From: Streptomyces zhihengii
GTDB lineage: Bacteria > Actinomycetota > Actinomycetes > Streptomycetales > Streptomycetaceae
Assembly (NCBI RefSeq): GCF_016919245.1
Contig: NZ_JAFEJA010000001.1
Location: forward strand, 3,382,001 to 3,446,000
Direction: 5' to 3'
DNA length: 64,000 bases
Shown: positions 1 through 64,000 of the stretch, piece after piece
How the letters are laid out: the number at the start of each line of letters is the position of its first letter
How positions within the stretch are numbered: position 1 is the first letter of the stretch
Position numbers and translations under genes: made by a program
The notes under the pieces: generated by a model
Told to the model about the DNA's origin: nothing
Seen by the model: the letters and a program-made list of their open reading frames with translations, nothing else
The model's database searches: none

Positions 1-41
1 GCGGCTGCGGTGGCCTTGCCGTCGAGAATCTGGGCAGTCAT
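1..41 (-). CDS. folD: FolD, methylenetetrahydrofolate dehydrogenase/cyclohydrolase (5' end only)
   Basis: Only the first 13 codons lie in the window, read leftwards from an ATG at 41; they translate as MTAQILDGKATAA. This matches my memory of the start of Streptomyces FolD, the bifunctional enzyme that interconverts methylene-, methenyl- and formyl-tetrahydrofolate and so supplies the formyl donor used by PurN and PurH further along. The rest is outside the window, so the domains cannot be checked. Confidence 0.75.
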   Translation of the reverse strand, partial: MTAQILDGKATAA

Positions 42-131
42 GACCCCATCCTCCCGGATGGACCCGCCCCGGTTCCAATCCGGGCCGCCCCGGTCTCGCG
101 GTTCGGTCGCCCGGCCCGGGCGAACAACAGG

Positions 132-161
132 TTGCACTTGCACAACACCTGTGGGTATCGG
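132..161 (+). promoter_or_regulatory. Candidate sigma-70 promoter for the membrane protein gene at 301
   Basis: A TTGCAC hexamer at 132-137 and a TATCGG hexamer at 156-161 are separated by 18 bp. They lie in a locally AT-richer patch about 140 bp before the start at 301. Spacing and direction fit a vegetative promoter; the -10 is only a fair match. Confidence 0.35.
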
Positions 162-300
162 CTGGACAAAAAGTCGGCCAAGACATGACGATGAACCGCG
201 CAGTGCCGCGGGCAGTGCCGGGGGGCCGGACATCGAAGATCGTGCAGTACCTCCGCTCGGACCGCGTCGTCCCCGCACTTCCAACGGAGGAAACACCGCC

Positions 301-837
301 ATGAGCTTCGGCGACCCCAACAACCCCTACGCCCAGCAGGGCCAGCCGCAGGGCCAGCAGCCCGGTTACGGCTACCCCCAGGCCCCGCCGGTCCAGCCCT
401 ACGGCGGCGGCTACCCGACCGGCCCGGTGGAGATGCCCGGCGCCGTCAAGGCCGCGCGGATATTCCTGTACGTCATCGTGGTCTGCCAGGTCATCGTGGC
501 CGGCATCTACGGCTACAGCATCTCCGAGTTCGACAAGACGACCTCGGAGCTCAACGGCACCGACGCCGAGGTCTTCGCCGACCTCGGCAAGGGCGTGCTC
601 GGCTTCCTGCTCGGCCTCTCCCTGGTCTTCGCCGCCCTCGGCCTCGCGCTGGCCCTGAAGTACGCGAGCGGCGGCAACGGCGTCCGCGTCTGCGCCATCG
701 TCTACGGCTCGTTCGCCATCGTCAGCGGCATCTTCACCATCCCGGTGGGCCTGGTCACGCTGATCGTCGCGATCCTGCTGATCGTGTTCGCGGCGAAGCG
801 CGACAGCGCCGAGTGGTTCAAGCGCCCGCGCCACTGA
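301..837 (+). CDS. Small membrane protein with Pro/Gln/Tyr-rich N-terminus
   Basis: Predicted 178-residue integral membrane protein of unknown function. Residues 1-45 are a disordered Gly/Pro/Gln/Tyr-rich cytoplasmic tail (MSFGDPNNPYAQQGQ...). Hydrophobic segments follow near residues 50-72, 98-120 and 125-165, giving three or four helices. The start at 301 is chosen because a GGAGG sits at 286-290 with good spacing; the frame is open further upstream but that part is non-coding in character. The gene lies divergently from folD. A second protein of the same general design is encoded at 53798. It resembles the many streptomycete DUF4064/DUF4190-like membrane proteins, but I cannot name the family firmly. 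Confidence 0.75.
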   Translation: MSFGDPNNPYAQQGQPQGQQPGYGYPQAPPVQPYGGGYPTGPVEMPGAVKAARIFLYVIVVCQVIVAGIYGYSISEFDKTTSELNGTDAEVFADLGKGVLGFLLGLSLVFAALGLALALKYASGGNGVRVCAIVYGSFAIVSGIFTIPVGLVTLIVAILLIVFAAKRDSAEWFKRPRH

Positions 838-841
838 CACC

Positions 842-910
842 CACGGTGCACGGGAAAGGCCGTGGCCCCCGCCCGTCGGGCGGGGGCCACGGCCTTTCCC
901 GTGCACCGTG
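842..910. terminator. Very long perfect hairpin terminator
   Basis: A perfect 33-bp inverted repeat (842-874 with 878-910) has a 3-nt loop (GTC) and starts 4 nt after the stop of the preceding gene. It is symmetric, so it can stop transcription from either side. Most Streptomyces terminator stems are about half this length. Confidence 0.85.
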
Positions 911-1011
911 ACACCGCGTCCGTGCCACACCGGGCGAAAGGTGTGACCCGGCGGCCGTGCCCTCCCTACCCTGGCGTGACCCATCCGGGGAAGGACAGCG
1001 GGGGAGGACGG

Positions 1012-1848
1012 ATGCACACGATCATCGTGGTGCCAGGGGCCCGGGACACCGCCGTGGCGCCGGACCAGATCCGGCTCGGCCCGGGCGACCGGCTCCGGTT
1101 CGGCCGGACCCCCGGCGGCTCCGGACGGCGGACGCTGGCCATCGACCATCCCGGGGTCTCCCGCACGGCCGGCGAGATCACCGCCGCGGGGACCCACTGG
1201 GCGCTCAGCAACTTCAGCGGCTCCAGCACCTACGTGGTCGAGAACCCGGAGGGCGCCGGGGAGCACATCAAGGTCGCGTCCGGACGCATCGGCGCTCCCG
1301 TGCCCTTCGAGTTCTCACGGATCGTGCTGCCCGCCGCGGACGAGCTGGTCAGCTTCGACGTGTGGGCACCGCGCCACGACTACGCCGACGGGACGGCGGA
1401 CGCCTGCGACGGCGAACCGACCGCGTCCGCCTTCCCCCTGGACCGCACCAGGCGCTACTTCCAGGTCCTCGCCGCCCTCTGCGAGCCCCGGCTGCGCGGG
1501 GCACCGCACGCGCCGCCGCCCACCGTCGACCGGATCGCAGGCCGGCTGCGCCCCCTGTGGCCCGCCGCCAACCGGGCCGCCGTGCAGTGGAACATCGACT
1601 ACCTCGCCGTCAAACTGCGCATCAAACCGGGCCCGGACACCGCGGAACAGGGGCCCCGGCTGCACACCAAGAAGGAGATGCTGGTCTCCCTCGCCCTGCG
1701 CTTCGACCTGGTCCGCGAGGACGACCTGACCGTCCTGACCGGCCCGGCGGGCTGCCCGGACGCGGGGCACGTCCCGGGCCGCGGGGACGCCTCGCGCCGT
1801 ACGCAGGGAGCGGGCGGTGCGGACTTCCCGGGCGGTGCCGTCCGGTGA
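1012..1848 (+). CDS. FHA-domain-like protein, partner of the adjacent kinase
   Basis: 278 residues. The N-terminal ~110 residues look like a forkhead-associated fold: the RLRFGRTP segment, then the DHPGVSRTAGEI core matching the phosphothreonine-binding consensus (GR...S.H / SR...I), and a later NFSGSSTYV segment. The remaining ~170 residues have no domain I recognise. The start ATG at 1012 follows GGGGAGGA at 1001-1008. The stop codon overlaps the GTG start of the kinase gene (GGTGA), so the two are co-translated. Known FHA domains bind phosphothreonine, so this protein is probably a substrate or reader of that kinase (inference). Confidence 0.8.
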   Translation: MHTIIVVPGARDTAVAPDQIRLGPGDRLRFGRTPGGSGRRTLAIDHPGVSRTAGEITAAGTHWALSNFSGSSTYVVENPEGAGEHIKVASGRIGAPVPFEFSRIVLPAADELVSFDVWAPRHDYADGTADACDGEPTASAFPLDRTRRYFQVLAALCEPRLRGAPHAPPPTVDRIAGRLRPLWPAANRAAVQWNIDYLAVKLRIKPGPDTAEQGPRLHTKKEMLVSLALRFDLVREDDLTVLTGPAGCPDAGHVPGRGDASRRTQGAGGADFPGGAVR

Positions 1849-3233
1849 CCGGCCGGCGGGAGCCGGAGCCGTACACCGTCGCCGACCTGCCGCGCGGCTA
1901 CCGGGTCGGGCCCTGGGCCGTGGAGAAGCCGCTCGGCTCGGGCGCCTTCGGCCAGGTGTACGCCGCTCGGCACGCGGACGCCGCCGCCGACCCGGCCCGC
2001 GCGGCCCTGAAGTTCCTGCCGACCGGCACCCACACCCCGCGACAGCTCCGCCACCTGCGGGAACTGGCCGAACGGGAGGTGTCGCTGCTGAGCCGGCTGC
2101 GCTCTCCCCGGCTGATCCGGATGCACGACGCGCTCACCGTCGACGACCCCGACCACCCCGAACTCGACGGCGCCACCGTCCTCGTGCTGGAGGAGGCGCG
2201 GGGCTCCCTGGAGGCCCTGCTCGCCTCGGACAGCGCGCCCCGGCAGGGACCGGCCCTGCTGGCGCAGATCTGCGAGGGGCTGTGCCAGCTCCACGACGCG
2301 GGCTGGGTGCACGGCGACCTCAAGCCCGCCAACGTGCTGCTGATGGCCGACGGCACGGCACGGCTGGGCGACTTCAACCTCGCTTCCGAGCTGGACGGCA
2401 CCCACGCCTACGCCCCCGCCTTCACCACCGCCGACTACTCCCCGCCCGAACTCCTCTGGTCGGAGGTCGGCGAGCGGGGCACCCGGATCCGGCCGACCGC
2501 GGACATCTGGGCGTTCGGCGTCCTGGCGCACCTGGTGCTGACGGGCGCCCTCCCGCTGCCGGGCCCCACCCCGGCCGCCCGCCGGGACGTGGCCGTGCGC
2601 TACGCGCGGGGCGAGGAGGAACTGCGCCTCTCCCCCGGACTGCCTCCGGCCTGGCGGGAGATCGTCACGGACTGCCTCTCCCGTACCCACGACGACCGCG
2701 TCCGGCACGACGCCGCGTCACTGCTGCGCCGAGTGACCGGCGCGGCGGAGGGGCGCCCGTCCTCAGGGCGGCGCCGGCCCCGGTGGCGGCTGCTCGCCGC
2801 GACGGCGGCCCTGCTCGCCCTCACGGCGGCCGGCGTCGCCGCCGGCGTGCTGCGGCCGGACGCCCCTCCCACCGAGCCGGACGCCCGCCCGGACACGGCC
2901 ACCGCCGTGGCGGCGACGGCCACCGGCTTCGACCGCTGCGCACCGGGCTCGGTCTGCTTCTTCACCGGCACCGGCGGCTCCGGAGAGATGTGCGGCTGGG
3001 AGGGCGACGAGTTCACCTGGACCGAGGGCACCGTCCGCTGCTCCTGGGCCGAGCGCCGCCGCCCCTCCTCGGTCTACAACAACGGCGTCGCCGACCCCAA
3101 CGGCTTCGTCCACGTCGTCTACTTCGCCGAACCGGGCCTCAGACGCCGCCTCGGCTGCGTCGAACAGGGCGCCCGCCACGACCTCCCCGCCCGGCCGGAC
3201 GTGCGCTCCCACATCTGGGCGAAGGCCTGCTGA
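1845..3233 (+). CDS. Receptor-type Ser/Thr protein kinase with I36-like extracellular domain
   Basis: 462 residues. The kinase domain spans about residues 20-295, with the P-loop GSGAFGQVY, the ALKF lysine, HGDLKPANVLL as catalytic loop and PPELL as the APE equivalent. Two motifs are atypical: the HRD arginine is Gly (non-RD kinase) and DFG reads DFN. One membrane helix lies at about 313-337. The outer ~95 residues contain CAPGSVCFF ... SSVYNNG and several Cys, resembling the peptidase-inhibitor I36/SMI fold. The GTG start at 1845 overlaps the FHA gene's stop. The next gene downstream encodes a secreted protein of the same ectodomain type. The catalytic Lys and Asp are present, so I expect activity despite DFN. 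Confidence 0.85.
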   Translation: MTGRREPEPYTVADLPRGYRVGPWAVEKPLGSGAFGQVYAARHADAAADPARAALKFLPTGTHTPRQLRHLRELAEREVSLLSRLRSPRLIRMHDALTVDDPDHPELDGATVLVLEEARGSLEALLASDSAPRQGPALLAQICEGLCQLHDAGWVHGDLKPANVLLMADGTARLGDFNLASELDGTHAYAPAFTTADYSPPELLWSEVGERGTRIRPTADIWAFGVLAHLVLTGALPLPGPTPAARRDVAVRYARGEEELRLSPGLPPAWREIVTDCLSRTHDDRVRHDAASLLRRVTGAAEGRPSSGRRRPRWRLLAATAALLALTAAGVAAGVLRPDAPPTEPDARPDTATAVAATATGFDRCAPGSVCFFTGTGGSGEMCGWEGDEFTWTEGTVRCSWAERRRPSSVYNNGVADPNGFVHVVYFAEPGLRRRLGCVEQGARHDLPARPDVRSHIWAKAC

Positions 3234-3235
3234 CG

Positions 3236-3269
3236 CCGGCGCGCCCGGCAGTGCCGCCGGGCGCGCCGG
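3236..3269. terminator. Bidirectional terminator between convergent genes
   Basis: A perfect 14-bp inverted repeat (3236-3249 with 3256-3269) lies between the stops of the kinase gene (3233) and the minus-strand secreted-protein gene (3277). It can serve both. Confidence 0.8.
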
Positions 3270-3276
3270 CCCCGTG

Positions 3277-3738
3277 TCAGCGCAGGTAGACCTTGGGCCC
3301 GAGCTCCATCGGCCGTTCACCGGACGAGCACTCGCCACCCCACTTCGCGCTGTTGATCCGGGTGGTCGCGGGGAAGTTCGTCCACGAGCCCGAGGTGAGC
3401 CCGGAGGCGTTCTCGTCGAAGTGGAGGCAGCCCTTCACCGAGCGGTAGGTGCCGTCCCCGTAGTTGACCCAGCCCGCGTACCGGATGTGGTCGGCGCCCA
3501 CGTCCTGCATCCCGTTGTTCAGCATCGACCGGACGTCGCCGGAGGTGCCGGACCAGGTGCCGGCCGTCCTCTTGTCGATGCCGTCGGTGAGGTTCGTGCC
3601 GTTGAACGCGCAGACGTAGCCCGGCGCGCACCCGTTGTGCGTGTCGTCCCCGGCGTGTGCCGTCCCCGCGACCGCGAACACGGCCCCCAACGCCGCGGTG
3701 ACCGCGACTGCCCCGGCTCGGCGCATGCGTGACCTCAT
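3277..3738 (-). CDS. Secreted peptidase-inhibitor I36-like protein
   Basis: 153 residues with a clear signal peptide: MRSRMRRAGAVAVTAALG, a hydrophobic core, then cleavage near TAHA-GDD around residue 31. The mature part has CAPGYVCAFNG near its start, SMLNNGMQ in the middle and a late Cys pair, the pattern of the actinobacterial I36/SMI metalloprotease-inhibitor fold. The start at 3738 is preferred over 3750 because the GGGGGAA before it is a good ribosome site. Its fold matches the outer domain of the kinase encoded just upstream on the other strand, so the two may share a ligand (inference). Inhibitor activity itself is not shown by the sequence. Confidence 0.8.
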   Translation of the reverse strand: MRSRMRRAGAVAVTAALGAVFAVAGTAHAGDDTHNGCAPGYVCAFNGTNLTDGIDKRTAGTWSGTSGDVRSMLNNGMQDVGADHIRYAGWVNYGDGTYRSVKGCLHFDENASGLTSGSWTNFPATTRINSAKWGGECSSGERPMELGPKVYLR

Positions 3739-3843
3739 GGTTTCCCCCATCGAATGGTGTCGGGGCGATCTGCCCGAGGACGACGCTAGGGAGGAGGCGC
3801 GGCGCACGGCACCTCGTACGAACGAGGTTGACGCCGACGGGGG

Positions 3844-3886
3844 CGCCCCTCCCTCCGCCGGGCGAGGACCGGCGGAGGGAGGGGCG
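3844..3886. terminator. Terminator of the purN-purH operon
   Basis: A perfect 17-bp inverted repeat (3844-3860 with 3870-3886) with a 9-nt loop, beginning 8 nt beyond the purH stop on the minus strand. Confidence 0.85.
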
Positions 3887-3893
3887 ACGGCCG

Positions 3894-5459
3894 TCAGTGG
3901 AAGAAGTGGCGCGTGCCCGTGAGGTACATCGTCACGCCCGCCTTCGCGGCGGCCTCGGCGACCAGTTCGTCGCGGACCGAACCGCCCGGCTGCACCACGG
4001 CCTTGACGCCGGCGGCCGTCAGGATCTCCAGACCGTCGGGGAAGGGGAAGAACGCGTCCGACGCGGCGTAGGAACCGCGGGCGCGCTCCTCGCCCGCGCG
4101 CTCCACGGCCAGCTTGGCCGAGTCGACGCGGTTGACCTGGCCCATGCCGACGCCGACCGAGGCGCCGTCCTTGGCCAGCAGGATCGCGTTGGACTTGACC
4201 GCGCGGCACGCCTTCCAGGCGAAGGCCAGCTCGGCGAGCTCCTCGGCCGTGAGCGCCTCGCCCGTGGCCAGCGTCCAGTTCGCCGGGTCGTCGCCGTCGG
4301 CCTGGAGGCGGTCGGTGACCTGGAGCAGCGCGCCGCCGTCGATCGGCTTGAGCTCGACCGGGGCCGTCGGGGCGCCCTCGGCGCGCAGCACCCGGATGTT
4401 CTTCTTCTTGGCCAGCACCTCGACCGCGCCGTCCTCGTAGCCGGGCGCGACGATGACCTCGGTGAAGATCTCGGCGACCTGCTCGGCCATGGCGACGGAC
4501 ACCGGGCGGTTGACGGCGATCACGCCGCCGAACGCGGAGAGCGGGTCGCAGGCGTGCGCCTTGCGGTGCGCCTCGGCGACGTCGGCGCCGATCGCGATGC
4601 CGCACGGGTTGGCGTGCTTGATGATCGCGACGCACGGCTCGGCGTGGTCGTACGCGGCCCGGCGCGCGGCGTCGGTGTCCGTGTAGTTGTTGTAGGACAT
4701 CTCCTTGCCGTGGAGCTGCTCGGCCCGCGCGAGGCCGCCCGTGCCCGAGGTGTAGAGCGCGGCGGGCTGGTGCGGGTTCTCGCCGTAGCGCAGGACGTTC
4801 TCGCGCTCCCAGGTGGCGCCCAGGAAGTCGGGGAAGCCGCTCTCGTCGGCCGCCGCGTAGGAGGACGCGAACCAGGAGGCCACGGCCACGTCGTACGCGG
4901 CGGTGTGCTGGAACGCCTCGGCGGCGAGCCGCTTGCGGGCGGACAGGTCGAAGCCGCCCCCGCGGACGGCCGCGAGCACGTCCGTGTACCGGGCGGGGCT
5001 GGTGACGACCGCCACGGACGGGTGGTTCTTGGCGGCGGCGCGGACCATGGACGGGCCGCCGATGTCGATCTGCTCGACGCACTCGTCGTCGCTCGCGCCG
5101 GAGGCGACGGTCTCCTTGAACGGGTAGAGGTTCACGACCACCAGGTCGAACGGCTCCACGCCCAGCTCGGCGAGCTGCTCGCGGTGGGCGTCCAGCCGCA
5201 GGTCGGCGAGGATGCCGGCGTGCACACGGGGGTGGAGCGTCTTGACGCGGCCGTCCAGGCACTCGGGGAAGCCGGTCAGCTCCTCGACCTTGGTGACGGG
5301 GACGCCCGCGGCGGCGATCTTCGCGGCGGTGGAGCCGGTGGACACGAGCTCGACACCGGCCTCGTGCAGACCCCGGGCAAGCTCCTCGAGACCCGTCTTG
5401 TCGTAGACGCTGACCAGTGCGCGACGGATGGGCTTGTTACCCGACTTATTCACCGACAT
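3894..5459 (-). CDS. purH: PurH, AICAR transformylase / IMP cyclohydrolase
   Basis: 521 residues, normal length. It catalyses the last two steps of IMP synthesis in the cytoplasm: formylation of AICAR with 10-formyl-THF, then ring closure. The N-terminal cyclohydrolase half carries STGSTA and [12 protein letters not shown]; the C-terminal transformylase half carries [14 protein letters not shown], the IKHANPCG motif with its catalytic Lys-His, and a FFPFPDGLE segment before the C-terminus. The frame continues upstream of 5459, but that stretch is the antisense of purN; the real protein starts MSVNKSG at 5459, behind GAAAGG. The start lies inside the last codons of purN (14-bp overlap), so the two are translationally coupled. 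Confidence 0.97.
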
Positions 5460-6063
5460 GAACCTTTCGTCCCTCAATGCGGTAGCCGTGCCGGGCGAGA
5501 CGCCCCACGACCTCGACGAGCAGCGATCGCTCGACTTCCTTGATGCGCTCGTGGAGAGCGTCTTCGTCGTCCGTCTCCCGTACCTCGACCACGCCCTGGG
5601 CGATGATCGGGCCGGTGTCGACGCCGTCGTCGACGAGGTGGACGGTGCACCCGGTGACCTTCGCCCCGTACGCGAGCGCGTCCCGCACTCCGTGGGCACC
5701 GGGGAAACTGGGCAGCAGCGCGGGGTGGGTGTTGACGACCCGCCCGCCGAACCGCGCGAGGAATTCCTTCCCCACGATCTTCATGAAGCCGGCCGAGACC
5801 ACGAGGTCCGGCTCGTACGCGGCGGTCGCCTCGGTCAGGGCCGCGTCCCACTCGGCGCGGGACGCGAAGTCCTTGACCCGGCGGACGAACGTCGGCAGCC
5901 CGGCGCGCTCGGCGCGCTCCAGACCGGCGATTCCCGTCCGGTCCGCGCCGACGGCGACCACCTCGGCGCCGAACCCGTCGGGGTCGGCGGCGATCGCGTC
6001 GAGGAGGGCCTGGAGGTTCGTCCCCGATCCGGAGACCAGGACGACGAGGCGGGCGGCGGCCAC
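5446..6063 (-). CDS. purN: PurN, phosphoribosylglycinamide formyltransferase
   Basis: 205 residues, full length for the N10-formyl-THF-dependent enzyme that converts GAR to FGAR in purine synthesis. [16 protein letters not shown] is the phosphate-binding P-loop. [22 protein letters not shown] holds the catalytic Asn-His pair and folate loop, and [13 protein letters not shown] holds the catalytic Asp. The GTG at 6063 is preceded by an AAAAGAG purine stretch. It is the first gene of the purN-purH operon, which uses the formyl-folate made by FolD (start of the window). Confidence 0.95.
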
Positions 6064-6287
6064 AGGGGGACTCTTTTCGCGTTACGGTGCGGCTTTGTAG
6101 GGTCGTACGAACACTTCGCATCCCCGGATACGGGGAACTCTACGAAGGGGCCGACCGTCAGCAACGATACCGGCACACAGCCCGGCCCCCACGGGACGGG
6201 GGCGTGGCCGGAAGGTAGCGTCTGGGGACAGAGCCCGCGCCCGGGCGGGTTCGAAGCCGGGCTTGACGAGGGGAAGACGTTCACCAG

Positions 6288-7061
6288 ATGCCGGACCGAC
6301 GCCACCGTACGGACCTCCTGTTGCTGCGGGAGCGCCAGTCCACGGACGACGACAACCCGTTCGCGCCGCCGCCCGAGGGCAGGCCGGACCAGCCCTGGCA
6401 GCCCCGCCACCCGGCGGACGGCTCCTCCGGGGACCCTTCGTCCGGGGACCCGTCGAACTCCTCCGGCTCCGGCCGGGACGGCGACGGCTCGTCGCAGGGC
6501 GGCGGCCAGTGGAGCAGCCGCCAGCCCGGCCGCTCGTCGGGCGGCGGCTTCGGCCGCCCCGGCGGCCGCAAGGGCGACCAGAACGGCCCCGAGGGCGGCG
6601 GCTCCGGCGGCGGCCTGCGCTGGGACCCGACCGACCCCCTCCAGCGCCGCGCGCGGTACGCACTGCTGGGCGGCATGTGGGCGTTCTTCTTCGCGCTCTT
6701 CGACTTCCCCGAGATCGCGCTGCTGCTGGGCGCCCTCGCCGTCTACTGGGCCGTGAGCTCGCTGCGCGGCAAGCCGGTCGCCACGGCCGGGGACTCCGCG
6801 CAGGCGGCGGGGAACGCGCCCCGGCCCGCCGGGGCCCAGCCCGCGCAGCGGCAGTCGAGCCGCCCGCAGATCACCGCCGCGACGAGCGGCCTGGTGATGG
6901 CGGGCATCGCGCTGCTGATCGTGGCGGCCTCGTTCGCGGCGCAGCTCGTCTACCGCGACTACTACACGTGCGTGAACGACGCCCTGACCAAGTCCGGTCA
7001 GATGGCGTGCAACGACCTGCTCCCCGAGCCGCTGCGCGACGTCCTCGGCGTCCAGGAGTAG
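6288..7061 (+). CDS. Membrane protein with long disordered N-terminal tail
   Basis: 257 residues. Residues 1-120 are polar and low-complexity (Ser/Gly/Asp/Pro, with SSGDPSSGDPSNSSGSG-type repeats). Hydrophobic helices follow at about 125-152 (a likely hairpin) and 201-222. Basic residues come just before the first helix. The start at 6288 has a GAGGGGAAG 13 nt upstream, which is a little far. It is divergent from purN. No family is recognised; genes of this design sit beside purN in other streptomycetes as far as I recall. Confidence 0.7.
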   Translation: MPDRRHRTDLLLLRERQSTDDDNPFAPPPEGRPDQPWQPRHPADGSSGDPSSGDPSNSSGSGRDGDGSSQGGGQWSSRQPGRSSGGGFGRPGGRKGDQNGPEGGGSGGGLRWDPTDPLQRRARYALLGGMWAFFFALFDFPEIALLLGALAVYWAVSSLRGKPVATAGDSAQAAGNAPRPAGAQPAQRQSSRPQITAATSGLVMAGIALLIVAASFAAQLVYRDYYTCVNDALTKSGQMACNDLLPEPLRDVLGVQE

Positions 7062-7083
7062 CCCGCCCCGCACGCACCCGCTC

Positions 7084-7119
7084 GCGGCCCGGCCCCGGTA
7101 CTTCCGGGGACCGGGCCGC
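7084..7119 (+). terminator. Terminator after the 6288 membrane protein gene
   Basis: An inverted repeat of about 13 bp (7084-7096 with 7106-7119, one imperfect position) starts 22 nt after the stop. Confidence 0.65.
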
Positions 7120-7286
7120 AGGCATGTCGGGGCTGCCGCCGGGACCGGGCGGGGCCGGGCCGGCATGGGACGGGGGGCACGGGACGGGGGCGCGCGGGGC
7201 CGTGCGGGGCCGTGCGGCCTGGGGCGGGGGCGTGCGGGGGCGCGGAGGTGCGTGGCGCGCGGGGTGCGTGCGGGGGGCGGGGCCGG

Positions 7287-8933
7287 TCAGGAGGGGGGCG
7301 GGCTCGGGGGCGGCGGGTCGTCGTCGGAGCCCGCCGGCGGTGCGGCCGCGGGGGCGTCGTCCCCGGGCGGCTCCGGGACGGAGGGCGCGGCGGGGGCGTC
7401 GGCGCCGGAGGGCTCCGGGGCGGGGGGCGCGGCCGGCGGGGCGGGGGCCGGCGGGGTCGGGGACGTGCGGGCGGTCCAGGTCGCCGCGGGCAGGACGTCG
7501 TACAGCTCGAAGTCGTCCTCCAGGTCGAACACGTCCAGCGTCGTCACGGCGGACGGCGCCCCGCCGCCCGCCCCGGCCTCCGCGGCGCCGGCGTCCGCAC
7601 CGGCGCCTTCGCCCTCGTCGGCGCCGCGCTCCGCGCGCTCGCTCCGCGGCACCCGCACCCGCCAGGCCCGGATCCCCAGCGCCAGCGGGACGGCGAGCGC
7701 CGCCGTCCAGACCAGGGCGGCGGCCCCCACCCGCCACCACACCGGACCGAACTCGGCCAGCCGCCCCCCACCCAGCGGACCGCCCGCCGCCGCTGCCGCC
7801 ACGGCGGTGAACACCGCGCAGCCCGCCGCGCCGAGCAGCGCGGTCAGCGCCGTCCCGCCGCGCGACCAGGCGTCGTCCCGTTCGCCGTACCGGGGCGCCG
7901 CGGCACCGGCGGTACGCCAGGCGATCAGCACCGCGGCGGCCACCGGGACCGCCGCCCCCGCCCAGTGCACGGCCTCGCCCGGCCCGCGGCCCGGCAGGGC
8001 GGCGAGCAGCGGGAAGTCCGGCAGGGCGGGCCTTCCGGTCAGCGCGAACGGCGTCGCCGTCGCCCCCGTCCCGAGCGCGAACCCGGGCCCCAGCCCGTAC
8101 GCGGCACCCCACACCGCCGCGTTCGGCAGCAGCGCGAGGGCCAGCAGCACCACGGCGAGCCGGCCCGACCAGTCGCCCGCGAGGCCGGACAGCGACGCCT
8201 GCGCGGCGGGTCCGTGCCACACGAGCGAGGAGAGGACCAGCACCGCACCGCCGCCGATCAGCACGCACGTCGCCCAGGCGGCGGAGCGCAGCGCCACCGC
8301 GGCACGGGTGCGCGCGAGGGCCACCCGCAGGCGGCGGGGCAGCCCGGCGGGCAGCGGCCCGAACGGCCGGCCGTGCGCGCTCCACGCGCCGAACGCCGCC
8401 GCCCCGGACACCACGAGCGGCAGGTGCACCATCGCGCTCACCGGAAGCGCGGCGAACGGCCCGCCGGCGGCGTAGAGCACCACGGGCGCGGCGACCAGCA
8501 TGTAGCCGCTGGTCGTCGCGGCGAGGACGGCCGACACGGAGGGCGCGGGCCGCTCCTCGGCCTGCTCGCCCGTCCGCTCCAGCGCCTCGCGCGCCGCCCG
8601 GTGCGCGAGCCACACGGGCAGCGCGGTGAGCAGCAGCGGCACGACGCCCATCGGGGCGGGGACGGCCGACACCGTGTCCGCGCGGACGAGTTCGGCGCCG
8701 TGGGCGAGCAGCCAGGTCGCGGCCGCGACCCGGAGCGCGCCGCCGGAGCCGCTGTCCGGGTAGGGGGAGCTGATCCACAGCACCATCACCAGCACCGTGA
8801 CGGCCCCGAGTCCGAGCCCGGCGGCCGTCGCGCCCCGCACGAAGGCGCCCACCACGGCCCCGGACGCGCTTCCGTGGACGGCGGGGCGGTGTTCGGCGAC
8901 GGCGGCGGGGCTGGGGTCGGTCGTCTGGGTCAC
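7287..8933 (-). CDS. PerM-like polytopic membrane protein (DUF6350 type)
   Basis: 548 residues. About ten hydrophobic segments run from near residue 20 to 400, with alternating Ala/Leu/Gly/Val helices and short loops. The C-terminal ~120 residues are a disordered acidic tail of Ala, Pro, Glu and Asp, broken by a conserved-looking patch ([19 protein letters not shown]). The layout matches the actinobacterial DUF6350 family, which includes mycobacterial PerM, a protein needed for cell division under stress. The start is the GTG at 8933 (VTQTTDP), 9 nt after GGGAG; the frame reads further upstream into the promoter region. It is divergent from the regulator at 9050. A division or envelope role is inferred from the family. 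Confidence 0.75.
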
Positions 8934-9049
8934 CCGGCCATGCTCCCAACGACACGCGCTTCGTCCGCGTAACGGGCGAATGACCGTGGTGTCGCACAAA
9001 ATACGTTTGTCTAATTTTCTGCCTGCTAGAGCGCTGCATGGAGCCTCAT

Positions 9050-10497
9050 ATGACTCAGAGCACCGCACCGTCCGCGCCGGGGTCGCCACTGCCGCCGCCC
9101 AAGGAACGCCGCAGGCTCCGCGAGGCCGGCTCGCTGACGGAGGCTCAACTGGCCGCCGCGGTCGGCGTCACCAAGGCGACGCTCCGCTCCTGGGAGACCG
9201 GCCGCACCAGCCCCCGGGGGCGCAAGCGCGAGATGTACGCGAAGGTGCTCGCCACCTACGAGACGGCCCCCGCCCCCGCGCCCGCCGACACCACGACGGC
9301 CCCGGCACCCGCCCCCGAGAAGGCCCGGGCCCACCCCCGCAAGCGGCCTCCGGAGTCGGACCCGGCACCGGACCACCCCGCCCCCGCGCGCCGGGGCGCG
9401 CCCGCCGACACCACGACGGCCCCGGCTGCCGACGTGCCCGGGGCGGACGGGGCGGACGCGCCCGCCGCCGCCCGCGCGCCGAAGGCGTCCGCGGCCGGGG
9501 CAGCGGCACCGGCACACTCCCGGAGGCGCACACCGCGCCCGCGCCCGACCCGGCGGCCACGCCCGACCCGGCGGCCACGCCGGACGCGGCGGAGCCCGCC
9601 GCCGCAGCGGACCGCACGCCGAGGGCGCCCGCGGACGGGGCGGACGGGCACGCGTCGGAGCCCGGGGCGGACGGGGCCGTGGGACGCCCCGCCCCGCTCA
9701 CCCCCGAGGAAGCGTTCGACCTGCTCTACACCCACGCCGCGGCCGGCCTCGTCCGTCAGACCTTCGTGCTCACCGGGCGCCGCCGGCTCTCGCAGGAGGC
9801 GGTCGAGCGGGCCTTCCAGCTCGCCTGGCAGCGCTGGCCCGAGGTCGCCACCGACCGCGACCCGACGGGCTGGGTGCGGGCCGCGGCGTACGAGTACGCC
9901 ATGTCGCCCTGGCACCGGCTGCGCCCCGCGCACCGCCACCCCGACGAGCCGCCCGCCGAACCGGAGCGGCGCGAGCTGCTCACGGCCCTGCACACGCTGC
10001 CGCCGCCGTATCTGCGCACCCTGCTGCTCTACGACGGACTCGGGCTCGACCTGCCGGAGACGGCCGCCGAGACCGAGGCCAGCACGCCCGCCGCGGCCAG
10101 CCGTGTCCTGCACGCGCGGGAGGCCGTGGCCGAACGCCTCCCCGCTCTGGCGGCGGAGGGCGCGCTCCAGGACGCACTGCGCGCGCTCGCCGCCGGCGGC
10201 CCCGCCCCCGACCCGTCCCCCGCGCAGGACGTGCGCACCGGCTGCGAGCGGCGCGCCGAGGTGTGGACCAGGGTGGTCGTCGTCGCGACGGCCCTCATCG
10301 TGGCCGCGACCGCGATCGCGCTGCTCACCTCACCGGGGCACTACGAACCGCCGATGCCGCCCACCCGGCAGGTCGAGGGCGTGCCGGCACCGCACAGCGG
10401 GCCCCAGCGGCTGACCGCCGAGGACCGCAAGCTGCGCGACCGGCTCGCCGCGGAGCCCGCGGCGGGGCCGGAGCGGCTGCTGCCCGGCCTCGGCTGA
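9050..10497 (+). pseudogene. HTH / sigma-like membrane-anchored regulator, interrupted by one apparent frameshift
   Basis: Two reading frames together make one protein of about 480 residues. The first frame (from ATG 9050, GGAG just before) gives an XRE-type helix-turn-helix at residues ~20-75 ([23 protein letters not shown]), then an Ala/Pro linker with an internal ~30-bp repeat 120 bp apart (near 9278 and 9398). From about 9500 the coding signal moves to another frame. That frame encodes a sigma-70-like region (AFQLAWQRWPEV ... LHTLPPPYLRTLLLYDGLGLDLPETAAETE), a membrane helix (VVVVATALIVAATAIALLTS) and a ~55-residue outer tail ending at 10497. The change equals loss of one base, near a GGGG run at 9497-9500. 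It may be a sequence error, in which case the gene is intact. The function is presumably a transcription regulator. Confidence 0.75.
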
Positions 10498-10508
10498 ACC
10501 GCGCCGCG

Positions 10509-10557
10509 CACGCGTGAGGGCCCGCCCCCGTGAACCGGGGGCGGGCCCTCACGCGTG
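10509..10557. terminator. Bidirectional terminator between convergent genes
   Basis: A perfect 22-bp inverted repeat (10509-10530 with 10536-10557), 5-nt loop, between the regulator ending at 10497 and sucD ending at 10588. Confidence 0.9.
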
Positions 10558-10587
10558 TCGGGAACCGTGCGGCACCCGGTGCGGACG

Positions 10588-11472
10588 TCAGCCCGCGAGG
10601 ATGGCGCGCGCCAGCTTGGCGGTCTCGGTCGGCGTCTTGCCGACCTGGACGCCGGCGGCCTCCAGGGCCTCCTTCTTCGCCTGGGCGGTGCCGGAGGAGC
10701 CGGAGACGATGGCGCCGGCGTGGCCCATGGTCTTGCCCTCGGGCGCGGTGAAGCCCGCGACGTAGCCGACGACCGGCTTGGTGACGTTGGCCTTGATGAA
10801 GTCGGCCGCACGCTCCTCGGCGTCGCCGCCGATCTCGCCGATCATGACGATCAGGTCGGTCTCGGGGTCGGCCTCGAACGCGGCGAGCGCGTCGATGTGC
10901 GTGGTGCCGATGACCGGGTCGCCACCGATGCCGACGGCGGACGAGAAGCCGATGTCACGGAGCTCGTACATCATCTGGTAGGTCAGCGTGCCGGACTTGG
11001 ACACCAGACCGATGCGGCCGGGCTTGGTGATGTCGCCCGGGATGATGCCGGCGTTGGACTGGCCCGGCGTGATGAGACCGGGGCAGTTCGGGCCGATGAT
11101 GCGGGTCTTGTTGCCCTTCGACGTCGCGTACGCCCAGAAGGCGGCGGAGTCGTGGACGGCGATGCCCTCGGTGATGACGACCGCGAGCGGGATCTCGGCG
11201 TCGATGGCCTCGACGACGGCGGCCTTGGCGAAGGCCGGCGGCACGAAGAGGACGGAGACGTCGGCGCCCGTCTTCTCCATCGCCTCGGCGACGGAGCCGA
11301 AGACCGGTACCTCGGTGCCGTCGAAGTCGACGGAGGTGCCGGCCTTGCGCGGGTTCACGCCGCCGACGATGTTGGTGCCGTCGCCGAGCATCAGCTTGGT
11401 GTGCTTCATGCCCGTGGCACCGGTCATGCCCTGGACGATGACCTTGCTGTCCTTGTTCAGGAAGATAGCCAT
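10588..11472 (-). CDS. sucD: SucD, succinyl-CoA synthetase alpha subunit
   Basis: 294 residues, full length. With SucC it interconverts succinyl-CoA and succinate with nucleotide triphosphate formation in the TCA cycle. The N-terminal CoA-binding Rossmann region carries [29 protein letters not shown] and the late [13 protein letters not shown] segment are the hallmark motifs, the latter holding the active-site His that becomes phosphorylated. It starts at ATG 11472, 21 nt after the sucC stop, so it is the second gene of a sucC-sucD operon. Confidence 0.97.
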
Positions 11473-11493
11473 GGTTCTACAGTCCCTCTTCCC

Positions 11494-12675
11494 TTACTTG
11501 GCCGCAGCGGCGAGCTCGGCGGCCTTGTCGGCCGCGCCGTCCATGGTGTCCACGCGCTGCACCAGCGGGTGGTTGGCGTCGGAGAGGATCTTGCGACCGA
11601 GCTCCGCGTTGTTGCCGTCCAGACGGACGACCAGCGGCTTGGTGACCGCCTCGCCCTTGTCGGCGAGCAGGGCGAGCGCCTGGACGATGCCGTTGGCGAC
11701 CTCGTCGCAGGCGGTGATGCCGCCGAAGACGTTGACGAAGACGGACTTGACGTCCGGGTCGCCGAGGATGATCTCCAGGCCGTTCGCCATCACCTGGGCG
11801 GACGCGCCGCCGCCGATGTCGAGGAAGTTGGCCGGCTTCACGCCGCCGTGGTTCTCACCGGCGTACGCGACGACGTCCAGGGTCGACATGACCAGGCCGG
11901 CACCGTTGCCGATGATGCCGACCTCGCCCTCGAGCTTCACGTAGTTGAGGTTCTTGGCCTTGGCGGCAGCCTCGAGCGGGTTGGCTGCGGCGTGGTCCAC
12001 GAACTCCTCGTGACCCGGCTGACGGAACTCGGCGTTCTCGTCGAGGGAGACCTTGCCGTCCAGCGCCAGGATGTCGCCGCTCGCGACCTTGGCGAGCGGG
12101 TTCACCTCGACGAGGAGCGCGTCCTCGGCGATGAAGGTGTCCCACAGGGTCACCAGGACCTCGGCGACCTTCTCCGCGACCTCGGCCGGGAACTGGGCCT
12201 GCGCGACGATGTCGCGGGCCTTCTCGATCGTGACGCCGGTGTTGGCGTCGACCGGGACCTTCGCGAGCTTCTCGGGGGTCTTCTCGGCGACCTCCTCGAT
12301 GTCCATGCCGCCGGCGACGGAGGCCATGGCGAGGAAGGTGCGGTTGGTGCGGTCGAGGAGGTACGAGACGTAGTACTCCTCGACGATCTCCGGAGCGGTC
12401 TCCGCGATCATCACCTTGTGGACCGTGTGGCCCTTGATGTCCATCCCGAGGATGTCCGTCGCGCGGGCGACGGCCTCGTCCGGGGTGGCGGCCAGCTTCA
12501 CGCCACCGGCCTTGCCGCGGCCGCCGACCTTGACCTGCGCCTTGACGACCGACTTGCCGCCCAGTCGCTCCGTCGCCTCGCGCGCCGCCTCAGGCGTGTC
12601 GATGACTTCACCGGCCAGCACCGGTACACCGTGCTTGGCGAAGAGGTCCCTCGCCTGGTACTCGAACAGGTCCAC
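11494..12675 (-). CDS. sucC: SucC, succinyl-CoA synthetase beta subunit
   Basis: 393 residues, full length. The ATP-grasp domain opens [34 protein letters not shown] binds nucleotide, and [11 protein letters not shown] with [13 protein letters not shown] forms the C-terminal ligase domain that holds the interface with SucD. The start is the GTG at 12675 (VDLFEYQ), 9 nt behind AAAGGGA; the frame continues upstream without coding character. It is first in the operon with sucD. Confidence 0.96.
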
Positions 12676-13060
12676 GCGCGTCCGTCCCTTTTCTGATGAT
12701 CGCGGTTCGTTGTCTGCGTGGGCAGTGCCGCGAAGGGCAACGTGACGAGCGCTGTCACAAGGGAGGCACACACGGTGTCCGTGGGCGCGGCATGTCCGCC
12801 TGGCAGGTTATCCCCGCATCGCGCGGGTCCCTAAGTCGCAGATCACACCTGGGCGGTGATTACGGTCACAGACCCCCCGCCTCACCTGCGCGGACCGCGG
12901 ACTGTGAGCCTCGGCACTCCCCCGGGCGCCGCGCGCGGCCGCCCGTGCCGGGCACCTGGTCAGCACCCGTGCGCCGGGCGGGCGGCGGGCGCCGTGACGC
13001 CGCCCCGCCCCGGGCCGCGCCCGCCGTGCGCGGGATCCGGCCACGGTGCCCCGGTCCGCG
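12676..13060. other. Intergenic region upstream of sucC
   Basis: About 385 bp without a convincing gene; short open frames here lack codon bias. It should hold the sucC promoter (minus strand). A 17-bp palindrome GTGACGAGCGCTGTCAC (12742-12758) lies about 70 bp before the sucC start and may be an operator. An AT-richer patch near 12830-12880 is a possible promoter zone. Confidence 0.5.
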
Positions 13061-13087
13061 GCGGGTACGCCCACAAGGCGTACCCGC
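13061..13087 (-). terminator. Terminator of the moxR-DUF5682-VWA operon
   Basis: A perfect 11-bp inverted repeat (13061-13071 with 13077-13087), 5-nt loop, beginning 10 nt past the VWA gene stop on the minus strand. Confidence 0.8.
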
Positions 13088-13096
13088 CCGGGCCGG

Positions 13097-14311
13097 TCAG
13101 GCGGTGGCCGGGACCGGGAGGGGACGCCTCTCGATCGCCGCCGCCATCACCTCGGGGAACAGGTCCGGTGTGCAGGCGAACGCCGGCGAGCCGAGGGCGG
13201 CCAGCGCCGCCGCGTGCTCCCGGTCGTAGGCGGGCGCCCCCTCGTCCGAGAGCGCCAGCAGCGTGACGAACCGCACGCCCGCCGCCTGCATGGCGGCCAC
13301 CCGCTTCAGCATCTCGTCGCGTATGCCCCCCTCGTAGAGGTCGCTGATCAGGACGACGACCGTGTCCGCGGGGCGGGTGATCCGCGACTGGCAGTAGGCG
13401 AGCGCCCGGTTGATGTCGGTCCCGCCGCCGAGCCGGGTGCCGAAGAGCACGTCGACGGGATCGTCCAGCTGGTCCGTCAGATCGGCGACGGCGGTGTCGA
13501 AGACGACCAGCCGGGTGGCGATGGAGCGCATCGAGGCGAGGACGGCGCCGAAGACGGAGGCATAGACGACGGAGGCCGCCATGGACCCCGACTGGTCGAT
13601 GCAGAGCACCACCTCCTTCTTCACCGACCGCGAGGCGCGTCCGTAGCCGATCAGCCGCTCGGGGACGACCGTGCGGTGCTCGGGGAGGTAGTTGCGGAGG
13701 TTCGCCCGGATGGTGCGGTCCCAGTCGATGTCGCGGTGACGGGGGCGGCCGATCCGCGCCGAGCGGTCCAGCGCCCCGGTCAGCGTGGACCGTGTGCGGG
13801 TGGCGAGCCGCTTCTCCAGCTCCCCGACGACCTTGCGGACCACGGCCCGGGCCGTCTCCTTCGTCGTCTCCGGCATCGCCTTGTTGAGGGAGAGCAGGGT
13901 GCCGACGAGGTGCACGTCCGCCTCGACGGCCTCCAGCATCTCGGGCTCCAGCAGGAGCGCGGAGAGGCCGAGCCGGTCGATCGCGTCGCGCTGCATCACC
14001 TGGACCACGGAGCTGGGGAAGTAGGTGCGGATGTCCCCCAGCCAGCGGGCCACCGAGGGCGCGGACGCGCCCAGGCCGGCCGATCTGCCGCCGCTCCTGC
14101 CCTGGCCGGCGGGGCGGGCGCCGTAGAGCGAGGCGAGCGCGCCGTCCATGGCGGCGTCCGTGCCGGCGAGGGCGACGCCCGTGCCGTCGGCGGCGTCGCC
14201 GCCGAGGACCAGGCGCCATCGCCGGAGCCGCTCGCCGTGCCCGTCCGGAGCCGCCCCCGCGGCACCGCCTGCCCCGGTCTCGGCCGCCGGGGCGGCCTCG
14301 TGCGTCGTCAT
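13097..14311 (-). CDS. CoxE-like VWA-domain protein of the MoxR module
   Basis: 404 residues. The first ~220 residues are helical with a conserved-looking ALYGARPAG-like region. The von Willebrand factor A domain follows, from VVLCIDQSGSMAAS (metal-ion site DxSxS at residues 239-243) through VVVFDTAVADLTDQL and GGGTDINRALAYCQ to TVVVLISDLYEGG. VWA proteins of this kind usually work with a MoxR AAA+ ATPase, as a substrate adaptor or chelatase-like partner. The ATG overlaps the stop of the DUF5682 gene by 4 bp. It is third and last in the operon and is followed by a terminator. Confidence 0.9.
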   Translation of the reverse strand: MTTHEAAPAAETGAGGAAGAAPDGHGERLRRWRLVLGGDAADGTGVALAGTDAAMDGALASLYGARPAGQGRSGGRSAGLGASAPSVARWLGDIRTYFPSSVVQVMQRDAIDRLGLSALLLEPEMLEAVEADVHLVGTLLSLNKAMPETTKETARAVVRKVVGELEKRLATRTRSTLTGALDRSARIGRPRHRDIDWDRTIRANLRNYLPEHRTVVPERLIGYGRASRSVKKEVVLCIDQSGSMAASVVYASVFGAVLASMRSIATRLVVFDTAVADLTDQLDDPVDVLFGTRLGGGTDINRALAYCQSRITRPADTVVVLISDLYEGGIRDEMLKRVAAMQAAGVRFVTLLALSDEGAPAYDREHAAALAALGSPAFACTPDLFPEVMAAAIERRPLPVPATA

Positions 14312-16875
14312 CGGCTCACTCCCGCGAAATCGTCATGGCGGCCTCCGCCGCCCCCGTCGGCACCGGACCGGGCGGCCCCGGTGAACCCAGCCGGCCCGGT
14401 GAACCCGGAGCCTCCAGCCGCAGGCCCGGTTGGCCTGGTGGGCGGGGCGGTCCCGGTGGCCCCGGTCGACCCGGCGCCCTCACCGCCTCCGCCGCCCCCG
14501 GCGGCACCCCCGGCGATGCCCAGCAGCAGACGCACCACCGGCAGGACCTCCTCGGCCCGCGACTCGTCGAGGCCGGGGCCGAAGCCGGGGGCCGCCGGTT
14601 CGGGGGGTGCTCCGCCCGGCGTGGCGGCGGGGCCCCGGCGCACCAGTTCGCCGAGGGTGCGGCGGACGCCCGGCTCGTAGGCGGAGAACGTGCGGCGCAG
14701 CAGGGGCAGCACGTCGGTGAAGGCGTGATCGGGCACGCCCGTCAGCCAGGCGTCCACCAAACCGAGCAGCCGCTCGTCGTGGACGAGCAGCAGCCCGCCG
14801 CCGGACTCGCCGCCGACGAAGCCCTCGATCCAGGCCGCCGCCTGCGCCGGCGGCACGGCGGGCGAGAGCGCGAGGCCCATCAGCCGGGCGGCCTCGTCCT
14901 CCGCGAGCTGCCCCTCGTCGAGCAGCAGCCTGGCCGCCCGGCCGCGCAGGACGCCGTGGACGGTGTCCCGTGCGGCGAGCCGGCGCAGGGCGTCGCGCCA
15001 GCGGGGCGCCGTGCCGGACGAACCGGGCAGCAGGGCGACCGCGGTGTGCACGCCGTCGATCAGGCCGCGCATCTCCGCGGCCGCGTCCGCGTCGAGCCCG
15101 GTGCAGGCGGGGGGCAGGCCGATGCAGATCCGCTCCGCGAGACCGGCCGCCACCTCGCCGAGCGCCTCGGTGTCCGTGGCGCGGACGTCCCCGTAGCGCA
15201 GGGAGCGGGCGAGGGCGGGCAGGGCCCGGGCGAGGTGGCCGACGTCGGTGTCGAGCGCCGCGCGGTCGGCCAGGGCGGCCATCACCACGGGCAGGGCGTC
15301 GGGCAGCGAGGCCAGCAGGCACTGCTCGGCCAGGGCGGTGACCTCGCCGAGCGATCCGGCGGACACCGCGCCGGACGTGGCCTTCGCCGTCGCGGCGGCG
15401 AGCACGGTGGTGCCCCACATGCCGGCCTCGGCCACCTTGACGTGCAGCTCGGGCTCCCAGCGCAGCCGCCAGGTCTCGCGGAAGGTGCCCGTGCTGCCCC
15501 GGCCGGCGGCGGGCTCGCCCCAGCCGACGGAGAGGAGTCGCAGCCGGTGCAGCAGCAGGCTCCGGCCCGCGTCGCCGTCCTTGCGCAGGTCGAGCTCCAG
15601 CTCCCGCTCCGCGGCCTCCGGCTTCAGCCGCAGGGCGCGCTGCTGCCGGGCGAGATCCCGCTGGAGGGGCACCGCGGGCGCGGCGTCGGGCACCTCGCCG
15701 AGCACGTCGCCCACGACGAGTGCGTCCCGCACCAGGTCGAGCGGCACGTCGGAGCCGTCGCACATCACCGCGCGCACCGCGTCGGTGGTCTCGCCGAGGC
15801 CGGCGAACGGGCGGCCCCGGACGACCGCGAGGGTCTCGGCGAGACGGACGGCCTCGATGACATGGGCGGGGGACACGGGCCGGTCCTCCTCGCGCAGCAG
15901 CCGCGCGACCTTCGTCATCCAGCGCTCGACCGGCCGGTCGGGAACCTCGAACAGGTGGCCGTACCAGCCGGGCGAGTCGATGCCCGCGCCGTATCCGGAG
16001 TACCGGGAGAGCCTGCGGTGCGTCCACGGCACCCAGGTGGTCTCCGTCCTGACCTTCGAAAGCCCCTTCAGCAGGGCCCGGTCGGCGGCGACCGTGCGGC
16101 GCTCGGCGAGGGCCGGGACGTGCCAGGCACCGCAGACGACGGCGACGCCGTCGCCGAACTCCTTGCGCGCGGCCCGCAGGGCGAGCCGCATGTGGGCCTC
16201 GCGGATCAGGTCCCGCTCGTGGCCGCCGTGTCCGTACGTCTCGCGCAGCGCGGTCATGGCCTCCGCGACGGCGGCGAAGGGGGCGAAGGCGTCGGCGGGG
16301 CCGTCGCCGCCGCGGTGCTCGACGACGTCCTCCCACCAGCGCTCCGGGTCGTCGTAGCCGGCGGCGTCGGCCAGCACCCCGATCGGGTCGATCCGCACCC
16401 CGGGACCGCCGGGACCGGGCACCGGCTCCCCGCCCTCACCGGCCTCCGGGGCGAGGCCCCTCGCACCGGCGTCCGGCTCCGGGCCGCCGCTCCCGGCCCC
16501 GGCGGCGGGGCCGTCGTCCCCGGCCGCGGGGGCCGGGCCGGCGCCGGACGGGTCCATGGCGAGGGAGTGCGCCGCGGGCAGGTCGATGAAGCGGACCGGT
16601 ACGCCGTGCGCCAGGGCCCAGCGGACGGCCACCCACTCCGGGCTGAAGGCGGCGAACGGCCAGAACGCCGAGCGCCCGGGGTCGTCCACGGCGTGGGCGA
16701 GCAGCGCCACCGGGGGCCGCATCCGCTCGTCGGCCGCCAGGTGCACCAGCCCGTCGCCCTCCGGGGGCCCCTCGATCAGCACCGCCGGGGGCCGCGCCGC
16801 GTCGAGGGCCGCGCCGACCGCCCGGGCGGAGCCGGGCCCGTGGTGGCGGACGCCGAGCAGGAGCGGGCCGCTCAT
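14308..16875 (-). CDS. DUF5682 family protein of the MoxR module
   Basis: 855 residues, large and probably cytosolic (no signal peptide or membrane segment). It opens with GVRHHGPGSARAV and VLIEGPPEGDGLV. This His- and Glu-containing pattern resembles the active-site starts of the ChaN/TraB/TIKI/erythromycin-esterase-like fold, which I suggest only tentatively. Residues ~110-165 are a Gly/Pro/Ala-rich insert. Further conserved-looking blocks are WVPWTHRRLSRYSGYGAGIDSPGWYGHLF and VMCDGSDVPLDLVRDALVVGDVLGEVP. The middle and C-terminal halves are helical, and the tail is a Gly-rich disordered segment. It overlaps both neighbours by 4 bp (ATGA), so moxR, this gene and VWA are made together. No biochemical function is known to me. 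Confidence 0.85.
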   Translation of the reverse strand: MSGPLLLGVRHHGPGSARAVGAALDAARPPAVLIEGPPEGDGLVHLAADERMRPPVALLAHAVDDPGRSAFWPFAAFSPEWVAVRWALAHGVPVRFIDLPAAHSLAMDPSGAGPAPAAGDDGPAAGAGSGGPEPDAGARGLAPEAGEGGEPVPGPGGPGVRIDPIGVLADAAGYDDPERWWEDVVEHRGGDGPADAFAPFAAVAEAMTALRETYGHGGHERDLIREAHMRLALRAARKEFGDGVAVVCGAWHVPALAERRTVAADRALLKGLSKVRTETTWVPWTHRRLSRYSGYGAGIDSPGWYGHLFEVPDRPVERWMTKVARLLREEDRPVSPAHVIEAVRLAETLAVVRGRPFAGLGETTDAVRAVMCDGSDVPLDLVRDALVVGDVLGEVPDAAPAVPLQRDLARQQRALRLKPEAAERELELDLRKDGDAGRSLLLHRLRLLSVGWGEPAAGRGSTGTFRETWRLRWEPELHVKVAEAGMWGTTVLAAATAKATSGAVSAGSLGEVTALAEQCLLASLPDALPVVMAALADRAALDTDVGHLARALPALARSLRYGDVRATDTEALGEVAAGLAERICIGLPPACTGLDADAAAEMRGLIDGVHTAVALLPGSSGTAPRWRDALRRLAARDTVHGVLRGRAARLLLDEGQLAEDEAARLMGLALSPAVPPAQAAAWIEGFVGGESGGGLLLVHDERLLGLVDAWLTGVPDHAFTDVLPLLRRTFSAYEPGVRRTLGELVRRGPAATPGGAPPEPAAPGFGPGLDESRAEEVLPVVRLLLGIAGGAAGGGGGGEGAGSTGATGTAPPTRPTGPAAGGSGFTGPAGFTGAARSGADGGGGGRHDDFAGVSR

Positions 16876-17984
16876 GCGCTCACCTCGCGGCAGGCGCGGT
16901 AGAAGTCCTTCCAGCCGTCCCGCTCGCGCACCACGGTCTCCAGGTACTCCTGCCAGATCACCCGGTCGGCCGCGGGGTCGCGGACGACCGCGCCGAGGAT
17001 CCCGGCCGCCACGTCCTGGGGGCGCAGCACGCCGTCGCCGAAGTGCGCGGCGAGCGCGAGGCCGCCGGTGACGACGGAGATCGCCTCGGCCGTGGAGAGC
17101 GTGCCCGACGGGGACTTGAGCTTGGTGCGCCCGTCGGCGGACATCCCGTCACGCAGCTCCCGGAAGACGGTGACGACCCGGCGGATCTCCTCCAGGCCCT
17201 CGGGCACGGCCGGCAGGTCGAGCGAGCGCCCGAGCTGGTCCACCCGGCGGGCGACGATGTCGACCTCGGCGTCGGAGGTGGCGGGCAGCGGCAGGACCAC
17301 CGTGTTGAAACGCCTGCGCAGCGCGCTGGAGAGGTCGTTGACCCCGCGGTCGCGGTCGTTGGCCGTGGCGATCAGGTTGAACCCGCGGACGGCCTGGACC
17401 TCCTGGCCCAGCTCGGGCACCGGCAGCGTCTTCTCGGACAGGATGGTGATCAGGGTGTCCTGGACGTCGGCGGGGATGCGGGTCAGCTCCTCGACGCGTG
17501 CGGTCATGCCCTCCGACATGGCGCGCATCACGGGACTGGGCACGAGGGCGTCGCGGCTGGGGCCGTGGGCGAGGAGCTGCGCGTAGTTCCACCCGTAGCG
17601 GACGGCCTCCTCCGGGGTGCCCGCCGTGCCCTGCACCAGCAGTGTCGAGTCGCCGCTGACGGCGGCGGCCAGGTGCTCCGACACCCAGGTCTTGGCCGTG
17701 CCGGGCACACCGAGGAGCAGCAGGGCCCGGTCGGTCGCCAGGGTGGTGACCGCGACCTCGACGATCCTGCGCGGGCCGACGTACTTCGGGGTGACGAGGG
17801 TGCCGTCGGCGAGCGTCCCGCCGAGCAGATAGGTGGCGACCGCCCAGGGCGAGAGCCGCCAGTTGACCGGGCGCGGGCGGTCGTCGTGCGCGGCGAGCGC
17901 GGCGAGTTCGGCGGCGAAGGCGTCCTCCGCGTGCGGCCTCAGGGCCTCGGCGGAGCTGGTGGCGGCGGTAGCGGGCACGGTCAT
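16872..17984 (-). CDS. MoxR-family AAA+ ATPase
   Basis: 370 residues. Walker A is GVPGTAKT at residues 92-99. The region corresponding to Walker B reads VEELTRIPADVQDTLITILSEK, with Glu-Glu where Asp-Glu is common, and sensor 1 is FNLIATANDRD followed by the arginine-finger segment SSALRRRFN. These are hallmarks of the MoxR/RavA branch, whose members act as chaperone-like remodelers together with VWA proteins. The start at 17984 follows GGAGGGGG. It is the first gene of the three-gene operon with DUF5682 and VWA. Confidence 0.92.
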   Translation of the reverse strand: MTVPATAATSSAEALRPHAEDAFAAELAALAAHDDRPRPVNWRLSPWAVATYLLGGTLADGTLVTPKYVGPRRIVEVAVTTLATDRALLLLGVPGTAKTWVSEHLAAAVSGDSTLLVQGTAGTPEEAVRYGWNYAQLLAHGPSRDALVPSPVMRAMSEGMTARVEELTRIPADVQDTLITILSEKTLPVPELGQEVQAVRGFNLIATANDRDRGVNDLSSALRRRFNTVVLPLPATSDAEVDIVARRVDQLGRSLDLPAVPEGLEEIRRVVTVFRELRDGMSADGRTKLKSPSGTLSTAEAISVVTGGLALAAHFGDGVLRPQDVAAGILGAVVRDPAADRVIWQEYLETVVRERDGWKDFYRACREVSA

Positions 17985-18055
17985 GGTTCCCCCTCCAGAT
18001 CGTTCGACCCGTTGTGGGACCACCGTGCACCACGCCACTGACAACGGGGCGTTGC

Positions 18056-18085
18056 CGCAGGTCACCGCCGTGGCGGCGACCTGCG
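18056..18085 (-). terminator. Terminator after the MmpS-like gene
   Basis: A stem of about 14 bp with one mismatch (18056-18069 with 18072-18085) and a very tight loop, downstream of the minus-strand gene ending at 18117 and before moxR. Confidence 0.55.
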
Positions 18086-18116
18086 ACGGGGAGTTGGGGC
18101 GGGGCGTCGGGGGCGG

Positions 18117-18533
18117 TTACTGCTCGCTGCCGACGGGCGATTCGCCGATACAGCCGCCGGCGGTCATCAGCCCTTCCCCGGACTCCTCGGCGAGCACCTT
18201 GCCCTTGTGGGTGATCTTGCAGGTGACCTTCGCGCCCGTGAGGTCGGCGGCGGCCGGGATGACGCCCGACGGCATGATGCCGCGCAGGGTGACCGTCTTC
18301 GTCCAGGGCAGCTCGGGCTTGTCGACCGTGGTGACGGACGGTTCGAGGGCCTTGCCCCCGCCGTCGTGGTAGCTGATCGAGTCGACGTTGTCGCCCGTGA
18401 CCTCGTAGGTGACCTCGTAGGTGTCGTTGACCGCCTTGTCGACCGTGTCCACGGCCTCGGAACAGGCGGTGGCGCCGAGGGCGAGACCCGCCGCGGCGAC
18501 GGCGCCGCAGACGGAGCGGGCGAAACGGTTCAT
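18117..18533 (-). CDS. MmpS-family lipoprotein
   Basis: 138 residues. It begins MNRFARSVCGAVAAAG and has a lipobox-like LGATAC around Cys 26, so it is probably lipid-anchored outside the membrane. The mature part (TYEVTYEVTG ... SISYHDGGGK ... LPWTKTVTLRG ... VTCKITHKGKVLAE) is the beta-rich MmpS / transport-accessory pattern. In mycobacteria such proteins accompany MmpL transporters; no MmpL gene is near. The start at 18533 follows GAGG. It interrupts the MoxR module physically but shows no functional link to it. Confidence 0.85.
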   Translation of the reverse strand: MNRFARSVCGAVAAAGLALGATACSEAVDTVDKAVNDTYEVTYEVTGDNVDSISYHDGGGKALEPSVTTVDKPELPWTKTVTLRGIMPSGVIPAAADLTGAKVTCKITHKGKVLAEESGEGLMTAGGCIGESPVGSEQ

Positions 18534-18657
18534 ACGTGACCTCGGTTCTCGAGTCGTCGATACGTCCACTCAGTGTAAAGGGAAGGTAAAGACCGTTTCG
18601 CCACCAGGAGTTCGCAGGTCGGAGCGATTGTCAGTGGCGGGGCCTAGCGTCGTTCCC

Positions 18658-20025
18658 ATGCTGCGACTCGACGGGGACCCCGCGGACACGGGGGAGCGCT
18701 GGACACCGGAACAGGTGCTGTCACTGGCACCTGACGACGCGTCACGCAAGGCGGGGGCCCGGCTCTCCACCGCCGGGCCGTGGTCGGCCACGGGCTCGGA
18801 CGGCGCGGGGGCGGTCTGGGGGCTGTGCAAGGGCAGCGGCGGCAGCCCGTACCGGACGGTCGTGGATCTCACCGGGCCCGCGTACACGTGCAGTTGCCCG
18901 AGCCGGAAGTTCCCCTGCAAGCACGCCCTGGGGCTGCTCCTGCTGTGGTCCCGGGACAGCACGGCGGCGGGCGGCGCCGCCGTCCCCGACTGGGCGGCCC
19001 CGTGGCTGACCGCCCGGCGCGAGCGCGCCGCCGCCGGACGGCCGGCGGCACGGACCGGCGCGGCCCGGGCGGGCGGGGACACGGAGGCGGCCAGGAAGCG
19101 GGCCGAGCGCAGGGCCGCGCGGATCACCGCGGGCGCCACCGAACTGGAGCAGCGGCTCGCCGATCTGCTCCGCGGCGGCCTCGCCGCGGCCGGCCGCTCC
19201 GGGTACGGGCTGTGGGAGGAGACGGCCGCCCGGATGGTCGACGCGCAGGCCCCCGGCCTCGCCTCCCGGGTGAGGGAGCTCGGCGCCGTCCCGGGGTCGG
19301 GTGCGGGCTGGCCGCCGCGGCTGCTGGAGGAATGCGCGCTCCTCCATCTCCTGGACACCGCGTGGCTCGGCCGCGACCGGCTGCCCGAGCCGCTGGCCGT
19401 CACCGTGCGCACCAGGGTGGGCCTCCCCTCGGTCGCCGACGGCGCCACCGTCCGCGACCACTGGCTGATCCTGTCGCAGGACGACACCTCCGACGGCAGG
19501 CTCATCACCCGCCGCATCTGGCTGCACGGCCGCGACACCGGGCGCAGCGCCCTGCTGCTGTCGTTCGGCGCCGCCGGACGCAGCCCGCAACTGGCGCTCC
19601 CGGTGGGCCTGATGGCACAGGCCGACGTCACCTCCCACGGCGGCGCCGGACAGCTCCGGGCGGAGATCGGCGACCTGCTGAGCGTGCCGGTGCCGATCGA
19701 CGCGCCGCCGAAGGGCACGGACTGCGCCGGCGCCACCGGGCTCTACGCCAGGGCGCTGCGCGACGACCCGTGGCTGGAGGCCCTGCCCGTCACCCTCTCC
19801 GGCGTCGTCCCCGTCCCGGCCGGCGACGGCTGGCAGCTCGCCGACGCCGACGGCGACGACGCGCTGCCCGTCGCTCCCGCCGTGGTGTCACGGCCGGGGC
19901 TGTGGCGGCTCGTCGCCCTCGCGGGCGGGCGGCCCGTCACCGTCTTCGGCGAGTTCGGCCACCAGGGCTTCGTGCCGCTGACGGCCTGGTCCGACGATCC
20001 GTCCGAGACGGTCCCGCTGATCTGA
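18658..20025 (+). CDS. SWIM zinc-finger protein of the MoxR module
   Basis: 455 residues. The SWIM finger is CSCPSRKFPCKH, ligands Cys78, Cys80, Cys87 and His89 (CxC-x6-CxH), a fold that binds nucleic acid or protein. The rest is mixed helix and strand without other known domains. The start ATG at 18658 has no Shine-Dalgarno sequence. TAGCGT at 18645-18650 ends 7 nt before it, so the mRNA is probably leaderless. The gene is followed 11 nt later by the DUF5691 gene with a strong AAGGAGG. The pair points away from the moxR operon, forming the right half of the module. Confidence 0.9.
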   Translation: MLRLDGDPADTGERWTPEQVLSLAPDDASRKAGARLSTAGPWSATGSDGAGAVWGLCKGSGGSPYRTVVDLTGPAYTCSCPSRKFPCKHALGLLLLWSRDSTAAGGAAVPDWAAPWLTARRERAAAGRPAARTGAARAGGDTEAARKRAERRAARITAGATELEQRLADLLRGGLAAAGRSGYGLWEETAARMVDAQAPGLASRVRELGAVPGSGAGWPPRLLEECALLHLLDTAWLGRDRLPEPLAVTVRTRVGLPSVADGATVRDHWLILSQDDTSDGRLITRRIWLHGRDTGRSALLLSFGAAGRSPQLALPVGLMAQADVTSHGGAGQLRAEIGDLLSVPVPIDAPPKGTDCAGATGLYARALRDDPWLEALPVTLSGVVPVPAGDGWQLADADGDDALPVAPAVVSRPGLWRLVALAGGRPVTVFGEFGHQGFVPLTAWSDDPSETVPLI

Positions 20026-20036
20026 AGGAGGCCGCG

Positions 20037-21659
20037 ATGACCACCCGCACCCACCCCTCCGGCACGGCGACGCCGTGGGAGGAGCTCGTCACCTCCGCCC
20101 TGCTCGGCACCGACCGGCGGCCCCCGTCCCCGGAGTCGGTGCCGCCCGGCAAGGAGCCGCCCCTCGCGCTGCTCGACGCCGCGGCCGTGGAGACGCTGCG
20201 CCGCCGGGCCGGCCTGCGGCCCGCAGCCGCCCCGGCGGACCGGCCCGCCGCGGCGCCGCACGATCCCCGTCCGGAGCCGCCCGCGGCGGCCCGGCGCAGA
20301 CTCGCCCAGTTGCTGGCCGACCGCGCGGGCGCGGCGGGCGCGGGCGGCCGCCGGGGCACCGCCCCCGACCTCACCGAGCTGCTCCCCCAGTGGCTGGCCG
20401 CGGCCGGCGAGCGCGGCTACCGGGCCCCGGCCCCCGCGCTGCCCGCCCTGCTGGACGCCGCCCGCGCCCGTACCGACCTGAGGCCCCTGGCCCTCGCCTT
20501 CGCCGGCCCGCGCGGCCTGTGGCTCGCCCGGCTCAACCCGGAGTGGAGGTTCGCGCTGCGCGGCGGCTCCGGGAGCACCGCCGTGCCGTCCCCGGACGAC
20601 GGCACCGCGGTACGGCGCCTGTGGGAGGAGGGGCTGTTCGCCGAGCGGGTGGCGCTGCTCTCCGCGCTGCGGGCCCATGACGCGGAGTCCGCCCGCGCCC
20701 TGCTCGCCTCCACCTGGCCGACGGAACGGGCGGAGGACCGGCTGATGTTCCTCGACTCCCTGCGCACGGGTCTGACCGGTGCCGACGAGCCCTTCCTGGA
20801 GCAGGCCCTGGCCGACCGCAGCCGCAACGTCCGCGCGACGGCGGCCGAATTGCTGTCCGCGCTCCCCCGGTCCGCGCTCGCCGCGCGGATGGCCGCCCGC
20901 GCCGCCACCTGCGTCGCACTCGACCACAGCGGCGGCGCAGGTCCGGTGATCGCGGTCGAGGCGCCCCACGAGTGCGACGCCCTGATGCAGCGCGACGGGG
21001 TCGTGCCCACCGCCCCGTCGGGGCGCGGCGAGCGGTCCTGGTGGTTCGGCCAGCTCGTGGAGGCCGCGCCGCTGTCCACCTGGCCGGCCCGCCTCGGCGG
21101 GCGCAGCCCCCACGACATCGTGGCGCTGCCCGTCTCGGACGACTGGGCCGACGAACTGCACGCCGCCTGGTGCAGGGCCGCCGTGCGCCAGCACGACGCC
21201 CCGTGGTCCCGGGCCCTGCTCGGATCGCCCTCGGCCCCGCCGTCGACCGGCCCCGGCACCACGTCCCCGGCCGAGCGCTCGAAGCTCCTCGCGACCCTGC
21301 CCGACGCGGAACGGGCGTGCTGGGTGGCCGATTTCATCGCCGCGCACGGCCTGTCGGAGGCCTTCCAGCTGCTCGGCGTCTGCGCGGTGCCCTGGGCGGA
21401 GCCGCTGGGCAGGGCCGTCGTCGACGCCCTGGACATCGCCCGGGACGCCGGCAGCTACCCGTGGAGCTTCAGCGGGGTGATGGGCCTCGCGGAACGCTGC
21501 CTCGACCCCTCGGAGGCCGCCCGCCTGGAGATACTCACCGCGACCCCCGACGAGCCGGAGGACGCCTCACCGGGAGCGGGCGGCTACTGGTCCGAGGCGT
21601 TCCAGCGCCTCGTCTCCACCCTCCGCCTGCGCGCCACCATGCACGCGGAACTCGCCTGA
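20037..21659 (+). CDS. DUF5691 family protein of the MoxR module
   Basis: 540 residues. It opens TPWEELVTSALLGTDRRPP, which is typical of this family of unknown function. It is rich in Ala, Arg and Leu, helical, with segments suggestive of HEAT-like repeats (for example FLEQALADRSRNVRATAAELLSALP near residue 255). No catalytic motif or membrane segment is evident. The AAGGAGG at 20025-20031 and the 11-nt gap mean it is cotranscribed with the SWIM gene. The last codons form the first copy of a 29-bp tandem repeat. In other actinobacteria and in cyanobacteria this family travels with SWIM, MoxR and VWA genes as far as I recall. Confidence 0.85.
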   Translation: MTTRTHPSGTATPWEELVTSALLGTDRRPPSPESVPPGKEPPLALLDAAAVETLRRRAGLRPAAAPADRPAAAPHDPRPEPPAAARRRLAQLLADRAGAAGAGGRRGTAPDLTELLPQWLAAAGERGYRAPAPALPALLDAARARTDLRPLALAFAGPRGLWLARLNPEWRFALRGGSGSTAVPSPDDGTAVRRLWEEGLFAERVALLSALRAHDAESARALLASTWPTERAEDRLMFLDSLRTGLTGADEPFLEQALADRSRNVRATAAELLSALPRSALAARMAARAATCVALDHSGGAGPVIAVEAPHECDALMQRDGVVPTAPSGRGERSWWFGQLVEAAPLSTWPARLGGRSPHDIVALPVSDDWADELHAAWCRAAVRQHDAPWSRALLGSPSAPPSTGPGTTSPAERSKLLATLPDAERACWVADFIAAHGLSEAFQLLGVCAVPWAEPLGRAVVDALDIARDAGSYPWSFSGVMGLAERCLDPSEAARLEILTATPDEPEDASPGAGGYWSEAFQRLVSTLRLRATMHAELA

Positions 21660-21750
21660 CGCCCCGCCTGTGCGCGGAACTCTCCCGATGCCCCGCCTGC
21701 ACGCGGAACCCGCCCGACGCCCCGCCTGTGCGCGGAACCCGCCCGACGCC
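21648..21750 (+). repeat. 29-bp tandem repeat, about 3.5 copies, starting inside the DUF5691 stop region
   Basis: Copies start at 21648, 21677, 21706 and 21735 (partial). Each begins GAAC and contains GCCCCGCCTG; copies differ at a few bases. Copy 1 covers the last three sense codons and the stop codon of the DUF5691 gene, so the array looks like a duplication of the gene's 3' end. Confidence 0.85.
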
Positions 21751-21781
21751 CCCGGGCGCGCGCCCGTCAGCCGGGGCCGGA

Positions 21782-21804
21782 GGCCGGCGCACGGGGCGCC
21801 GGCC
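21782..21804. terminator. Terminator between DUF5691 and icmB
   Basis: A perfect 9-bp stem (21782-21790 with 21796-21804) with a 5-nt loop, 17 nt beyond the icmB stop; usable from both sides. Confidence 0.6.
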
Positions 21805-21821
21805 CTCACGTGACCCTCGGA

Positions 21822-22229
21822 TCAGGCCGCGACGCGCACGTTCGCGTTCACCCAGTCCACGATGGCCGTCGTCGTCGCCCCGGGCGTGAAGATCTCCGCG
21901 ACGCCCAGCTCCTTGAGCGGGGGGATGTCCGCCTCGGGGATGATGCCGCCGCCGAAGACCTTGATGTCCTCCGCCTCACGGTCCTTCAGCAGCTCGATCA
22001 CCTTGGCGAAGAGGGTGTTGTGCGCGCCGGAGAGGATCGACAGGCCGATCGCGTCCGCGTCCTCCTGGATGGCGGTGTCCACGATCTGCTCGGGCGTCTG
22101 GTGCAGCCCGGTGTAGATGACCTCCATACCCGCGTCCCGCAGCGCCCGCGCGATCACCTTGGCGCCCCGGTCGTGGCCGTCGAGCCCCGGCTTGGCGACC
22201 ACTACACGGATCGGACCCGTCACACCCAT
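21822..22229 (-). CDS. icmB: IcmB, isobutyryl-CoA mutase small (B12-binding) subunit
   Basis: 135 residues. This is the cobalamin-binding subunit that, with a separate IcmA, interconverts isobutyryl-CoA and n-butyryl-CoA and so links valine breakdown to butyrate and polyketide precursors. The B12 signature is complete: DGHDRG (DxHxxG, with the His that coordinates cobalt), the LSIL serine motif and the FGGGIIP glycine motif. The start at 22229 has GGAGG 5 nt upstream; an in-frame GTG at 22241 is less likely. No icmA is nearby, as usual for streptomycetes. Confidence 0.92.
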
Positions 22230-22651
22230 CACTGCCTCCACCTACCGATGCGCCGCCTTGGCACGGGGCTGCCGCGCGCCAGGGGTGCGGCGCACGGAGT
22301 GAACGAACGTTATCTGCCGTTGTCCAGCATCCCGCAAGCCGCCGTTTCACGGGACTCGGGGAGGGGGAAATCACACGTGGGACATTTTTCGTGAGCGTCG
22401 CACCGGCACCAGGCACCGCGCGGGCCCCCCGGCGCGCGGCACCCGTTCAGCACCGCCACGGGAGCCGCCGCAGGTCCACACGGGTGGCCGTACCACCGAG
22501 CCGACAGCCGCACGGCTCGGTGGTACGGCCCGTCGCGGACCACCGACGCACCGCGCGCACCCGCTGAGCGCGCCCCGCCGAGGGCGCACCCCGCGGTCGC
22601 CCCGCCGCGGGGCACGGCGCCCGGACGAGCCGCGCCGGCCGGGAGGTCGCT
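22230..22651. other. Divergent intergenic region with a strong internal hairpin
   Basis: About 420 bp between icmB and the lipase gene, which point apart. It contains a perfect 18-bp inverted repeat (22486-22503 with 22513-22530, 9-nt loop). No gene with normal codon bias ends at this hairpin; a short GTG frame from about 22391 is weak. The region around 22310-22390 is AT-richer and may hold promoters. Confidence 0.6.
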
Positions 22652-23566
22652 GTGAAGCCTCTGCAACTGCCCTCGCCCCTCGGACCTCTCGCACCGCCCC
22701 TCGTGGCACCGCTCGGGCCACGGGTGACACGGCTCGCCGCCCGCCTGACGGTGCGCTGCCTGGACGAGCTGCGCCGGTACCGCGCCCCTTCTTCCGCCCT
22801 GGTCCGGGCGACGGCGCTGGAGCTGGTGATCCTCGCCGGGCATCTGGTGCTCTACCCGACGGGTGTGGTGCCCGAGCGCCCCGTGCCGCGCCGGGCCGGG
22901 CGGCCGCGGGGCGGCACGCCCCGGCTGCCCGCCGGGGACACCGTCCCGACCGTGCTGCTGCACGGCTTCGCCGACAACCGCTCGGTGTTCGTCCTGCTGC
23001 GCCGGGCACTCGCCCAGCACGGCCCCCACCAGGTGGCCTGCCTCAACTACTCCCCTCTCACCTGCGACATCCGTGCCGCGGCCGATCTGCTGGGCCGCCA
23101 TGTGGAGGAGGTCTGCGCCCGCACCGGGCGCGCCGAGGTGGACATCGTCGGGCACAGCCTGGGCGGCCTCATCGCCCGTTACTACGTGCAGCGCCTCGGC
23201 GGCGACCGGCGGGTGCGCACCCTGGTGACCCTCGGGACGCCGCACGCGGGCACGTCGGTGGCGCCGCTCGCGGGCGTGCATCCGATCGTGCGCCAGATGC
23301 GGCCGGGCTCCTCGGTGATCGAGGAACTGCGCGCTCCGGCCCCGGGCTGCCGGACCCGGTTCGTCAGCTTCTGGAGCGATCTGGACCGGATCATGGTGCC
23401 GGTGGAGAGCGCCCGCCTGGACCACCCCGACCTGCTGGCGGAGAACGTGCCGGTCAGCGGGATCGGCCATCTCGCACTGCCCGTTCACCCCGCGGTCGCC
23501 GCCGGCATCCGGGAGGCGCTCGCTCCCGGGCCGCGTGCCACGGGTCCGGTGGAGGCCGTCGCCTGA
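22652..23566 (+). CDS. Alpha/beta-hydrolase lipase
   Basis: 304 residues. The fold is visible from VPTVLLHGFADNRSVF (oxyanion HG motif) and the nucleophile elbow GHSLGG, near residue 169, to SFWSDLDRIMVP (likely acid) and GIGHLALPVHP (catalytic His). The N-terminal ~65 residues contain an amphipathic to hydrophobic stretch (ALELVILAGHLVLYP) that may anchor it in the membrane; there is no classical cleavable signal. The GTG start at 22652 follows GGGAGG. It resembles triacylglycerol lipases of the LipA/Lip2 type. The substrate is not predictable. Confidence 0.88.
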   Translation: MKPLQLPSPLGPLAPPLVAPLGPRVTRLAARLTVRCLDELRRYRAPSSALVRATALELVILAGHLVLYPTGVVPERPVPRRAGRPRGGTPRLPAGDTVPTVLLHGFADNRSVFVLLRRALAQHGPHQVACLNYSPLTCDIRAAADLLGRHVEEVCARTGRAEVDIVGHSLGGLIARYYVQRLGGDRRVRTLVTLGTPHAGTSVAPLAGVHPIVRQMRPGSSVIEELRAPAPGCRTRFVSFWSDLDRIMVPVESARLDHPDLLAENVPVSGIGHLALPVHPAVAAGIREALAPGPRATGPVEAVA

Positions 23567-23669
23567 CCGCTTTTCGAACAGTTGTCGAACGTAGGGCCAA
23601 AGCTCGGCACGCTCGCCGCCGAAAGACGGCCGAATGCCCGTTTCCTGACAGCGGAGATGCCGACGAAGA

Positions 23670-23699
23670 TTGTCGCCATCGCATACCGCCGGGTACAGT
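23670..23699 (+). promoter_or_regulatory. Sigma-70 type promoter for the M23 peptidase gene
   Basis: TTGTCG (23670-23675), an 18-bp spacer and TACAGT (23694-23699) form a good vegetative promoter about 80 bp before the start at 23779, leaving a leader of roughly 70 nt. Confidence 0.5.
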
Positions 23700-23778
23700 C
23701 ACGCCACTGCTTCCCCCCGGGGCCCCTCTCCACACGGCTCCGGACGCAGGTCCTGCTGCCGAGGCGAGAGAGAAGTTG

Positions 23779-25419
23779 GTGAACGACCAGCACGCCCACG
23801 CCGGGTACGCCGGCTACGCCACCGGCAGCTTCGATTCGGATCCGCTCTTCGGCACCATGCCGGGCGCCCACGAAGCGGGCCACAGCGGCCAGTACGACGC
23901 CTCCGCCTGGGACGCGTCCGCCCCGACCGCCGGCTACGACGCCTACGCGTCGGCCCAACAGCCCTCGTACGACCAGCAGTACGCGCAGTACGACACCACC
24001 GGCCAGTGGGACGCGAGCGCCTGGAACCAGGCCGGCGAGACGGGCGGCTACGAGACCGCCGCCGCCACCTTCGCGTACGACACGACGGGGCAGTGGGCAT
24101 CCCCCTCCGTCGACACCGGCGCCTTCGACGCCACCGCGTGGAACCATGGCACGGGCACCCCGGAGGGTCTCGTACCGCAACAGTTCGCCCCGGAGCAGGA
24201 GTTCGCCCCGGCCCCCGGCTACGACACCGGCGCCTACACCGAGTACCAGGAAGCCGAGTACCGGGAAGCCGAGTACCAGCACACCGCGTACTCCGCCGAC
24301 GCCGGCCACCTCACCGGCACGGACTACGGGCAGACCACCGACTACGCGCAGGCCCAGGACTACGGGCAGCAGACGCACGACCTCCCGCAGCACGACCTCC
24401 CGCAGCACGGCGACGAATCCGCCGCCCTGCCGGACCACGACCACACCGGGTACGACGCGGCGCGGTACGAGGACCTCGGCCACGAGTCCGCGTACGACAC
24501 GGCCGCCTACGACGAGGCCGCCCCCGGCGGGGAGCATCCGGACGACGAGCCGGCCGGCCACGCCCACCCCGCCGACGACGGCGCCGTGGACGACGAGCCC
24601 GACCAGCACAGCGCGCTGACCCAGACGATGACGGCGGTGCCGGTCACCCCCCGCCCGGTCCGCCGCGCCGGCGGCAGCCGCGGCAGGCGCCGCACGCCCG
24701 CCAAGCGCTCGGCCCTCCTCACCGTCGCCGTGCCCTCCGCCTGCGTGATGGGCGTCGCCGGCATCGCGGCCGCCTCGGTCGGCGACATCGGCGCCGTCGA
24801 GAAGAAGGACGACACGGCCAACCTCGCCGCCGCGGACCCGGCCTCCGTGAAGCCGGTCGCCGTCAACAACGAGATGGACACCCAGCTCGCCGCCCTGAGC
24901 GCCGACGCCCGCGACTTCGGTGACCGCGCCTCGCGCACCCAGGAGCGCATCGACCTCAAGGAACGCCAGGCGGCGGAGAAGAAGAAGCGCGAGGAGGAGG
25001 CGGCCCGCCGCGAGGCGCTGCGACCGAAGTTCTCGCTCCCGGTCAAGCGGACGGGCCTGAGCGCCTACTACGGCCAGTCCGGCGTCAACTGGATGTCGCT
25101 GCACAGCGGTATCGACTTCCCCGTGATGCAGGGCACCGAGGTCCTGGCCGCCACCGACGGCACCGTGCGCACCCAGTGGAACGGCGCCTACGGCAACATG
25201 GTCATCGTGACCGCCGCCGACGGCACCGAGACCTGGTACTGCCACCTCAGCTCGGCCAAGATCCGCAGCGGCTCGGTCAAGGCGGGCGACGTGATCGCCT
25301 ACTCGGGCGACACCGGCAACTCCACCGGCCCGCACCTGCACTTCGAGGTGCGCCCCGGTGGCGGCGCGGCGATCGACCCGCTGGCCTGGCTGCGCAGCCA
25401 CGGCCTCGACCCCACGTAG
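23779..25419 (+). CDS. M23 (LytM) peptidase with long disordered Tyr-rich N-terminus
   Basis: 546 residues. Residues 1-300 are a Tyr/Gln/Ala/Asp-rich low-complexity region with loose YDxxA and EYREAEYQ repeats and no signal peptide. A basic stretch and one membrane helix follow at about 310-332, then a short coiled coil (about 380-415). The C-terminal M23 domain (about 420-545) has zinc motifs HSGIDF and HLHFEV, so it is predicted to cut peptidoglycan cross-bridges outside the cell. With one helix the repeat region would be cytoplasmic. The GTG at 23779 is used; a TTG directly before is also possible. Its neighbours pcrA and two NlpC/P60 genes include other wall hydrolases. The long N-terminus is unusual for LytM proteins. 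Confidence 0.88.
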   Translation: MNDQHAHAGYAGYATGSFDSDPLFGTMPGAHEAGHSGQYDASAWDASAPTAGYDAYASAQQPSYDQQYAQYDTTGQWDASAWNQAGETGGYETAAATFAYDTTGQWASPSVDTGAFDATAWNHGTGTPEGLVPQQFAPEQEFAPAPGYDTGAYTEYQEAEYREAEYQHTAYSADAGHLTGTDYGQTTDYAQAQDYGQQTHDLPQHDLPQHGDESAALPDHDHTGYDAARYEDLGHESAYDTAAYDEAAPGGEHPDDEPAGHAHPADDGAVDDEPDQHSALTQTMTAVPVTPRPVRRAGGSRGRRRTPAKRSALLTVAVPSACVMGVAGIAAASVGDIGAVEKKDDTANLAAADPASVKPVAVNNEMDTQLAALSADARDFGDRASRTQERIDLKERQAAEKKKREEEAARREALRPKFSLPVKRTGLSAYYGQSGVNWMSLHSGIDFPVMQGTEVLAATDGTVRTQWNGAYGNMVIVTAADGTETWYCHLSSAKIRSGSVKAGDVIAYSGDTGNSTGPHLHFEVRPGGGAAIDPLAWLRSHGLDPT

Positions 25420-25460
25420 ATCTCGGCGCACCGGCCCCGGCCGGACCTGCGCACACCGGA

Positions 25461-25485
25461 AAGGGGGCCGCTACGCGGCCCCCTT
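25461..25485. terminator. Bidirectional terminator between M23 gene and pcrA
   Basis: A perfect 11-bp stem (25461-25471 with 25475-25485) with a 3-nt loop, between convergent genes. Confidence 0.85.
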
Positions 25486-25510
25486 CTCGCGTCCCCGGGA
25501 GGGGGATCGG

Positions 25511-27961
25511 TCAGAGCTTCTCGACCGGCGCGTACCGCAGCAGCAGCCTCTTCGGCTTCTCGTCGCCGAAGTCGATCGTCGCCTGGGCCTCCGAGCCGGA
25601 GCCCGTCACGCCCACGACCGTCCCGAGACCGAACTGGTCATGGGTGACCCGGTCCCCCACCGACAGGGCGATCACGGGCTTGTCGTTGGTGCGCCGGGTC
25701 GCGAAGCCGGACGCCCCCGCGCGGGAGCGGGACGACGACAGCGACGAGGTGATCCCGGACGTCGGCCCGGCGGGCGCGGCCATGGGGCCGGTGCGCCGCC
25801 AGTCCAGGTGCGCGACCGGGATCTCCTCCAGGAAGCGCGACGGCGGGTTGTACGAGGGCTGCCCCCAGGCGCTGCGCATCGACGAACGCGTCAGGTACAG
25901 GCGCTCCCGGGCCCGGGTGATGCCCACGTACGCCAGCCGGCGCTCCTCCTCCAGCTCCTTGGTCTGGCCCAGCGCCCGCATGTGCGGGAAGACGCCGTCC
26001 TCCATGCCGGTCAGGAAGACCACCGGGAACTCCAGCCCCTTCGCGGTGTGCAGGGTCATCAGCGTGATGACGCCGGTGCCCTCCGCCTCGTCGTCGGGGA
26101 TCTGGTCGGAGTCCGCCACCAGCGCGACCTGCTCCAGGAACTCCGCCAGCGTGCCGGCGCCCTCCTCCTCGGAGCGGTCCTGCTCGAACTCCAGCGCCAC
26201 GGCCGCCAGTTCCTGGAGGTTCTCGATGCGCGTCTCGTCCTGCGGGTCGGTGGACGCCTGGAGTTCGGCGAGGTAGCCCGTCCGCTCCAGGACGGCCTCC
26301 AGCACGACGGCGGGACCGGCGCCGGACTCGGCGATGGTCCGCAGCTCCTCCATGAGCACGTTGAACCGCTTGACCGCGTTGGCCGACCGGGCGGCCATGC
26401 CGTAGGCCTCGTCGACCCGCTTGAGCGCCTGCGGGAAGGTGATCCGCTCACGCTGCGCCAGGGCGTCGACCATCGCCTCGGCCCGCTCGCCGATGCCGCG
26501 CTTGGGCACGTTGAGGATGCGGCGCAGCGGCACGTTGTCCTCGGGGTTGGCGAGCACCCGCAGATAGGCCAGCACGTCGCGGACCTCCTTGCGCTCGTAG
26601 AAGCGCACGCCGCCGACGACCTTGTAGGGCAGGCCGACGCGGATGAAGATCTCCTCGAAGACACGGGACTGCGCGTTCGTCCGGTAGAAGACGGCGACGT
26701 CCCCGGCGCGGGCGTCGCCCGCGTCCGTGAGCCGGTCGATCTCGTCGGCGACGAACTGCGCCTCGTCGTGCTCGGTGTCCGCGACGTAGCCGGTGATCCG
26801 GGCGCCCTCGCCCGCGTTGGTCCACAGGTTCTTCGGGCGGCGGGACTCGTTGCGCTCGATGACGGCGTTGGCGGCGGAGAGGATCGTCTGGGTGGAGCGG
26901 TAGTTCTGCTCCAGCAGGATCGTGGTCGCGTCCGGGTAGTCCTCCTCGAACTGGAGGATGTTGCGGATGGTCGCGCCGCGGAAGGCGTAGATCGACTGGT
27001 CGGCGTCGCCGACGACGCACAGCTCGGCCGGCCCCAGGTCCTCGTAGCCGGTGCCGACCAGCTCGCGCACGAGCGTGTACTGGGCGTGGTTGGTGTCCTG
27101 GTACTCGTCGACCATGACGTGCCGGAAGCGGCGGCGGTAGTGCTCGGCCACGTCGGGGAAGGCCTGGAGCAGGTGGACCGTCGTCATGATGATGTCGTCG
27201 AAGTCCAGCGCGTTGGCCTCGCGCAGCCGCGACTGGTACATCCGGTACGCCTCGGCCAGCGTCTTCTCGAAGCCGTCGGCCGCCTGGTCGGCGAAGGTCT
27301 CCTCGTCGATCAGCTCGTTCTTCAGGTTGGAGATCTTGGCGCTGAACGACTTCGGCGGGAACTTCTTCGGGTCGAGGTCCAGGTCGCGGCAGACCAGCGC
27401 CATCAGGCGCTTGGAGTCGGCGGCGTCGTAGATCGAGAACGACGAGGTGAAGCCGAGCCTCTTCGACTCGCGGCGCAGGATGCGCACACAGGCGCTGTGG
27501 AACGTCATGACCCACATGGCGTTCGCCCGGGGGCCGACGAGCTGCTCGACCCGCTCCTTCATCTCCCCGGCGGCCTTGTTGGTGAAGGTGATCGCCAGTA
27601 TCTGGCCGGGGTGGACGTGCCGGGTGCCCAGCAGATGGGCGATGCGGTGGGTCAGCACCCTGGTCTTGCCGGAGCCCGCGCCGGCGACGATGAGCAGCGG
27701 GGAGCCGGTGTGGACGACCGCGGCCGACTGCTGTTCGTTCAGCCCGTCGAGCAGGGCGGCCGGATCCGCCACGGGGCGCGGGTGGCCGTCGCGGTAGTAG
27801 CCCTCGCGGGCCGGGGGCACGTCGTAGCCGCCCTGGAAGAGGTCGTCCGGGATCGGCTCCGGTGCGTGCTCCTCGGGCGGCGGGGGCTGCTCCTCCTGGT
27901 GGGGCTCCCCCTCGGGGGACTGGAGGCCGGCCAGGAAGCTGTCGTCAAAGAGGCTGCTCAT
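25511..27961 (-). CDS. pcrA: PcrA/UvrD-type DNA helicase
   Basis: 816 residues, typical length. It is a superfamily 1A 3'-5' helicase for repair and clearing of replication blocks. Motif I is GAGSGKTRVL, Ia TFTNKAAGEMKER, II VDEYQDTN, III GDADQSIYAFRGA and IV QNYRSTQTI; motif VI is YVGITRARERLYL. The C-terminal ~45 residues (GDRVTHDQFGLGTVVGV) form the Tudor-like RNA-polymerase-binding tail. About 55 polar residues precede motif Q (LNEQQSAAV). ATG 27961 has TAGACT 9 nt upstream instead of a Shine-Dalgarno site, consistent with a leaderless mRNA. Confidence 0.96.
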   Translation of the reverse strand: MSSLFDDSFLAGLQSPEGEPHQEEQPPPPEEHAPEPIPDDLFQGGYDVPPAREGYYRDGHPRPVADPAALLDGLNEQQSAAVVHTGSPLLIVAGAGSGKTRVLTHRIAHLLGTRHVHPGQILAITFTNKAAGEMKERVEQLVGPRANAMWVMTFHSACVRILRRESKRLGFTSSFSIYDAADSKRLMALVCRDLDLDPKKFPPKSFSAKISNLKNELIDEETFADQAADGFEKTLAEAYRMYQSRLREANALDFDDIIMTTVHLLQAFPDVAEHYRRRFRHVMVDEYQDTNHAQYTLVRELVGTGYEDLGPAELCVVGDADQSIYAFRGATIRNILQFEEDYPDATTILLEQNYRSTQTILSAANAVIERNESRRPKNLWTNAGEGARITGYVADTEHDEAQFVADEIDRLTDAGDARAGDVAVFYRTNAQSRVFEEIFIRVGLPYKVVGGVRFYERKEVRDVLAYLRVLANPEDNVPLRRILNVPKRGIGERAEAMVDALAQRERITFPQALKRVDEAYGMAARSANAVKRFNVLMEELRTIAESGAGPAVVLEAVLERTGYLAELQASTDPQDETRIENLQELAAVALEFEQDRSEEEGAGTLAEFLEQVALVADSDQIPDDEAEGTGVITLMTLHTAKGLEFPVVFLTGMEDGVFPHMRALGQTKELEEERRLAYVGITRARERLYLTRSSMRSAWGQPSYNPPSRFLEEIPVAHLDWRRTGPMAAPAGPTSGITSSLSSSRSRAGASGFATRRTNDKPVIALSVGDRVTHDQFGLGTVVGVTGSGSEAQATIDFGDEKPKRLLLRYAPVEKL

Positions 27962-28129
27962 CGCCTACCGAGTCTAGGCGGCCCCACCGACACTCCGGGC
28001 CGCATCGGCGGACCCGCCCCCGGAGCAGGGGACGGGACACGGTGTGTGACCGGGCGGATCCGGGACGCCATCGCCGCGTCGCCGGTGAAGAAGGTCACGA
28101 AAATGTATCGGACATATCGAACATCAACC

Positions 28130-28159
28130 TTCACAGCACCCGCACGAGTTGGCTAGCGT
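28130..28159 (+). promoter_or_regulatory. Sigma-70 type promoter ahead of the c-di-AMP riboswitch
   Basis: TTCACA (28130-28135), an 18-bp spacer and TAGCGT (28154-28159). Transcription from about 28166 would begin just before the riboswitch and give a leader of about 210 nt. Confidence 0.55.
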
Positions 28160-28204
28160 GCTCGACCAGACGGCCCGCACCCCTCCCGGCGAACCGCGCC
28201 GAAC

Positions 28205-28355
28205 GGGTCGACTGCGCCGAATCCGTGCTGACCGCTGGGCAGTTCGGAACCGGGGACCCACTCAAGCAGCACCGGGGTGAATCGGGCCGTGTCCGCACGG
28301 CCCGTAGGGCACCTTCCGTTCGCCCGAACCCGACAGCTAACCCGGTAGGCGGTCC
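28205..28355 (+). promoter_or_regulatory. ydaO-yuaA class c-di-AMP riboswitch
   Basis: The leader carries the hallmark conserved blocks of this class in order: GCCGAATCC near 28215, GGAACCGGGGACCCA near 28246-28260, GGGGTGAATCGGGCC near 28275, and CCCGAACCCGACAGCTAAC followed by CGGTAGGCGG near 28322-28352. In actinobacteria these riboswitches precede wall-hydrolase and rpf genes and turn expression off when c-di-AMP binds. It is followed 8 nt later by the ribosome site of the NlpC/P60 gene. Boundaries are approximate. Confidence 0.93.
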
Positions 28356-28377
28356 ACGGAAGAAGGAGATGCCGGCC

Positions 28378-29535
28378 TTGGCGTCGCATCGCAGGATCCG
28401 CAGTCGCAGCACCAGGACCTCCCCCGCCGTCGGGTTCACGACGGCCGCCCTCGCGGGCGTCACCCTCCTGTCGACGCAGAGCGCCACCGCCTCGCCGAAC
28501 GACCCCAAGCCCTCCATCGAGGAGGTGCAGAAGAAGGTCGACGACCTCTACCGCCAGGCCGGCAGCGCGACCCAGGAGTACAACAAGGCCAAGGAGTCCA
28601 CGGCCGAGCAGCGGCGTGAGGTCGACACCCTGCTCGACGAGGCGGCCACCCGCGCCGAGCAGCTCAACGAGTCCCGCCGGGCGCTCGGCACGTTCGCCGC
28701 CGCCCAGTACCGCACGGGCGCGGTCACCCCGACCGCCGCGCTGATGTTCGCGGACAGCCCGCAGGCGTACTTCGACCAGTCGCAGCTCATGAACCGCATG
28801 ACCGACCAGCAGCGGACGGCGGTCAAGGACTACGAGGACGAGCGCGCCGCGGCGGCCGTGCAGCGCGCGGAGGCGGGCAGGAAGCTCCAGGCGCTCACCG
28901 AGTCCCAGCAGGCGCTGCGCACGAGCAAGCAGACCGTGCAGACCAAGCTCACCGAGGCCCGCACGCTGCTCGACCGGCTGACGGCCGAGGAGAAGGCCCG
29001 GCTCGCCGCCGCCGAGCGCAAGAAGGAGGAGGAGGCCCGGCGGAAGGCGGAGGAGAAGGCCAAGGCGGAGGCCGAGGCCCGCGCTGCGGCGGAGGCCGAG
29101 GCGGCCCGCCAGGAGAGGGAGCGGCAGCAGCAGGAGCAGCCGCCGCCTTCCGGCGGTACCGGCGGCACGACCGACGGCAACTACACGGCCAAGGCCGACA
29201 AGGTGCTCGCCTTCGCCCGCGCCCAGATCGGCAAGCCCTACGTCTGGGGTGCGACCGGGCCGAGCTCCTACGACTGCTCCGGGCTGACGCAGGCGGCCTG
29301 GAAGGCGGCCGGCGTCGACCTGCCGCGCACCACCTGGGACCAGGTGGAGGTCGGCAAGCGGGTGGCGACGGCCGATCTGCTCCCCGGTGACCTCGTCTTC
29401 TTCTACGACGACATCAGCCATGTCGGCATCTACATCGGCGACGGCATGATGATCCACGCCCCGAAGCCGGGGGCGAACGTCCGCGAGGAGTCGATCTACT
29501 ACATGCCGATCTACGGCAGCGTCCGCCCGGTCTGA
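28378..29535 (+). CDS. NlpC/P60 peptidoglycan endopeptidase, riboswitch-controlled
   Basis: About 385 residues. Signal peptide about residues 1-38 (basic start, AALAGVTLLSTQSATA). A long coiled coil follows, residues ~45-240 (Glu/Ala/Lys/Arg-rich), then a Pro/Gly linker and the C-terminal NlpC/P60 domain with YDCSGL (nucleophile Cys), DISHVGIYIG (His) and MIHAPKPG. It hydrolyses D-gamma-Glu-diaminopimelate bonds and is exported. AAGGAG at 28363-28368 sits directly against an ATG at 28369, so the TTG at 28378 with 9-nt spacing is the better start. The same architecture is repeated in the gene at 30346. Regulated by the upstream c-di-AMP riboswitch. Confidence 0.93.
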   Translation: MASHRRIRSRSTRTSPAVGFTTAALAGVTLLSTQSATASPNDPKPSIEEVQKKVDDLYRQAGSATQEYNKAKESTAEQRREVDTLLDEAATRAEQLNESRRALGTFAAAQYRTGAVTPTAALMFADSPQAYFDQSQLMNRMTDQQRTAVKDYEDERAAAAVQRAEAGRKLQALTESQQALRTSKQTVQTKLTEARTLLDRLTAEEKARLAAAERKKEEEARRKAEEKAKAEAEARAAAEAEAARQERERQQQEQPPPSGGTGGTTDGNYTAKADKVLAFARAQIGKPYVWGATGPSSYDCSGLTQAAWKAAGVDLPRTTWDQVEVGKRVATADLLPGDLVFFYDDISHVGIYIGDGMMIHAPKPGANVREESIYYMPIYGSVRPV

Positions 29536-29563
29536 CCCCGGAGCGGACCGGGCGCCCGACGGA

Positions 29564-29602
29564 AGGGGGCGGCGGCGGCATCACCGGCCGCCGCCGCCCC
29601 CT
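29564..29602. terminator. Bidirectional terminator
   Basis: A perfect 16-bp inverted repeat (29564-29579 with 29587-29602), 7-nt loop, between the NlpC/P60 gene and the convergent membrane-protein gene. Confidence 0.85.
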
Positions 29603-29625
29603 GTGCGCGAGGCGGTTCCCCGGGA

Positions 29626-29979
29626 TCAGGTCCAGAGCGTCGCGATGAAGATGTTGGCGACCGTCAGCCCGCCGACGGCTCCGAAGACGGCCTTGTCGAC
29701 GCGCTCCTCGTCCCGCTTGACGTAGACCAGGCCGAGGATCACCACCAGCACCGCGAGCTTGATGCCGATCTTGAGGTTGTTCACCGTCTGGTCGTCGGCC
29801 TGGTTGAGGCCCACCAGCGCGACGCCGGTGACCAGCATCGTCAGCGCGCCGTGCAGCATCGCGGGGACGAAGCGGGCCGTCCCCGCGCCCATCGCCTTCA
29901 TCTGGGTGAGGAAGCCACCCAGCAGTGAGGCGATGCCGATGATGTGCAGGGCCACGAAGACATTGATGAGTACGTCCAT
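29626..29979 (-). CDS. Small integral membrane protein
   Basis: 117 residues with four hydrophobic helices (about 3-24, 38-60, 70-87 and 95-115) joined by very short loops. A conserved-looking HIIGIASLLGGF sits in helix 1. There is no recognised catalytic motif, and a transport or accessory role cannot be assigned. ATG 29979 has TAGGCT 7 nt upstream and no Shine-Dalgarno site, so the mRNA is probably leaderless. It is divergent from the second NlpC/P60 gene. Confidence 0.8.
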   Translation of the reverse strand: MDVLINVFVALHIIGIASLLGGFLTQMKAMGAGTARFVPAMLHGALTMLVTGVALVGLNQADDQTVNNLKIGIKLAVLVVILGLVYVKRDEERVDKAVFGAVGGLTVANIFIATLWT

Positions 29980-30345
29980 GCGGCGGAGCCTATGCGGCCC
30001 CCGACGGCGGTCCGGCGGCCGGGGCCCTCTTACCGCACGGGCGGGCGGCCCGGCCGCCGTCGGCGGACATCGGTCAGGACAGGGGGCGGACCGATGCCCC
30101 CGGCAGACGGCAGAACGTCAGGAAACGGGCAGCTACGAGCACATTCGGGCAGTTGTGTTCCTCATGTCTCGCTCCGGTAACGGCCGGGGCTAGCGTCTCG
30201 CACCAGGTGGCCGCTCCCACCGCCGCCGTGCAGCCGGGCGGCACGGCCACCCCCGCCGAAGGTCCGGCGGCATGCCCGCTCCCCCGTGCGGCGTGCCGCC
30301 GGGCCGCGGGACCGGCGGACGGACGACGGAAGGAACGGCGCCACC
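29980..30345. other. Divergent intergenic region with long 5' leader for the second NlpC/P60 gene
   Basis: About 365 bp. A TAGCGT at 30191-30196 may be a -10 for the gene at 30346, leaving a leader of about 145 nt with several GC hairpins (for example GCCGTGC...GCACGGC near 30228-30250). I looked for a second c-di-AMP riboswitch and did not see its conserved blocks. Confidence 0.45.
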
Positions 30346-31410
30346 GTGGCAGCGCACCGGAAACCGCACCGCAGCCCCCACCGAAAACCCCAGCGGAATC
30401 CGCTCGCCGGACCGGCCGCCCGCACCGCGGCCACCCTGGCCCTCGCGGGAGCGGCCGCCGGCGCGGCGGGCGGCCTCGCCCACGCCGAGCCGCACCTCAC
30501 CCCCGCGCAGATCAAGGCCCGCGTCGACGCCCTGTACCAGCAGGCCGAGGCGGCCACCGAGAAGTACAACGGCGCGAAGGAGCGCTCGGACACGGCCCGG
30601 GAGGCGCTCGACGCGCTCCGCGACCGGGCGGCCCGCAGCACCGAGCAGCTGAGCGCCTCCCGCGCCGCCCTCGGTTCCTTCGCGACGGCCCAGTACCGCG
30701 CGGGCGGCATGGACCCGGGGCTGCGGCTCGCGCTGACCTCGTCCCCCGACGCCTACCTGGAGCAGGCCGCGCTGGCCGAGCGGGTCGGCGACCGGCAGGC
30801 CCGGGCGGTCGCGGACGTCCGGCGCCGGATCGCCGGCATCGCCGGGCTCCGCGCCGAGGGGGGCAAGCGGGTCGCGGAGCTGGAAGAACGCCGGCGCGAG
30901 CTCCTGCGCCACAAGACCACCGTGCGGGACCGGCTCGCCGCGGCCGAGCGCCTGCTGGCCCGGCTCACCGCCGAGCAGCGCGCGGCGTACGAGCGCGGCA
31001 CGGCCGAACCGGCCCGCGCCGACCGCTCGGGCCGGGACGGGGGCCCCGCCGCCGCGCCGGGCAGCCGCGCGGCGCAGGCCGTCGCCTACGCCTACGGCGC
31101 CCTCGGCAAGCCCTACGTCTGGGGCGCCACCGGCCCGGGCTCGTACGACTGCTCCGGGCTGACCCAGGCCGCGTGGAAGGCCGCCGGAGTCTCGCTGCCG
31201 CGCACCACCTACACCCAGATCGACGCCGGCCGGCGGGTGCCCCGCTCCCAACTCGCCCCCGGCGACCTGGTGTTCTTCTACTCGGGCGTCACCCATGTCG
31301 GCCTCTACATCGGCGACGGACGGATGATCCACGCGCCGCGGCCGGGCGCGCCCGTGCGGATCGCGCCGATCGACGAGATGCCGTTCGCCGGTGCCACCCG
31401 CGTCGGCTGA
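30346..31410 (+). CDS. NlpC/P60 peptidoglycan endopeptidase, paralogue of the 28378 gene
   Basis: 354 residues. Basic N-terminus then a signal sequence ending near AGGLAHA around residue 46. A coiled coil (about 50-220) has the same register as the upstream paralogue (KARVDALYQQAEAATEKYNGAKE). A short linker leads to an NlpC/P60 domain with YDCSGLTQAAWKAAG, HVGLYIGDG and MIHAPRPG, so the catalytic Cys and His are kept. GTG 30346 is preceded by GGAAGGA 12 nt away. It probably arose by tandem duplication with the 28378 gene but lost or never had the riboswitch. Confidence 0.92.
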   Translation: MAAHRKPHRSPHRKPQRNPLAGPAARTAATLALAGAAAGAAGGLAHAEPHLTPAQIKARVDALYQQAEAATEKYNGAKERSDTAREALDALRDRAARSTEQLSASRAALGSFATAQYRAGGMDPGLRLALTSSPDAYLEQAALAERVGDRQARAVADVRRRIAGIAGLRAEGGKRVAELEERRRELLRHKTTVRDRLAAAERLLARLTAEQRAAYERGTAEPARADRSGRDGGPAAAPGSRAAQAVAYAYGALGKPYVWGATGPGSYDCSGLTQAAWKAAGVSLPRTTYTQIDAGRRVPRSQLAPGDLVFFYSGVTHVGLYIGDGRMIHAPRPGAPVRIAPIDEMPFAGATRVG

Positions 31411-31432
31411 GCGGCCCCGGCGGGGGCGTCCC

Positions 31433-32122
31433 TCAGACGAGCCGCCGCGCCGTCGCCCAGCGGGTCAGCTCATGGCGGTTGGAGAGCTGCAACTTCCGCA
31501 GCACCGCCGAGACATGGGACTCGACCGTCTTCACCGAGATGAAGAGCTGCTTGGCGATCTCCTTGTAGGCGTAGCCGCGGGCGATGAGCCGCAGCACCTC
31601 CCGCTCGCGCTGGGTCAGCCGGTCCAGGTCCTCGTCCACCGGCACCGCGTCGGTGGACGCGAAGGCGTCCAGCACGAAGCCGGCCAGCCGCGGCGAGAAG
31701 ACGGCGTCGCCCTCCTGCACCCGGAAGATCGAGTCCACCAGGTCGGTGCCCGTGATGGTCTTGGTGACATAGCCGCGGGCGCCGCCGCGGATCACGCCGA
31801 TCACGTCCTCCGCCGCGTCGGACACGGAGAGCGCGAGGAAGCGCACCGGGTGCTGCGCGGCGGCCATCAGCGTGGCGCAGCGGCGCAGCACCTCCACCCC
31901 GCCGCCGCCGGGCAGGTGCACGTCCAGCAGCACGACCTCGGGACGGGTGGCGGTGATGACGGTGACGGCCTGGTCCACGTCGGCGGCCTCGCCGACCACC
32001 TCGACGCCGGTGGCGGCCGTCTGCCCGATCTCCGCCTGCACCCCCGCGCGGAACATCCGGTGGTCGTCGACGAGCACCACCCGTACCCGCCGCTCGGCGG
32101 TCTCTTCAGCAGCCTCGGTCAT
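31433..32122 (-). CDS. LuxR/NarL-family response regulator
   Basis: 229 residues. The receiver domain opens VRVVLVDDHRMFRAGV (acidic pair) and has the phosphoacceptor Asp in VVLLDVHLPGGGG and Lys in YVTKTI. The C-terminal helix-turn-helix is LTQREREVLRLIARGYAYKEIAKQLFISVKTVESHV. It is the cognate partner of the PspC-type histidine kinase, whose stop codon overlaps its ATG (ATGA). By analogy with LiaR-type regulators it should control the neighbouring PspC/toastrack gene in response to envelope stress (inference). Confidence 0.93.
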   Translation of the reverse strand: MTEAAEETAERRVRVVLVDDHRMFRAGVQAEIGQTAATGVEVVGEAADVDQAVTVITATRPEVVLLDVHLPGGGGVEVLRRCATLMAAAQHPVRFLALSVSDAAEDVIGVIRGGARGYVTKTITGTDLVDSIFRVQEGDAVFSPRLAGFVLDAFASTDAVPVDEDLDRLTQREREVLRLIARGYAYKEIAKQLFISVKTVESHVSAVLRKLQLSNRHELTRWATARRLV

Positions 32123-33396
32123 CCGTCAGCCCTCTCCATCTCGAGCTCCACCTCGGTCCCCCCGCCGGGCACCGCGCGGAGCCGTGCCGTACCGCCGTTG
32201 CGCTGCATCCGGCCGATGATCGATTCTCTTACGCCCATCCTGTCACCGGGCACCGCGTCCAGGTCGAATCCCGGCCCCCGGTCCCGGACGGAGACGAACA
32301 CCGAACGGGGCTCGACCTCGGCGAAGACCTGGACCGCGCCTCCCGAACCACCGTACTTGGCGGCGTTGACCATCGCTTCGCGCGCGGCCTGCATCTGTGC
32401 CGTCAGGCGTTCGTCCAGCGGGCAGTCGCCGACGACGACCACCTCGACGGGCACACCGTGCTTGTCCTCGACCTCGGCGGCGGTCCGCTTCACCGCCTCG
32501 GCGAGCGAGTCCGGCTCCTCCTCGTCGTCCTTGCCCGTTCCCTCGGGGCGGTAGAGCCAGTTCCGCAGCTCGCGCTCCTGCGCGCGGGCGAGGCGGCGCA
32601 CCTCGCCGGGGTCCTCGGCGTTGCGCTGGATCAGGGTGAGGGTGTGCAGGACGGAGTCGTGCACATGGGCGGCGACCTCGGCCCGTTCCTGGGCCCGGAT
32701 GCGCATGGTCCGCTCCTCGGAGAGGTCCTGGGTCATCCGCACCAGCCAGGGGCCGGCGAGCAGGGCCACACCGGCCACGACGGCGATCACGGCGGTCAGG
32801 ACGGAGCCGAGCTGCGCGGCCGAGCCGCGCACCACCACGAAGACGGTCAGCCCCGTCACCGCGAGACCGACACCGGCGAGGACCCGCACCAGCGGGATCA
32901 GACGGCGCGGCCCGGCCCCGGACGCCGGCGGTGTCCAGCTCGCCCGGCGGGCGTTGTCCGCCTGCCGCCAGACCAGTACCACGCCCGCGCCGATCAGCAG
33001 GATCGGGACGACGTAGCGGTTGCTGCTGTTGCGCTCCAGGTTGTCGACGAAGATCGCGCCGCCGACGAACAGCGCGCCGAGCGCGAGCAGTTGGCCCTTG
33101 TCCGGCTTGCGCAGCCGCCGCCGGCCGTCGGGCGAGACCTCGAAGAGGGTGCGGCCCTGCGCCCCGCGCCCGCCGACGCCGAGCGGGACGACGATCCAGA
33201 ACACGGCGTACGGCAGGGCGCCCAGCCCGTCCGCCATGAACAGCAGCAGGAACACCAGGCGCACCCAGATGACCGGCAGTCCCAGATGTCCGGCGAGACC
33301 GCGCGCGACACCGCCGAGCAGCCGCCCGTCGGCGCTGCGGTACAGCTTGCGGACCGCCGGCTCTTCGGCCTCGGACGGACGGGTGGCGACTGGCAT
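32119..33396 (-). CDS. PspC-domain sensor histidine kinase
   Basis: 425 residues from ATG 33396 (an in-frame ATG at 33432 is an alternative). The N-terminal PspC domain (RSADGRLLGGVARGLAGHLGLP, with its membrane helix) is followed by four more helices to about residue 215. The NarL-type kinase core has the phosphoacceptor region EVAAHVHDSVLHTLTLIQRN (His near 243) and ATPase motifs EAMVNAAKYGG, VRDRGPGFD and GGGTEVELEME. The lack of a large outer loop suggests sensing within the membrane, as in LiaS. It is divergent from a second PspC-domain protein at 33664 and forms an operon with the regulator at 31433. Confidence 0.93.
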   Translation of the reverse strand: MPVATRPSEAEEPAVRKLYRSADGRLLGGVARGLAGHLGLPVIWVRLVFLLLFMADGLGALPYAVFWIVVPLGVGGRGAQGRTLFEVSPDGRRRLRKPDKGQLLALGALFVGGAIFVDNLERNSSNRYVVPILLIGAGVVLVWRQADNARRASWTPPASGAGPRRLIPLVRVLAGVGLAVTGLTVFVVVRGSAAQLGSVLTAVIAVVAGVALLAGPWLVRMTQDLSEERTMRIRAQERAEVAAHVHDSVLHTLTLIQRNAEDPGEVRRLARAQERELRNWLYRPEGTGKDDEEEPDSLAEAVKRTAAEVEDKHGVPVEVVVVGDCPLDERLTAQMQAAREAMVNAAKYGGSGGAVQVFAEVEPRSVFVSVRDRGPGFDLDAVPGDRMGVRESIIGRMQRNGGTARLRAVPGGGTEVELEMERADG

Positions 33397-33663
33397 GCCC
33401 CGATCGTCACACGGCGGCGGGGGCGCGGACATCAGGGCAGTCCCTTAATCCGACCCTGAGACCGCCCGTCCGGTGCCGGGACCGCGCCGGGTGCCCGGGC
33501 GGGGCCGCCCGGAGGCGCCGTCCGGGGGCCCGCGCCGGGGTCCGCCGCCCCGGCCGGCCGCGGCCGCCCGAGGGGCCGGGCCCGCGGCCCCGGGGCGAAT
33601 ATCAGGGAACGGCCAGGGTCGGGGCGGCTGCCCCCCGGGCCGCCGGGCCGTCACCATGGACAC

Positions 33664-34956
33664 ATGAGCCAGCCGACCACCGCGCCACCCCTCCCGCCGC
33701 AGGAGCCGGACGGGCAGCAGCCGCTGCGCCGCACCCCGCGCTCCAAGATGGTGGCGGGCGTCTGCGGCGGGCTCGGCCGCCACTGCGACGTGGACCCGGT
33801 GATCTTCCGCATCGTGGTCGCCGTGCTCTCCGCGACCGGCGGCGTCGGGCTGATCTTCTACGGCTTCGCGTGGCTGCTGGTCCCCGCGGACGACGAGGAC
33901 GAGAACGAGTTCCGCCGGATGCTGACCGGGCGGGTCGACCGCGCCGCGCTGAGCGCCGTCCTGCTCGCCCTGCTCGGCAGCGGACTGCTGCTCACCACGC
34001 TGAGCAACGCGGACATGCTCGCCTTCGCTTCCATGCTGTCGCTGGCCGGCGCCGGGGTCGCCGTGTGGTCGCTGCGCCGCAGGGCCGCCTCGCCGGACGG
34101 CGCCCCGCTGGACCCGGTGACCGCCCAGACGGTGGCCGAGGCCCCGCCCGAGACCAAGGCCCCGCCCTCCCCCGACGCCCCCTCGTGGTGGCGCGACCCG
34201 ATCCTGAAGGACGGCACCACGGGGCCGGTGGCGGCCGGCTACCTGTGGGGCCCCGAGGACGCCGTCGCCTCCGGGCCCGGCGCACGCGACCGGGGCCGCC
34301 GCCCGGCGGCGCCCGCGCAGCCCTGGGGACGGCGCGGCATCGGCGGCGCGGTCGTCGCCCTGGCGATCGTCGCGGGGGCGGTGGGCACGGTGGCCAGCTG
34401 GGACGGCCGGCCGCTGGGCGCCAGCCTCCAGATCGGCCTGGTCGCCGCCCTGGCCGTGCTCGGCGCCGGTCTCGTGGTGAGCAGCGTCGTCGGCCGCACC
34501 GGCTTCGGCACCGTCCTGCTGACCACGGTGACCGCCTGTCTGCTGGCGGGCGCCTCGGCCCTGCCGGAGAACATCAGCACCACCTTCGGCGAACGGACCT
34601 GGCGGCCCGCGTCGGCCGCCGCCCTGGCGCCCTCCCACGAGCTGGGCTCGGGCTCCGCCACCCTGGACCTCGGGGCCGTGGAGGTGCCGCCCGGCACCAC
34701 GGTGTCCACCCGCGCCGAGGTCGGCCTCGGCCTGCTCCGGGTCGTGGTGCCCCGCGACGCCACGGTGGTGCTGGACGCCGAGGTCGGCTTCGGGGACGTC
34801 CGGCTGCCCCCGGGGACGGCGGGCGGCGCCGCGGGACCGGACCTGACGGTGCGCGAGACCCTGGCACCGCCCAAGGGCACCGAGCCCGCGGGGAGGCTGG
34901 AACTGAAGCTGGACGTGAGCTTCGGACAGGTGGAGGTGGACCGTGTCGCACCATGA
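33664..34956 (+). CDS. PspC- and toastrack-domain membrane protein (LiaF-like)
   Basis: 430 residues. The PspC domain is at about 20-80 (TPRSKMVAGVCGGLGRHCDVDP, then a helix and a VPADDEDE end). More helices follow near 98-140 and 220-300. The C-terminal ~110 residues are a repetitive beta segment (SATLDLGAVEVPPGTTVSTRAEVGLG, VVLDAEVGFGDVRLPP, LDVSFGQVEV), the LiaF/toastrack pattern. In Firmicutes LiaF restrains the LiaS kinase; here the divergent PspC kinase is a natural partner (inference). There is no clear Shine-Dalgarno site before ATG 33664, so a leaderless start is possible. Confidence 0.9.
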   Translation: MSQPTTAPPLPPQEPDGQQPLRRTPRSKMVAGVCGGLGRHCDVDPVIFRIVVAVLSATGGVGLIFYGFAWLLVPADDEDENEFRRMLTGRVDRAALSAVLLALLGSGLLLTTLSNADMLAFASMLSLAGAGVAVWSLRRRAASPDGAPLDPVTAQTVAEAPPETKAPPSPDAPSWWRDPILKDGTTGPVAAGYLWGPEDAVASGPGARDRGRRPAAPAQPWGRRGIGGAVVALAIVAGAVGTVASWDGRPLGASLQIGLVAALAVLGAGLVVSSVVGRTGFGTVLLTTVTACLLAGASALPENISTTFGERTWRPASAAALAPSHELGSGSATLDLGAVEVPPGTTVSTRAEVGLGLLRVVVPRDATVVLDAEVGFGDVRLPPGTAGGAAGPDLTVRETLAPPKGTEPAGRLELKLDVSFGQVEVDRVAP

Positions 34957-35218
34957 GTTCCTGCACGGCTTCCGGCCCGGCCGGCTGATCGCCGGGCTGT
35001 CGGTGCTGACCTGCGCGGCGCTGTACGCGGGCGACGCCGCGGGCGCCTGGCACACGCCCTGGTTCACCGCCCTCCCCGTCGTCCTCGGCGGTCTGTGCCT
35101 GGCCGGGTTCGCGGGGTCCCTGCACTACGGTGTGCGGCGCCGCCGGGCCCGCAGGAAGGCGTCGGCCGAGAACCGGTCGGCACCGGCCAGCACCAGCGGC
35201 AGCCAGGCCATCAGATAG
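34943..35218 (+). CDS. Small two-helix membrane protein
   Basis: 91 residues with two hydrophobic segments (about 15-35 and 41-62), then a basic stretch RRRRARRKAS. The GTG start at 34943 has GGAGG 6 nt upstream and overlaps the end of the toastrack gene by 14 bp, so it is translated with it. The last ~30 codons (35125-35218) run antisense through the 3' end of the convergent DoxX gene, and this C-terminal tail looks less like real protein. No function known. Confidence 0.7.
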   Translation: MSHHEFLHGFRPGRLIAGLSVLTCAALYAGDAAGAWHTPWFTALPVVLGGLCLAGFAGSLHYGVRRRRARRKASAENRSAPASTSGSQAIR

Positions 35219-35646
35219 GCCAGGTCGTTGCCGTAGTAGTACGGGTCGCTCTGCCAGCTCACGGTGAGCCACAGGCTCAGCGAGATCAGCGCGCCGCCGA
35301 GCGCGGCCACCCGGGCCAGCAGCCCGACGAGGGTGCCGATGCCGACGGCCAGTTCACCGAAGGCGATCGCGTAGCCGAAGCCCTCCGGGCTCTTCAGCGC
35401 GAGGTCGACCAGACCGGGCACGGCGGAGCTGTCCCGCACCCCCTCCATCAGCGCGCCGATGGAACCGGGGCCGGACGCCGACATGAACGCGCTGTCGGTC
35501 AGCTTGTCGATGCCCGCGTAGACGAAGGTGATGCCGAGGAACAGCCGCAGCGGAAGCAGGGCGTTCGCCGTGGCCCACGCCTTCCAGCCGCGCGGACCGC
35601 CGCCGGGGACGCCGTCGTCCGATGCCGTCCGGTACGAGTGTGTCAT
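35125..35646 (-). CDS. DoxX-family membrane protein
   Basis: 173 residues. Four helices with the DoxX signature start: LLPLRLFLGITFVYAGIDKL. The later helices are near FGYAIAFGELAVGIGTLVGLL, ALGGALISLSLWLTVSW and LAYLMAWLPLVLAGA. DoxX proteins occur in thiol-stress membrane complexes and quinone-related roles; the exact role here is unknown. ATG 35646 has GGGAA upstream; an in-frame TTG at 35676 is less likely. Its 3' end overlaps the convergent small gene by 94 bp with no terminator between them. Confidence 0.85.
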   Translation of the reverse strand: MTHSYRTASDDGVPGGGPRGWKAWATANALLPLRLFLGITFVYAGIDKLTDSAFMSASGPGSIGALMEGVRDSSAVPGLVDLALKSPEGFGYAIAFGELAVGIGTLVGLLARVAALGGALISLSLWLTVSWQSDPYYYGNDLAYLMAWLPLVLAGADRFSADAFLRARRRRTP

Positions 35647-35786
35647 CGCTGTTCCCGCCTTCAGTCGACCCGTCAACCGACCATACGTACGGGCAGGCGG
35701 CGCCGCTCACCAGGGGTGCGCCACGTTCCGTGACACGGACGGTACAGCCGGGGCGGCCGGGGCAGAAGGGGGCGGCGGCACACGGC

Positions 35787-35821
35787 GACGCCGCCGCTCC
35801 GGGAGTCGGAGCGGCGGCGTC
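35787..35821 (-). terminator. Terminator of guaA
   Basis: A perfect 15-bp inverted repeat (35787-35801 with 35807-35821), 5-nt loop, 24 nt beyond the guaA stop. Confidence 0.85.
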
Positions 35822-35845
35822 GGCGGCACGGGTGCGGGGAGGAGG

Positions 35846-37444
35846 TCACTCCCACTCGATGGTGCCCGGCGGCTTGCTGGTGACGTCCAGCACGACGCGG
35901 TTCACATCGGCCACCTCGTTGGTGATCCGGGTCGAGATGCGGGCCAGCACCTCGTACGGCATCCGCGTCCAGTCCGCGGTCATGGCGTCCTCGGACGAGA
36001 CCGGGCGCAGCACGATCGGGTGGCCGTAGGTGCGGCCGTCGCCCTGGACGCCGACGCTGCGCACATCGGCGAGCAGCACGACCGGGCACTGCCAGATCTC
36101 GCGGTCCAGACCGGCCGCGGTGAGCTCCTCGCGGGCGATGGCGTCGGCCTCCCGCAGCAGGTCCAGGCGCTCGCGGGTGACCTCGCCGACGATCCGGATG
36201 CCGAGGCCGGGGCCGGGGAACGGCTGGCGCTGGACGATCTCGTCGGGCAGGCCGAGCTCCTGGCCGACCATCCGGACCTCGTCCTTGAAGAGCTGGCGCA
36301 GCGGCTCGACGAGCTCGAACTCCAGGTCCTCGGGCAGACCGCCGACGTTGTGGTGGGACTTGATGTTGGCGGTGCCGGTGCCGCCGCCGGACTCGACGAC
36401 GTCCGGGTAGAGGGTGCCCTGCACGAGGAAGGCGACCTGCTCGCCGTCGGCGGCGCCCTCGGCGACGATCTCGGCCTGCGCCTGCTCGAAGACCCGGATG
36501 AACTCACGGCCGATGATCTTGCGCTTGGTCTCCGGGTCGGAGACGCCGGCGAGCGCGGCCAGGAAGCGCTCCTGCGCGTCGACGACCTTGAGGTTGACGC
36601 CGGTGGAGGCGACGAAGTCCTTCTCGACCTGCTCGGTCTCGCCCTTGCGCATCAGACCGTGGTCGACGTACACGCAGGTGAGCTGGGAGCCGATGGCCTT
36701 CTGGACGAGCGCGGCGGCCACCGCGGAGTCGACGCCGCCGGACAGGCCGCAGATGGCGCGCTTGGTGCCGACCTGGGCGCGGATGGCCTCGACCTGCTCC
36801 TCGATGACGTTCCCGGTGGTCCAGGTCGGCTCGATGCCGGCGCCGCGGTAGAGGAAGTGCTCCAGGACCTGCTGGCCGTGGGTGGAGTGCAGAACCTCGG
36901 GGTGGTACTGGACGCCGTAGAGCTTCTTCTCGTCGTTCTCGAACGCGGCGACCGGGACCACGTCGGTGGAGGCGGTGACGGTGAAGCCCTCCGGAGCGGC
37001 GGAGCAGGCGTCGCCGTGCGACATCCACACCGGCTGCTCGGCCGGGGTGCCCTCGAAGAGGGTGGAGCCGGGCTTGCTGACGTGCAGCGGGGTCCGGCCG
37101 TACTCACGGGCGCCGGTGTTGTCGACGGTGCCGCCGAGGGTGGTCGCCATCAGCTGGAAGCCGTAGCACATGCCGAAGACCGGGACACCGGCCTCGAAGA
37201 TCGCGCGGTCGAGGCGCGGGGCGCCCTCCGCGTACACCGACGACGGGCCGCCGGACAGGATGATCGCTCGGGGGTTCCTGGCCAGCATCTCCTCCACGGG
37301 CATCGTGGACGGGACGATCTCGCTGTAGACCCGGGCCTCGCGGACGCGGCGGGCGATGAGCTGTGCGTACTGGGCGCCGAAGTCGACAACGAGGACGGTG
37401 TCCGGGTTGGATGCGGGCGCGGCAGCGGGAGACGCTGATGACAC
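35846..37444 (-). CDS. guaA: GuaA, GMP synthase (glutamine-hydrolysing)
   Basis: 532 residues, full length. It converts XMP to GMP with ammonia from glutamine. The N-terminal class I amidotransferase has GMCYGFQLM (nucleophile Cys) and [11 protein letters not shown] (His and Glu). The PP-loop ATPase has [14 protein letters not shown], and the C-terminal dimerisation domain ends in KPPGTIEWE. The start is GTG 37444 behind GGAAGG. Together with guaB (55602) it completes the IMP-to-GMP branch. Confidence 0.97.
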
Positions 37445-37537
37445 TTGCGGCCTTCCGGCGGTGGGAGTGAGGGTCGGTATCTGTCGATTCTACCGGGGGT
37501 CCCGCGCCCTCTTTTCGTCTCACCATCCGAACCCGCT

Positions 37538-37566
37538 TTGGCCCGCCCCGGGGCCGGGGCCATACT
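37538..37566 (+). promoter_or_regulatory. Promoter giving a leaderless transcript for the chorismate mutase leader peptide
   Basis: TTGGCC (37538-37543), a 17-bp spacer and CATACT (37561-37566) put the start site near 37573, which is the A of the ATG of the 23-codon leader frame. Confidence 0.6.
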
Positions 37567-37572
37567 GACCGC

Positions 37573-37644
37573 ATGCACCAGCAGCTGACCCACGTCTTTA
37601 CCTATGGCACCGGCCCGTCCGGCTGCCATGGTCGTGCTGCCTAG
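37573..37644 (+). CDS. Candidate leader peptide upstream of chorismate mutase
   Basis: A 23-residue frame starting MHQQLTHVFTYG and ending GCHGRAA. It starts exactly at the predicted transcription start and stops at a TAG 21 nt before a strong GC hairpin. It holds one Phe, one Tyr and three His codons. The arrangement promoter, short leaderless frame, hairpin, biosynthetic gene is that of actinobacterial attenuation systems, but the control codons are few, so the regulating signal is uncertain. Confidence 0.55.
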   Translation: MHQQLTHVFTYGTGPSGCHGRAA

Positions 37645-37665
37645 CTTCAGACAGCGACTTCCCAG

Positions 37666-37694
37666 GCGCCCCGGGCCGACAAGGCCCGGGGCGC
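37666..37694 (+). terminator. Attenuator-type hairpin before chorismate mutase
   Basis: A perfect 12-bp stem (37666-37677 with 37683-37694) and 5-nt loop, followed by TTCGGCTTT. It lies between the leader peptide and the gene at 37753, where it would block read-through unless disrupted. Confidence 0.65.
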
Positions 37695-37752
37695 TTCGGC
37701 TTTCCCGGGTCCTGCCGGTCCGGTGCGCCTCCCCGACACAGAGGAGACCCCC

Positions 37753-38037
37753 GTGACCGAGGTAACCGACAGGACCGGCGCCCGCACCGACGGAGCGGCC
37801 CAGCTGATCACCGGCGCCCGTGAGCGCATCGACGCGCTCGACGACCGGATCATCGGCCTGATCCAGGAACGCATGGCGGTCTCGGCCGTCATCCAGGACG
37901 CGCGCATCACCTCCGGCGGACGCCGGGTGAACCTGGCCCGCGAGATGGAGGTCCTCGCCCACTACCGGGACGCCCTCGGCAAGCCGGGCACCTCCCTCGC
38001 GATGACGATGCTGGAGCTGTGCCGCGGCCGCATCTGA
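37753..38037 (+). CDS. Chorismate mutase (AroQ class, monofunctional)
   Basis: 94 residues, the normal size for a stand-alone AroQ enzyme that turns chorismate into prephenate, the first step towards Phe and Tyr. The helix-1 pattern ARERIDALDDRIIGLIQERM and the later RRVNLAREMEVLAHYRD match the family, with Arg, Lys-equivalent and Glu positions of the active site present. The start at GTG 37753 follows GAGGAG. No fused prephenate domain and no signal peptide. Probably regulated by the upstream leader/attenuator. Confidence 0.9.
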   Translation: MTEVTDRTGARTDGAAQLITGARERIDALDDRIIGLIQERMAVSAVIQDARITSGGRRVNLAREMEVLAHYRDALGKPGTSLAMTMLELCRGRI

Positions 38038-38617
38038 CCGGCCCGGCACCGCGGGCGGCCTCGCCGAGGAGGGCCGGGCGGGACGGGACGGCTCGCCCGG
38101 GGACGACCTGGCAGGGCGGGACTGCGGAAGGGACGGCGGGGAGGGCGTACGTCGCGCACCTGCGTTCGGGTGCGCCCTCACCCGTACGGCGCGTGACGTG
38201 CCGGGCCCGTCTTCGTTGATCCGGATGTCCGTGCCAGCCAGGGGCGGGCCCCGCAGGAAAACCACGCGTGGCTCCGCTGGAGCGTGTGGCGCACCGGACG
38301 GTGCGCCGTGGGACCTCGCACCAGCGCGTGACCGGTCGGCAGGGGACAGCAGCCCGGTCACCCCAAGAGCGGTCGGCCCGGGGACGCCCGGCGCCGACCG
38401 CATCGGTCCCTGACCCGAGTCCCCGCTCCCCGCCCCTGCCCCCGAGTCCCGGCGCCGGCGTCCCCGCTCCGCGCGACACCGCACCTGACCAACCGCACCA
38501 GACCATCGGCCGCTTCCGCAGCGTTTCCGGTCCGCCCGGAAGACGGCCCGCCCCTCGCGGCGCCACCCCCCGGCGCCGCGCTGCGGCACCGGCGCTGCCC
38601 TGACGCCGGTGCCGACG

Positions 38618-38650
38618 AAGGGCCCCGCGGCCACTGCCCGCGGGGCCCTT
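38618..38650. terminator. Hairpin terminator in the gene-poor region
   Basis: A perfect 13-bp inverted repeat with a 7-nt loop, about 580 nt downstream of the chorismate mutase stop. No gene clearly ends immediately before it. Confidence 0.6.
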
Positions 38651-38703
38651 CTCCCTGTCCGCTTCGGCCCGCGGCGGCGGCCCGGATCCCCTCCCGCCGG
38701 GAA

Positions 38704-38717
38704 GTGACTCACGTCAC
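38704..38717. promoter_or_regulatory. Candidate Crp-binding site
   Basis: GTGACTCACGTCAC fits the Streptomyces Crp consensus GTG-N6-GNCAC exactly. It is not next to an annotated start codon; the possible target is a small transcript ending at the 38826-38857 hairpin. Confidence 0.4.
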
Positions 38718-38825
38718 ACGCCGAATCGTGTTCCGGAGGACAACCATTCCCACTGGCCACAGGTCATGCATGCGTAACAACGGTTTCCTGGACGCCACGC
38801 GCGCGGGGCCGTACGCAGGCCACAG

Positions 38826-38857
38826 GGCCGCTGCACTCGGAGGGGGGTGCAGCGGCC
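38826..38857. terminator. Hairpin, terminator of the GMC oxidase operon or of a small RNA
   Basis: A perfect 11-bp stem (38826-38836 with 38847-38857), 114 nt beyond the minus-strand oxidase stop. Confidence 0.55.
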
Positions 38858-38970
38858 TTCGTGCGTCCCGGCCACGGAGGCGGCCCGCAGGGCCCCAGAC
38901 CGTCCCCCGGCCCCCGTGGGCCGTCCGCTCCCCCGCGGACCGTTCGCCGGCCACGGCAGCCGGACGGCCG

Positions 38971-40860
38971 TCAGGCCTCCCGCTGCGACGCCTCCCGCGC
39001 GGGCTCCTTCTGCACCGGCTCCGGCAGCGGACTCCCCGCCTGCGCCTGTGCCGCCTTCCTCGGCGGCACGGCCGGCATGCCGAGGAACGGCAGCCGCAGC
39101 GCCCCGAAGGCCTCCGCCGGGACCGCGGGCGTCCGCGGCGTCACCGGCGCCAGCCGCTCGTACACCGTGCCCTGCTCCGGCCGCGGGTCCGCCTCGCCCT
39201 TGTTCGGCCAGAAGGACATCGCCCGCTCCGCCTGCGCGGTGATCGTCAGCGAGGGATTGACGCCGAGGTTGGCGGAGACGGCCGAGCCGTCCACCACCGT
39301 GATCCCCGGGTGCCCGTACAGCCGGTGGTAGGGGTCGATGACACCCGACGCCGCGTCCGCGCCGATCGGGCAGCCGCCGAGGAAGTGCGCGGTCAGCGGG
39401 GTGCCCATCACTTCGCCGATGTTGGAGCCCGGGAAGCCGTTGATCTCCTCGGCGAGCAGCGTCGCGGCGCGCGTGGCCTCGGGGATCTGCGTCGGGTTGG
39501 GCGCGCCGTGGCCCTGGCGGGCGGTGAGCAGGCCCTTGCCGAGGCCCTTCGGCTTGCGGTACGTCGTCAGCGAGTTGTCCAGCGACTGCATGACGAGCCC
39601 GATGATCGTCCGCTCCGACCAGCGCCGGTTGGACAGCGCGCGGACGGCGAGCCAGGGGTGCCGGGCCATGTTGCCGAACCAGCCCGCCACCCGGCCCTTG
39701 ACCCGGTAGGGCACCTGGAGCACGGTCATGCCGCCCATGGCGTTCGAACCCCGCCCGTACCGGACGGGCTCGATGTGGGTGTCGGCGTCCGGGTGGATCG
39801 AGGACGTGATCGCGACCCCGCGGGTGAAGTCGACCTTCTCCGTGCCGTGGCGCCTGCGGTAGCGCCGGTTGTCGGTCTGGGCGCCCACCAGCGCCTCGGA
39901 GTTGGTGCGGGTCAGCTCGCCGAGCCGGGCGGACAGGCGCGGCAGCAGTCCGGTGTCCTTCATCCGGTGCAGCAGGGTCTGCGTCCCGTAGGTGCCGGCC
40001 GCGACGACGACCCGGCGGGCGGTGAACGTCCGGCCCCTGCCCTTGCGGCGCTTGTCGCTGGGCAGGGTGCGCACCGCGAAGCCGCCGCGGCCGTCCTCGG
40101 CGAGCGAGACGACGGAGGTCATCGGGTGGACCTCGGCGCCCGCCTTCTCGGCGAGGTAGAGGTAGTTCTCGTTGAGGGTGTTCTTCGCGCCGTGGCGGCA
40201 CCCGGTCATGCACTCGCCGCACTCGGTGCACGCCTTGCGCGCCGGGCCGGCGCCGCCGAAGTACGGGTCCGCCACCTCCTGGCCGGGCCGGGCCCTCGCC
40301 GCGCCGTCGGCGTCGTCGCCGTCCCCGAAGAAGACGCCGACGGGCGCCATGTGGAAGGAGTCCCCGACGCCCATCGCCTGGGCGGTCGCCTTCAGATGGA
40401 CGTCCGACGGCGTCATCGTCGGGTTCAGCCGGACGCCGAGCATCCGCCGGGCCTGGTCGTAGTACGGCGCCAGCTCGTCCTGCCAGTCCGTGATGTCCTT
40501 CCACTGCGGGTCGTTGAAGAACGGCGCGGGCGGCACGTAGAGGGTGTTGGCGTAGTTGAGCGAACCGCCGCCGACGCCCGCGCCCGCCAGCACCATCACA
40601 TTGCCGAGCAGATGGATGCGCTGGATGCCGAAGAGGCCGAGCGCGGGCGCCCACAGGTAGTTGCGCAGGTCCCAGGAGTTCTTCGGCAGCGACTCGCGGG
40701 TGAAGCGCCGCCCGGCCTCCAGCACACCGACCCGGTAGCCCTTCTCCGACAGCCGCAGGGCGGAGACGGAACCGCCGAAGCCGGAGCCCACGACGAGCAC
40801 GTCGTAGTCGTACGCGTCGTCGTCCGTGTCCTGGTTTCGGGCAGGGGGTACCTCGGACAT
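38971..40860 (-). CDS. GMC-family oxidoreductase, cholesterol-oxidase (ChoD) type
   Basis: 629 residues. FAD-binding Rossmann motif VVGSGFGGSVSALRLSEKGYRV. A Cys cluster, CTECGECMTGCRHGAKNTL, is typical of the ChoD-like branch and may bind iron-sulphur. The late GITVVDGSAVSANLGVNPSLTI is the GMC signature, and the C-terminus is a Pro/Ala/Gln/Glu tail. The open frame runs far upstream through the aldehyde dehydrogenase gene in another frame; the true start is ATG 40860 behind GAGGAG. It follows the aldehyde dehydrogenase by 50 nt on the same strand, so alcohol-to-aldehyde-to-acid oxidation of one substrate is plausible. In mycobacteria choD also lies beside guaB3/guaB; real sterol activity is doubtful there. 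Confidence 0.9.
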   Translation of the reverse strand: MSEVPPARNQDTDDDAYDYDVLVVGSGFGGSVSALRLSEKGYRVGVLEAGRRFTRESLPKNSWDLRNYLWAPALGLFGIQRIHLLGNVMVLAGAGVGGGSLNYANTLYVPPAPFFNDPQWKDITDWQDELAPYYDQARRMLGVRLNPTMTPSDVHLKATAQAMGVGDSFHMAPVGVFFGDGDDADGAARARPGQEVADPYFGGAGPARKACTECGECMTGCRHGAKNTLNENYLYLAEKAGAEVHPMTSVVSLAEDGRGGFAVRTLPSDKRRKGRGRTFTARRVVVAAGTYGTQTLLHRMKDTGLLPRLSARLGELTRTNSEALVGAQTDNRRYRRRHGTEKVDFTRGVAITSSIHPDADTHIEPVRYGRGSNAMGGMTVLQVPYRVKGRVAGWFGNMARHPWLAVRALSNRRWSERTIIGLVMQSLDNSLTTYRKPKGLGKGLLTARQGHGAPNPTQIPEATRAATLLAEEINGFPGSNIGEVMGTPLTAHFLGGCPIGADAASGVIDPYHRLYGHPGITVVDGSAVSANLGVNPSLTITAQAERAMSFWPNKGEADPRPEQGTVYERLAPVTPRTPAVPAEAFGALRLPFLGMPAVPPRKAAQAQAGSPLPEPVQKEPAREASQREA

Positions 40861-40910
40861 GGCTCTCCTCGTCAGATGGGCGGGCACAAGCGGGTGGGAC
40901 CGGGCGCGGT

Positions 40911-42527
40911 TCAGCGCAGGCGCAGGGCCTTCATCGCCTTCAGGCTGAGGCTCATGAGCTTCGCGTACTTCTCGTCGTCCATGCCGAACGACGGTGCCAG
41001 CGGCATCAGCCGCTGCTGGGCGACGGTCTGCGCCTCGGTGTACTTGAGGATTCCCTCGGAGCCGTGGCGCCGGCCGAGGCCGGAGTCCTTCATACCGCCC
41101 ATCGGCGCCTGGACGCTTCCGTAGGCGGGGGCGTAGCCCTCGTTGATGTTGACGGTGCCGGTGCGCAGCTTCGCCGCGACCGCGTGGCCCCGCCTGCCGT
41201 CCTTGGTCCACACGCTCGAATTGAGGCCGTAGGCCGTGGCGTTGGCCAGTTCGACGACCTCGTCCTCGTCGGAGAAGCGGTAGATCGCGACCACGGGCCC
41301 GAAGGTCTCCTCGCCGCAGACCGCCATCGGCGCCTCGACGCCGTCGAGGATGGTGGGCTCGAAGAAGTAGGGGCCGATGTCCGGACGGGCGACGCCGCCC
41401 GCGACGACGGTCGCGCCCTTGGCGACGGCCTCCTCGACGTGCCGGGTGACGGTCTCCAGCTGGCGGGCGCCCACCAGGGAGCCCATGTCGGCGCCGTAGG
41501 CGAGGGAGTTGCCGAGGCGCATCGCCCGGGTGCGGGCGGCGAAGCGGGCGACGAAGTCGTCGGCGACGGACTCGTGCACATAGAGCCGCTCGATGGAGAT
41601 GCAGAGCTGCCCGGCGGAGGAGAAGCAGGCCCGGACGGCTCCGGCGGCGGCCTTCTCCACATCGGCGTCGCGCAGCACCAGCATGGCGTTCTTGCCGCCG
41701 AGTTCGAGGGAGACCCCCACCAGGCGGGCGGCCGCGCCCTGGGCGACCTCGCGGCCGGTGCGGGTGGACCCGGTGAACGAGACGTAGTCGGCGTGCCGCA
41801 CGACCTCCGGTCCGACGACCGGGCCCTCGCCGATGACGACCTGGAACACCTCGGCCGGCAGGCCCGCCTCGATCAGCAGGTCGCGCGCCCACAGGGCGGT
41901 CAGCGCGGTCTCGGTGTCGGGCTTCATGACGACGGCGTTGCCGGAGACGAAGGCGGGCAGCGCGTCGCCGACGGACAGCTCCAGCGGGTAGTTCCAGGGG
42001 GCGATCTGGCCCACGACCCCGCGCGGCTGGCGCAGTTCGGTGGTCTTGGTGAGGACGGGGACGACCCCGGTGTGGTGCTTGGGCCGCAGGTAGGCGGGAG
42101 CCCTGCGGCCGTAGTGGCGGGCCGAGACGGCGACGGCCAGCACTTCCTCGTGGGCGTGCAGCCGCGCCTTGCCCGTCTCCAGCTGGATCAGGTCGAGCAC
42201 CTCGGCCTGGCGCTCCAGCACCAGGTCGTGGAAGCGCAGCAGGACGGCGGCCCGCGCCCGGACCGGCGTGGCCTCCCACACCCGCTGGGCGGCCCGGGCG
42301 CGCCCGAAGGCGGCGGCCACGTCCTCGGGGGTGGACTCGGGCAGGTCCGCCAGCTTCTCGCCGGTGAATGGCGCGTGGTTCACGGTGCGGCCGGAGCCGG
42401 CCACGCCCTTGGTCAGCCGGGCGACCAGATCGGGCGTCACGACGTCGGCGGCGGTCCGCGCGCCGGCGGGAGCCGCGGCGATGGGATTGGTACCGAGGGC
42501 GGTGGCGGTGGCCTGCGTGTCCGTCAT
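40911..42527 (-). CDS. NAD(P)-dependent aldehyde / succinate-semialdehyde dehydrogenase
   Basis: 538 residues. Catalytic Cys in ACFSSAGQLCISIERL, general-base Glu in SLELGGKNAML, cofactor segment SFTGSTRTGREVA, and WNYPLELSVGDALPAFVSGNAVVMKPD upstream. The N-terminal ~40 residues are a low-complexity extension. ATG 42527 has TACCCT 7 nt upstream and no Shine-Dalgarno site, so it is probably leaderless. An 18-bp palindrome lies 42-59 bp upstream. First gene of a pair with the GMC oxidase. The exact aldehyde is unknown; succinate-semialdehyde is the usual annotation. Confidence 0.9.
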   Translation of the reverse strand: MTDTQATATALGTNPIAAAPAGARTAADVVTPDLVARLTKGVAGSGRTVNHAPFTGEKLADLPESTPEDVAAAFGRARAAQRVWEATPVRARAAVLLRFHDLVLERQAEVLDLIQLETGKARLHAHEEVLAVAVSARHYGRRAPAYLRPKHHTGVVPVLTKTTELRQPRGVVGQIAPWNYPLELSVGDALPAFVSGNAVVMKPDTETALTALWARDLLIEAGLPAEVFQVVIGEGPVVGPEVVRHADYVSFTGSTRTGREVAQGAAARLVGVSLELGGKNAMLVLRDADVEKAAAGAVRACFSSAGQLCISIERLYVHESVADDFVARFAARTRAMRLGNSLAYGADMGSLVGARQLETVTRHVEEAVAKGATVVAGGVARPDIGPYFFEPTILDGVEAPMAVCGEETFGPVVAIYRFSDEDEVVELANATAYGLNSSVWTKDGRRGHAVAAKLRTGTVNINEGYAPAYGSVQAPMGGMKDSGLGRRHGSEGILKYTEAQTVAQQRLMPLAPSFGMDDEKYAKLMSLSLKAMKALRLR

Positions 42528-42568
42528 GGGGGCGAGGGTATGCCGCAATCAACGCTTTGGGTACCCGT

Positions 42569-42586
42569 CGGTAACAGCTTTTACCG
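42569..42586. promoter_or_regulatory. Palindromic operator candidate before the ALDH-GMC pair
   Basis: CGGTAACAGCTTTTACCG, with perfect 6-bp arms. It sits just upstream of the -35 zone of the leaderless promoter for the gene starting at 42527, so either an activator or a repressor could use it. Confidence 0.45.
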
Positions 42587-42786
42587 GGCCCTCACCATCG
42601 CGCCAGCGATCACTGGCACATAAGCCCTGATCAGCGGCTTGTCGTCCCCGCACGGCCCGGAGGCCCCACCGCGAACGTGGCGCGGGCGTGGAGAGCGCCC
42701 CGCCTCCCGGGTCGCACGGAACGGGCCGTTCCGCGCGCAGGGGCCGACGGGCGGCCGACTGCGCGGCCGATGGGGCGCCCCGCGGA

Positions 42787-44499
42787 TCACTCCGGCGGCG
42801 GCCGCCAGCCGCGCAGCATGGTGTCGAACTGCTCCCGGGTCTCGGACCAGTCCTCGGCCGGCCCCGACATGTAGAGCGCGTACTCGGTGCCGTTGTCGCC
42901 GAAGTACATCTGGTCGATCGCCCGGCGCGGCCCCGGGTGCTCCTTCCGCTCGGTCCAGCGGAACTCCCACAGCGCGGACTGCGTCTGGTCGCGGAAGGTG
43001 TTGGGCCGCAGCTTGACCCGCTCGTACCGGGGCAGCCGCTCCGCCAGCCCCTCCTCCATGTCGAGCATGTGCATGTACGGGTTCTCGAAGTCCGGGGAGG
43101 GGTCGACGCTGATCCGGATGCGGTGGCGGCCGTTGTCCGGGGTGTAGTCGATCTGGTCGCCGTCGGTCTGGCGGACCCATCCGTCCGGCACCCACAGGAC
43201 GAAGCCCGTCGGGTCCTCCACCCGGTTCCAGCCCTCGGGGACGTCCGACCCGGCCTGCCCGCCCGGGTCCGCAGGCCCGCCGCCCGGGTCCGCCGTCCCG
43301 CCGCCCGCGCCGGCGGAGACGCCCGGCGTGGCGCCCGTACCCGTACCCGTACCCGTACCGCCGTCCTTGTCGCCCGCGTGCTGGAGCACGGCGAAGCCGG
43401 CCCCCGCCCCGATCACGGCGGCGGCCACCACGACCACCGCCAGCCGGCGCAGTCGCGCCCCGCGCCGCGGCGCGGAAGCGGGCGCCGCGGCGGTCAGCCG
43501 TCCGGTGCCGGGCGCTGGTGCCGGCCCGGTGCCGGGGTACGCGGGGGCGAATCCGCCCCCGCCGTGCCCGCCCCCGCCGTGCCCGGGCACGGTGGCGGCC
43601 GGCGGGTACACCGCGCGCTCGGTCACCCGCGGCGCCGGCACGGGCCGGGTCGTCGCCGTGGACCCCCGGCCCTCCAGCACGTCGGTGAGCATGCGCTCCG
43701 TCTCGGCGACCGACGGCCGGGCCGCCGGATCCTTCCGCAGCAGCGCCATGATGACCGGGACCAGGTCCTGCGCCCGCCGGGGCTCCGGCGGTTCGTCGGA
43801 CACCACGGCCTGCATGGTCGACAGCGGCGACGACCGCCGGAACGGCGACTCGCCCTCCAGCGCCGTGTACAGAGTGGCGCCCAGCGACCACAGGTCCGAC
43901 GCCGGGCCGGGGTCGTGACCGCGCACCCGCTCGGGGGCCAGGTAGTCGATCGATCCGACGATCTCCCCGGTCCGGGTGATCGTGGAGTCGCCCTCTATCG
44001 CCGCGATCCCGAAGTCCGTGATCAGCGCCCGGCCGTCCTCGCCGAGCAGGACGTTGGCGGGCTTGATGTCCCGGTGCAGCACCCCGGCCGCGTGCGCGGC
44101 GCGCAGCGCCCGCAGCACGTCCAGACCGATCCGGGCCGCCCGCACCGCGTCGATGGCGCCGGGCTCCTTCGCCGCGTCCGCGAGCGAGGGACCGTCGACG
44201 TACTGCATGACGATCCACGGGCGGTTGTCGTGCTCCAGCACGTCGTGCACGGTGACCACACCCGGGTGGCTGATCCGCGCCGCGGCGCGCGCCTCCTTCT
44301 GGGTGCGCGCGTGCAGGACCAGCCGGTCCGCCTCGGCCACGTACAGACCCGCCGTCAGTTCCTTGACGGCGACGACCCGGTGGAGCACTTCGTCGTGGGC
44401 GCGCCAGACCTTGCCCATGCCGCCCCGGCCGATGCTCTCGCCGAGCCGGTAGCGCCCCGCGAGCAGCAGTCCCGTGCCCGTGCTGTGAGTGTGTTCCAC
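42787..44499 (-). CDS. Receptor-type Ser/Thr protein kinase (PknB-like)
   Basis: 570 residues. The kinase domain (about 15-280) is complete: GRGGMGKVW, AVKEL, HRDIKPANVLL, DFGIA and SIDYLAPERV. A Pro/Gly linker with HGGGG repeats follows, a membrane helix near 350-372, a Thr-Gly dipeptide repeat (nine residues, from a repeated 6-bp unit), and an outer domain of about 140 residues (EGWNRVEDPTGFVLWVPDGWVRQ ...). The same outer-domain style occurs in the next two genes, so the three form a paralogous set. GTG 44499 is the likely start, with GGGGCGGGG upstream. From memory, the matching S. coelicolor kinase cluster is linked to spore-wall synthesis. Confidence 0.92.
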   Translation of the reverse strand: MEHTHSTGTGLLLAGRYRLGESIGRGGMGKVWRAHDEVLHRVVAVKELTAGLYVAEADRLVLHARTQKEARAAARISHPGVVTVHDVLEHDNRPWIVMQYVDGPSLADAAKEPGAIDAVRAARIGLDVLRALRAAHAAGVLHRDIKPANVLLGEDGRALITDFGIAAIEGDSTITRTGEIVGSIDYLAPERVRGHDPGPASDLWSLGATLYTALEGESPFRRSSPLSTMQAVVSDEPPEPRRAQDLVPVIMALLRKDPAARPSVAETERMLTDVLEGRGSTATTRPVPAPRVTERAVYPPAATVPGHGGGGHGGGGFAPAYPGTGPAPAPGTGRLTAAAPASAPRRGARLRRLAVVVVAAAVIGAGAGFAVLQHAGDKDGGTGTGTGTGATPGVSAGAGGGTADPGGGPADPGGQAGSDVPEGWNRVEDPTGFVLWVPDGWVRQTDGDQIDYTPDNGRHRIRISVDPSPDFENPYMHMLDMEEGLAERLPRYERVKLRPNTFRDQTQSALWEFRWTERKEHPGPRRAIDQMYFGDNGTEYALYMSGPAEDWSETREQFDTMLRGWRPPPE

Positions 44500-44721
44500 G
44501 TACCCCGCCCCGTTTCCTGAAGTGCCAGGTTACGGATCGGAGGTACGCGCACGGAACCCGGGAACGCTCAAGTGACCGCACCGTGATGCGTGATGGGACG
44601 CGCGGCCCTTCGCGCGAAGGCCCTCACGCGGCCCCGGCGGGGCCGGTGCGGAGCACCCGCCGCCCGGGCGGGCGCGGGTGATCCGCCGCCCCGGGCGGGC
44701 GCGACCACCGCGCCGCCCGCC

Positions 44722-47700
44722 TCAGCCCGTGACGCGGTAGGTCGAGGTGGCCTGCCGGTGGATCTCGGTCACCTTCTCCTTCTGGTCGGCCGGTCCGATC
44801 ACCTGGACCACGTGGTAGTCGCCGTTCACGATCAGCGCGAGGTTGCGCACGAACACCTCGCGGCCGGTGCTGTCCTGCCAGGTGAACTGGCCCTCCGCCA
44901 TGGACTGCTTGCCCACGTCGATCCGGCGCAGCCCCGTCGCGCTGGCCCACGAGGAGTCACGGAACGGCTGGAGCTCACGCTCCTTGTCCCGCTGGTACGT
45001 CAGCGGGTCGTCGCCGTTGTCCGCCACCGAGTCCCGGCCGGGGACCACGATCAGGGTGAAGTCCCCGCCCACGTAACGGACCTGGCCCGCGTCGTTGATC
45101 GGCCGTCGCTGCCATGCCTTGTCGACGGCGAGCCGGAAGCCCTCGGCGTCCTCGCGCAGCACATAGCCGGCCGGCAGGTCCGCCGCCGGGGCGGACGTCT
45201 GGGGCTGCTGCGATCCGGGCGTGCGGTCCGGTGACGGTTCACCGCCGCCGGACGGGCCCGGGGACGCCTCCGCGGAGGGACGGCTCCCGGTGTCCGCGCC
45301 CTGCGCGGGGCCCTCCTCACCGGCCTTGGGCATGAAGAGGAAGGCATAGGCCACGGCGGCGGCCAGCAGCAGCAGTATCAGCACCAGCAGCGTACGGCCG
45401 AGGGCACGCGGCGCCCCGCCCCGCGCCGCACCGCGCGGCGGGAGTTCGTCGTACGCCGGCGGGGCGGGCGGGCGCTCGGTGCGCACCGGGCGGGCCGCGC
45501 CCCGGGACTTCTTCTGGCGGTGGCGGCCGTGCGCCGCCTCCCGGCCGCCGAAGCGGCGCCGGCGCACCAGTTCCCCGCGCCGCCGGACGATCGGCAGCAG
45601 CGCCGGGTCCACCGGACCGGACGGCACCGGGACGACGTCCACGCCCGCCTCGGGCTCCGGCGCCGAGCGCACCAGCGAGCGCAGCCAGCCGCTCAGCTCC
45701 TCGAACTCGGGCCGCTCGGTCGGGTCCTGACGCAGCAGCGACTCCACCACCGGGCGCAGCGGGCCGCACTCCTCGGCGAACGCGGGCGGCTCCGAGCACA
45801 CCATCTGCACGAGCTCGTGCGCGCTGTCCTCCGGGTACGGGGCGTGGCCCTGGACCGCCCGGTACAGCAGCGCGCCCAGCGCCCACAGGTCCGTGGCGGG
45901 CCCGACGGGCGCGGCGAGCTGCCAGTTGTCGTGGACGGGCCCGGCCTGCTCCGGGGCCCACCGCTCGGTGACGGCCCCGACGACCGCGATCCTCGCCTGG
46001 CGCGCCCGCTCGGCGGCCAGCGGCGTGGTGGGGCCGCGGAAGACGGCGGCGGGGGCGGCGGCCACGACCTCGTCCCAGCGGCCGGGCGGCGACGCGGCCG
46101 GTCCGGCGGGGCCGGGCACCGGGCGGCGCTGGGAGTCGGCGCGCAGGGCGTCGCTCCCGCTGGTCCAGCTCCCGGAGGGGCCGCTGCCGGAGCGGGCGGG
46201 CGGCAGGGCGGGGCGGTCCGCGCCGCTCCGGCCCGCGTCCCGGCCGCCGTCCCCCGTTCGGCGGCGGCCCGGCGCACGCCGTAGGGGTCGTCGCGGTAGG
46301 CGTCGCCGGGGGCGGAGTCCCCGGCGGGGCGGGCCGCGGGCAGGGCCGCCGGCCGCCGCCCGCCGGCAGCGGGGCGGGGCCGTCGTGGCCGGACGGCGGG
46401 GTGTCGCGCCAGACACCGGCGAGACGGGCCCGGCCGGGGCCCTCCCGGCCGTCGTCGCCCACGCCGTCCCGGGCGCCGCCGTCGTGGCCCTCGCCGCCGC
46501 CGCGGCCCGCGTACGGGTCGTCATTCGTGTCGTCGTCGCCGTCGTCCGCGTCGTCGGCATCGTCGTCGTGGTAGAGGGCCGCGTACCGCTCGGCCGGGTC
46601 CTGCGCCCACCAGTCCGGGTCGACCCCGTCCTGCACGGGGCGCTCGCCTGCGGGGCGTTCCACGGCCGGCACGGAAGCGGACCGCTGCTCGTCCTGGATC
46701 CGGGCCGCCGCGCGGGCGCCCGCGCGGTAGGCGGCGATGGCGCCCGCCCGTGCGGCCCGCACGTCCGGGACCTGTCCGCCGCCCTCTGCGCCCTGACGCG
46801 GCAGGGCGGCGGGCCGCCTGCCTCGGCGGGGCGGACGGGCGCGGGCAGCAGCGGCTGCCGCGCGGGCGCGAGCTCGGCGGCCCCCGCTCCGGCGCCGTGC
46901 GCCGCCCGTGTCCGGTGTCCTGACCGCTTTCCGTCCATGCGCCATGGCCGGTGTCGTACTCCGTGCCGCCGCTCCTGGCCGGCGGGAGCACGCCCTGGCC
47001 CGAGTGCCCGCCGTGGCCGGGGTCGTGGCCCAGGGCCGGGTTCCCGTCCTGGTGACCACCCCGGACGGCCGGGGGCACCGGCCGGTGGGCGGTCGCGTCG
47101 GGGGCCGCGTAGGGCGCTTCGTCCGGGTCCTCGGGGACGGGGGCGTAGCCGCAGAGCGCCTCCTCGGCCGCACCGGACGCCAGCCCGGTGAGCACCACCC
47201 GGCCGTCCTCGCACACGAGCACCGTGCGCACGGTGATGTTCCGGTGGGTCCAGCCGTGGGCGTGCAGCACCCGCAGCGCGGCGAGCACATCGGCGGCCAC
47301 CTCGGCGGCCCGGTAGGGGCTGAGCGGACGCTCCGCGAGCATCGCGGCCAGGGGACGGGCGTCGACCACCTCGCTCACGATCCAGAGCGAACCGTCCTCC
47401 GCGAAGACGTCGAAGACCTGGTCCAGCCGCGGGTGGTCGGGGATGCGGGCCGCCGCCTGCGCCGCCTCGACCGCGCGGAGCACCGCGGGGTCCGAGGGGC
47501 GCCGGGTCGCCCTGCCGGGTGCCCGGCGCGGCACGGCCGCGCCGGCCAGCCCGTCGCCGTCGAGCACCTCGGCGTCCACGACCTCGGGCAACGGCACCTG
47601 ACGCACGAGGACTTCATGGCCGCTGTACGTGTCGAACGCACGCGTCTCCGCCAGTTCGAACTCGTCGGACGGCGGCAGCGGCAGGCGGTAGCGGTCGGCC

Positions 47701-47726
47701 AGCACCCTTCCCGCGTAGTCCTCCAC
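44722..47726 (-). pseudogene. Receptor-type pseudokinase with about four apparent frameshifts
   Basis: The coding signal starts at GTG 47726 (good GGGGAGG) and ends at 44722, but it changes frame near 46880, 46810, 46350 and 46255. Each change is equivalent to one lost base, at or near G/C runs. Joined, the protein would be about 1,000 residues: an N-terminal kinase-like lobe, an acidic middle (DPDWWAQDPAERYAALYHDDD), the C-lobe (GPATDLWALGALLYRAVQGHAPYPEDSAHE), a membrane helix (LLVLILLLLAAAVAYAFLF) and an outer domain. Catalytic motifs are missing: no Gly-rich loop, HRNITVRTVLV instead of HRDxKPxN, and LTGLASG where DFG belongs. So even if the frameshifts are sequence errors it is a pseudokinase, probably a regulator of its active neighbours. 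Confidence 0.85.
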
Positions 47727-47852
47727 GACGCCTCCCCACAGCGCGCTGTCCCGGCCGCGCCGGGAAACCCCGCCAAGCCGTCACATCCGGTCGCCCAACG
47801 GCCCCTTTACGGCTCCGTATCGTCCACGACTACTCACGATACGTGGCCCCGG

Positions 47853-50243
47853 TCAGTCCTTGGGGCTGAACGTCGCGAACGCCGTGCGGCGCAGCGTCTC
47901 GCACTCCTCGCCGTCCCACTCGTCGGCCTTGCAGGTGATCATGATCGAGTAGCCGCGCTTGGCGTCGACCTTGAAGCCCCTGTTCAGCACGCGGACGACC
48001 TGGCCGCGCTCGTTCCGCTGGAACTCCCAGTCGGCGACGGTCGGATAGCCGTTGTACTCGGTCTTCTTTATCCCGATGTGCTTGTACCCGTTACTGGTGG
48101 CGCTCACCGCGGCGACGGCCGCCGCCCAGGCGGCCGCGGCATCGTCCTTGGGGCTGCTGTTGAAGTCGACCTGGACCCGGGGCACTCCGCCGTCGACGCT
48201 GAACTTGCCGCCCGAGTTCTGGCCGGCGACGCCGGTGAGGCGGAAGCCCGACGGCATCGCCATGGTGAAGTGCCAGCGGTCGTTGGAGACCATGACGTAC
48301 CCCTCGGGCAGGGTGGCCTGCCCGGAACCGGCGCCCGCGCCGTCGTCGTCACCGGACGACGCGCCGTCGTCGGCGCCCTCGCCGCCGTCCTGGCCGTCGT
48401 CCTGGCCGTCGTCGGCTCCGCCGTCCTGACCGGGCTCGCCGCTGTCGGGGCTCGCCCCCGTGCCGGTGCCGCCGTCGGCCGCCGGATCGCCGCCCTGCGT
48501 GGCGCCCGCCGACGAGGTCTTGTCGCCGGCGCCCTTGCCGTTGCCCTCGGCCTTCTTCTCCCCGTCACCGCCGAGGGCGATGACGAGCACGGTGGACAGC
48601 ACGGCGAGCGCCGCGACCACCGCGATGATCACCAGGGTGCGGCGGGGCACCACGTCGGTGATGGACGCCCGTGCCGTGGCGGGCCGGCGGCCCGGGTCCG
48701 CGCCCTCGGCGCGCGAGGCCGCGGTGCGGTTCGGGGAACGGTTCTCGGCCTTGGCGGCCGCCGCCGCGTTGCGCACCGAACGCAGCGCGCCGCGCACCCG
48801 GTCGGCCGCCGCCGGGTCCTTCGGCGTGGCGGCCGGCCGCGCGGGTGCCGCCGGAGGGGCGGGCGGCGCGGGCGGGAGCATGATGACGCGGGTCTGCTCG
48901 GGCGACGGCTCGGGCTCGGCCGGCGTCTCGGGCTCCGCGGGCGCGTTGACGACGCGGGTGAGCATCGCGCGGGCGCCCGCGTCGTCGAGCCGCTGGGCCG
49001 GGTCCTTGGCGAGCAGGCCGTAGATGACCTCCTCCAGCGGACCGGCGTTCTTCGGCGGGTCCAGCGGCTCGGTCATCACGGCGGTCAGCGTCGCGATCGC
49101 GGAGCCCTTGTCGTACGGCGGGCTGCCCTCCACGCTCGCGTAGAGCAGACCGCCCAGCGACCAGAGGTCGGCGGCGGGGCCGGGCTTGTGGCCGCGGGCC
49201 CGCTCGGGCGAGATGTACGAGGGCGCGCCGACGAGCATGCCGGTCGAGGTGATCGAGGGGTCGCCCTCGACCTGGGCGATGCCGAAGTCGGTGAGGACGA
49301 CACGGCCGTCCTTGCCGATGAGGACGTTGGACGGCTTCACGTCGCGGTGCAGGATGCCCTCGCGGTGCGCGGAGCGCAGCACGTCGAGGATGGCGAGACC
49401 GACCTCGGCGGCACGACGGGGCGTCAGCACCCCGTCCTCGCGCACGACCTCGGCGAGGGACTTGCCCTCGACGAGCTCCATGACGATCCAGGGGCGGTCG
49501 TCCTCGTCGACGACGTCGAAGACGGTGACCGCGCTGTTGTTGCGGATCCTCGCGATGGCCTTCGCCTCGCGGAGCGTCCGCGTGATGAGGCGGCGCTTCT
49601 CGTCCTCGTCGATGGCGTTCGGGAAGCGGAGCTCCTTGACGGCGACGGTGCGGCCGAGGGTCTCGTCCACGGCACGCCACACGGTGCCCATGCCACCGCG
49701 CCCGAGCACCCCGCCGAGCCGGTAGCGCCCGGCGAGCAGCCGCTCCTCCGCCGCGGGGGCGGCCTTGGCCGACGCGGCCTTGCCGGACGGACCCTTGGCC
49801 GAAGCGCTCCCGACGGAGGCGCCGTTGCCGGAGGCATTCTTGTCGGACGCGCCCTTGCCCGGCGCGCTCCTGTCGGACGCGCTCTCGGCCGGCGTCCCGC
49901 CGGAGGCACGCTCGCCCGCCGGAGCCTCGCCACGGTCCGGCGTCCCACCCGAGGGCCGCTCGCCCGCCGGGGCCTCGTCACGGGCGGACGTCCCGCCGGC
50001 GGCGGAGCCCTCGCCGCGGGCGTCCCCGGCGTCGCGGCCGGTGTCCTGAGCGGCCGTCACCGCACCGGCCCGGGGCGCGGTGCCCGCGTCCGTCCCGTCC
50101 GCCGTGTCGCCTGCGCCCGGGGCGCCGCCGTCCGCCGTACCGGACATGCGCTCGTCGCCGGCGGAGTCCTCACCCCTGCCCGCGGACCCGGCCCCCTCGG
50201 CCTCGTTCCGCTGGGGCCCCCGCGCCTGCTCAGCCTCCGACAT
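47853..50243 (-). CDS. Receptor-type Ser/Thr protein kinase with long disordered N-terminus
   Basis: 796 residues from ATG 50243 (AGAGGGGAC upstream). Residues 1-165 are Gly/Ala/Ser/Asp-rich and disordered, with repeated GEAPAGER- and GxAS-type units. The kinase domain is at about 168-430 and complete: GRGGMGTVW, AVKEL, HRDVKPSNVLI, DFGIAQVEG and APSYISPERA. A Pro/Ala linker leads to one helix at about 533-556 (LVIIAVVAALAVLSTVLVIALGG), then a Gly/Asp-rich spacer and an outer domain (LPEGYVMVSNDRWHFTMAMPSGFRL). Third member of the cluster; separate transcription from glpD is likely. The outer domain has the same PEGY/AMPSGF style as the others. Confidence 0.92.
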   Translation of the reverse strand: MSEAEQARGPQRNEAEGAGSAGRGEDSAGDERMSGTADGGAPGAGDTADGTDAGTAPRAGAVTAAQDTGRDAGDARGEGSAAGGTSARDEAPAGERPSGGTPDRGEAPAGERASGGTPAESASDRSAPGKGASDKNASGNGASVGSASAKGPSGKAASAKAAPAAEERLLAGRYRLGGVLGRGGMGTVWRAVDETLGRTVAVKELRFPNAIDEDEKRRLITRTLREAKAIARIRNNSAVTVFDVVDEDDRPWIVMELVEGKSLAEVVREDGVLTPRRAAEVGLAILDVLRSAHREGILHRDVKPSNVLIGKDGRVVLTDFGIAQVEGDPSITSTGMLVGAPSYISPERARGHKPGPAADLWSLGGLLYASVEGSPPYDKGSAIATLTAVMTEPLDPPKNAGPLEEVIYGLLAKDPAQRLDDAGARAMLTRVVNAPAEPETPAEPEPSPEQTRVIMLPPAPPAPPAAPARPAATPKDPAAADRVRGALRSVRNAAAAAKAENRSPNRTAASRAEGADPGRRPATARASITDVVPRRTLVIIAVVAALAVLSTVLVIALGGDGEKKAEGNGKGAGDKTSSAGATQGGDPAADGGTGTGASPDSGEPGQDGGADDGQDDGQDGGEGADDGASSGDDDGAGAGSGQATLPEGYVMVSNDRWHFTMAMPSGFRLTGVAGQNSGGKFSVDGGVPRVQVDFNSSPKDDAAAAWAAAVAAVSATSNGYKHIGIKKTEYNGYPTVADWEFQRNERGQVVRVLNRGFKVDAKRGYSIMITCKADEWDGEECETLRRTAFATFSPKD

Positions 50244-50472
50244 GCGTCCCCTCTGCGATCCTGATCTTCGCCCGCGCTGCCGCTTCCCGCTCGACGCGGT
50301 AACCCGCCCTGGCAGAGCGACCATTGTCCCTCACCACGGGACCGGTGCTGTTCCCGGGGCCACTGCGCTCCCGGGCACCCGCGCACCGGTGCCACCCCCC
50401 ACCATGCCATCACCGCGCGTGAAGCCGGGCCCTGTGCTGGTCGGAGCGTCACGGGTCCGGCGGGCCGCGGCC

Positions 50473-50502
50473 GTGCGGCGGACGTCCACCCGCCCGCCGC
50501 AC
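50473..50502 (-). terminator. Terminator of glpD
   Basis: A 9-bp inverted repeat (50473-50481 with 50494-50502), 12-nt loop, 10 nt beyond the glpD stop. Confidence 0.5.
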
Positions 50503-50511
50503 GATCGCGGG

Positions 50512-52218
50512 TCAGAGGGGCACGATGTCCGGTGCCCCGAGCCGGGCCGCGTCCGCCGTCAGATCGTCGGGCTGGCGCTGGGACTCCCGCTCCGCCTGCA
50601 CCCGCTTCTCGTAGTGCTCGATCTCCTTCTCCACATGGGACTTCTCCCAGCCCAGCACCGGGGCCATCAGCTCCGCGCACTCCCGGGCGGACCGGGTGCC
50701 CCGGTCGAAGGTCTCGATCGAGATCCGGGTCCGGCGCGTCAGGACGTCGTCCAGATGGCGCGCGCCCTCGTGGGAGGCCGCGTAGACGATCTCGGCGCGC
50801 AGATAGTCGTCAGCGCCGCCGACCGGTTCGCCGAGACCGGGGTCCGCGGCGATGAGGTCCAGCAGTTCCTCGGTGAGCGACCCGTAGCGGTTCAACAGGT
50901 GCTCGACCCGCACGACATGGAGGCCGACCCGGGCGGCGATCCTGGCCCTGGCGTTCCACAGGGCGCGGTAGCCCTCGGCGCCGAGGAGCGGCACGTCCTC
51001 GGTGACGCAGGCCGCCACCCGCTGGTCGAGACCGTGCACGGCCTCGTCCACCGCGTCCTTGGCCATCACCCGGTACGTCGTGTACTTGCCGCCGGCCACG
51101 ACGACGAGCCCCGGCACGGGGTGGGCGACCGTGTGCTCGCGCGAGAGCTTGCTGGTGGCGTCCGACTCCCCCGCGAGCAGTGGCCTCAGACCCGCGTACA
51201 CCCCCTGGACGTCGTCGCGGGTGAGCGGCACCGCGAGGACCGAATTGACGTGCTCCAGCAGGTAGTCGATGTCGGCGCTGGAGGCGGCCGGGTGCGCCTT
51301 GTCGAGCTCCCAGCCGGTGTCCGTGGTGCCGACGATCCAGTGCCGGCCCCAGGGGATGACGAAGAGCACGGACTTCTCCGTGCGCAGGATCAGCCCCGTC
51401 GAGGAGTGGATGCGGTCCTTGGGCACCACGAGGTGGATGCCCTTGGAGGCGCGCACATGGAACTGGCCGCGCTCCGCGATCAGCGCCTGGGTGTCGTCCG
51501 TCCACACGCCGGTGGCGTTCACCACCTGACGGGCGCGGATCTCGTACTCGCCACCGCCCTCGACGTCGAGCACCCGGGCCCCGACGACCCGCTCCCCCTC
51601 CCTGAGGAAGCCGATGACCCGGGCCCTGCTGGCCACCTGCGCCCCGTAGGAGGCGGCGGTGCGGACCAGGGTCGTCACGAACCGGGCGTCGTCCATCTGC
51701 GCGTCGTAGTACTGGAGGGCGCCCACCAGGGCGTCCTTCTTCAGCGCGGGCGCCACGCGCAGGGCGCGCCGCCGGGAGAGATGGCGGTGCACGGGCAGGC
51801 CGCGCCCGTGGCCCGAGGAGACCGACATCGCGTCGTACAGCGCGACGCCCGATCCGGCGTACCACCGCTCCCAGCCCTTGTGCTGGAGGGGATAGAGGAA
51901 CGGCACCGGCTTGACGAGGTGCGGGGCCAGCCGCTCCAGCAGCAGGCCGCGTTCCTTGAGCGCCTCCCTGACGAGGGCGAAGTCGAGCATCTCCAGATAC
52001 CGCAGCCCGCCGTGGATCAGCTTGCTCGACCGGCTCGACGTGCCCGAGGCCCAGTCGCGCGCCTCGACGAGACCGGTCGCCAGCCCTCTGGTCGCCGCGT
52101 CCAGGGCGGTACCGGCACCGACCACCCCCGCGCCGACCACCAGCACGTCCAGTTCGCGCTCGGCCATGGAGGCGAGCGCCGCGGCGCGCTCCTCCGGTCC
52201 CAGTGTCGCTGTCCTCAC
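50512..52218 (-). CDS. glpD: GlpD, aerobic glycerol-3-phosphate dehydrogenase
   Basis: 568 residues, full length. FAD-dependent, peripheral to the inner membrane: it oxidises glycerol-3-phosphate to dihydroxyacetone phosphate and passes electrons to quinone. Dinucleotide motif VLVVGAGVVGAGTALDAATRG, then SSRSSKLIHGGLRYLE (family signature), VVNATGVWTDD and the GGKYTTYRVMAKDAVDE segment. The GTG at 52218 is chosen because GGGAGG lies 7 nt upstream; the frame reads further but without coding character. Monocistronic. Confidence 0.95.
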   Translation of the reverse strand: MRTATLGPEERAAALASMAERELDVLVVGAGVVGAGTALDAATRGLATGLVEARDWASGTSSRSSKLIHGGLRYLEMLDFALVREALKERGLLLERLAPHLVKPVPFLYPLQHKGWERWYAGSGVALYDAMSVSSGHGRGLPVHRHLSRRRALRVAPALKKDALVGALQYYDAQMDDARFVTTLVRTAASYGAQVASRARVIGFLREGERVVGARVLDVEGGGEYEIRARQVVNATGVWTDDTQALIAERGQFHVRASKGIHLVVPKDRIHSSTGLILRTEKSVLFVIPWGRHWIVGTTDTGWELDKAHPAASSADIDYLLEHVNSVLAVPLTRDDVQGVYAGLRPLLAGESDATSKLSREHTVAHPVPGLVVVAGGKYTTYRVMAKDAVDEAVHGLDQRVAACVTEDVPLLGAEGYRALWNARARIAARVGLHVVRVEHLLNRYGSLTEELLDLIAADPGLGEPVGGADDYLRAEIVYAASHEGARHLDDVLTRRTRISIETFDRGTRSARECAELMAPVLGWEKSHVEKEIEHYEKRVQAERESQRQPDDLTADAARLGAPDIVPL

Positions 52219-52444
52219 TGCTGCCTCCCGTCGCCCCCTACGTCCCCTGCGGTCGGGCTCACACAGTCGATTCTGTCCGCAGTCACGGACTTCAGCCACT
52301 GCCTGTGGATAACACCCCGTTAGCCACGCGCTCACAATGCGACATCACGGTCATATTTACGCCTAGTCTGACATTGCGCGCGCCCGTTCCGCCCACAGGG
52401 CTTGCGTCCCGTGTCACCTCCGGTTATGGGAAGGACGGCCCGCC

Positions 52445-53674
52445 ATGCCCGCTGATCTCGCCGTCGTCGGCCTCGGCCACCTCGGTCTGCCCCTCGCCCA
52501 GGCCGCCGTCGCCGCACGCATCGAGACCATCGGTTACGACCCCGGCAGTCGCCACCCGGCCGAACCGGCGGCGGGGATCACCGCGGCGGAGATCCGCCGG
52601 ATGCTCTCCGCCGGCTTCCGCACCGTCACCGATCCCGCGGAGCTGGGCCGGGTGCGCACCGCCGTGGTCTGCGCGCCGACCCCGCCCGGCCCCGACGGCA
52701 CGCCCGACCTGACGGCGCTCGCCGACGCCGCCCGCGCCCTGGCGTCCCGGCTGCGCCCGCACACCACCGTCATCCTGGAGTCGGCGGTGCAGCCCGGGAC
52801 CACCGAGGAGTTCCTGCGCCCGCTGCTGGAGGAGGGCTCCGGCCTGCGCGCCGGCCGCGACTTCCACCTCGCCTACTCCCCCAGCCGCACCGACCCCGGC
52901 AACCGCGACCACGGCTACGCCAACACCCCCAAGGTGATCGGCGGGCTCACCCCCGCCTGCACCGAGTCCGCCGCCGCCTTCTACAGCCGCCTCACCGACA
53001 AGGTGGTGCGTGCCCGGGGACTGCGGGAGGCCGAGACTGTCAAGGTCCTGGAGACGAACTTCCGGCACGTCAACATCGCCCTCGTCAACGAGATGGCCGT
53101 GCTCTGCCACGGTCTGGGCATCGACCTGTGGGACGTCATCCGCTGCGCCGAGACCAAGCCCTTCGGCTTCCAGGCGTTCCGCCCCGGCCCCGGCGTCGGC
53201 GGCCACGGCGTGCCGCTCGACCCGGGCGTCCTCCCGCCGACCGGCCGCACCCTGCGCATGGTCGGCCTCGCCCAGGACATCAACACGCGGATGCCGCAGT
53301 ACGTGATCCAGCGCTGCGCCACGCTCCTCAACGAGCACGGCAAGTCCGCGCGCGGCGCCCGTGTGCTGCTCCTCGGCGTCACCTACAAGCCCGACCTCGC
53401 CGACCTCCAGGGCTCCCCCGCCCCGGAGATCGCCCGGCGGCTGATGGACATGGGCGCGGCCGTGAGCTACCACGACCCGCACGTCCCGGACTGGCGCGTC
53501 GGCCAGGTGCCCGTGCCCCGCGCCGACTCCCTCTACGAGGCGGCCGCCCGCGCCGACCTGACCGTACTGCTCCAGCACCACCGCACCTACGACCTCCAGG
53601 GGCTCGCCGTGAAGGCCCAACTCCTGCTGGACACAAGGGGAGCAACGCCCGCGGGCGCGGCGCACCGGCTGTGA
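52445..53674 (+). CDS. UDP-sugar dehydrogenase homologue lacking the catalytic Cys
   Basis: 409 residues with the three-domain UDP-glucose/UDP-ManNAc dehydrogenase plan: NAD-binding VVGLGHLGLPLA, VCAPTP, ESAVQPGTT and VLETNFRHVNIALVNE, and a C-terminal sugar-binding part (LLGVTYKPDLADLQGSPAPEIARRL). The catalytic Cys normally found in GxGGxCxPxD is replaced: the motif reads GPGVGGHGVPLDP, with Gly255 (GGC at 53207-53209) where Cys should be. Without the thiohemiacetal Cys, ordinary sugar oxidation to the acid should fail. It may be a non-catalytic or altered enzyme. ATG 52445 follows GGAAGGA. Confidence 0.85.
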   Translation: MPADLAVVGLGHLGLPLAQAAVAARIETIGYDPGSRHPAEPAAGITAAEIRRMLSAGFRTVTDPAELGRVRTAVVCAPTPPGPDGTPDLTALADAARALASRLRPHTTVILESAVQPGTTEEFLRPLLEEGSGLRAGRDFHLAYSPSRTDPGNRDHGYANTPKVIGGLTPACTESAAAFYSRLTDKVVRARGLREAETVKVLETNFRHVNIALVNEMAVLCHGLGIDLWDVIRCAETKPFGFQAFRPGPGVGGHGVPLDPGVLPPTGRTLRMVGLAQDINTRMPQYVIQRCATLLNEHGKSARGARVLLLGVTYKPDLADLQGSPAPEIARRLMDMGAAVSYHDPHVPDWRVGQVPVPRADSLYEAAARADLTVLLQHHRTYDLQGLAVKAQLLLDTRGATPAGAAHRL

Positions 53675-53797
53675 GACGTGTCGCGGACATGCAACGGTCG
53701 GGTAACTGAGGGGCGTTCTGTCCGACCGGGCTGCTACTGTCCGGAATCGCTCGCACGCTCGTGCGACGCATCTCACGCCTCCAGGGGGAACTTCCGC

Positions 53798-54301
53798 ATG
53801 TCCCAGCCCGTACCGCCGCCCTCCGGCAACCCGTACGCCCAGGGAACCCCGGGCACGCCGGGCAACCCCTTCGCCCCGGCCCCGCCGCCCGCCCCGGTCC
53901 GCAACAACATCGGCCTCGGCCTGATCGTCGCGGTCGTCACGGCCCTGGTCACCGCCGGCGCGTACGGTGCGCTCGCCGGTGCCATCGAGGCCGAGGTCGG
54001 CTACGCGGCCGTCGCCGTCGGCTTCCTGATCGGCTTCGCCGCCGCCAAGACCGGCGGCCCCAACCCGGTGCTCCCGATCGTGAGCGCCGTGCTCGCGGTC
54101 GGCGCGGTCTACCTGGGCCAGCTCGTCGGCATGGCCGTGATCGTCGCGGACGAACTGGGCGGGTCCTTCACGGACGTCTTCTTCGACCAGTTCAGCCTGC
54201 TGACCGAGGCATGGTCGGAGGTGGCCGACGGCATGTCGTACCTCTTCCTGGCCATCGGCGCGATCACCGCCTTCGGTGGCGCCAAGAAGGCCAACGGCTG
54301 A
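53798..54301 (+). CDS. Small membrane protein with Pro-rich N-terminus
   Basis: 167 residues: about 35 residues rich in Pro, Gly and Gln (SGNPYAQGTPGTPGNPF), then helices near 37-62, 66-85 and 91-118 and a last one near 145-162. Unknown function; same design as the protein at 301. AGGGGGAA just upstream of ATG 53798. Confidence 0.75.
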   Translation: MSQPVPPPSGNPYAQGTPGTPGNPFAPAPPPAPVRNNIGLGLIVAVVTALVTAGAYGALAGAIEAEVGYAAVAVGFLIGFAAAKTGGPNPVLPIVSAVLAVGAVYLGQLVGMAVIVADELGGSFTDVFFDQFSLLTEAWSEVADGMSYLFLAIGAITAFGGAKKANG

Positions 54302-54315
54302 TCCCGGCACCGCAC

Positions 54316-54357
54316 ACGGCAGGGCCCCGGCACCGAGAGGTGCCGGGGCCCTGCCGT
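54316..54357. terminator. Bidirectional terminator between convergent genes
   Basis: A perfect 19-bp inverted repeat (54316-54334 with 54339-54357), GAGA loop, between the 53798 gene and guaB3. Confidence 0.9.
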
Positions 54358-54366
54358 TGCGTGCGG

Positions 54367-55491
54367 TCAGCGGCGGTGCTGGGAGTCCGCCACCGTCACC
54401 TCGACGCGCTGGAACTCCTTGAGCTCGCTGTAGCCCGTCGTGGCCATCGCGCGGCGCAGCGCCCCGAAGAAGTTCATCGAGCCGTCGGGGGTGTGGGACG
54501 GTCCGGTCAGCACCTCCTCGGTGGTGCCGACGATCCCGAGGTCGACCAGCTTGCCGCGGGGCACGTCCTCGTGGACGGCCTCCATGCCCCAGTGACGGCC
54601 CCGGCCGGGCGCGTCCGTGGCGCGGGCGAGCGGGGAGCCGATCATCACCGAGTCGGCACCGCAGGCGATGGCCTTGGGCAGGTCGCCGGACCAGCCCACG
54701 CCGCCGTCCGCGATGACGTGCACGTACCGGCCGCCGGACTCGTCCATGTAGTCGCGGCGGGCCGCGGCCACATCGGCGACGGCGGTCGCCATCGGCACCT
54801 GGATGCCCAGCACGTTGCGGGTGGTGTGGGCGGCGCCGCCGCCGAAGCCCACCAGCACGCCCGCCGCGCCGGTGCGCATCAGGTGCAGCGCCGCGGTGTA
54901 GGTGGCACAGCCGCCGACGATGACCGGGACGTCGAGCTCGTAGATGAACTGCTTGAGGTTCAGCGGCTCGGCGGCACCGGAGACGTGCTCGGCCGAGACG
55001 GTGGTGCCGCGGATGACGAAGATGTCGACGCCGGCGTCCACGACCGCCTTGGAGAACTGCGCGGTGCGCTGCGGGGAGAGCGCGGCGGCCGTCACCACAC
55101 CCGAGTCGCGCACCTCCTTGATGCGCTGCCCGATCAGCTCCTCCTTGATCGGGGCGTCGTAGATCTCCTGGAGACGGCGCGTGGCGGTCTCCGGGTCGAG
55201 CTCCGCGATCTCGTCGAGCAGCGGCTGCGGGTCCTCGTAGCGGGTCCACAGGCCTTCGAGGTTCAGGACACCGAGGCCGCCCATCTCACCGATGCGGATG
55301 GCGGTCGCCGGGGACACGACCGAGTCCATCGGGGCGGCCAGGAACGGCAGGTCGAAGCGGTAGGCGTCGATCTGCCAGGCGATCGAGACCTCCTTCGGGT
55401 CCCGGGTGCGCCGGCTCGGTACGACGGCGATGTCATCGAACGCGTACGCCCGGCGGCCGCGCTTGCCGCGCCCGATCTCGATCTCAGTCAC
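54367..55491 (-). CDS. guaB3: GuaB3-family IMP dehydrogenase/GMP reductase-related protein
   Basis: 374 residues, without the CBS domains of GuaB. A TIM-barrel protein of the IMPDH/GMPR superfamily: YAFDDIAVVPSRRTRDP, FLAAPMDSVVSP, DIFVIRGTTVSAEHVSG, VIADGGVGWSGDLPKAIACGAD. The loop that carries the catalytic Cys in IMPDH (GPGSICTTR) reads VGFGGGAAHTTRN here, with no Cys. Its reaction is therefore uncertain; cyanobacterial GuaB3 has been reported as a GMP reductase, as I recall. GTG 55491 follows GAGGGAAAGG. It sits directly downstream of guaB, as in mycobacteria. Confidence 0.85.
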   Translation of the reverse strand: MTEIEIGRGKRGRRAYAFDDIAVVPSRRTRDPKEVSIAWQIDAYRFDLPFLAAPMDSVVSPATAIRIGEMGGLGVLNLEGLWTRYEDPQPLLDEIAELDPETATRRLQEIYDAPIKEELIGQRIKEVRDSGVVTAAALSPQRTAQFSKAVVDAGVDIFVIRGTTVSAEHVSGAAEPLNLKQFIYELDVPVIVGGCATYTAALHLMRTGAAGVLVGFGGGAAHTTRNVLGIQVPMATAVADVAAARRDYMDESGGRYVHVIADGGVGWSGDLPKAIACGADSVMIGSPLARATDAPGRGRHWGMEAVHEDVPRGKLVDLGIVGTTEEVLTGPSHTPDGSMNFFGALRRAMATTGYSELKEFQRVEVTVADSQHRR

Positions 55492-55542
55492 GATGTGTGG
55501 CCTTTCCCTCTACGTCTGCCCCACCAGTATCCCCGACACATG

Positions 55543-55578
55543 CCAGGGGCGGCCCCGGCGACCCGGGACCGCCCCTGG
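55543..55578 (-). terminator. Terminator of guaB
   Basis: A 10-bp outer stem (55543-55552 with 55569-55578) enclosing a further GC stem, 24 nt beyond the guaB stop and before the guaB3 start. Confidence 0.7.
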
Positions 55579-55601
55579 CGGAGTCTGGCGGGAGGTGCGG
55601 A

Positions 55602-57230
<1,629 letters not shown>

Positions 57231-57908
57231 TCACTGCTCGGCGAGCGCCCGCAGACGGCTCAGCGCGCGGTGCTGCGCGACCCGCACGGCACCGGGCGAC
57301 ATCCCCAGCATCTGCCCCGTCTCCTCCGCGGTGAGCCCGACCGCCACCCGCAGCACCAGCAGCTCGCGCTGGTTCTCCGGGAGGTTGGCGAGGAGCTTCT
57401 TGGCCCACTCCGCGTCGTCGCTGAGCAGCGCGCGCTCCTCCGGACCGAGGGAGTCGTCCGGGCGCTCCGGCATCTCGTCCGACGGCACCGCCGTCGAACC
57501 GGGGTGCCGCATGGCGGCGCGCTGGAGGTCGGCGACCTTGTGCGAGGCGATGGCGAAGACGAACGCCTCGAAGGGGCGGCCGGTGTCCCGGTAGCGCGGC
57601 AGGGCCATCAGCACCGCCACGCACACCTCCTGCGCGAGGTCGTCCGCGAAGTGGCGGGCGTCACCGGGCAGCCGGTTCAGACGGGAGCGGCAGAAGCGCA
57701 GGGCCAGCGGATGGACGTGCGCGAGCAGGTCGTGGGTGGCCTGCTCGTCGCCGTCGACGGCACGGTGGACGAGTGCACCGATGGCCCCCTGGGCTGCCGT
57801 CGCCTCGTCGTCACGCATCGGTCCATGGTGCCCTGGCGACGGAGCGTCCGCGGCACCGCGTCCCATGTTGTGCACCGAAGCGTTATGAGCAGGTGCGCCG
57901 GAACTCAT
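57231..57908 (-). CDS. Sigma-70-family factor (SigD-like, ECF type)
   Basis: 225 residues. Region 2 spans [22 protein letters not shown] ... [45 protein letters not shown]. Region 4 is [45 protein letters not shown]. There is no region 3, so it is an ECF/group-IV factor, though the region 2-4 linker is longer than usual. Its place between guaB and a WhiB gene equals that of mycobacterial sigD. No anti-sigma gene adjoins. The start at 57908 has GGGAGGG 8 nt upstream; GTG 57959 is an alternative. Confidence 0.88.
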
Positions 57909-57988
57909 CTCCTGCGCCCTCCCCTCCCGCTCGACCGAATCGTCCCCGAGGAACTCCACACCTCAAGGATGCGGCATTGCGCGGGAAA

Positions 57989-58008
57989 CGGATGCCCTCG
58001 GGCATCCG
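57989..58008 (-). terminator. Terminator of bldM
   Basis: A perfect 9-bp stem (57989-57997 with 58000-58008) with a tight 2-nt loop, 20 nt beyond the bldM stop. Confidence 0.6.
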
Positions 58009-58027
58009 TCACCCCGTGCCGGACCCG

Positions 58028-58639
58028 TCAGCGGACCAGGCCCCAGCGGAATCCGAGGGCCACCGCGTGCGCCCGGTCCGAGGCGCCGAGCTTCTTGAAC
58101 AGCCTCCTGGCGTGCGTCTTCACCGTGTCCTCGGAGAGGAAGAGCTCGCGCCCGATCTCCGCGTTGGACCGGCCGTGGCTCATGCCTTCGAGCACCTGGA
58201 TCTCCCGCGCGGTGAGCGTGGGGGCCGCTCCCATCTCGGCCGACCGCAGCCGGCGCGGGGCGAGCCGCCAGGTCGGGTCGGCGAGCGCCTGGGTGACGGT
58301 CGCGCGGAGCTCGGCGCGCGAGGCGTCCTTGTGCAGATAGCCGCGGGCCCCGGCGGCGACCGCGAGCGCGACGCCGTCCAGGTCCTCGGCGACGGTCAGC
58401 ATGATGATCCGCGCGCCGGGGTCGGCCGACAGCAGTCGGCGCACGGTCTCGACGCCGCCCAGACCGGGCATGCGCACGTCCATGAGAATGAGGTCCGAGC
58501 GATCCGCGCCCCAGCGGCGGAGGACTTCCTCCCCGTTGGCCGCGGTCGTCACGCGTTCGACACCGGGCACGGTCGCGACCGCGCGGCGCAGCGCTTCTCG
58601 GGCAAGGGGGGAGTCGTCGCAGACGAGGACGGAAGTCAT
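58028..58639 (-). CDS. bldM: BldM, developmental response regulator
   Basis: 203 residues, matching BldM. The receiver domain (VLVCDDSPLAREALRRAV, Asp in LILMDVRMPG, LTVAED, LHKDAS) and LuxR-type helix-turn-helix (LTAREIQVLEGMSHGRSNAEIGRELFLSEDTVKTHARRL) are intact. BldM acts as a homodimer early in development and as a heterodimer with WhiI later, to activate aerial-hypha and spore genes; it is an orphan without a kinase. ATG 58639 follows GGAGG. Divergent from whiD, with a sigma-BldN promoter 137-164 nt upstream. Confidence 0.97.
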   Translation of the reverse strand: MTSVLVCDDSPLAREALRRAVATVPGVERVTTAANGEEVLRRWGADRSDLILMDVRMPGLGGVETVRRLLSADPGARIIMLTVAEDLDGVALAVAAGARGYLHKDASRAELRATVTQALADPTWRLAPRRLRSAEMGAAPTLTAREIQVLEGMSHGRSNAEIGRELFLSEDTVKTHARRLFKKLGASDRAHAVALGFRWGLVR

Positions 58640-59105
58640 GACTGACCTCCGTGACTCGCACAGCTGTTGCGCGTCACCTTGTGCCTCCAGGCTGAGTACG
58701 TGTGTCGTCACCTGTGCGGTTGAACGCTGTCGGACATGTGCCCGAGAGCTTGTCGCTTCAACCGCCTCCGCTCTCTCAACGATGGTCACTCGAAAGAGTT
58801 ACGGGGGGAGCGAGGGTCTTCGCACCCAGCGTGAGCGTACGTGCGCGGAGGGGAGCGTCGCAGGTCACCTCGCCGGTACTCGCCGGTCATGCCCCATTCA
58901 GACGCTTTTCTTCCCTTTAGGTGGTGTCTTTGGCTAGATTCGCAATGAGTCATATTTACATCTACTTACACAGGAGATGTACGGTCGTTGGCACAGCGTG
59001 GGATGCCTGATCCGGGCGACCACCCGCCCGCGGGCCCGCCCGTTCGTTGCGGTCCTGTTCCACCCAGGACCGTCCACCCAGCACGGTTTCAAGGGGACAT
59101 GCGCC
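58640..59105. other. Divergent regulatory region between bldM and whiD
   Basis: 466 bp without a gene. Long leaders are expected on both sides. It holds the bldM promoter at 58776-58803 and an AT-rich stretch (58915-58980) likely to carry whiD promoters. Transcripts from here should be under BldN, WhiG or BldD-type control, inferred from the developmental genes on both sides. Confidence 0.6.
58776..58803 (-). promoter_or_regulatory. Sigma-BldN promoter of bldM (bldMp1)
   Basis: On the minus strand CGTAAC (58803-58798), a 16-bp spacer and CGTTGA (58781-58776) match exactly the published sigma-BldN -35/-10 consensus for bldM p1. Transcription should begin near 58769, giving a leader of about 130 nt. 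Confidence 0.9.
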
Positions 59106-59429
59106 ATGGCAGATTTCTCTCGCCTTCCCGGACCCAACGCCGATCTGTGGGACTGGCAGCTCCTCGCGGCATGCCGCGGGGTCGACAGCTCGCTCTTCTT
59201 CCATCCGGAGGGCGAACGCGGCGCAGCGCGCAGCGCGCGCGAGAACTCGGCGAAAGAGGTCTGCATGAGGTGCCCGGTCCGGGCGGAGTGCGCGGCGCAC
59301 GCGCTGGCCGTCCGTGAGCCGTACGGCGTCTGGGGCGGACTGACGGAGGACGAGCGCGAGGAGCTCATGGGCCGCGCCCGTCACCGCTTGATCCCCGCGA
59401 CGAGCGCGGGTGGCACGGCGAGGGGCTGA
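59106..59429 (+). CDS. whiD: WhiD, WhiB-like [4Fe-4S] transcription factor
   Basis: 107 residues. A WhiB-like protein with the four conserved Cys (Cys23, then the CMRC pair and the RAECAAH Cys, the CxxCxxxxxC pattern) that hold a 4Fe-4S cluster sensitive to NO and O2. The GVWGG turn and basic C-terminal tail (RARHRL) follow. WhiD is needed for proper spore septation and spore maturation. It works through binding to sigma-HrdB region 4. ATG 59106 follows AAGGGGAC. Its divergent neighbour is bldM. Confidence 0.95.
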   Translation: MADFSRLPGPNADLWDWQLLAACRGVDSSLFFHPEGERGAARSARENSAKEVCMRCPVRAECAAHALAVREPYGVWGGLTEDEREELMGRARHRLIPATSAGGTARG

Positions 59430-59500
59430 GACCCGGAACAGCAATCGAAGAAACGTTCCTGCAAGGATCCGCCGAAGCGTGATCCGCAAGGAGACTCCAC

Positions 59501-59541
59501 GCCGGTCCCGGCGCAGCCGCCGGGACCGGCGGCTGCTTTTT
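59501..59541 (+). terminator. Rho-independent terminator after whiD
   Basis: A perfect 11-bp stem (59501-59511 with 59520-59530) with an alternative nested stem and a run of five T at 59537-59541. Confidence 0.85.
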
Positions 59542-59563
59542 CGGGGGCGGTCCCGGCAGGCCG

Positions 59564-59693
59564 GCGCGGGCTCCACCCCGGTCCGGGCGAGGCCGCGGTG
59601 CGGGTTCGGCGGACCGCGACGGCCGGCGGCGCGGGCTCCACCCCGGTCAGGGCGAGGCCGCGGTGCGGGTTCGGCGGGGCGCGGCGGACCGCG
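59564..59693. repeat. Two-copy 65-bp direct repeat downstream of whiD
   Basis: A ~49-bp near-identical core occurs at 59564-59612 and 59629-59677, with similar flanks, so the unit is about 65 bp. The copies differ at one or two bases. No gene lies here. Confidence 0.8.
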
Positions 59694-59714
59694 CCGGCCG
59701 GCGCCCCGGGGCGG

Positions 59715-60605
59715 TCAGCGGGTCGCGGCGCGGGCGAGTTCGTCGAGGGTGGCCGCGACCGCCGGGACCTGGGACAGGTCCGGCAGGGTGAGGGCGACGA
59801 TCTCGCGGTGCACCGGCGGCTCCACCGTGACGGTGCGCGCGCCCTTCGTCAGGACGGAGTCCAGCGCGAGCTCGGGCAGCACCGCCACCCCGAGACCCGC
59901 GCCGACCAGGCCGATCACCGCCGGGTAGTCGTCGGTGGCGAAGTCGATGCGGGGGGTGAAGCCGGCCTCCTCGCAGACCTCCACGAGCTGGCGCCGGCAG
60001 CGCGGGCAGCCGGCGATCCACGGCTCGTCGCCGAGGTCGCCGATGGCCACCGTGTCCTCGGCGGCCAGCCGGTGCCCCTCGGGCACCAGCCCCACCAGCC
60101 GGTCGGTGAACAGCGGCCGGACGGTCAGGTCGTCCCACTCGGTGCCGGAGGCGCCGTAGCGGAAGGCGAGGGCGATGTCGCAGTCCCCGTCGCGGAGCAT
60201 CTCCACCGAGCGGGGCGGCTCCGCGTCGACGAGGGAGACCCGGGTGCCGGGGTGTGCGGCGCGCAGGGCGGCCAGCGCCGCGGGGACCAGCGTGGAGCTG
60301 GCGCTCGGGAAGGACACCAGGCGCACCCGGCCGGCCCGGAGCCCGGCGATGGCCGCGATCTCCTCCTCGGCGGCGGTGAGCCCCGCCAGGATGCCGGAGG
60401 CGTGGCGCACCAGGGCCTCGCCGGCCTGGGTCAGCCGCATCTCACGGCCGGTGCGGATGAGCAGCGGGGTGCCGGCCGAGCCCTCCAGCGCCTTCATCTG
60501 CTGACTCACGGCGGGCTGGGTGCAGCCCAGGTCGCGGGCCGCCGCGGAGAAGGAGCCGGTGGCGGCGACGGCGCGCAGGACACGGAGATGACGAGCCTCG
60601 ATCAC
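59715..60605 (-). CDS. LysR-family transcription regulator
   Basis: 296 residues. The N-terminal winged helix-turn-helix is LRVLRAVAATGSFSAAARDLGCTQPAVSQQMKALEG. The periplasmic-binding-like effector domain starts near residue 90 (RLVSFPSASSTLVPAALAAL) and contains a CPRC pair near 195 that could be redox-active or structural. GTG 60605 has TATGCT 6 nt upstream and no Shine-Dalgarno site, so the mRNA is probably leaderless. Divergent from the MOSC gene at 60685, 79 bp away, which is the likely target. Confidence 0.93.
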   Translation of the reverse strand: MIEARHLRVLRAVAATGSFSAAARDLGCTQPAVSQQMKALEGSAGTPLLIRTGREMRLTQAGEALVRHASGILAGLTAAEEEIAAIAGLRAGRVRLVSFPSASSTLVPAALAALRAAHPGTRVSLVDAEPPRSVEMLRDGDCDIALAFRYGASGTEWDDLTVRPLFTDRLVGLVPEGHRLAAEDTVAIGDLGDEPWIAGCPRCRRQLVEVCEEAGFTPRIDFATDDYPAVIGLVGAGLGVAVLPELALDSVLTKGARTVTVEPPVHREIVALTLPDLSQVPAVAATLDELARAATR

Positions 60606-60684
60606 TCTTCGAGCATAAGGCAGGCTTGGGGGTGGCGTGGCATATTCGATGGTTGCTTTGGGCCCGGTCGGTTAGCGTGCGGTC

Positions 60685-61368
60685 ATGAAGCTTCTGTCCG
60701 TGAACACCGGTCTCCTCACGCCCTCCGAGCACGCCGCCACCGGCACCACCGGCATCGACAAGCGGCCGGCCGACGGGCCCGTCCTGGTGACGGACCCGGG
60801 TCCGAAGGGCAGCGGGGGCAGCGGGCTGGCCGGGGACGAGATCTCCGACCTGCGCCACCACGGCGGCAGCGACCAGGCCGTCTACGCCTTCGCCCGCGAG
60901 GACCTGGACGCCTGGGAGCGCGAGCTGGGCAGGCCGCTGGCGAACGGCGCGTTCGGCGAGAACCTCACCACCGCCGGCGTCGACGTGACCGGGGCGCTGA
61001 TCGGCGAGCGGTGGCGCGTCGGCGCGGAGCTGGTGCTGGAGGTGACCAGCGGCCGCATCCCGTGCCGGACCTTCGGCGGCCACCTCGGCGAGCGCGGCTG
61101 GGTGCGGCGGTTCACGCAGGCCGGGGCGCCCGGCGCGTATCTGCGGGTGATCTCGCCCGGCGAGATCCGCGTGGGCGACGCGGTCAAGATCGTGCACCGC
61201 CCCGCGCACGACGTCACCGTCGCGATGTCGTTCCGCGCGGAGACGGTGGAGCGGACGCTGCTGCCCCGGGTGCTGGCGGCGGGGGACGCGCTCCATCCGG
61301 AGCAACTGCGCGACGCCCTCGCCTACGTGGAGAAGTACGGGGCGGGCGACGGCGCCGGGGCCGTGTGA
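60685..61368 (+). CDS. MOSC-domain protein (YiiM-like)
   Basis: 227 residues. MOSC signature: DLRHHGGSDQAVYAFAREDLDAWE, FGENLTTAGVDV, and the GRIPCRTFGG segment with the Cys proposed to bind sulphur or molybdenum cofactor ligands. YiiM-type MOSC proteins reduce N-hydroxylated compounds or handle sulphur for Moco; the substrate is unknown here. The start at 60685 has TAGCGT (60673-60678) 6 nt upstream, so a leaderless mRNA is likely. Divergent from the LysR gene and probably controlled by it. Confidence 0.9.
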   Translation: MKLLSVNTGLLTPSEHAATGTTGIDKRPADGPVLVTDPGPKGSGGSGLAGDEISDLRHHGGSDQAVYAFAREDLDAWERELGRPLANGAFGENLTTAGVDVTGALIGERWRVGAELVLEVTSGRIPCRTFGGHLGERGWVRRFTQAGAPGAYLRVISPGEIRVGDAVKIVHRPAHDVTVAMSFRAETVERTLLPRVLAAGDALHPEQLRDALAYVEKYGAGDGAGAV

Positions 61369-61429
61369 GATCCCCTCGTGCGGGAGGCCCGTACACGGCG
61401 CCCGCACGGGGACCACTAACGTGCCGTCC

Positions 61430-62203
61430 ATGACGACTGCACTGATCACGGGCGCGACCGCGGGCATCGGCGCCGCGTTCGCACGGCGCCTCGCGGCCGA
61501 CGGCCACAACCTCGTACTGGTCGCCCGTGACACGGCACGGCTGCGCGAACAGGCCACCGAACTCCACGACCGGCACGGCATCGAGGCCGAGGTGCTGACC
61601 GCCGACCTGTCGGCGGAGGAGGGCATCGGGGCCGTGGAGCGGCGCCTCGGGGACCGCAGGCACCCGGTGGACCTGCTCGTCAACAACGCCGGCTTCGGGA
61701 ACAAGGGCCGATTCCTCGAGGTCACCATGGCCGACGAGCTGACGATGCTCAAGGTGCACTGCGAGGCCGTGCTGCGGCTGACCGCGGCGGCGGCCGGGCC
61801 GATGAAGGAGCGCGGGCGCGGCGGCGTGGTGAACGTGGCCTCGGTCGCCGCGTTCGTCCCGCGCGGCACCTACGGCGCCTCCAAGGCGTGGGTCGTGCAG
61901 TTCACCCAGGGCGCGGCGCGTGATCTGGCGGGGTCGGGCGTGCGGCTGATGGCGCTGTGCCCCGGCTTCGTGCGGACCGAGTTCCACGAGCGCGCCGGGA
62001 TGGGGACGGACAACATCCCCGGCTGGATGTGGCTGGACGCCGACAAGCTGGTGTCGGCGGCGCTCGCGGACCTGGCGCGGGGCAGGACGGTGTCCGTCCC
62101 GGACCCGCGGTACAAGGCGCTGATGGGCGTGGTGAAGCTGACGCCGCGCGGGCTGCTGGGCGGGATGTCCTCACGGGCGGGGCGCTCGTACGGACCGCAG
62201 TGA
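61430..62203 (+). CDS. Short-chain dehydrogenase/reductase
   Basis: 257 residues. Classical SDR: TGATAGIG cofactor site, NNAGFG, Ser in NVASVAA and the YGASK catalytic pair, GFVRTEFHERAG substrate loop. NADP preference is suggested by VLVARDTARL (Arg after strand 2). TAACGT (61417-61422) ends 7 nt before ATG 61430, so a leaderless start is likely; a GTG at 61421 in frame is not supported. Substrate unknown. Confidence 0.92.
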   Translation: MTTALITGATAGIGAAFARRLAADGHNLVLVARDTARLREQATELHDRHGIEAEVLTADLSAEEGIGAVERRLGDRRHPVDLLVNNAGFGNKGRFLEVTMADELTMLKVHCEAVLRLTAAAAGPMKERGRGGVVNVASVAAFVPRGTYGASKAWVVQFTQGAARDLAGSGVRLMALCPGFVRTEFHERAGMGTDNIPGWMWLDADKLVSAALADLARGRTVSVPDPRYKALMGVVKLTPRGLLGGMSSRAGRSYGPQ

Positions 62204-62266
62204 GACGACCGGGCGAATGTGATAAGCGTCACTAAAATGGAGGCATCCCCTGCGGCGGGAGGCGCC

Positions 62267-62959
62267 ATGAAATTCGTGCAGATCATCGACTACAAGACCG
62301 CCGACTTCGACGGCATGAACAGCGTGATGGAGCGGTGGGTCGAGCAGACCAAGGGGAAGCGGACCACCGGCCACGCCGTCACCGGCAAGGACCGCACCGA
62401 CAGCAGGCACTACGTCGACATCGTGGAGTTCAACTCCTACGAGGAGGCGATGGAGAACTCCCATCTCCCGGAGACGGACAAGATGTTCCAGGAGATGGTG
62501 GCGCTCTGCGACGGCATGCCGTCCTTCACCGACCTGGACGTCGTCCGCGAGGAGCAGCTCAACGCGGCGGTCGCGCGGCGCTTCTTCCACGAGGTCGCCG
62601 TCGGCGGGAACATGGACGCGATCGGCGAGATGTTCACCGACGACTACACCGACCACGACGTCGCCAACGAGGCCGCCTCCGAGACCGGCACCGAGGTGAT
62701 CCGGCGGGACGTCACCATGTGGCGCGACGCCTTCGACTTCACCTTCGAGCTGGACCGGCAGGTGTGCGAGGGGGACGACGTGGTGATGCTCTGGACCTGG
62801 AGCGGCAAGCACAAGGCCGAGTTCATGGGCATCCCGGCGAGCGGTGACGAGTGCACCATGACGGGCACGACCGTCTTCCGCTTCGAGGGCGGGAAGATCA
62901 AGGAAGGCTGGTGGCACTTCGACGTGCTCGGGCTGATGAAACAGCTCGGCGCGGCCTGA
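62267..62959 (+). CDS. SnoaL-like/ester cyclase protein with N-terminal dimeric barrel region
   Basis: 230 residues. The N-terminal ~100 residues (IIDYKTADFDGMNSVMERWVEQTKGKRTTGHAVTG ... DIVEFNSYEEAMENS) look like a ferredoxin-like alpha-beta barrel. The C-terminal ~130 (FFHEVAVGGNMDAIGEMFTDDYTDHDV ... WRDAFDFTFELDRQVCEGDDVVMLWTWSGKHKAEFMGIPASGDECTMTGTTVFRFEGGKIKEGWW) form a SnoaL/NTF2 fold. Such domains bind or isomerise polyketide or aromatic substrates. GGGAGG precedes ATG 62267; a TAAAAT at 62233-62238 may be part of its promoter. Confidence 0.87.
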   Translation: MKFVQIIDYKTADFDGMNSVMERWVEQTKGKRTTGHAVTGKDRTDSRHYVDIVEFNSYEEAMENSHLPETDKMFQEMVALCDGMPSFTDLDVVREEQLNAAVARRFFHEVAVGGNMDAIGEMFTDDYTDHDVANEAASETGTEVIRRDVTMWRDAFDFTFELDRQVCEGDDVVMLWTWSGKHKAEFMGIPASGDECTMTGTTVFRFEGGKIKEGWWHFDVLGLMKQLGAA

Positions 62960-63079
62960 GCGCCCCGTCCCCGTCCCGCGCACGGCCCACCCCGGACAGG
63001 ACCGGGCGGCTCGGCGCGCCCCGGACCGGGAACGCACCGGGCCCCCCGCCCCGCGTGAGCGGGAACAGGGGGCCCGGCA

Positions 63080-63101
63080 CCGGTGCGGGGCGCCGCACCG
63101 G
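63080..63101 (-). terminator. Terminator of groEL1
   Basis: A perfect 9-bp stem (63080-63088 with 63093-63101) 8 nt beyond the groEL stop; a second stem (63037-63046 with 63068-63077) lies just past it and could serve the plus-strand gene as well. Confidence 0.7.
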
Positions 63102-63108
63102 CGGTGGA

Positions 63109-64000
<892 letters not shown>

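Follow-up and report, generated by a model that had tools for sequence, protein, structure and literature searches.

Among the described systems closest to the locus analysed here are RavA-ViaA, CoxD-CoxE and NorQ-NorD, in which an AAA+ MoxR ATPase likewise adjoins a VWA partner; they are not known to include DUF5682, SWIM or DUF5691, the three families that accompany the pair in this locus, where the VWA protein is CoxE-like. The clients of these three pairs are respiratory or metal enzymes (in part after PMC3893208). MoxR-vWA pairs also recur in predicted conflict systems (PMC7159879) and some are CRISPR-linked (PMC10910872). The ternary (VMAP) conflict systems (Kaur et al., 2020, PMC7159879) resemble the present locus in that a third partner is added to a MoxR-vWA core; neither “SWIM” nor “yeh” occurs in the main text of that article.

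A further point of comparison is the RecA-NDp/PafBC damage regulon of Actinobacteria: the module shares its promoter motif with recA and uvrB of the same genome, and SCO6735, a UV-inducible gene with a RecA-NDp promoter, is a precedent (PMC5087735). The main text of a review of the PafBC pathway (PMC8223512) contains neither “MoxR” nor “SWIM.” In the open-licence PMC literature, as far as it was searched, we found no account of this module or of its link to DNA damage, no paper with the terms “DUF5682” or “DUF5691,” and no function for yehL-yehM-yehP-yehQ of E. coli.

One module in several arrangements

The original prediction, made for the window (the whole stretch of 64,000 nucleotides of Streptomyces zhihengii DNA that was analysed), had named five genes of the MoxR, DUF5682, VWA, SWIM and DUF5691 families, overlapping by 4 bp at the moxR-DUF5682-VWA joins and with 11 nt between SWIM and DUF5691. 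All five families are matched by Pfam profiles (Table 1) and the coordinates agree: VWA/DUF5682 and DUF5682/MoxR each overlap by 4 bp, and SWIM ends (20025) 11 nt short of the DUF5691 start (20037). The most likely starts are 17984 for MoxR and, in place of the long ORF start at 18421, 18658 for SWIM; the resulting 455 aa agree with database entry P0241. The small lipoprotein-like gene (PF05423) between the module halves is present in only 2/20 other Streptomyces loci by blastp and was therefore placed outside the module.

Table 1. Genes and promoter motifs of the locus, with positions in the window
Feature	Position	Strand	Length	Profile match or motif
VWA (CoxE-like) co-chaperone gene	13097..14311	-	404 aa	PF05762 (VWA_CoxE), 206.6 bits, E 4.3e-61
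DUF5682 gene	14308..16875	-	855 aa	PF18934, 993.6 bits, E 7.6e-299
MoxR AAA+ ATPase gene, YehL-type	16872..17984	-	370 aa	PF07728 (AAA_5), 127.5 bits, E 4.7e-37
RecA-NDp-like promoter motif of moxR-DUF5682-VWA	18022..18044	-		1 mismatch, 37 nt before moxR ATG
Small lipoprotein-like gene between module halves	18117-18569	-		PF05423
RecA-NDp promoter motif of SWIM-DUF5691	18628..18650	+		exact match, 7 nt before SWIM ATG
SWIM zinc-finger gene	18658..20025	+	455 aa	PF04434, 28.1 bits, E 1.4e-6
DUF5691 gene	20037..21659	+	540 aa	PF18944, 580.4 bits, E 6.6e-174

The characteristic motifs of the proteins are preserved: MoxR has an intact Walker A, sensor and arginine finger, the VWA protein an intact MIDAS (D-x-S-G-S-M) that is conserved across a 74-row alignment, and the SWIM protein a finger (C78-x-C80-x6-C87-x-H89) that is invariant over 19 aligned rows. 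DUF5691 is predicted to be a HEAT/ARM-like solenoid from its AlphaFold2 model (pLDDT 84.9), which was also compared with PDB structures.

The five genes make up a single module. Full flanks were available for 66 of the 80 best YehM matches (a ranked and not a random sample from at least 580; in the other 14 a flank was too short). At these 66 related loci, MoxR upstream of DUF5682 and a VWA gene were each found 66 times, SWIM 65 times, and SWIM-DUF5691 upstream 18 times; MoxR lies 10-161 bp away, the one exception (2,110 bp), locus L139, being at the same time the sole locus without SWIM. Conversely, DUF5691 scored above the cut-off in 17/246 actinobacteria, and DUF5682 lay within 3.4 kb in all 17 (three further genomes had a DUF5691 match below the cut-off and no DUF5682). 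DUF5682 is absent from 227/246 sampled actinobacteria and present in 119/121 Streptomyces genomes, four of them with weak matches only. The order sucD-sucC-VWA-DUF5682-MoxR // SWIM-DUF5691 is retained in 20/20 other Streptomyces loci, hand-picked from the 121 genomes on chromosome-sized contigs (as were 18 fused-type loci), with sucC, sucD and uvrD identified by eye from translations; since the order is kept throughout, the arrangement is not due to chance.

Outside Streptomyces the genes form a single co-directional operon, SWIM-DUF5691-MoxR-DUF5682-VWA, seen in Bacteroidota, Proteobacteria, Planctomycetota and Chloroflexota as well as in an Acidobacteria MAG, Cellulomonas and Rhodococcus, and the fusions DUF5682::VWA and SWIM::DUF5691 also occur. 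With these operons, the 66-locus counts and the DUF5691-DUF5682 linkage, both the co-occurrence of SWIM-DUF5691 with moxR and the unity of the five genes hold as originally proposed.

The same four-family core is found in E. coli K-12 as yehL-yehM-yehP-yehQ (order MoxR-DUF5682-VWA-SWIM), with identities of 39% for MoxR (YehL), 27% for DUF5682 (YehM) and 37% for VWA (YehP). The window MoxR, with MoxR upstream of DUF5682 and with VWA_CoxE and SWIM genes, is classed as YehL-type by its gene set and pairwise identity, the latter being 39% to YehL and 46% to the second MoxR copy of its own genome. E. coli differs in having no DUF5691: in this other layout a DUF4132 (YehI-type) gene replaces SWIM-DUF5691 upstream of MoxR, and DUF4132/WGR genes stand there in the E. 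coli arrangement, molR-yehI-yehL-yehM-yehP-yehQ. DUF5691 was ruled out as a counterpart of DUF4132 (hhalign 0.2%), as was the window SWIM protein as a full-length relative of YehQ, the two aligning at the finger alone (16%).

The DUF5682 protein

The Tiki superfamily groups ChaN, TraB/PrgY/GumN, TIKI and erythromycin esterase. Pfam, too, describes ChaN as Tiki superfamily. DUF5682 has an N-terminal Tiki-superfamily-like domain (about residues 1-300) and a predicted C-terminal helical solenoid (about 446-790), and it differs from the superfamily in this long added solenoid and in its MoxR-VWA operon setting. The His/Glu motifs that had been read in the N-domain are indeed conserved, as part of an H / E / R-E / G-x-x-H set: R10, H11, E35, R225, E226, G249 and H252 are invariant, and G8 and H12 nearly so, in a 91-row alignment.

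In the profile comparison the suggested likeness held up well for ChaN but poorly for TraB. After a cleaning that required a GxxH-type motif, which favours the comparison, the DUF5682 N-domain matched the ChaN profile with a probability of 80.7 (E 1.3e-5), with both GxxH motifs and the E between them lined up over 187 aligned columns; the cleaned TraB profile gave 15.1%, eight control alignments at most 1.9%, and ChaN and TraB compared with each other 53.9%. A first run, before cleaning, had given 82% for TraB and 73% for ChaN, at least one TraB row being a wrong-frame translation. The inputs were 26/30 TraB and 15/18 ChaN loci (those with long fused frames or partial matches were excluded), from which the motif and length filter dropped 4/26 and 5/15 rows; they came from other genomes because the two families, found in 1/149 actinobacterial genomes each, were too few there. 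Pfam matches among 16 DUF5682 members were weak throughout (ChaN 3/16, TraB 1/16). The profiles thus place the N-domain, at the level of sequence, in the Tiki superfamily as a ChaN-like member. In whole-model structure searches with the AlphaFold2 model (pLDDT 84.8) the matches listed were filled by the solenoid, with no solved Tiki structure among them; the C-terminal solenoid is a prediction from this model.

RecA-NDp motifs at the promoters

The scans used the letters TTGTCAGTG-N8-TANNNT, taken as the consensus of the RecA-NDp (PafBC-type) promoter. The 9.73 Mb genome holds six exact sites of this form, the SWIM promoter among them, against 0 for the reversed-pattern control; at no more than one mismatch there are 80 sites vs 6 (a 13-fold excess). 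The same motif precedes recA, uvrB, ogt, dnaX and rpsF-ssb (ssb being identified by eye in the translated sequence), and only 5/18 exact motif sites in this genome precede an evident repair/replication gene or operon, in a census in which 11 of the 18 downstream proteins were searched against families.

At the locus itself, the moxR site has CACGGT as its -10 (CANNNT instead of TANNNT), while the SWIM promoter has a leaderless geometry (7 nt) similar to that of ogt (6 nt). Both divergent starts carry the motif in 20/20 other Streptomyces loci (at most two mismatches): on the moxR side 17 have one mismatch and three have two, on the SWIM side 19 are exact and one has a single mismatch, and every one of the 37 sites with at most one mismatch within 400 kb belongs to one of the two promoters. 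The flanks are only 51-60% identical among these loci. Selecting the rows by motif itself accounts for part of the 99% identity at motif positions; the informative points are the retention of every locus and the divergence of the flanks. Because both divergent Streptomyces operons start at this motif, induction by DNA damage is likely.

The motif also stands before 18/19 loci of the fused module version (one has none upstream) and at six Streptomyces yeh-type loci, five exact and one with a single mismatch, at distances measured to the start of the profile match and not to the annotated start. Beyond Streptomyces the motif occurs only here and there. Among 27 non-Streptomyces actinobacterial yeh-type loci, 20 have no site at one mismatch or fewer (in 8 of the 20 the operon starts outside the examined stretch); among eight other actinobacterial window-type loci, two have a two-mismatch site directly before SWIM, a third, in which no SWIM match was found, has a site with one mismatch some 1 kb ahead of DUF5691, and five have no motif nearby. 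E. coli molR is listed as LexA-regulated (PMC11039860, PMC3978071). The E. coli LexA box alone is within background (6/100 shuffles reach the count) and yehL lies 306 bp past yehK, so that yehL is at most a candidate for co-regulation with molR; a scan of E. coli and 39 other non-actinobacterial loci (40 in all) gave scattered LexA-box matches and no box shared among them.

A proposed remodelling complex and its alternatives

Taken together, we consider it probable that the module is a damage-induced MoxR-VWA remodelling complex, with the predicted hydrolase DUF5682 acting on its target. DNA damage would switch on both divergent operons via RecA-NDp/PafBC-type promoters; SWIM would direct the complex to a nucleic acid or nucleoprotein, the VWA adaptor would hold a target peptide, the MoxR ring would remodel the target by ATP hydrolysis, and its cleavage or de-esterification would fall to the N-domain of DUF5682, with the modelled DUF5682 C-terminal and DUF5691 solenoids as scaffolds. 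The original prediction had included neither the promoters nor the HEAT-like solenoids, nor the counterpart among the yeh genes of E. coli.

The CoxE-like VWA would also suit a maturation chaperone, in which MoxR-VWA serves one dedicated client by activating it or by inserting a cofactor, as in CoxD-CoxE and NorQ-NorD, and damage induction would reflect the role of that client. Known MoxR proteins do aid enzyme maturation (PMC3893208) and molR was originally described in molybdate use; however, the profile searches turned up a predicted hydrolase together with SWIM and solenoids as the constant partners, and no enzyme client was seen in the operons (recurrent unnamed neighbours were sought in the fused loci alone), so this account seems unlikely. 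We hold still less with the earlier suggestion of a conflict-type effector system. A damage-triggered conflict or self-killing system with DUF5682 as effector would resemble the MoxR-vWA ternary systems, and such pairs do recur in predicted conflict systems (PMC7159879), some CRISPR-linked (PMC10910872). None of the five proteins has a PADLOC match, and the bpMoxR Pfam model is below its cut-off for MoxR (22.6 vs 27 bits). As far as VMAP or effector-associated domains have Pfam models, none is named among the Pfam matches of the five. Nor is the module island-like, given its constant sucCD synteny and near-universal presence in Streptomyces; no variable sensor or effector was seen at the loci, and the promoters carry a DNA-damage motif that sets the module apart from those systems. 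A conflict role is thus unsupported, and we rate it very unlikely.

The promoters could instead be ordinary constitutive ones that resemble RecA-NDp by chance, with the module serving general protein quality control and no damage response at all. The motif itself has the -35/-10-like halves of a promoter, and the small share of exact sites before evident repair/replication genes fits this; the excess over the reversed control, the presence of the motif at both promoters in every Streptomyces locus compared and its recurrence in two other module versions (yeh-type and fused) make such a coincidence quite improbable.

In eukaryotes, SPRTN and p97 act in DNA-protein crosslink repair. By analogy alone (an AAA+ ATPase, a predicted hydrolase, a DNA-directed finger and a link to damage, with no homology claimed), the favoured remodelling complex might be a bacterial, damage-induced functional counterpart of SPRTN with p97 that clears proteins from damaged DNA, a decidedly doubtful extension. 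SWIM (or, in the other layout, WGR-DUF4132) would find the damaged nucleoprotein, MoxR-VWA would pull the protein, and cutting would be done by DUF5682 through its Tiki-type domain; the machine would be wired separately into the PafBC response in Streptomyces and, via molR, beside the LexA response in E. coli.

MoxR-VWA systems are common, and many of them have no assigned job. The YehL branch now gains a DNA-damage-response hypothesis, one that extends to four uncharacterised E. coli K-12 genes and offers a predicted catalytic subunit, DUF5682, with named residues (H11, E35 and H252). If true, a protein-remodelling machine would enter the damage response across distant phyla.

Damage-promoter motifs in Streptomyces

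The main new result concerns the regulation of the module. The window was scanned, with up to two mismatches allowed, for TTGTCAGTG; the RecA-NDp pattern is TTGTC(A/G)GTG-N8-TANNNT. Three matches were found in the 64 kb against 0.3 expected, and the site ~10 nt before uvrD/pcrA suggests that this gene may share a damage promoter.

Module genes, the gene between the halves and RecA-NDp-like sites in the window
Feature	Position	Strand	Remark
VWA	13097-14311	minus	
DUF5682	14308-16875	minus	
MoxR	16872-17984	minus	
Small lipoprotein-like gene	18117-18569	minus	PF05423; between the module halves
SWIM	18658-20025	plus	
DUF5691	20037-21659	plus	
RecA-NDp-like site before moxR			one mismatch
RecA-NDp site before SWIM			exact; 7 nt before SWIM
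RecA-NDp-like site before uvrD/pcrA (25511-27961)	27971-27993	minus	two mismatches, one with A/G

Both module sites were found in 20/20 other, hand-picked Streptomyces loci: the SWIM site was exact in 19 and had one mismatch in the other, and the moxR site had one mismatch in 17 and two in 3. Across the 400 kb that these loci make up, every site with at most one mismatch (37/37) was a module promoter, and the 10 non-module sites each carried two mismatches. Identity across the loci was 99.6% and 98.8% for the motifs vs. 60% and 51% for their flanks, although the motif values are partly built in because the alignment rows were chosen by the motif itself.

The whole genome (9.73 Mb) contains 6 exact TTGTCAGTG sites vs. 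0 for the reversed pattern and, with A/G and one mismatch allowed, 80 vs. 6. Among the 18 exact A/G sites, five precede recA, uvrB, ogt, dnaX and rpsF-ssb (ssb recognized by eye) and one precedes SWIM. The family search covered 11 of the 18 downstream proteins, two of which had no family match; the further genes encode an ECF sigma factor, a transporter permease, a YjbR protein and a SUKH-4 protein, and some of the 18 sites had no clear downstream gene. The ogt and uvrB loci (L174 and L175; C1:6233463 and 6236005) lie ~2.5 kb apart, each with an exact motif, and the SUKH-4 immunity-type gene (L161; C1:1777986) begins directly after one.

One system in several layouts

The five genes are one system. 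All five were confirmed in the window with the overlaps and spacing originally predicted, and the order sucD-sucC-VWA-DUF5682-MoxR // SWIM-DUF5691 was constant in the 20 other Streptomyces loci; the lipoprotein-like gene was present in just 2 of them. The co-occurrence of the families also held across phyla: 66 of 80 loci from a named-genome scan had enough flank to be counted, and these contained MoxR (66, upstream), VWA (66), SWIM (65), DUF4132 (46) and DUF5691 (18). DUF5682 was found in 119/121 Streptomyces genomes (4 of the 119 by weak matches only, E above 1e-61) and, in a phylum-wide draw, in 19/246 actinobacterial genomes; DUF5691 exceeded the cut-off in 17 of the 246, in all 17 on the same contig as DUF5682 and 1.2-3.3 kb from it. 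Among the 120 best matches listed for each of three module proteins, the named organisms were all Streptomyces.

There are two main layouts among the loci compared. The window type has SWIM-DUF5691 followed by MoxR-DUF5682-VWA, and since all five genes are co-directional beyond Streptomyces, the divergent Streptomyces arrangement looks like a split of a co-directional five-gene operon. The E. coli type has DUF4132 genes, then MoxR-DUF5682-VWA, then SWIM, as in yehI-yehL-yehM-yehP-yehQ of E. coli K-12. DUF4132 lay directly upstream in 41 of the 66 loci and DUF5691 was present in 18, with no locus having both, and 2 of the 18 had DUF4132 elsewhere in the locus. A third, fused form (MoxR, then DUF5682::VWA) occurs on contig 2 of the same genome and in 18 other Streptomyces loci; upstream are a short DUF4132 gene and a ~1,700-aa protein, the latter kept in all 18. 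In the contig 2 locus (L003) this protein, at about 2459-7657 between DUF4132 and MoxR, has no Pfam match. Together with a SWIM::DUF5691 fusion in a Roseiflexus MAG, the fused form points to probable physical association of DUF5682 with VWA and of SWIM with DUF5691. In Tsukamurella sp. PLM1 (L116), DUF4132, MoxR, DUF5682 and SWIM are apparently frame-split, by sequencing error or decay.

The promoter link in other versions and taxa

The link between module and motif repeats in other versions of the module. In 18/19 fused-module loci (all except L200) the motif stands at the operon start, with MoxR ~6 kb further downstream; 11 of these sites are exact and 7 have one mismatch. Six Streptomyces E. 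coli-type loci also carry it, five as an exact match and the sixth with one mismatch, at 190-630 nt ahead of the first profile hit to DUF4132. Exact sites also occur at E. coli-type loci of Goodfellowiella, Spirillospora and an Actinoplanes. By contrast, a motif with at most one mismatch was absent from 20/27 non-Streptomyces actinobacterial E. coli-type loci (in 8 of these 20 the operon start fell outside the scanned stretch), and no motif was found near SWIM in 5/8 window-type loci from other actinobacterial families.

In E. coli, yehL lies 306 bp after yehK, and yehF, presumably part of molR, is preceded by a LexA box with one mismatch, such boxes being near background frequency; no LexA box was shared across the forty non-actinobacterial loci scanned. 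Published work places molR upstream of yehI (PMC10652928), lists molR among LexA-regulated genes (PMC11039860, PMC3978071) and, for Deinococcus radiodurans, describes an operon with a DUF4132 gene as strongly up on DdrO depletion (PMC8533742).

Protein features and a possible mechanism

Seven DUF5682 residues are invariant across 91 rows (R10, H11, E35, R225, E226, G249, H252). The proposed likeness of DUF5682 to ChaN/TraB was supported by profile comparison. Pfam matches among 16 members were weak (ChaN 3, TraB 1, both E above 0.05); hhalign matched the N-domain (residues 1-300) to ChaN (80.7%, E 1.3e-5, 187 columns, motifs in register), vs. 15% for TraB and at most 1.9% for eight control alignments; the remaining regions reached at most 6.3% against any of ten alignments. 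The AlphaFold2 model of DUF5682 (pLDDT 84.8) pairs an N-domain of alpha/beta type with a long solenoid of helices, and that of DUF5691 is a HEAT/ARM-like solenoid (pLDDT 84.9). In MoxR, Walker A, the arginine finger and sensor 1 are all retained, and VWA retains its MIDAS; the putative Walker B of MoxR (residues 163-168) has EE, at least 95% conserved in a 78-row alignment, in place of the usual DE, which is unusual among AAA+ ATPases. The finger of SWIM does not vary across 19 rows. L030, L031 and L032, from Streptomyces and related taxa, belong to a distant class of DUF5682 that reads VCHHSPASA...YLELCED.

The idea of a conflict-type system, raised originally with caution, found no backing: the one MoxR-vWA conflict-system feature scored, bpMoxR, fell below the Pfam cut-off, and the module proteins had no defense-family match in PADLOC. 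The closest known systems include MoxR-VWA enzyme-maturation pairs and the YehL branch of MoxR (PMC3893208), for which the literature searched gave no function. We consider it probable that the module is a damage-induced remodelling complex. The sequence itself shows the gene set, the motifs and the promoters; how the complex would assemble and be induced, what it would act on and how it would catalyze are inferred. In this reading SWIM would likely guide the complex to a nucleoprotein or to nucleic acid, the target would be gripped by VWA and remodelled by MoxR, and the DUF5682 N-domain would hydrolyze it, with the solenoids holding the parts together. In the E. coli deletion strain DGF-298 the region from molR-yehI through yehQ and further on is missing (PMC10652928), so the system is non-essential in the laboratory, which fits a stress system.
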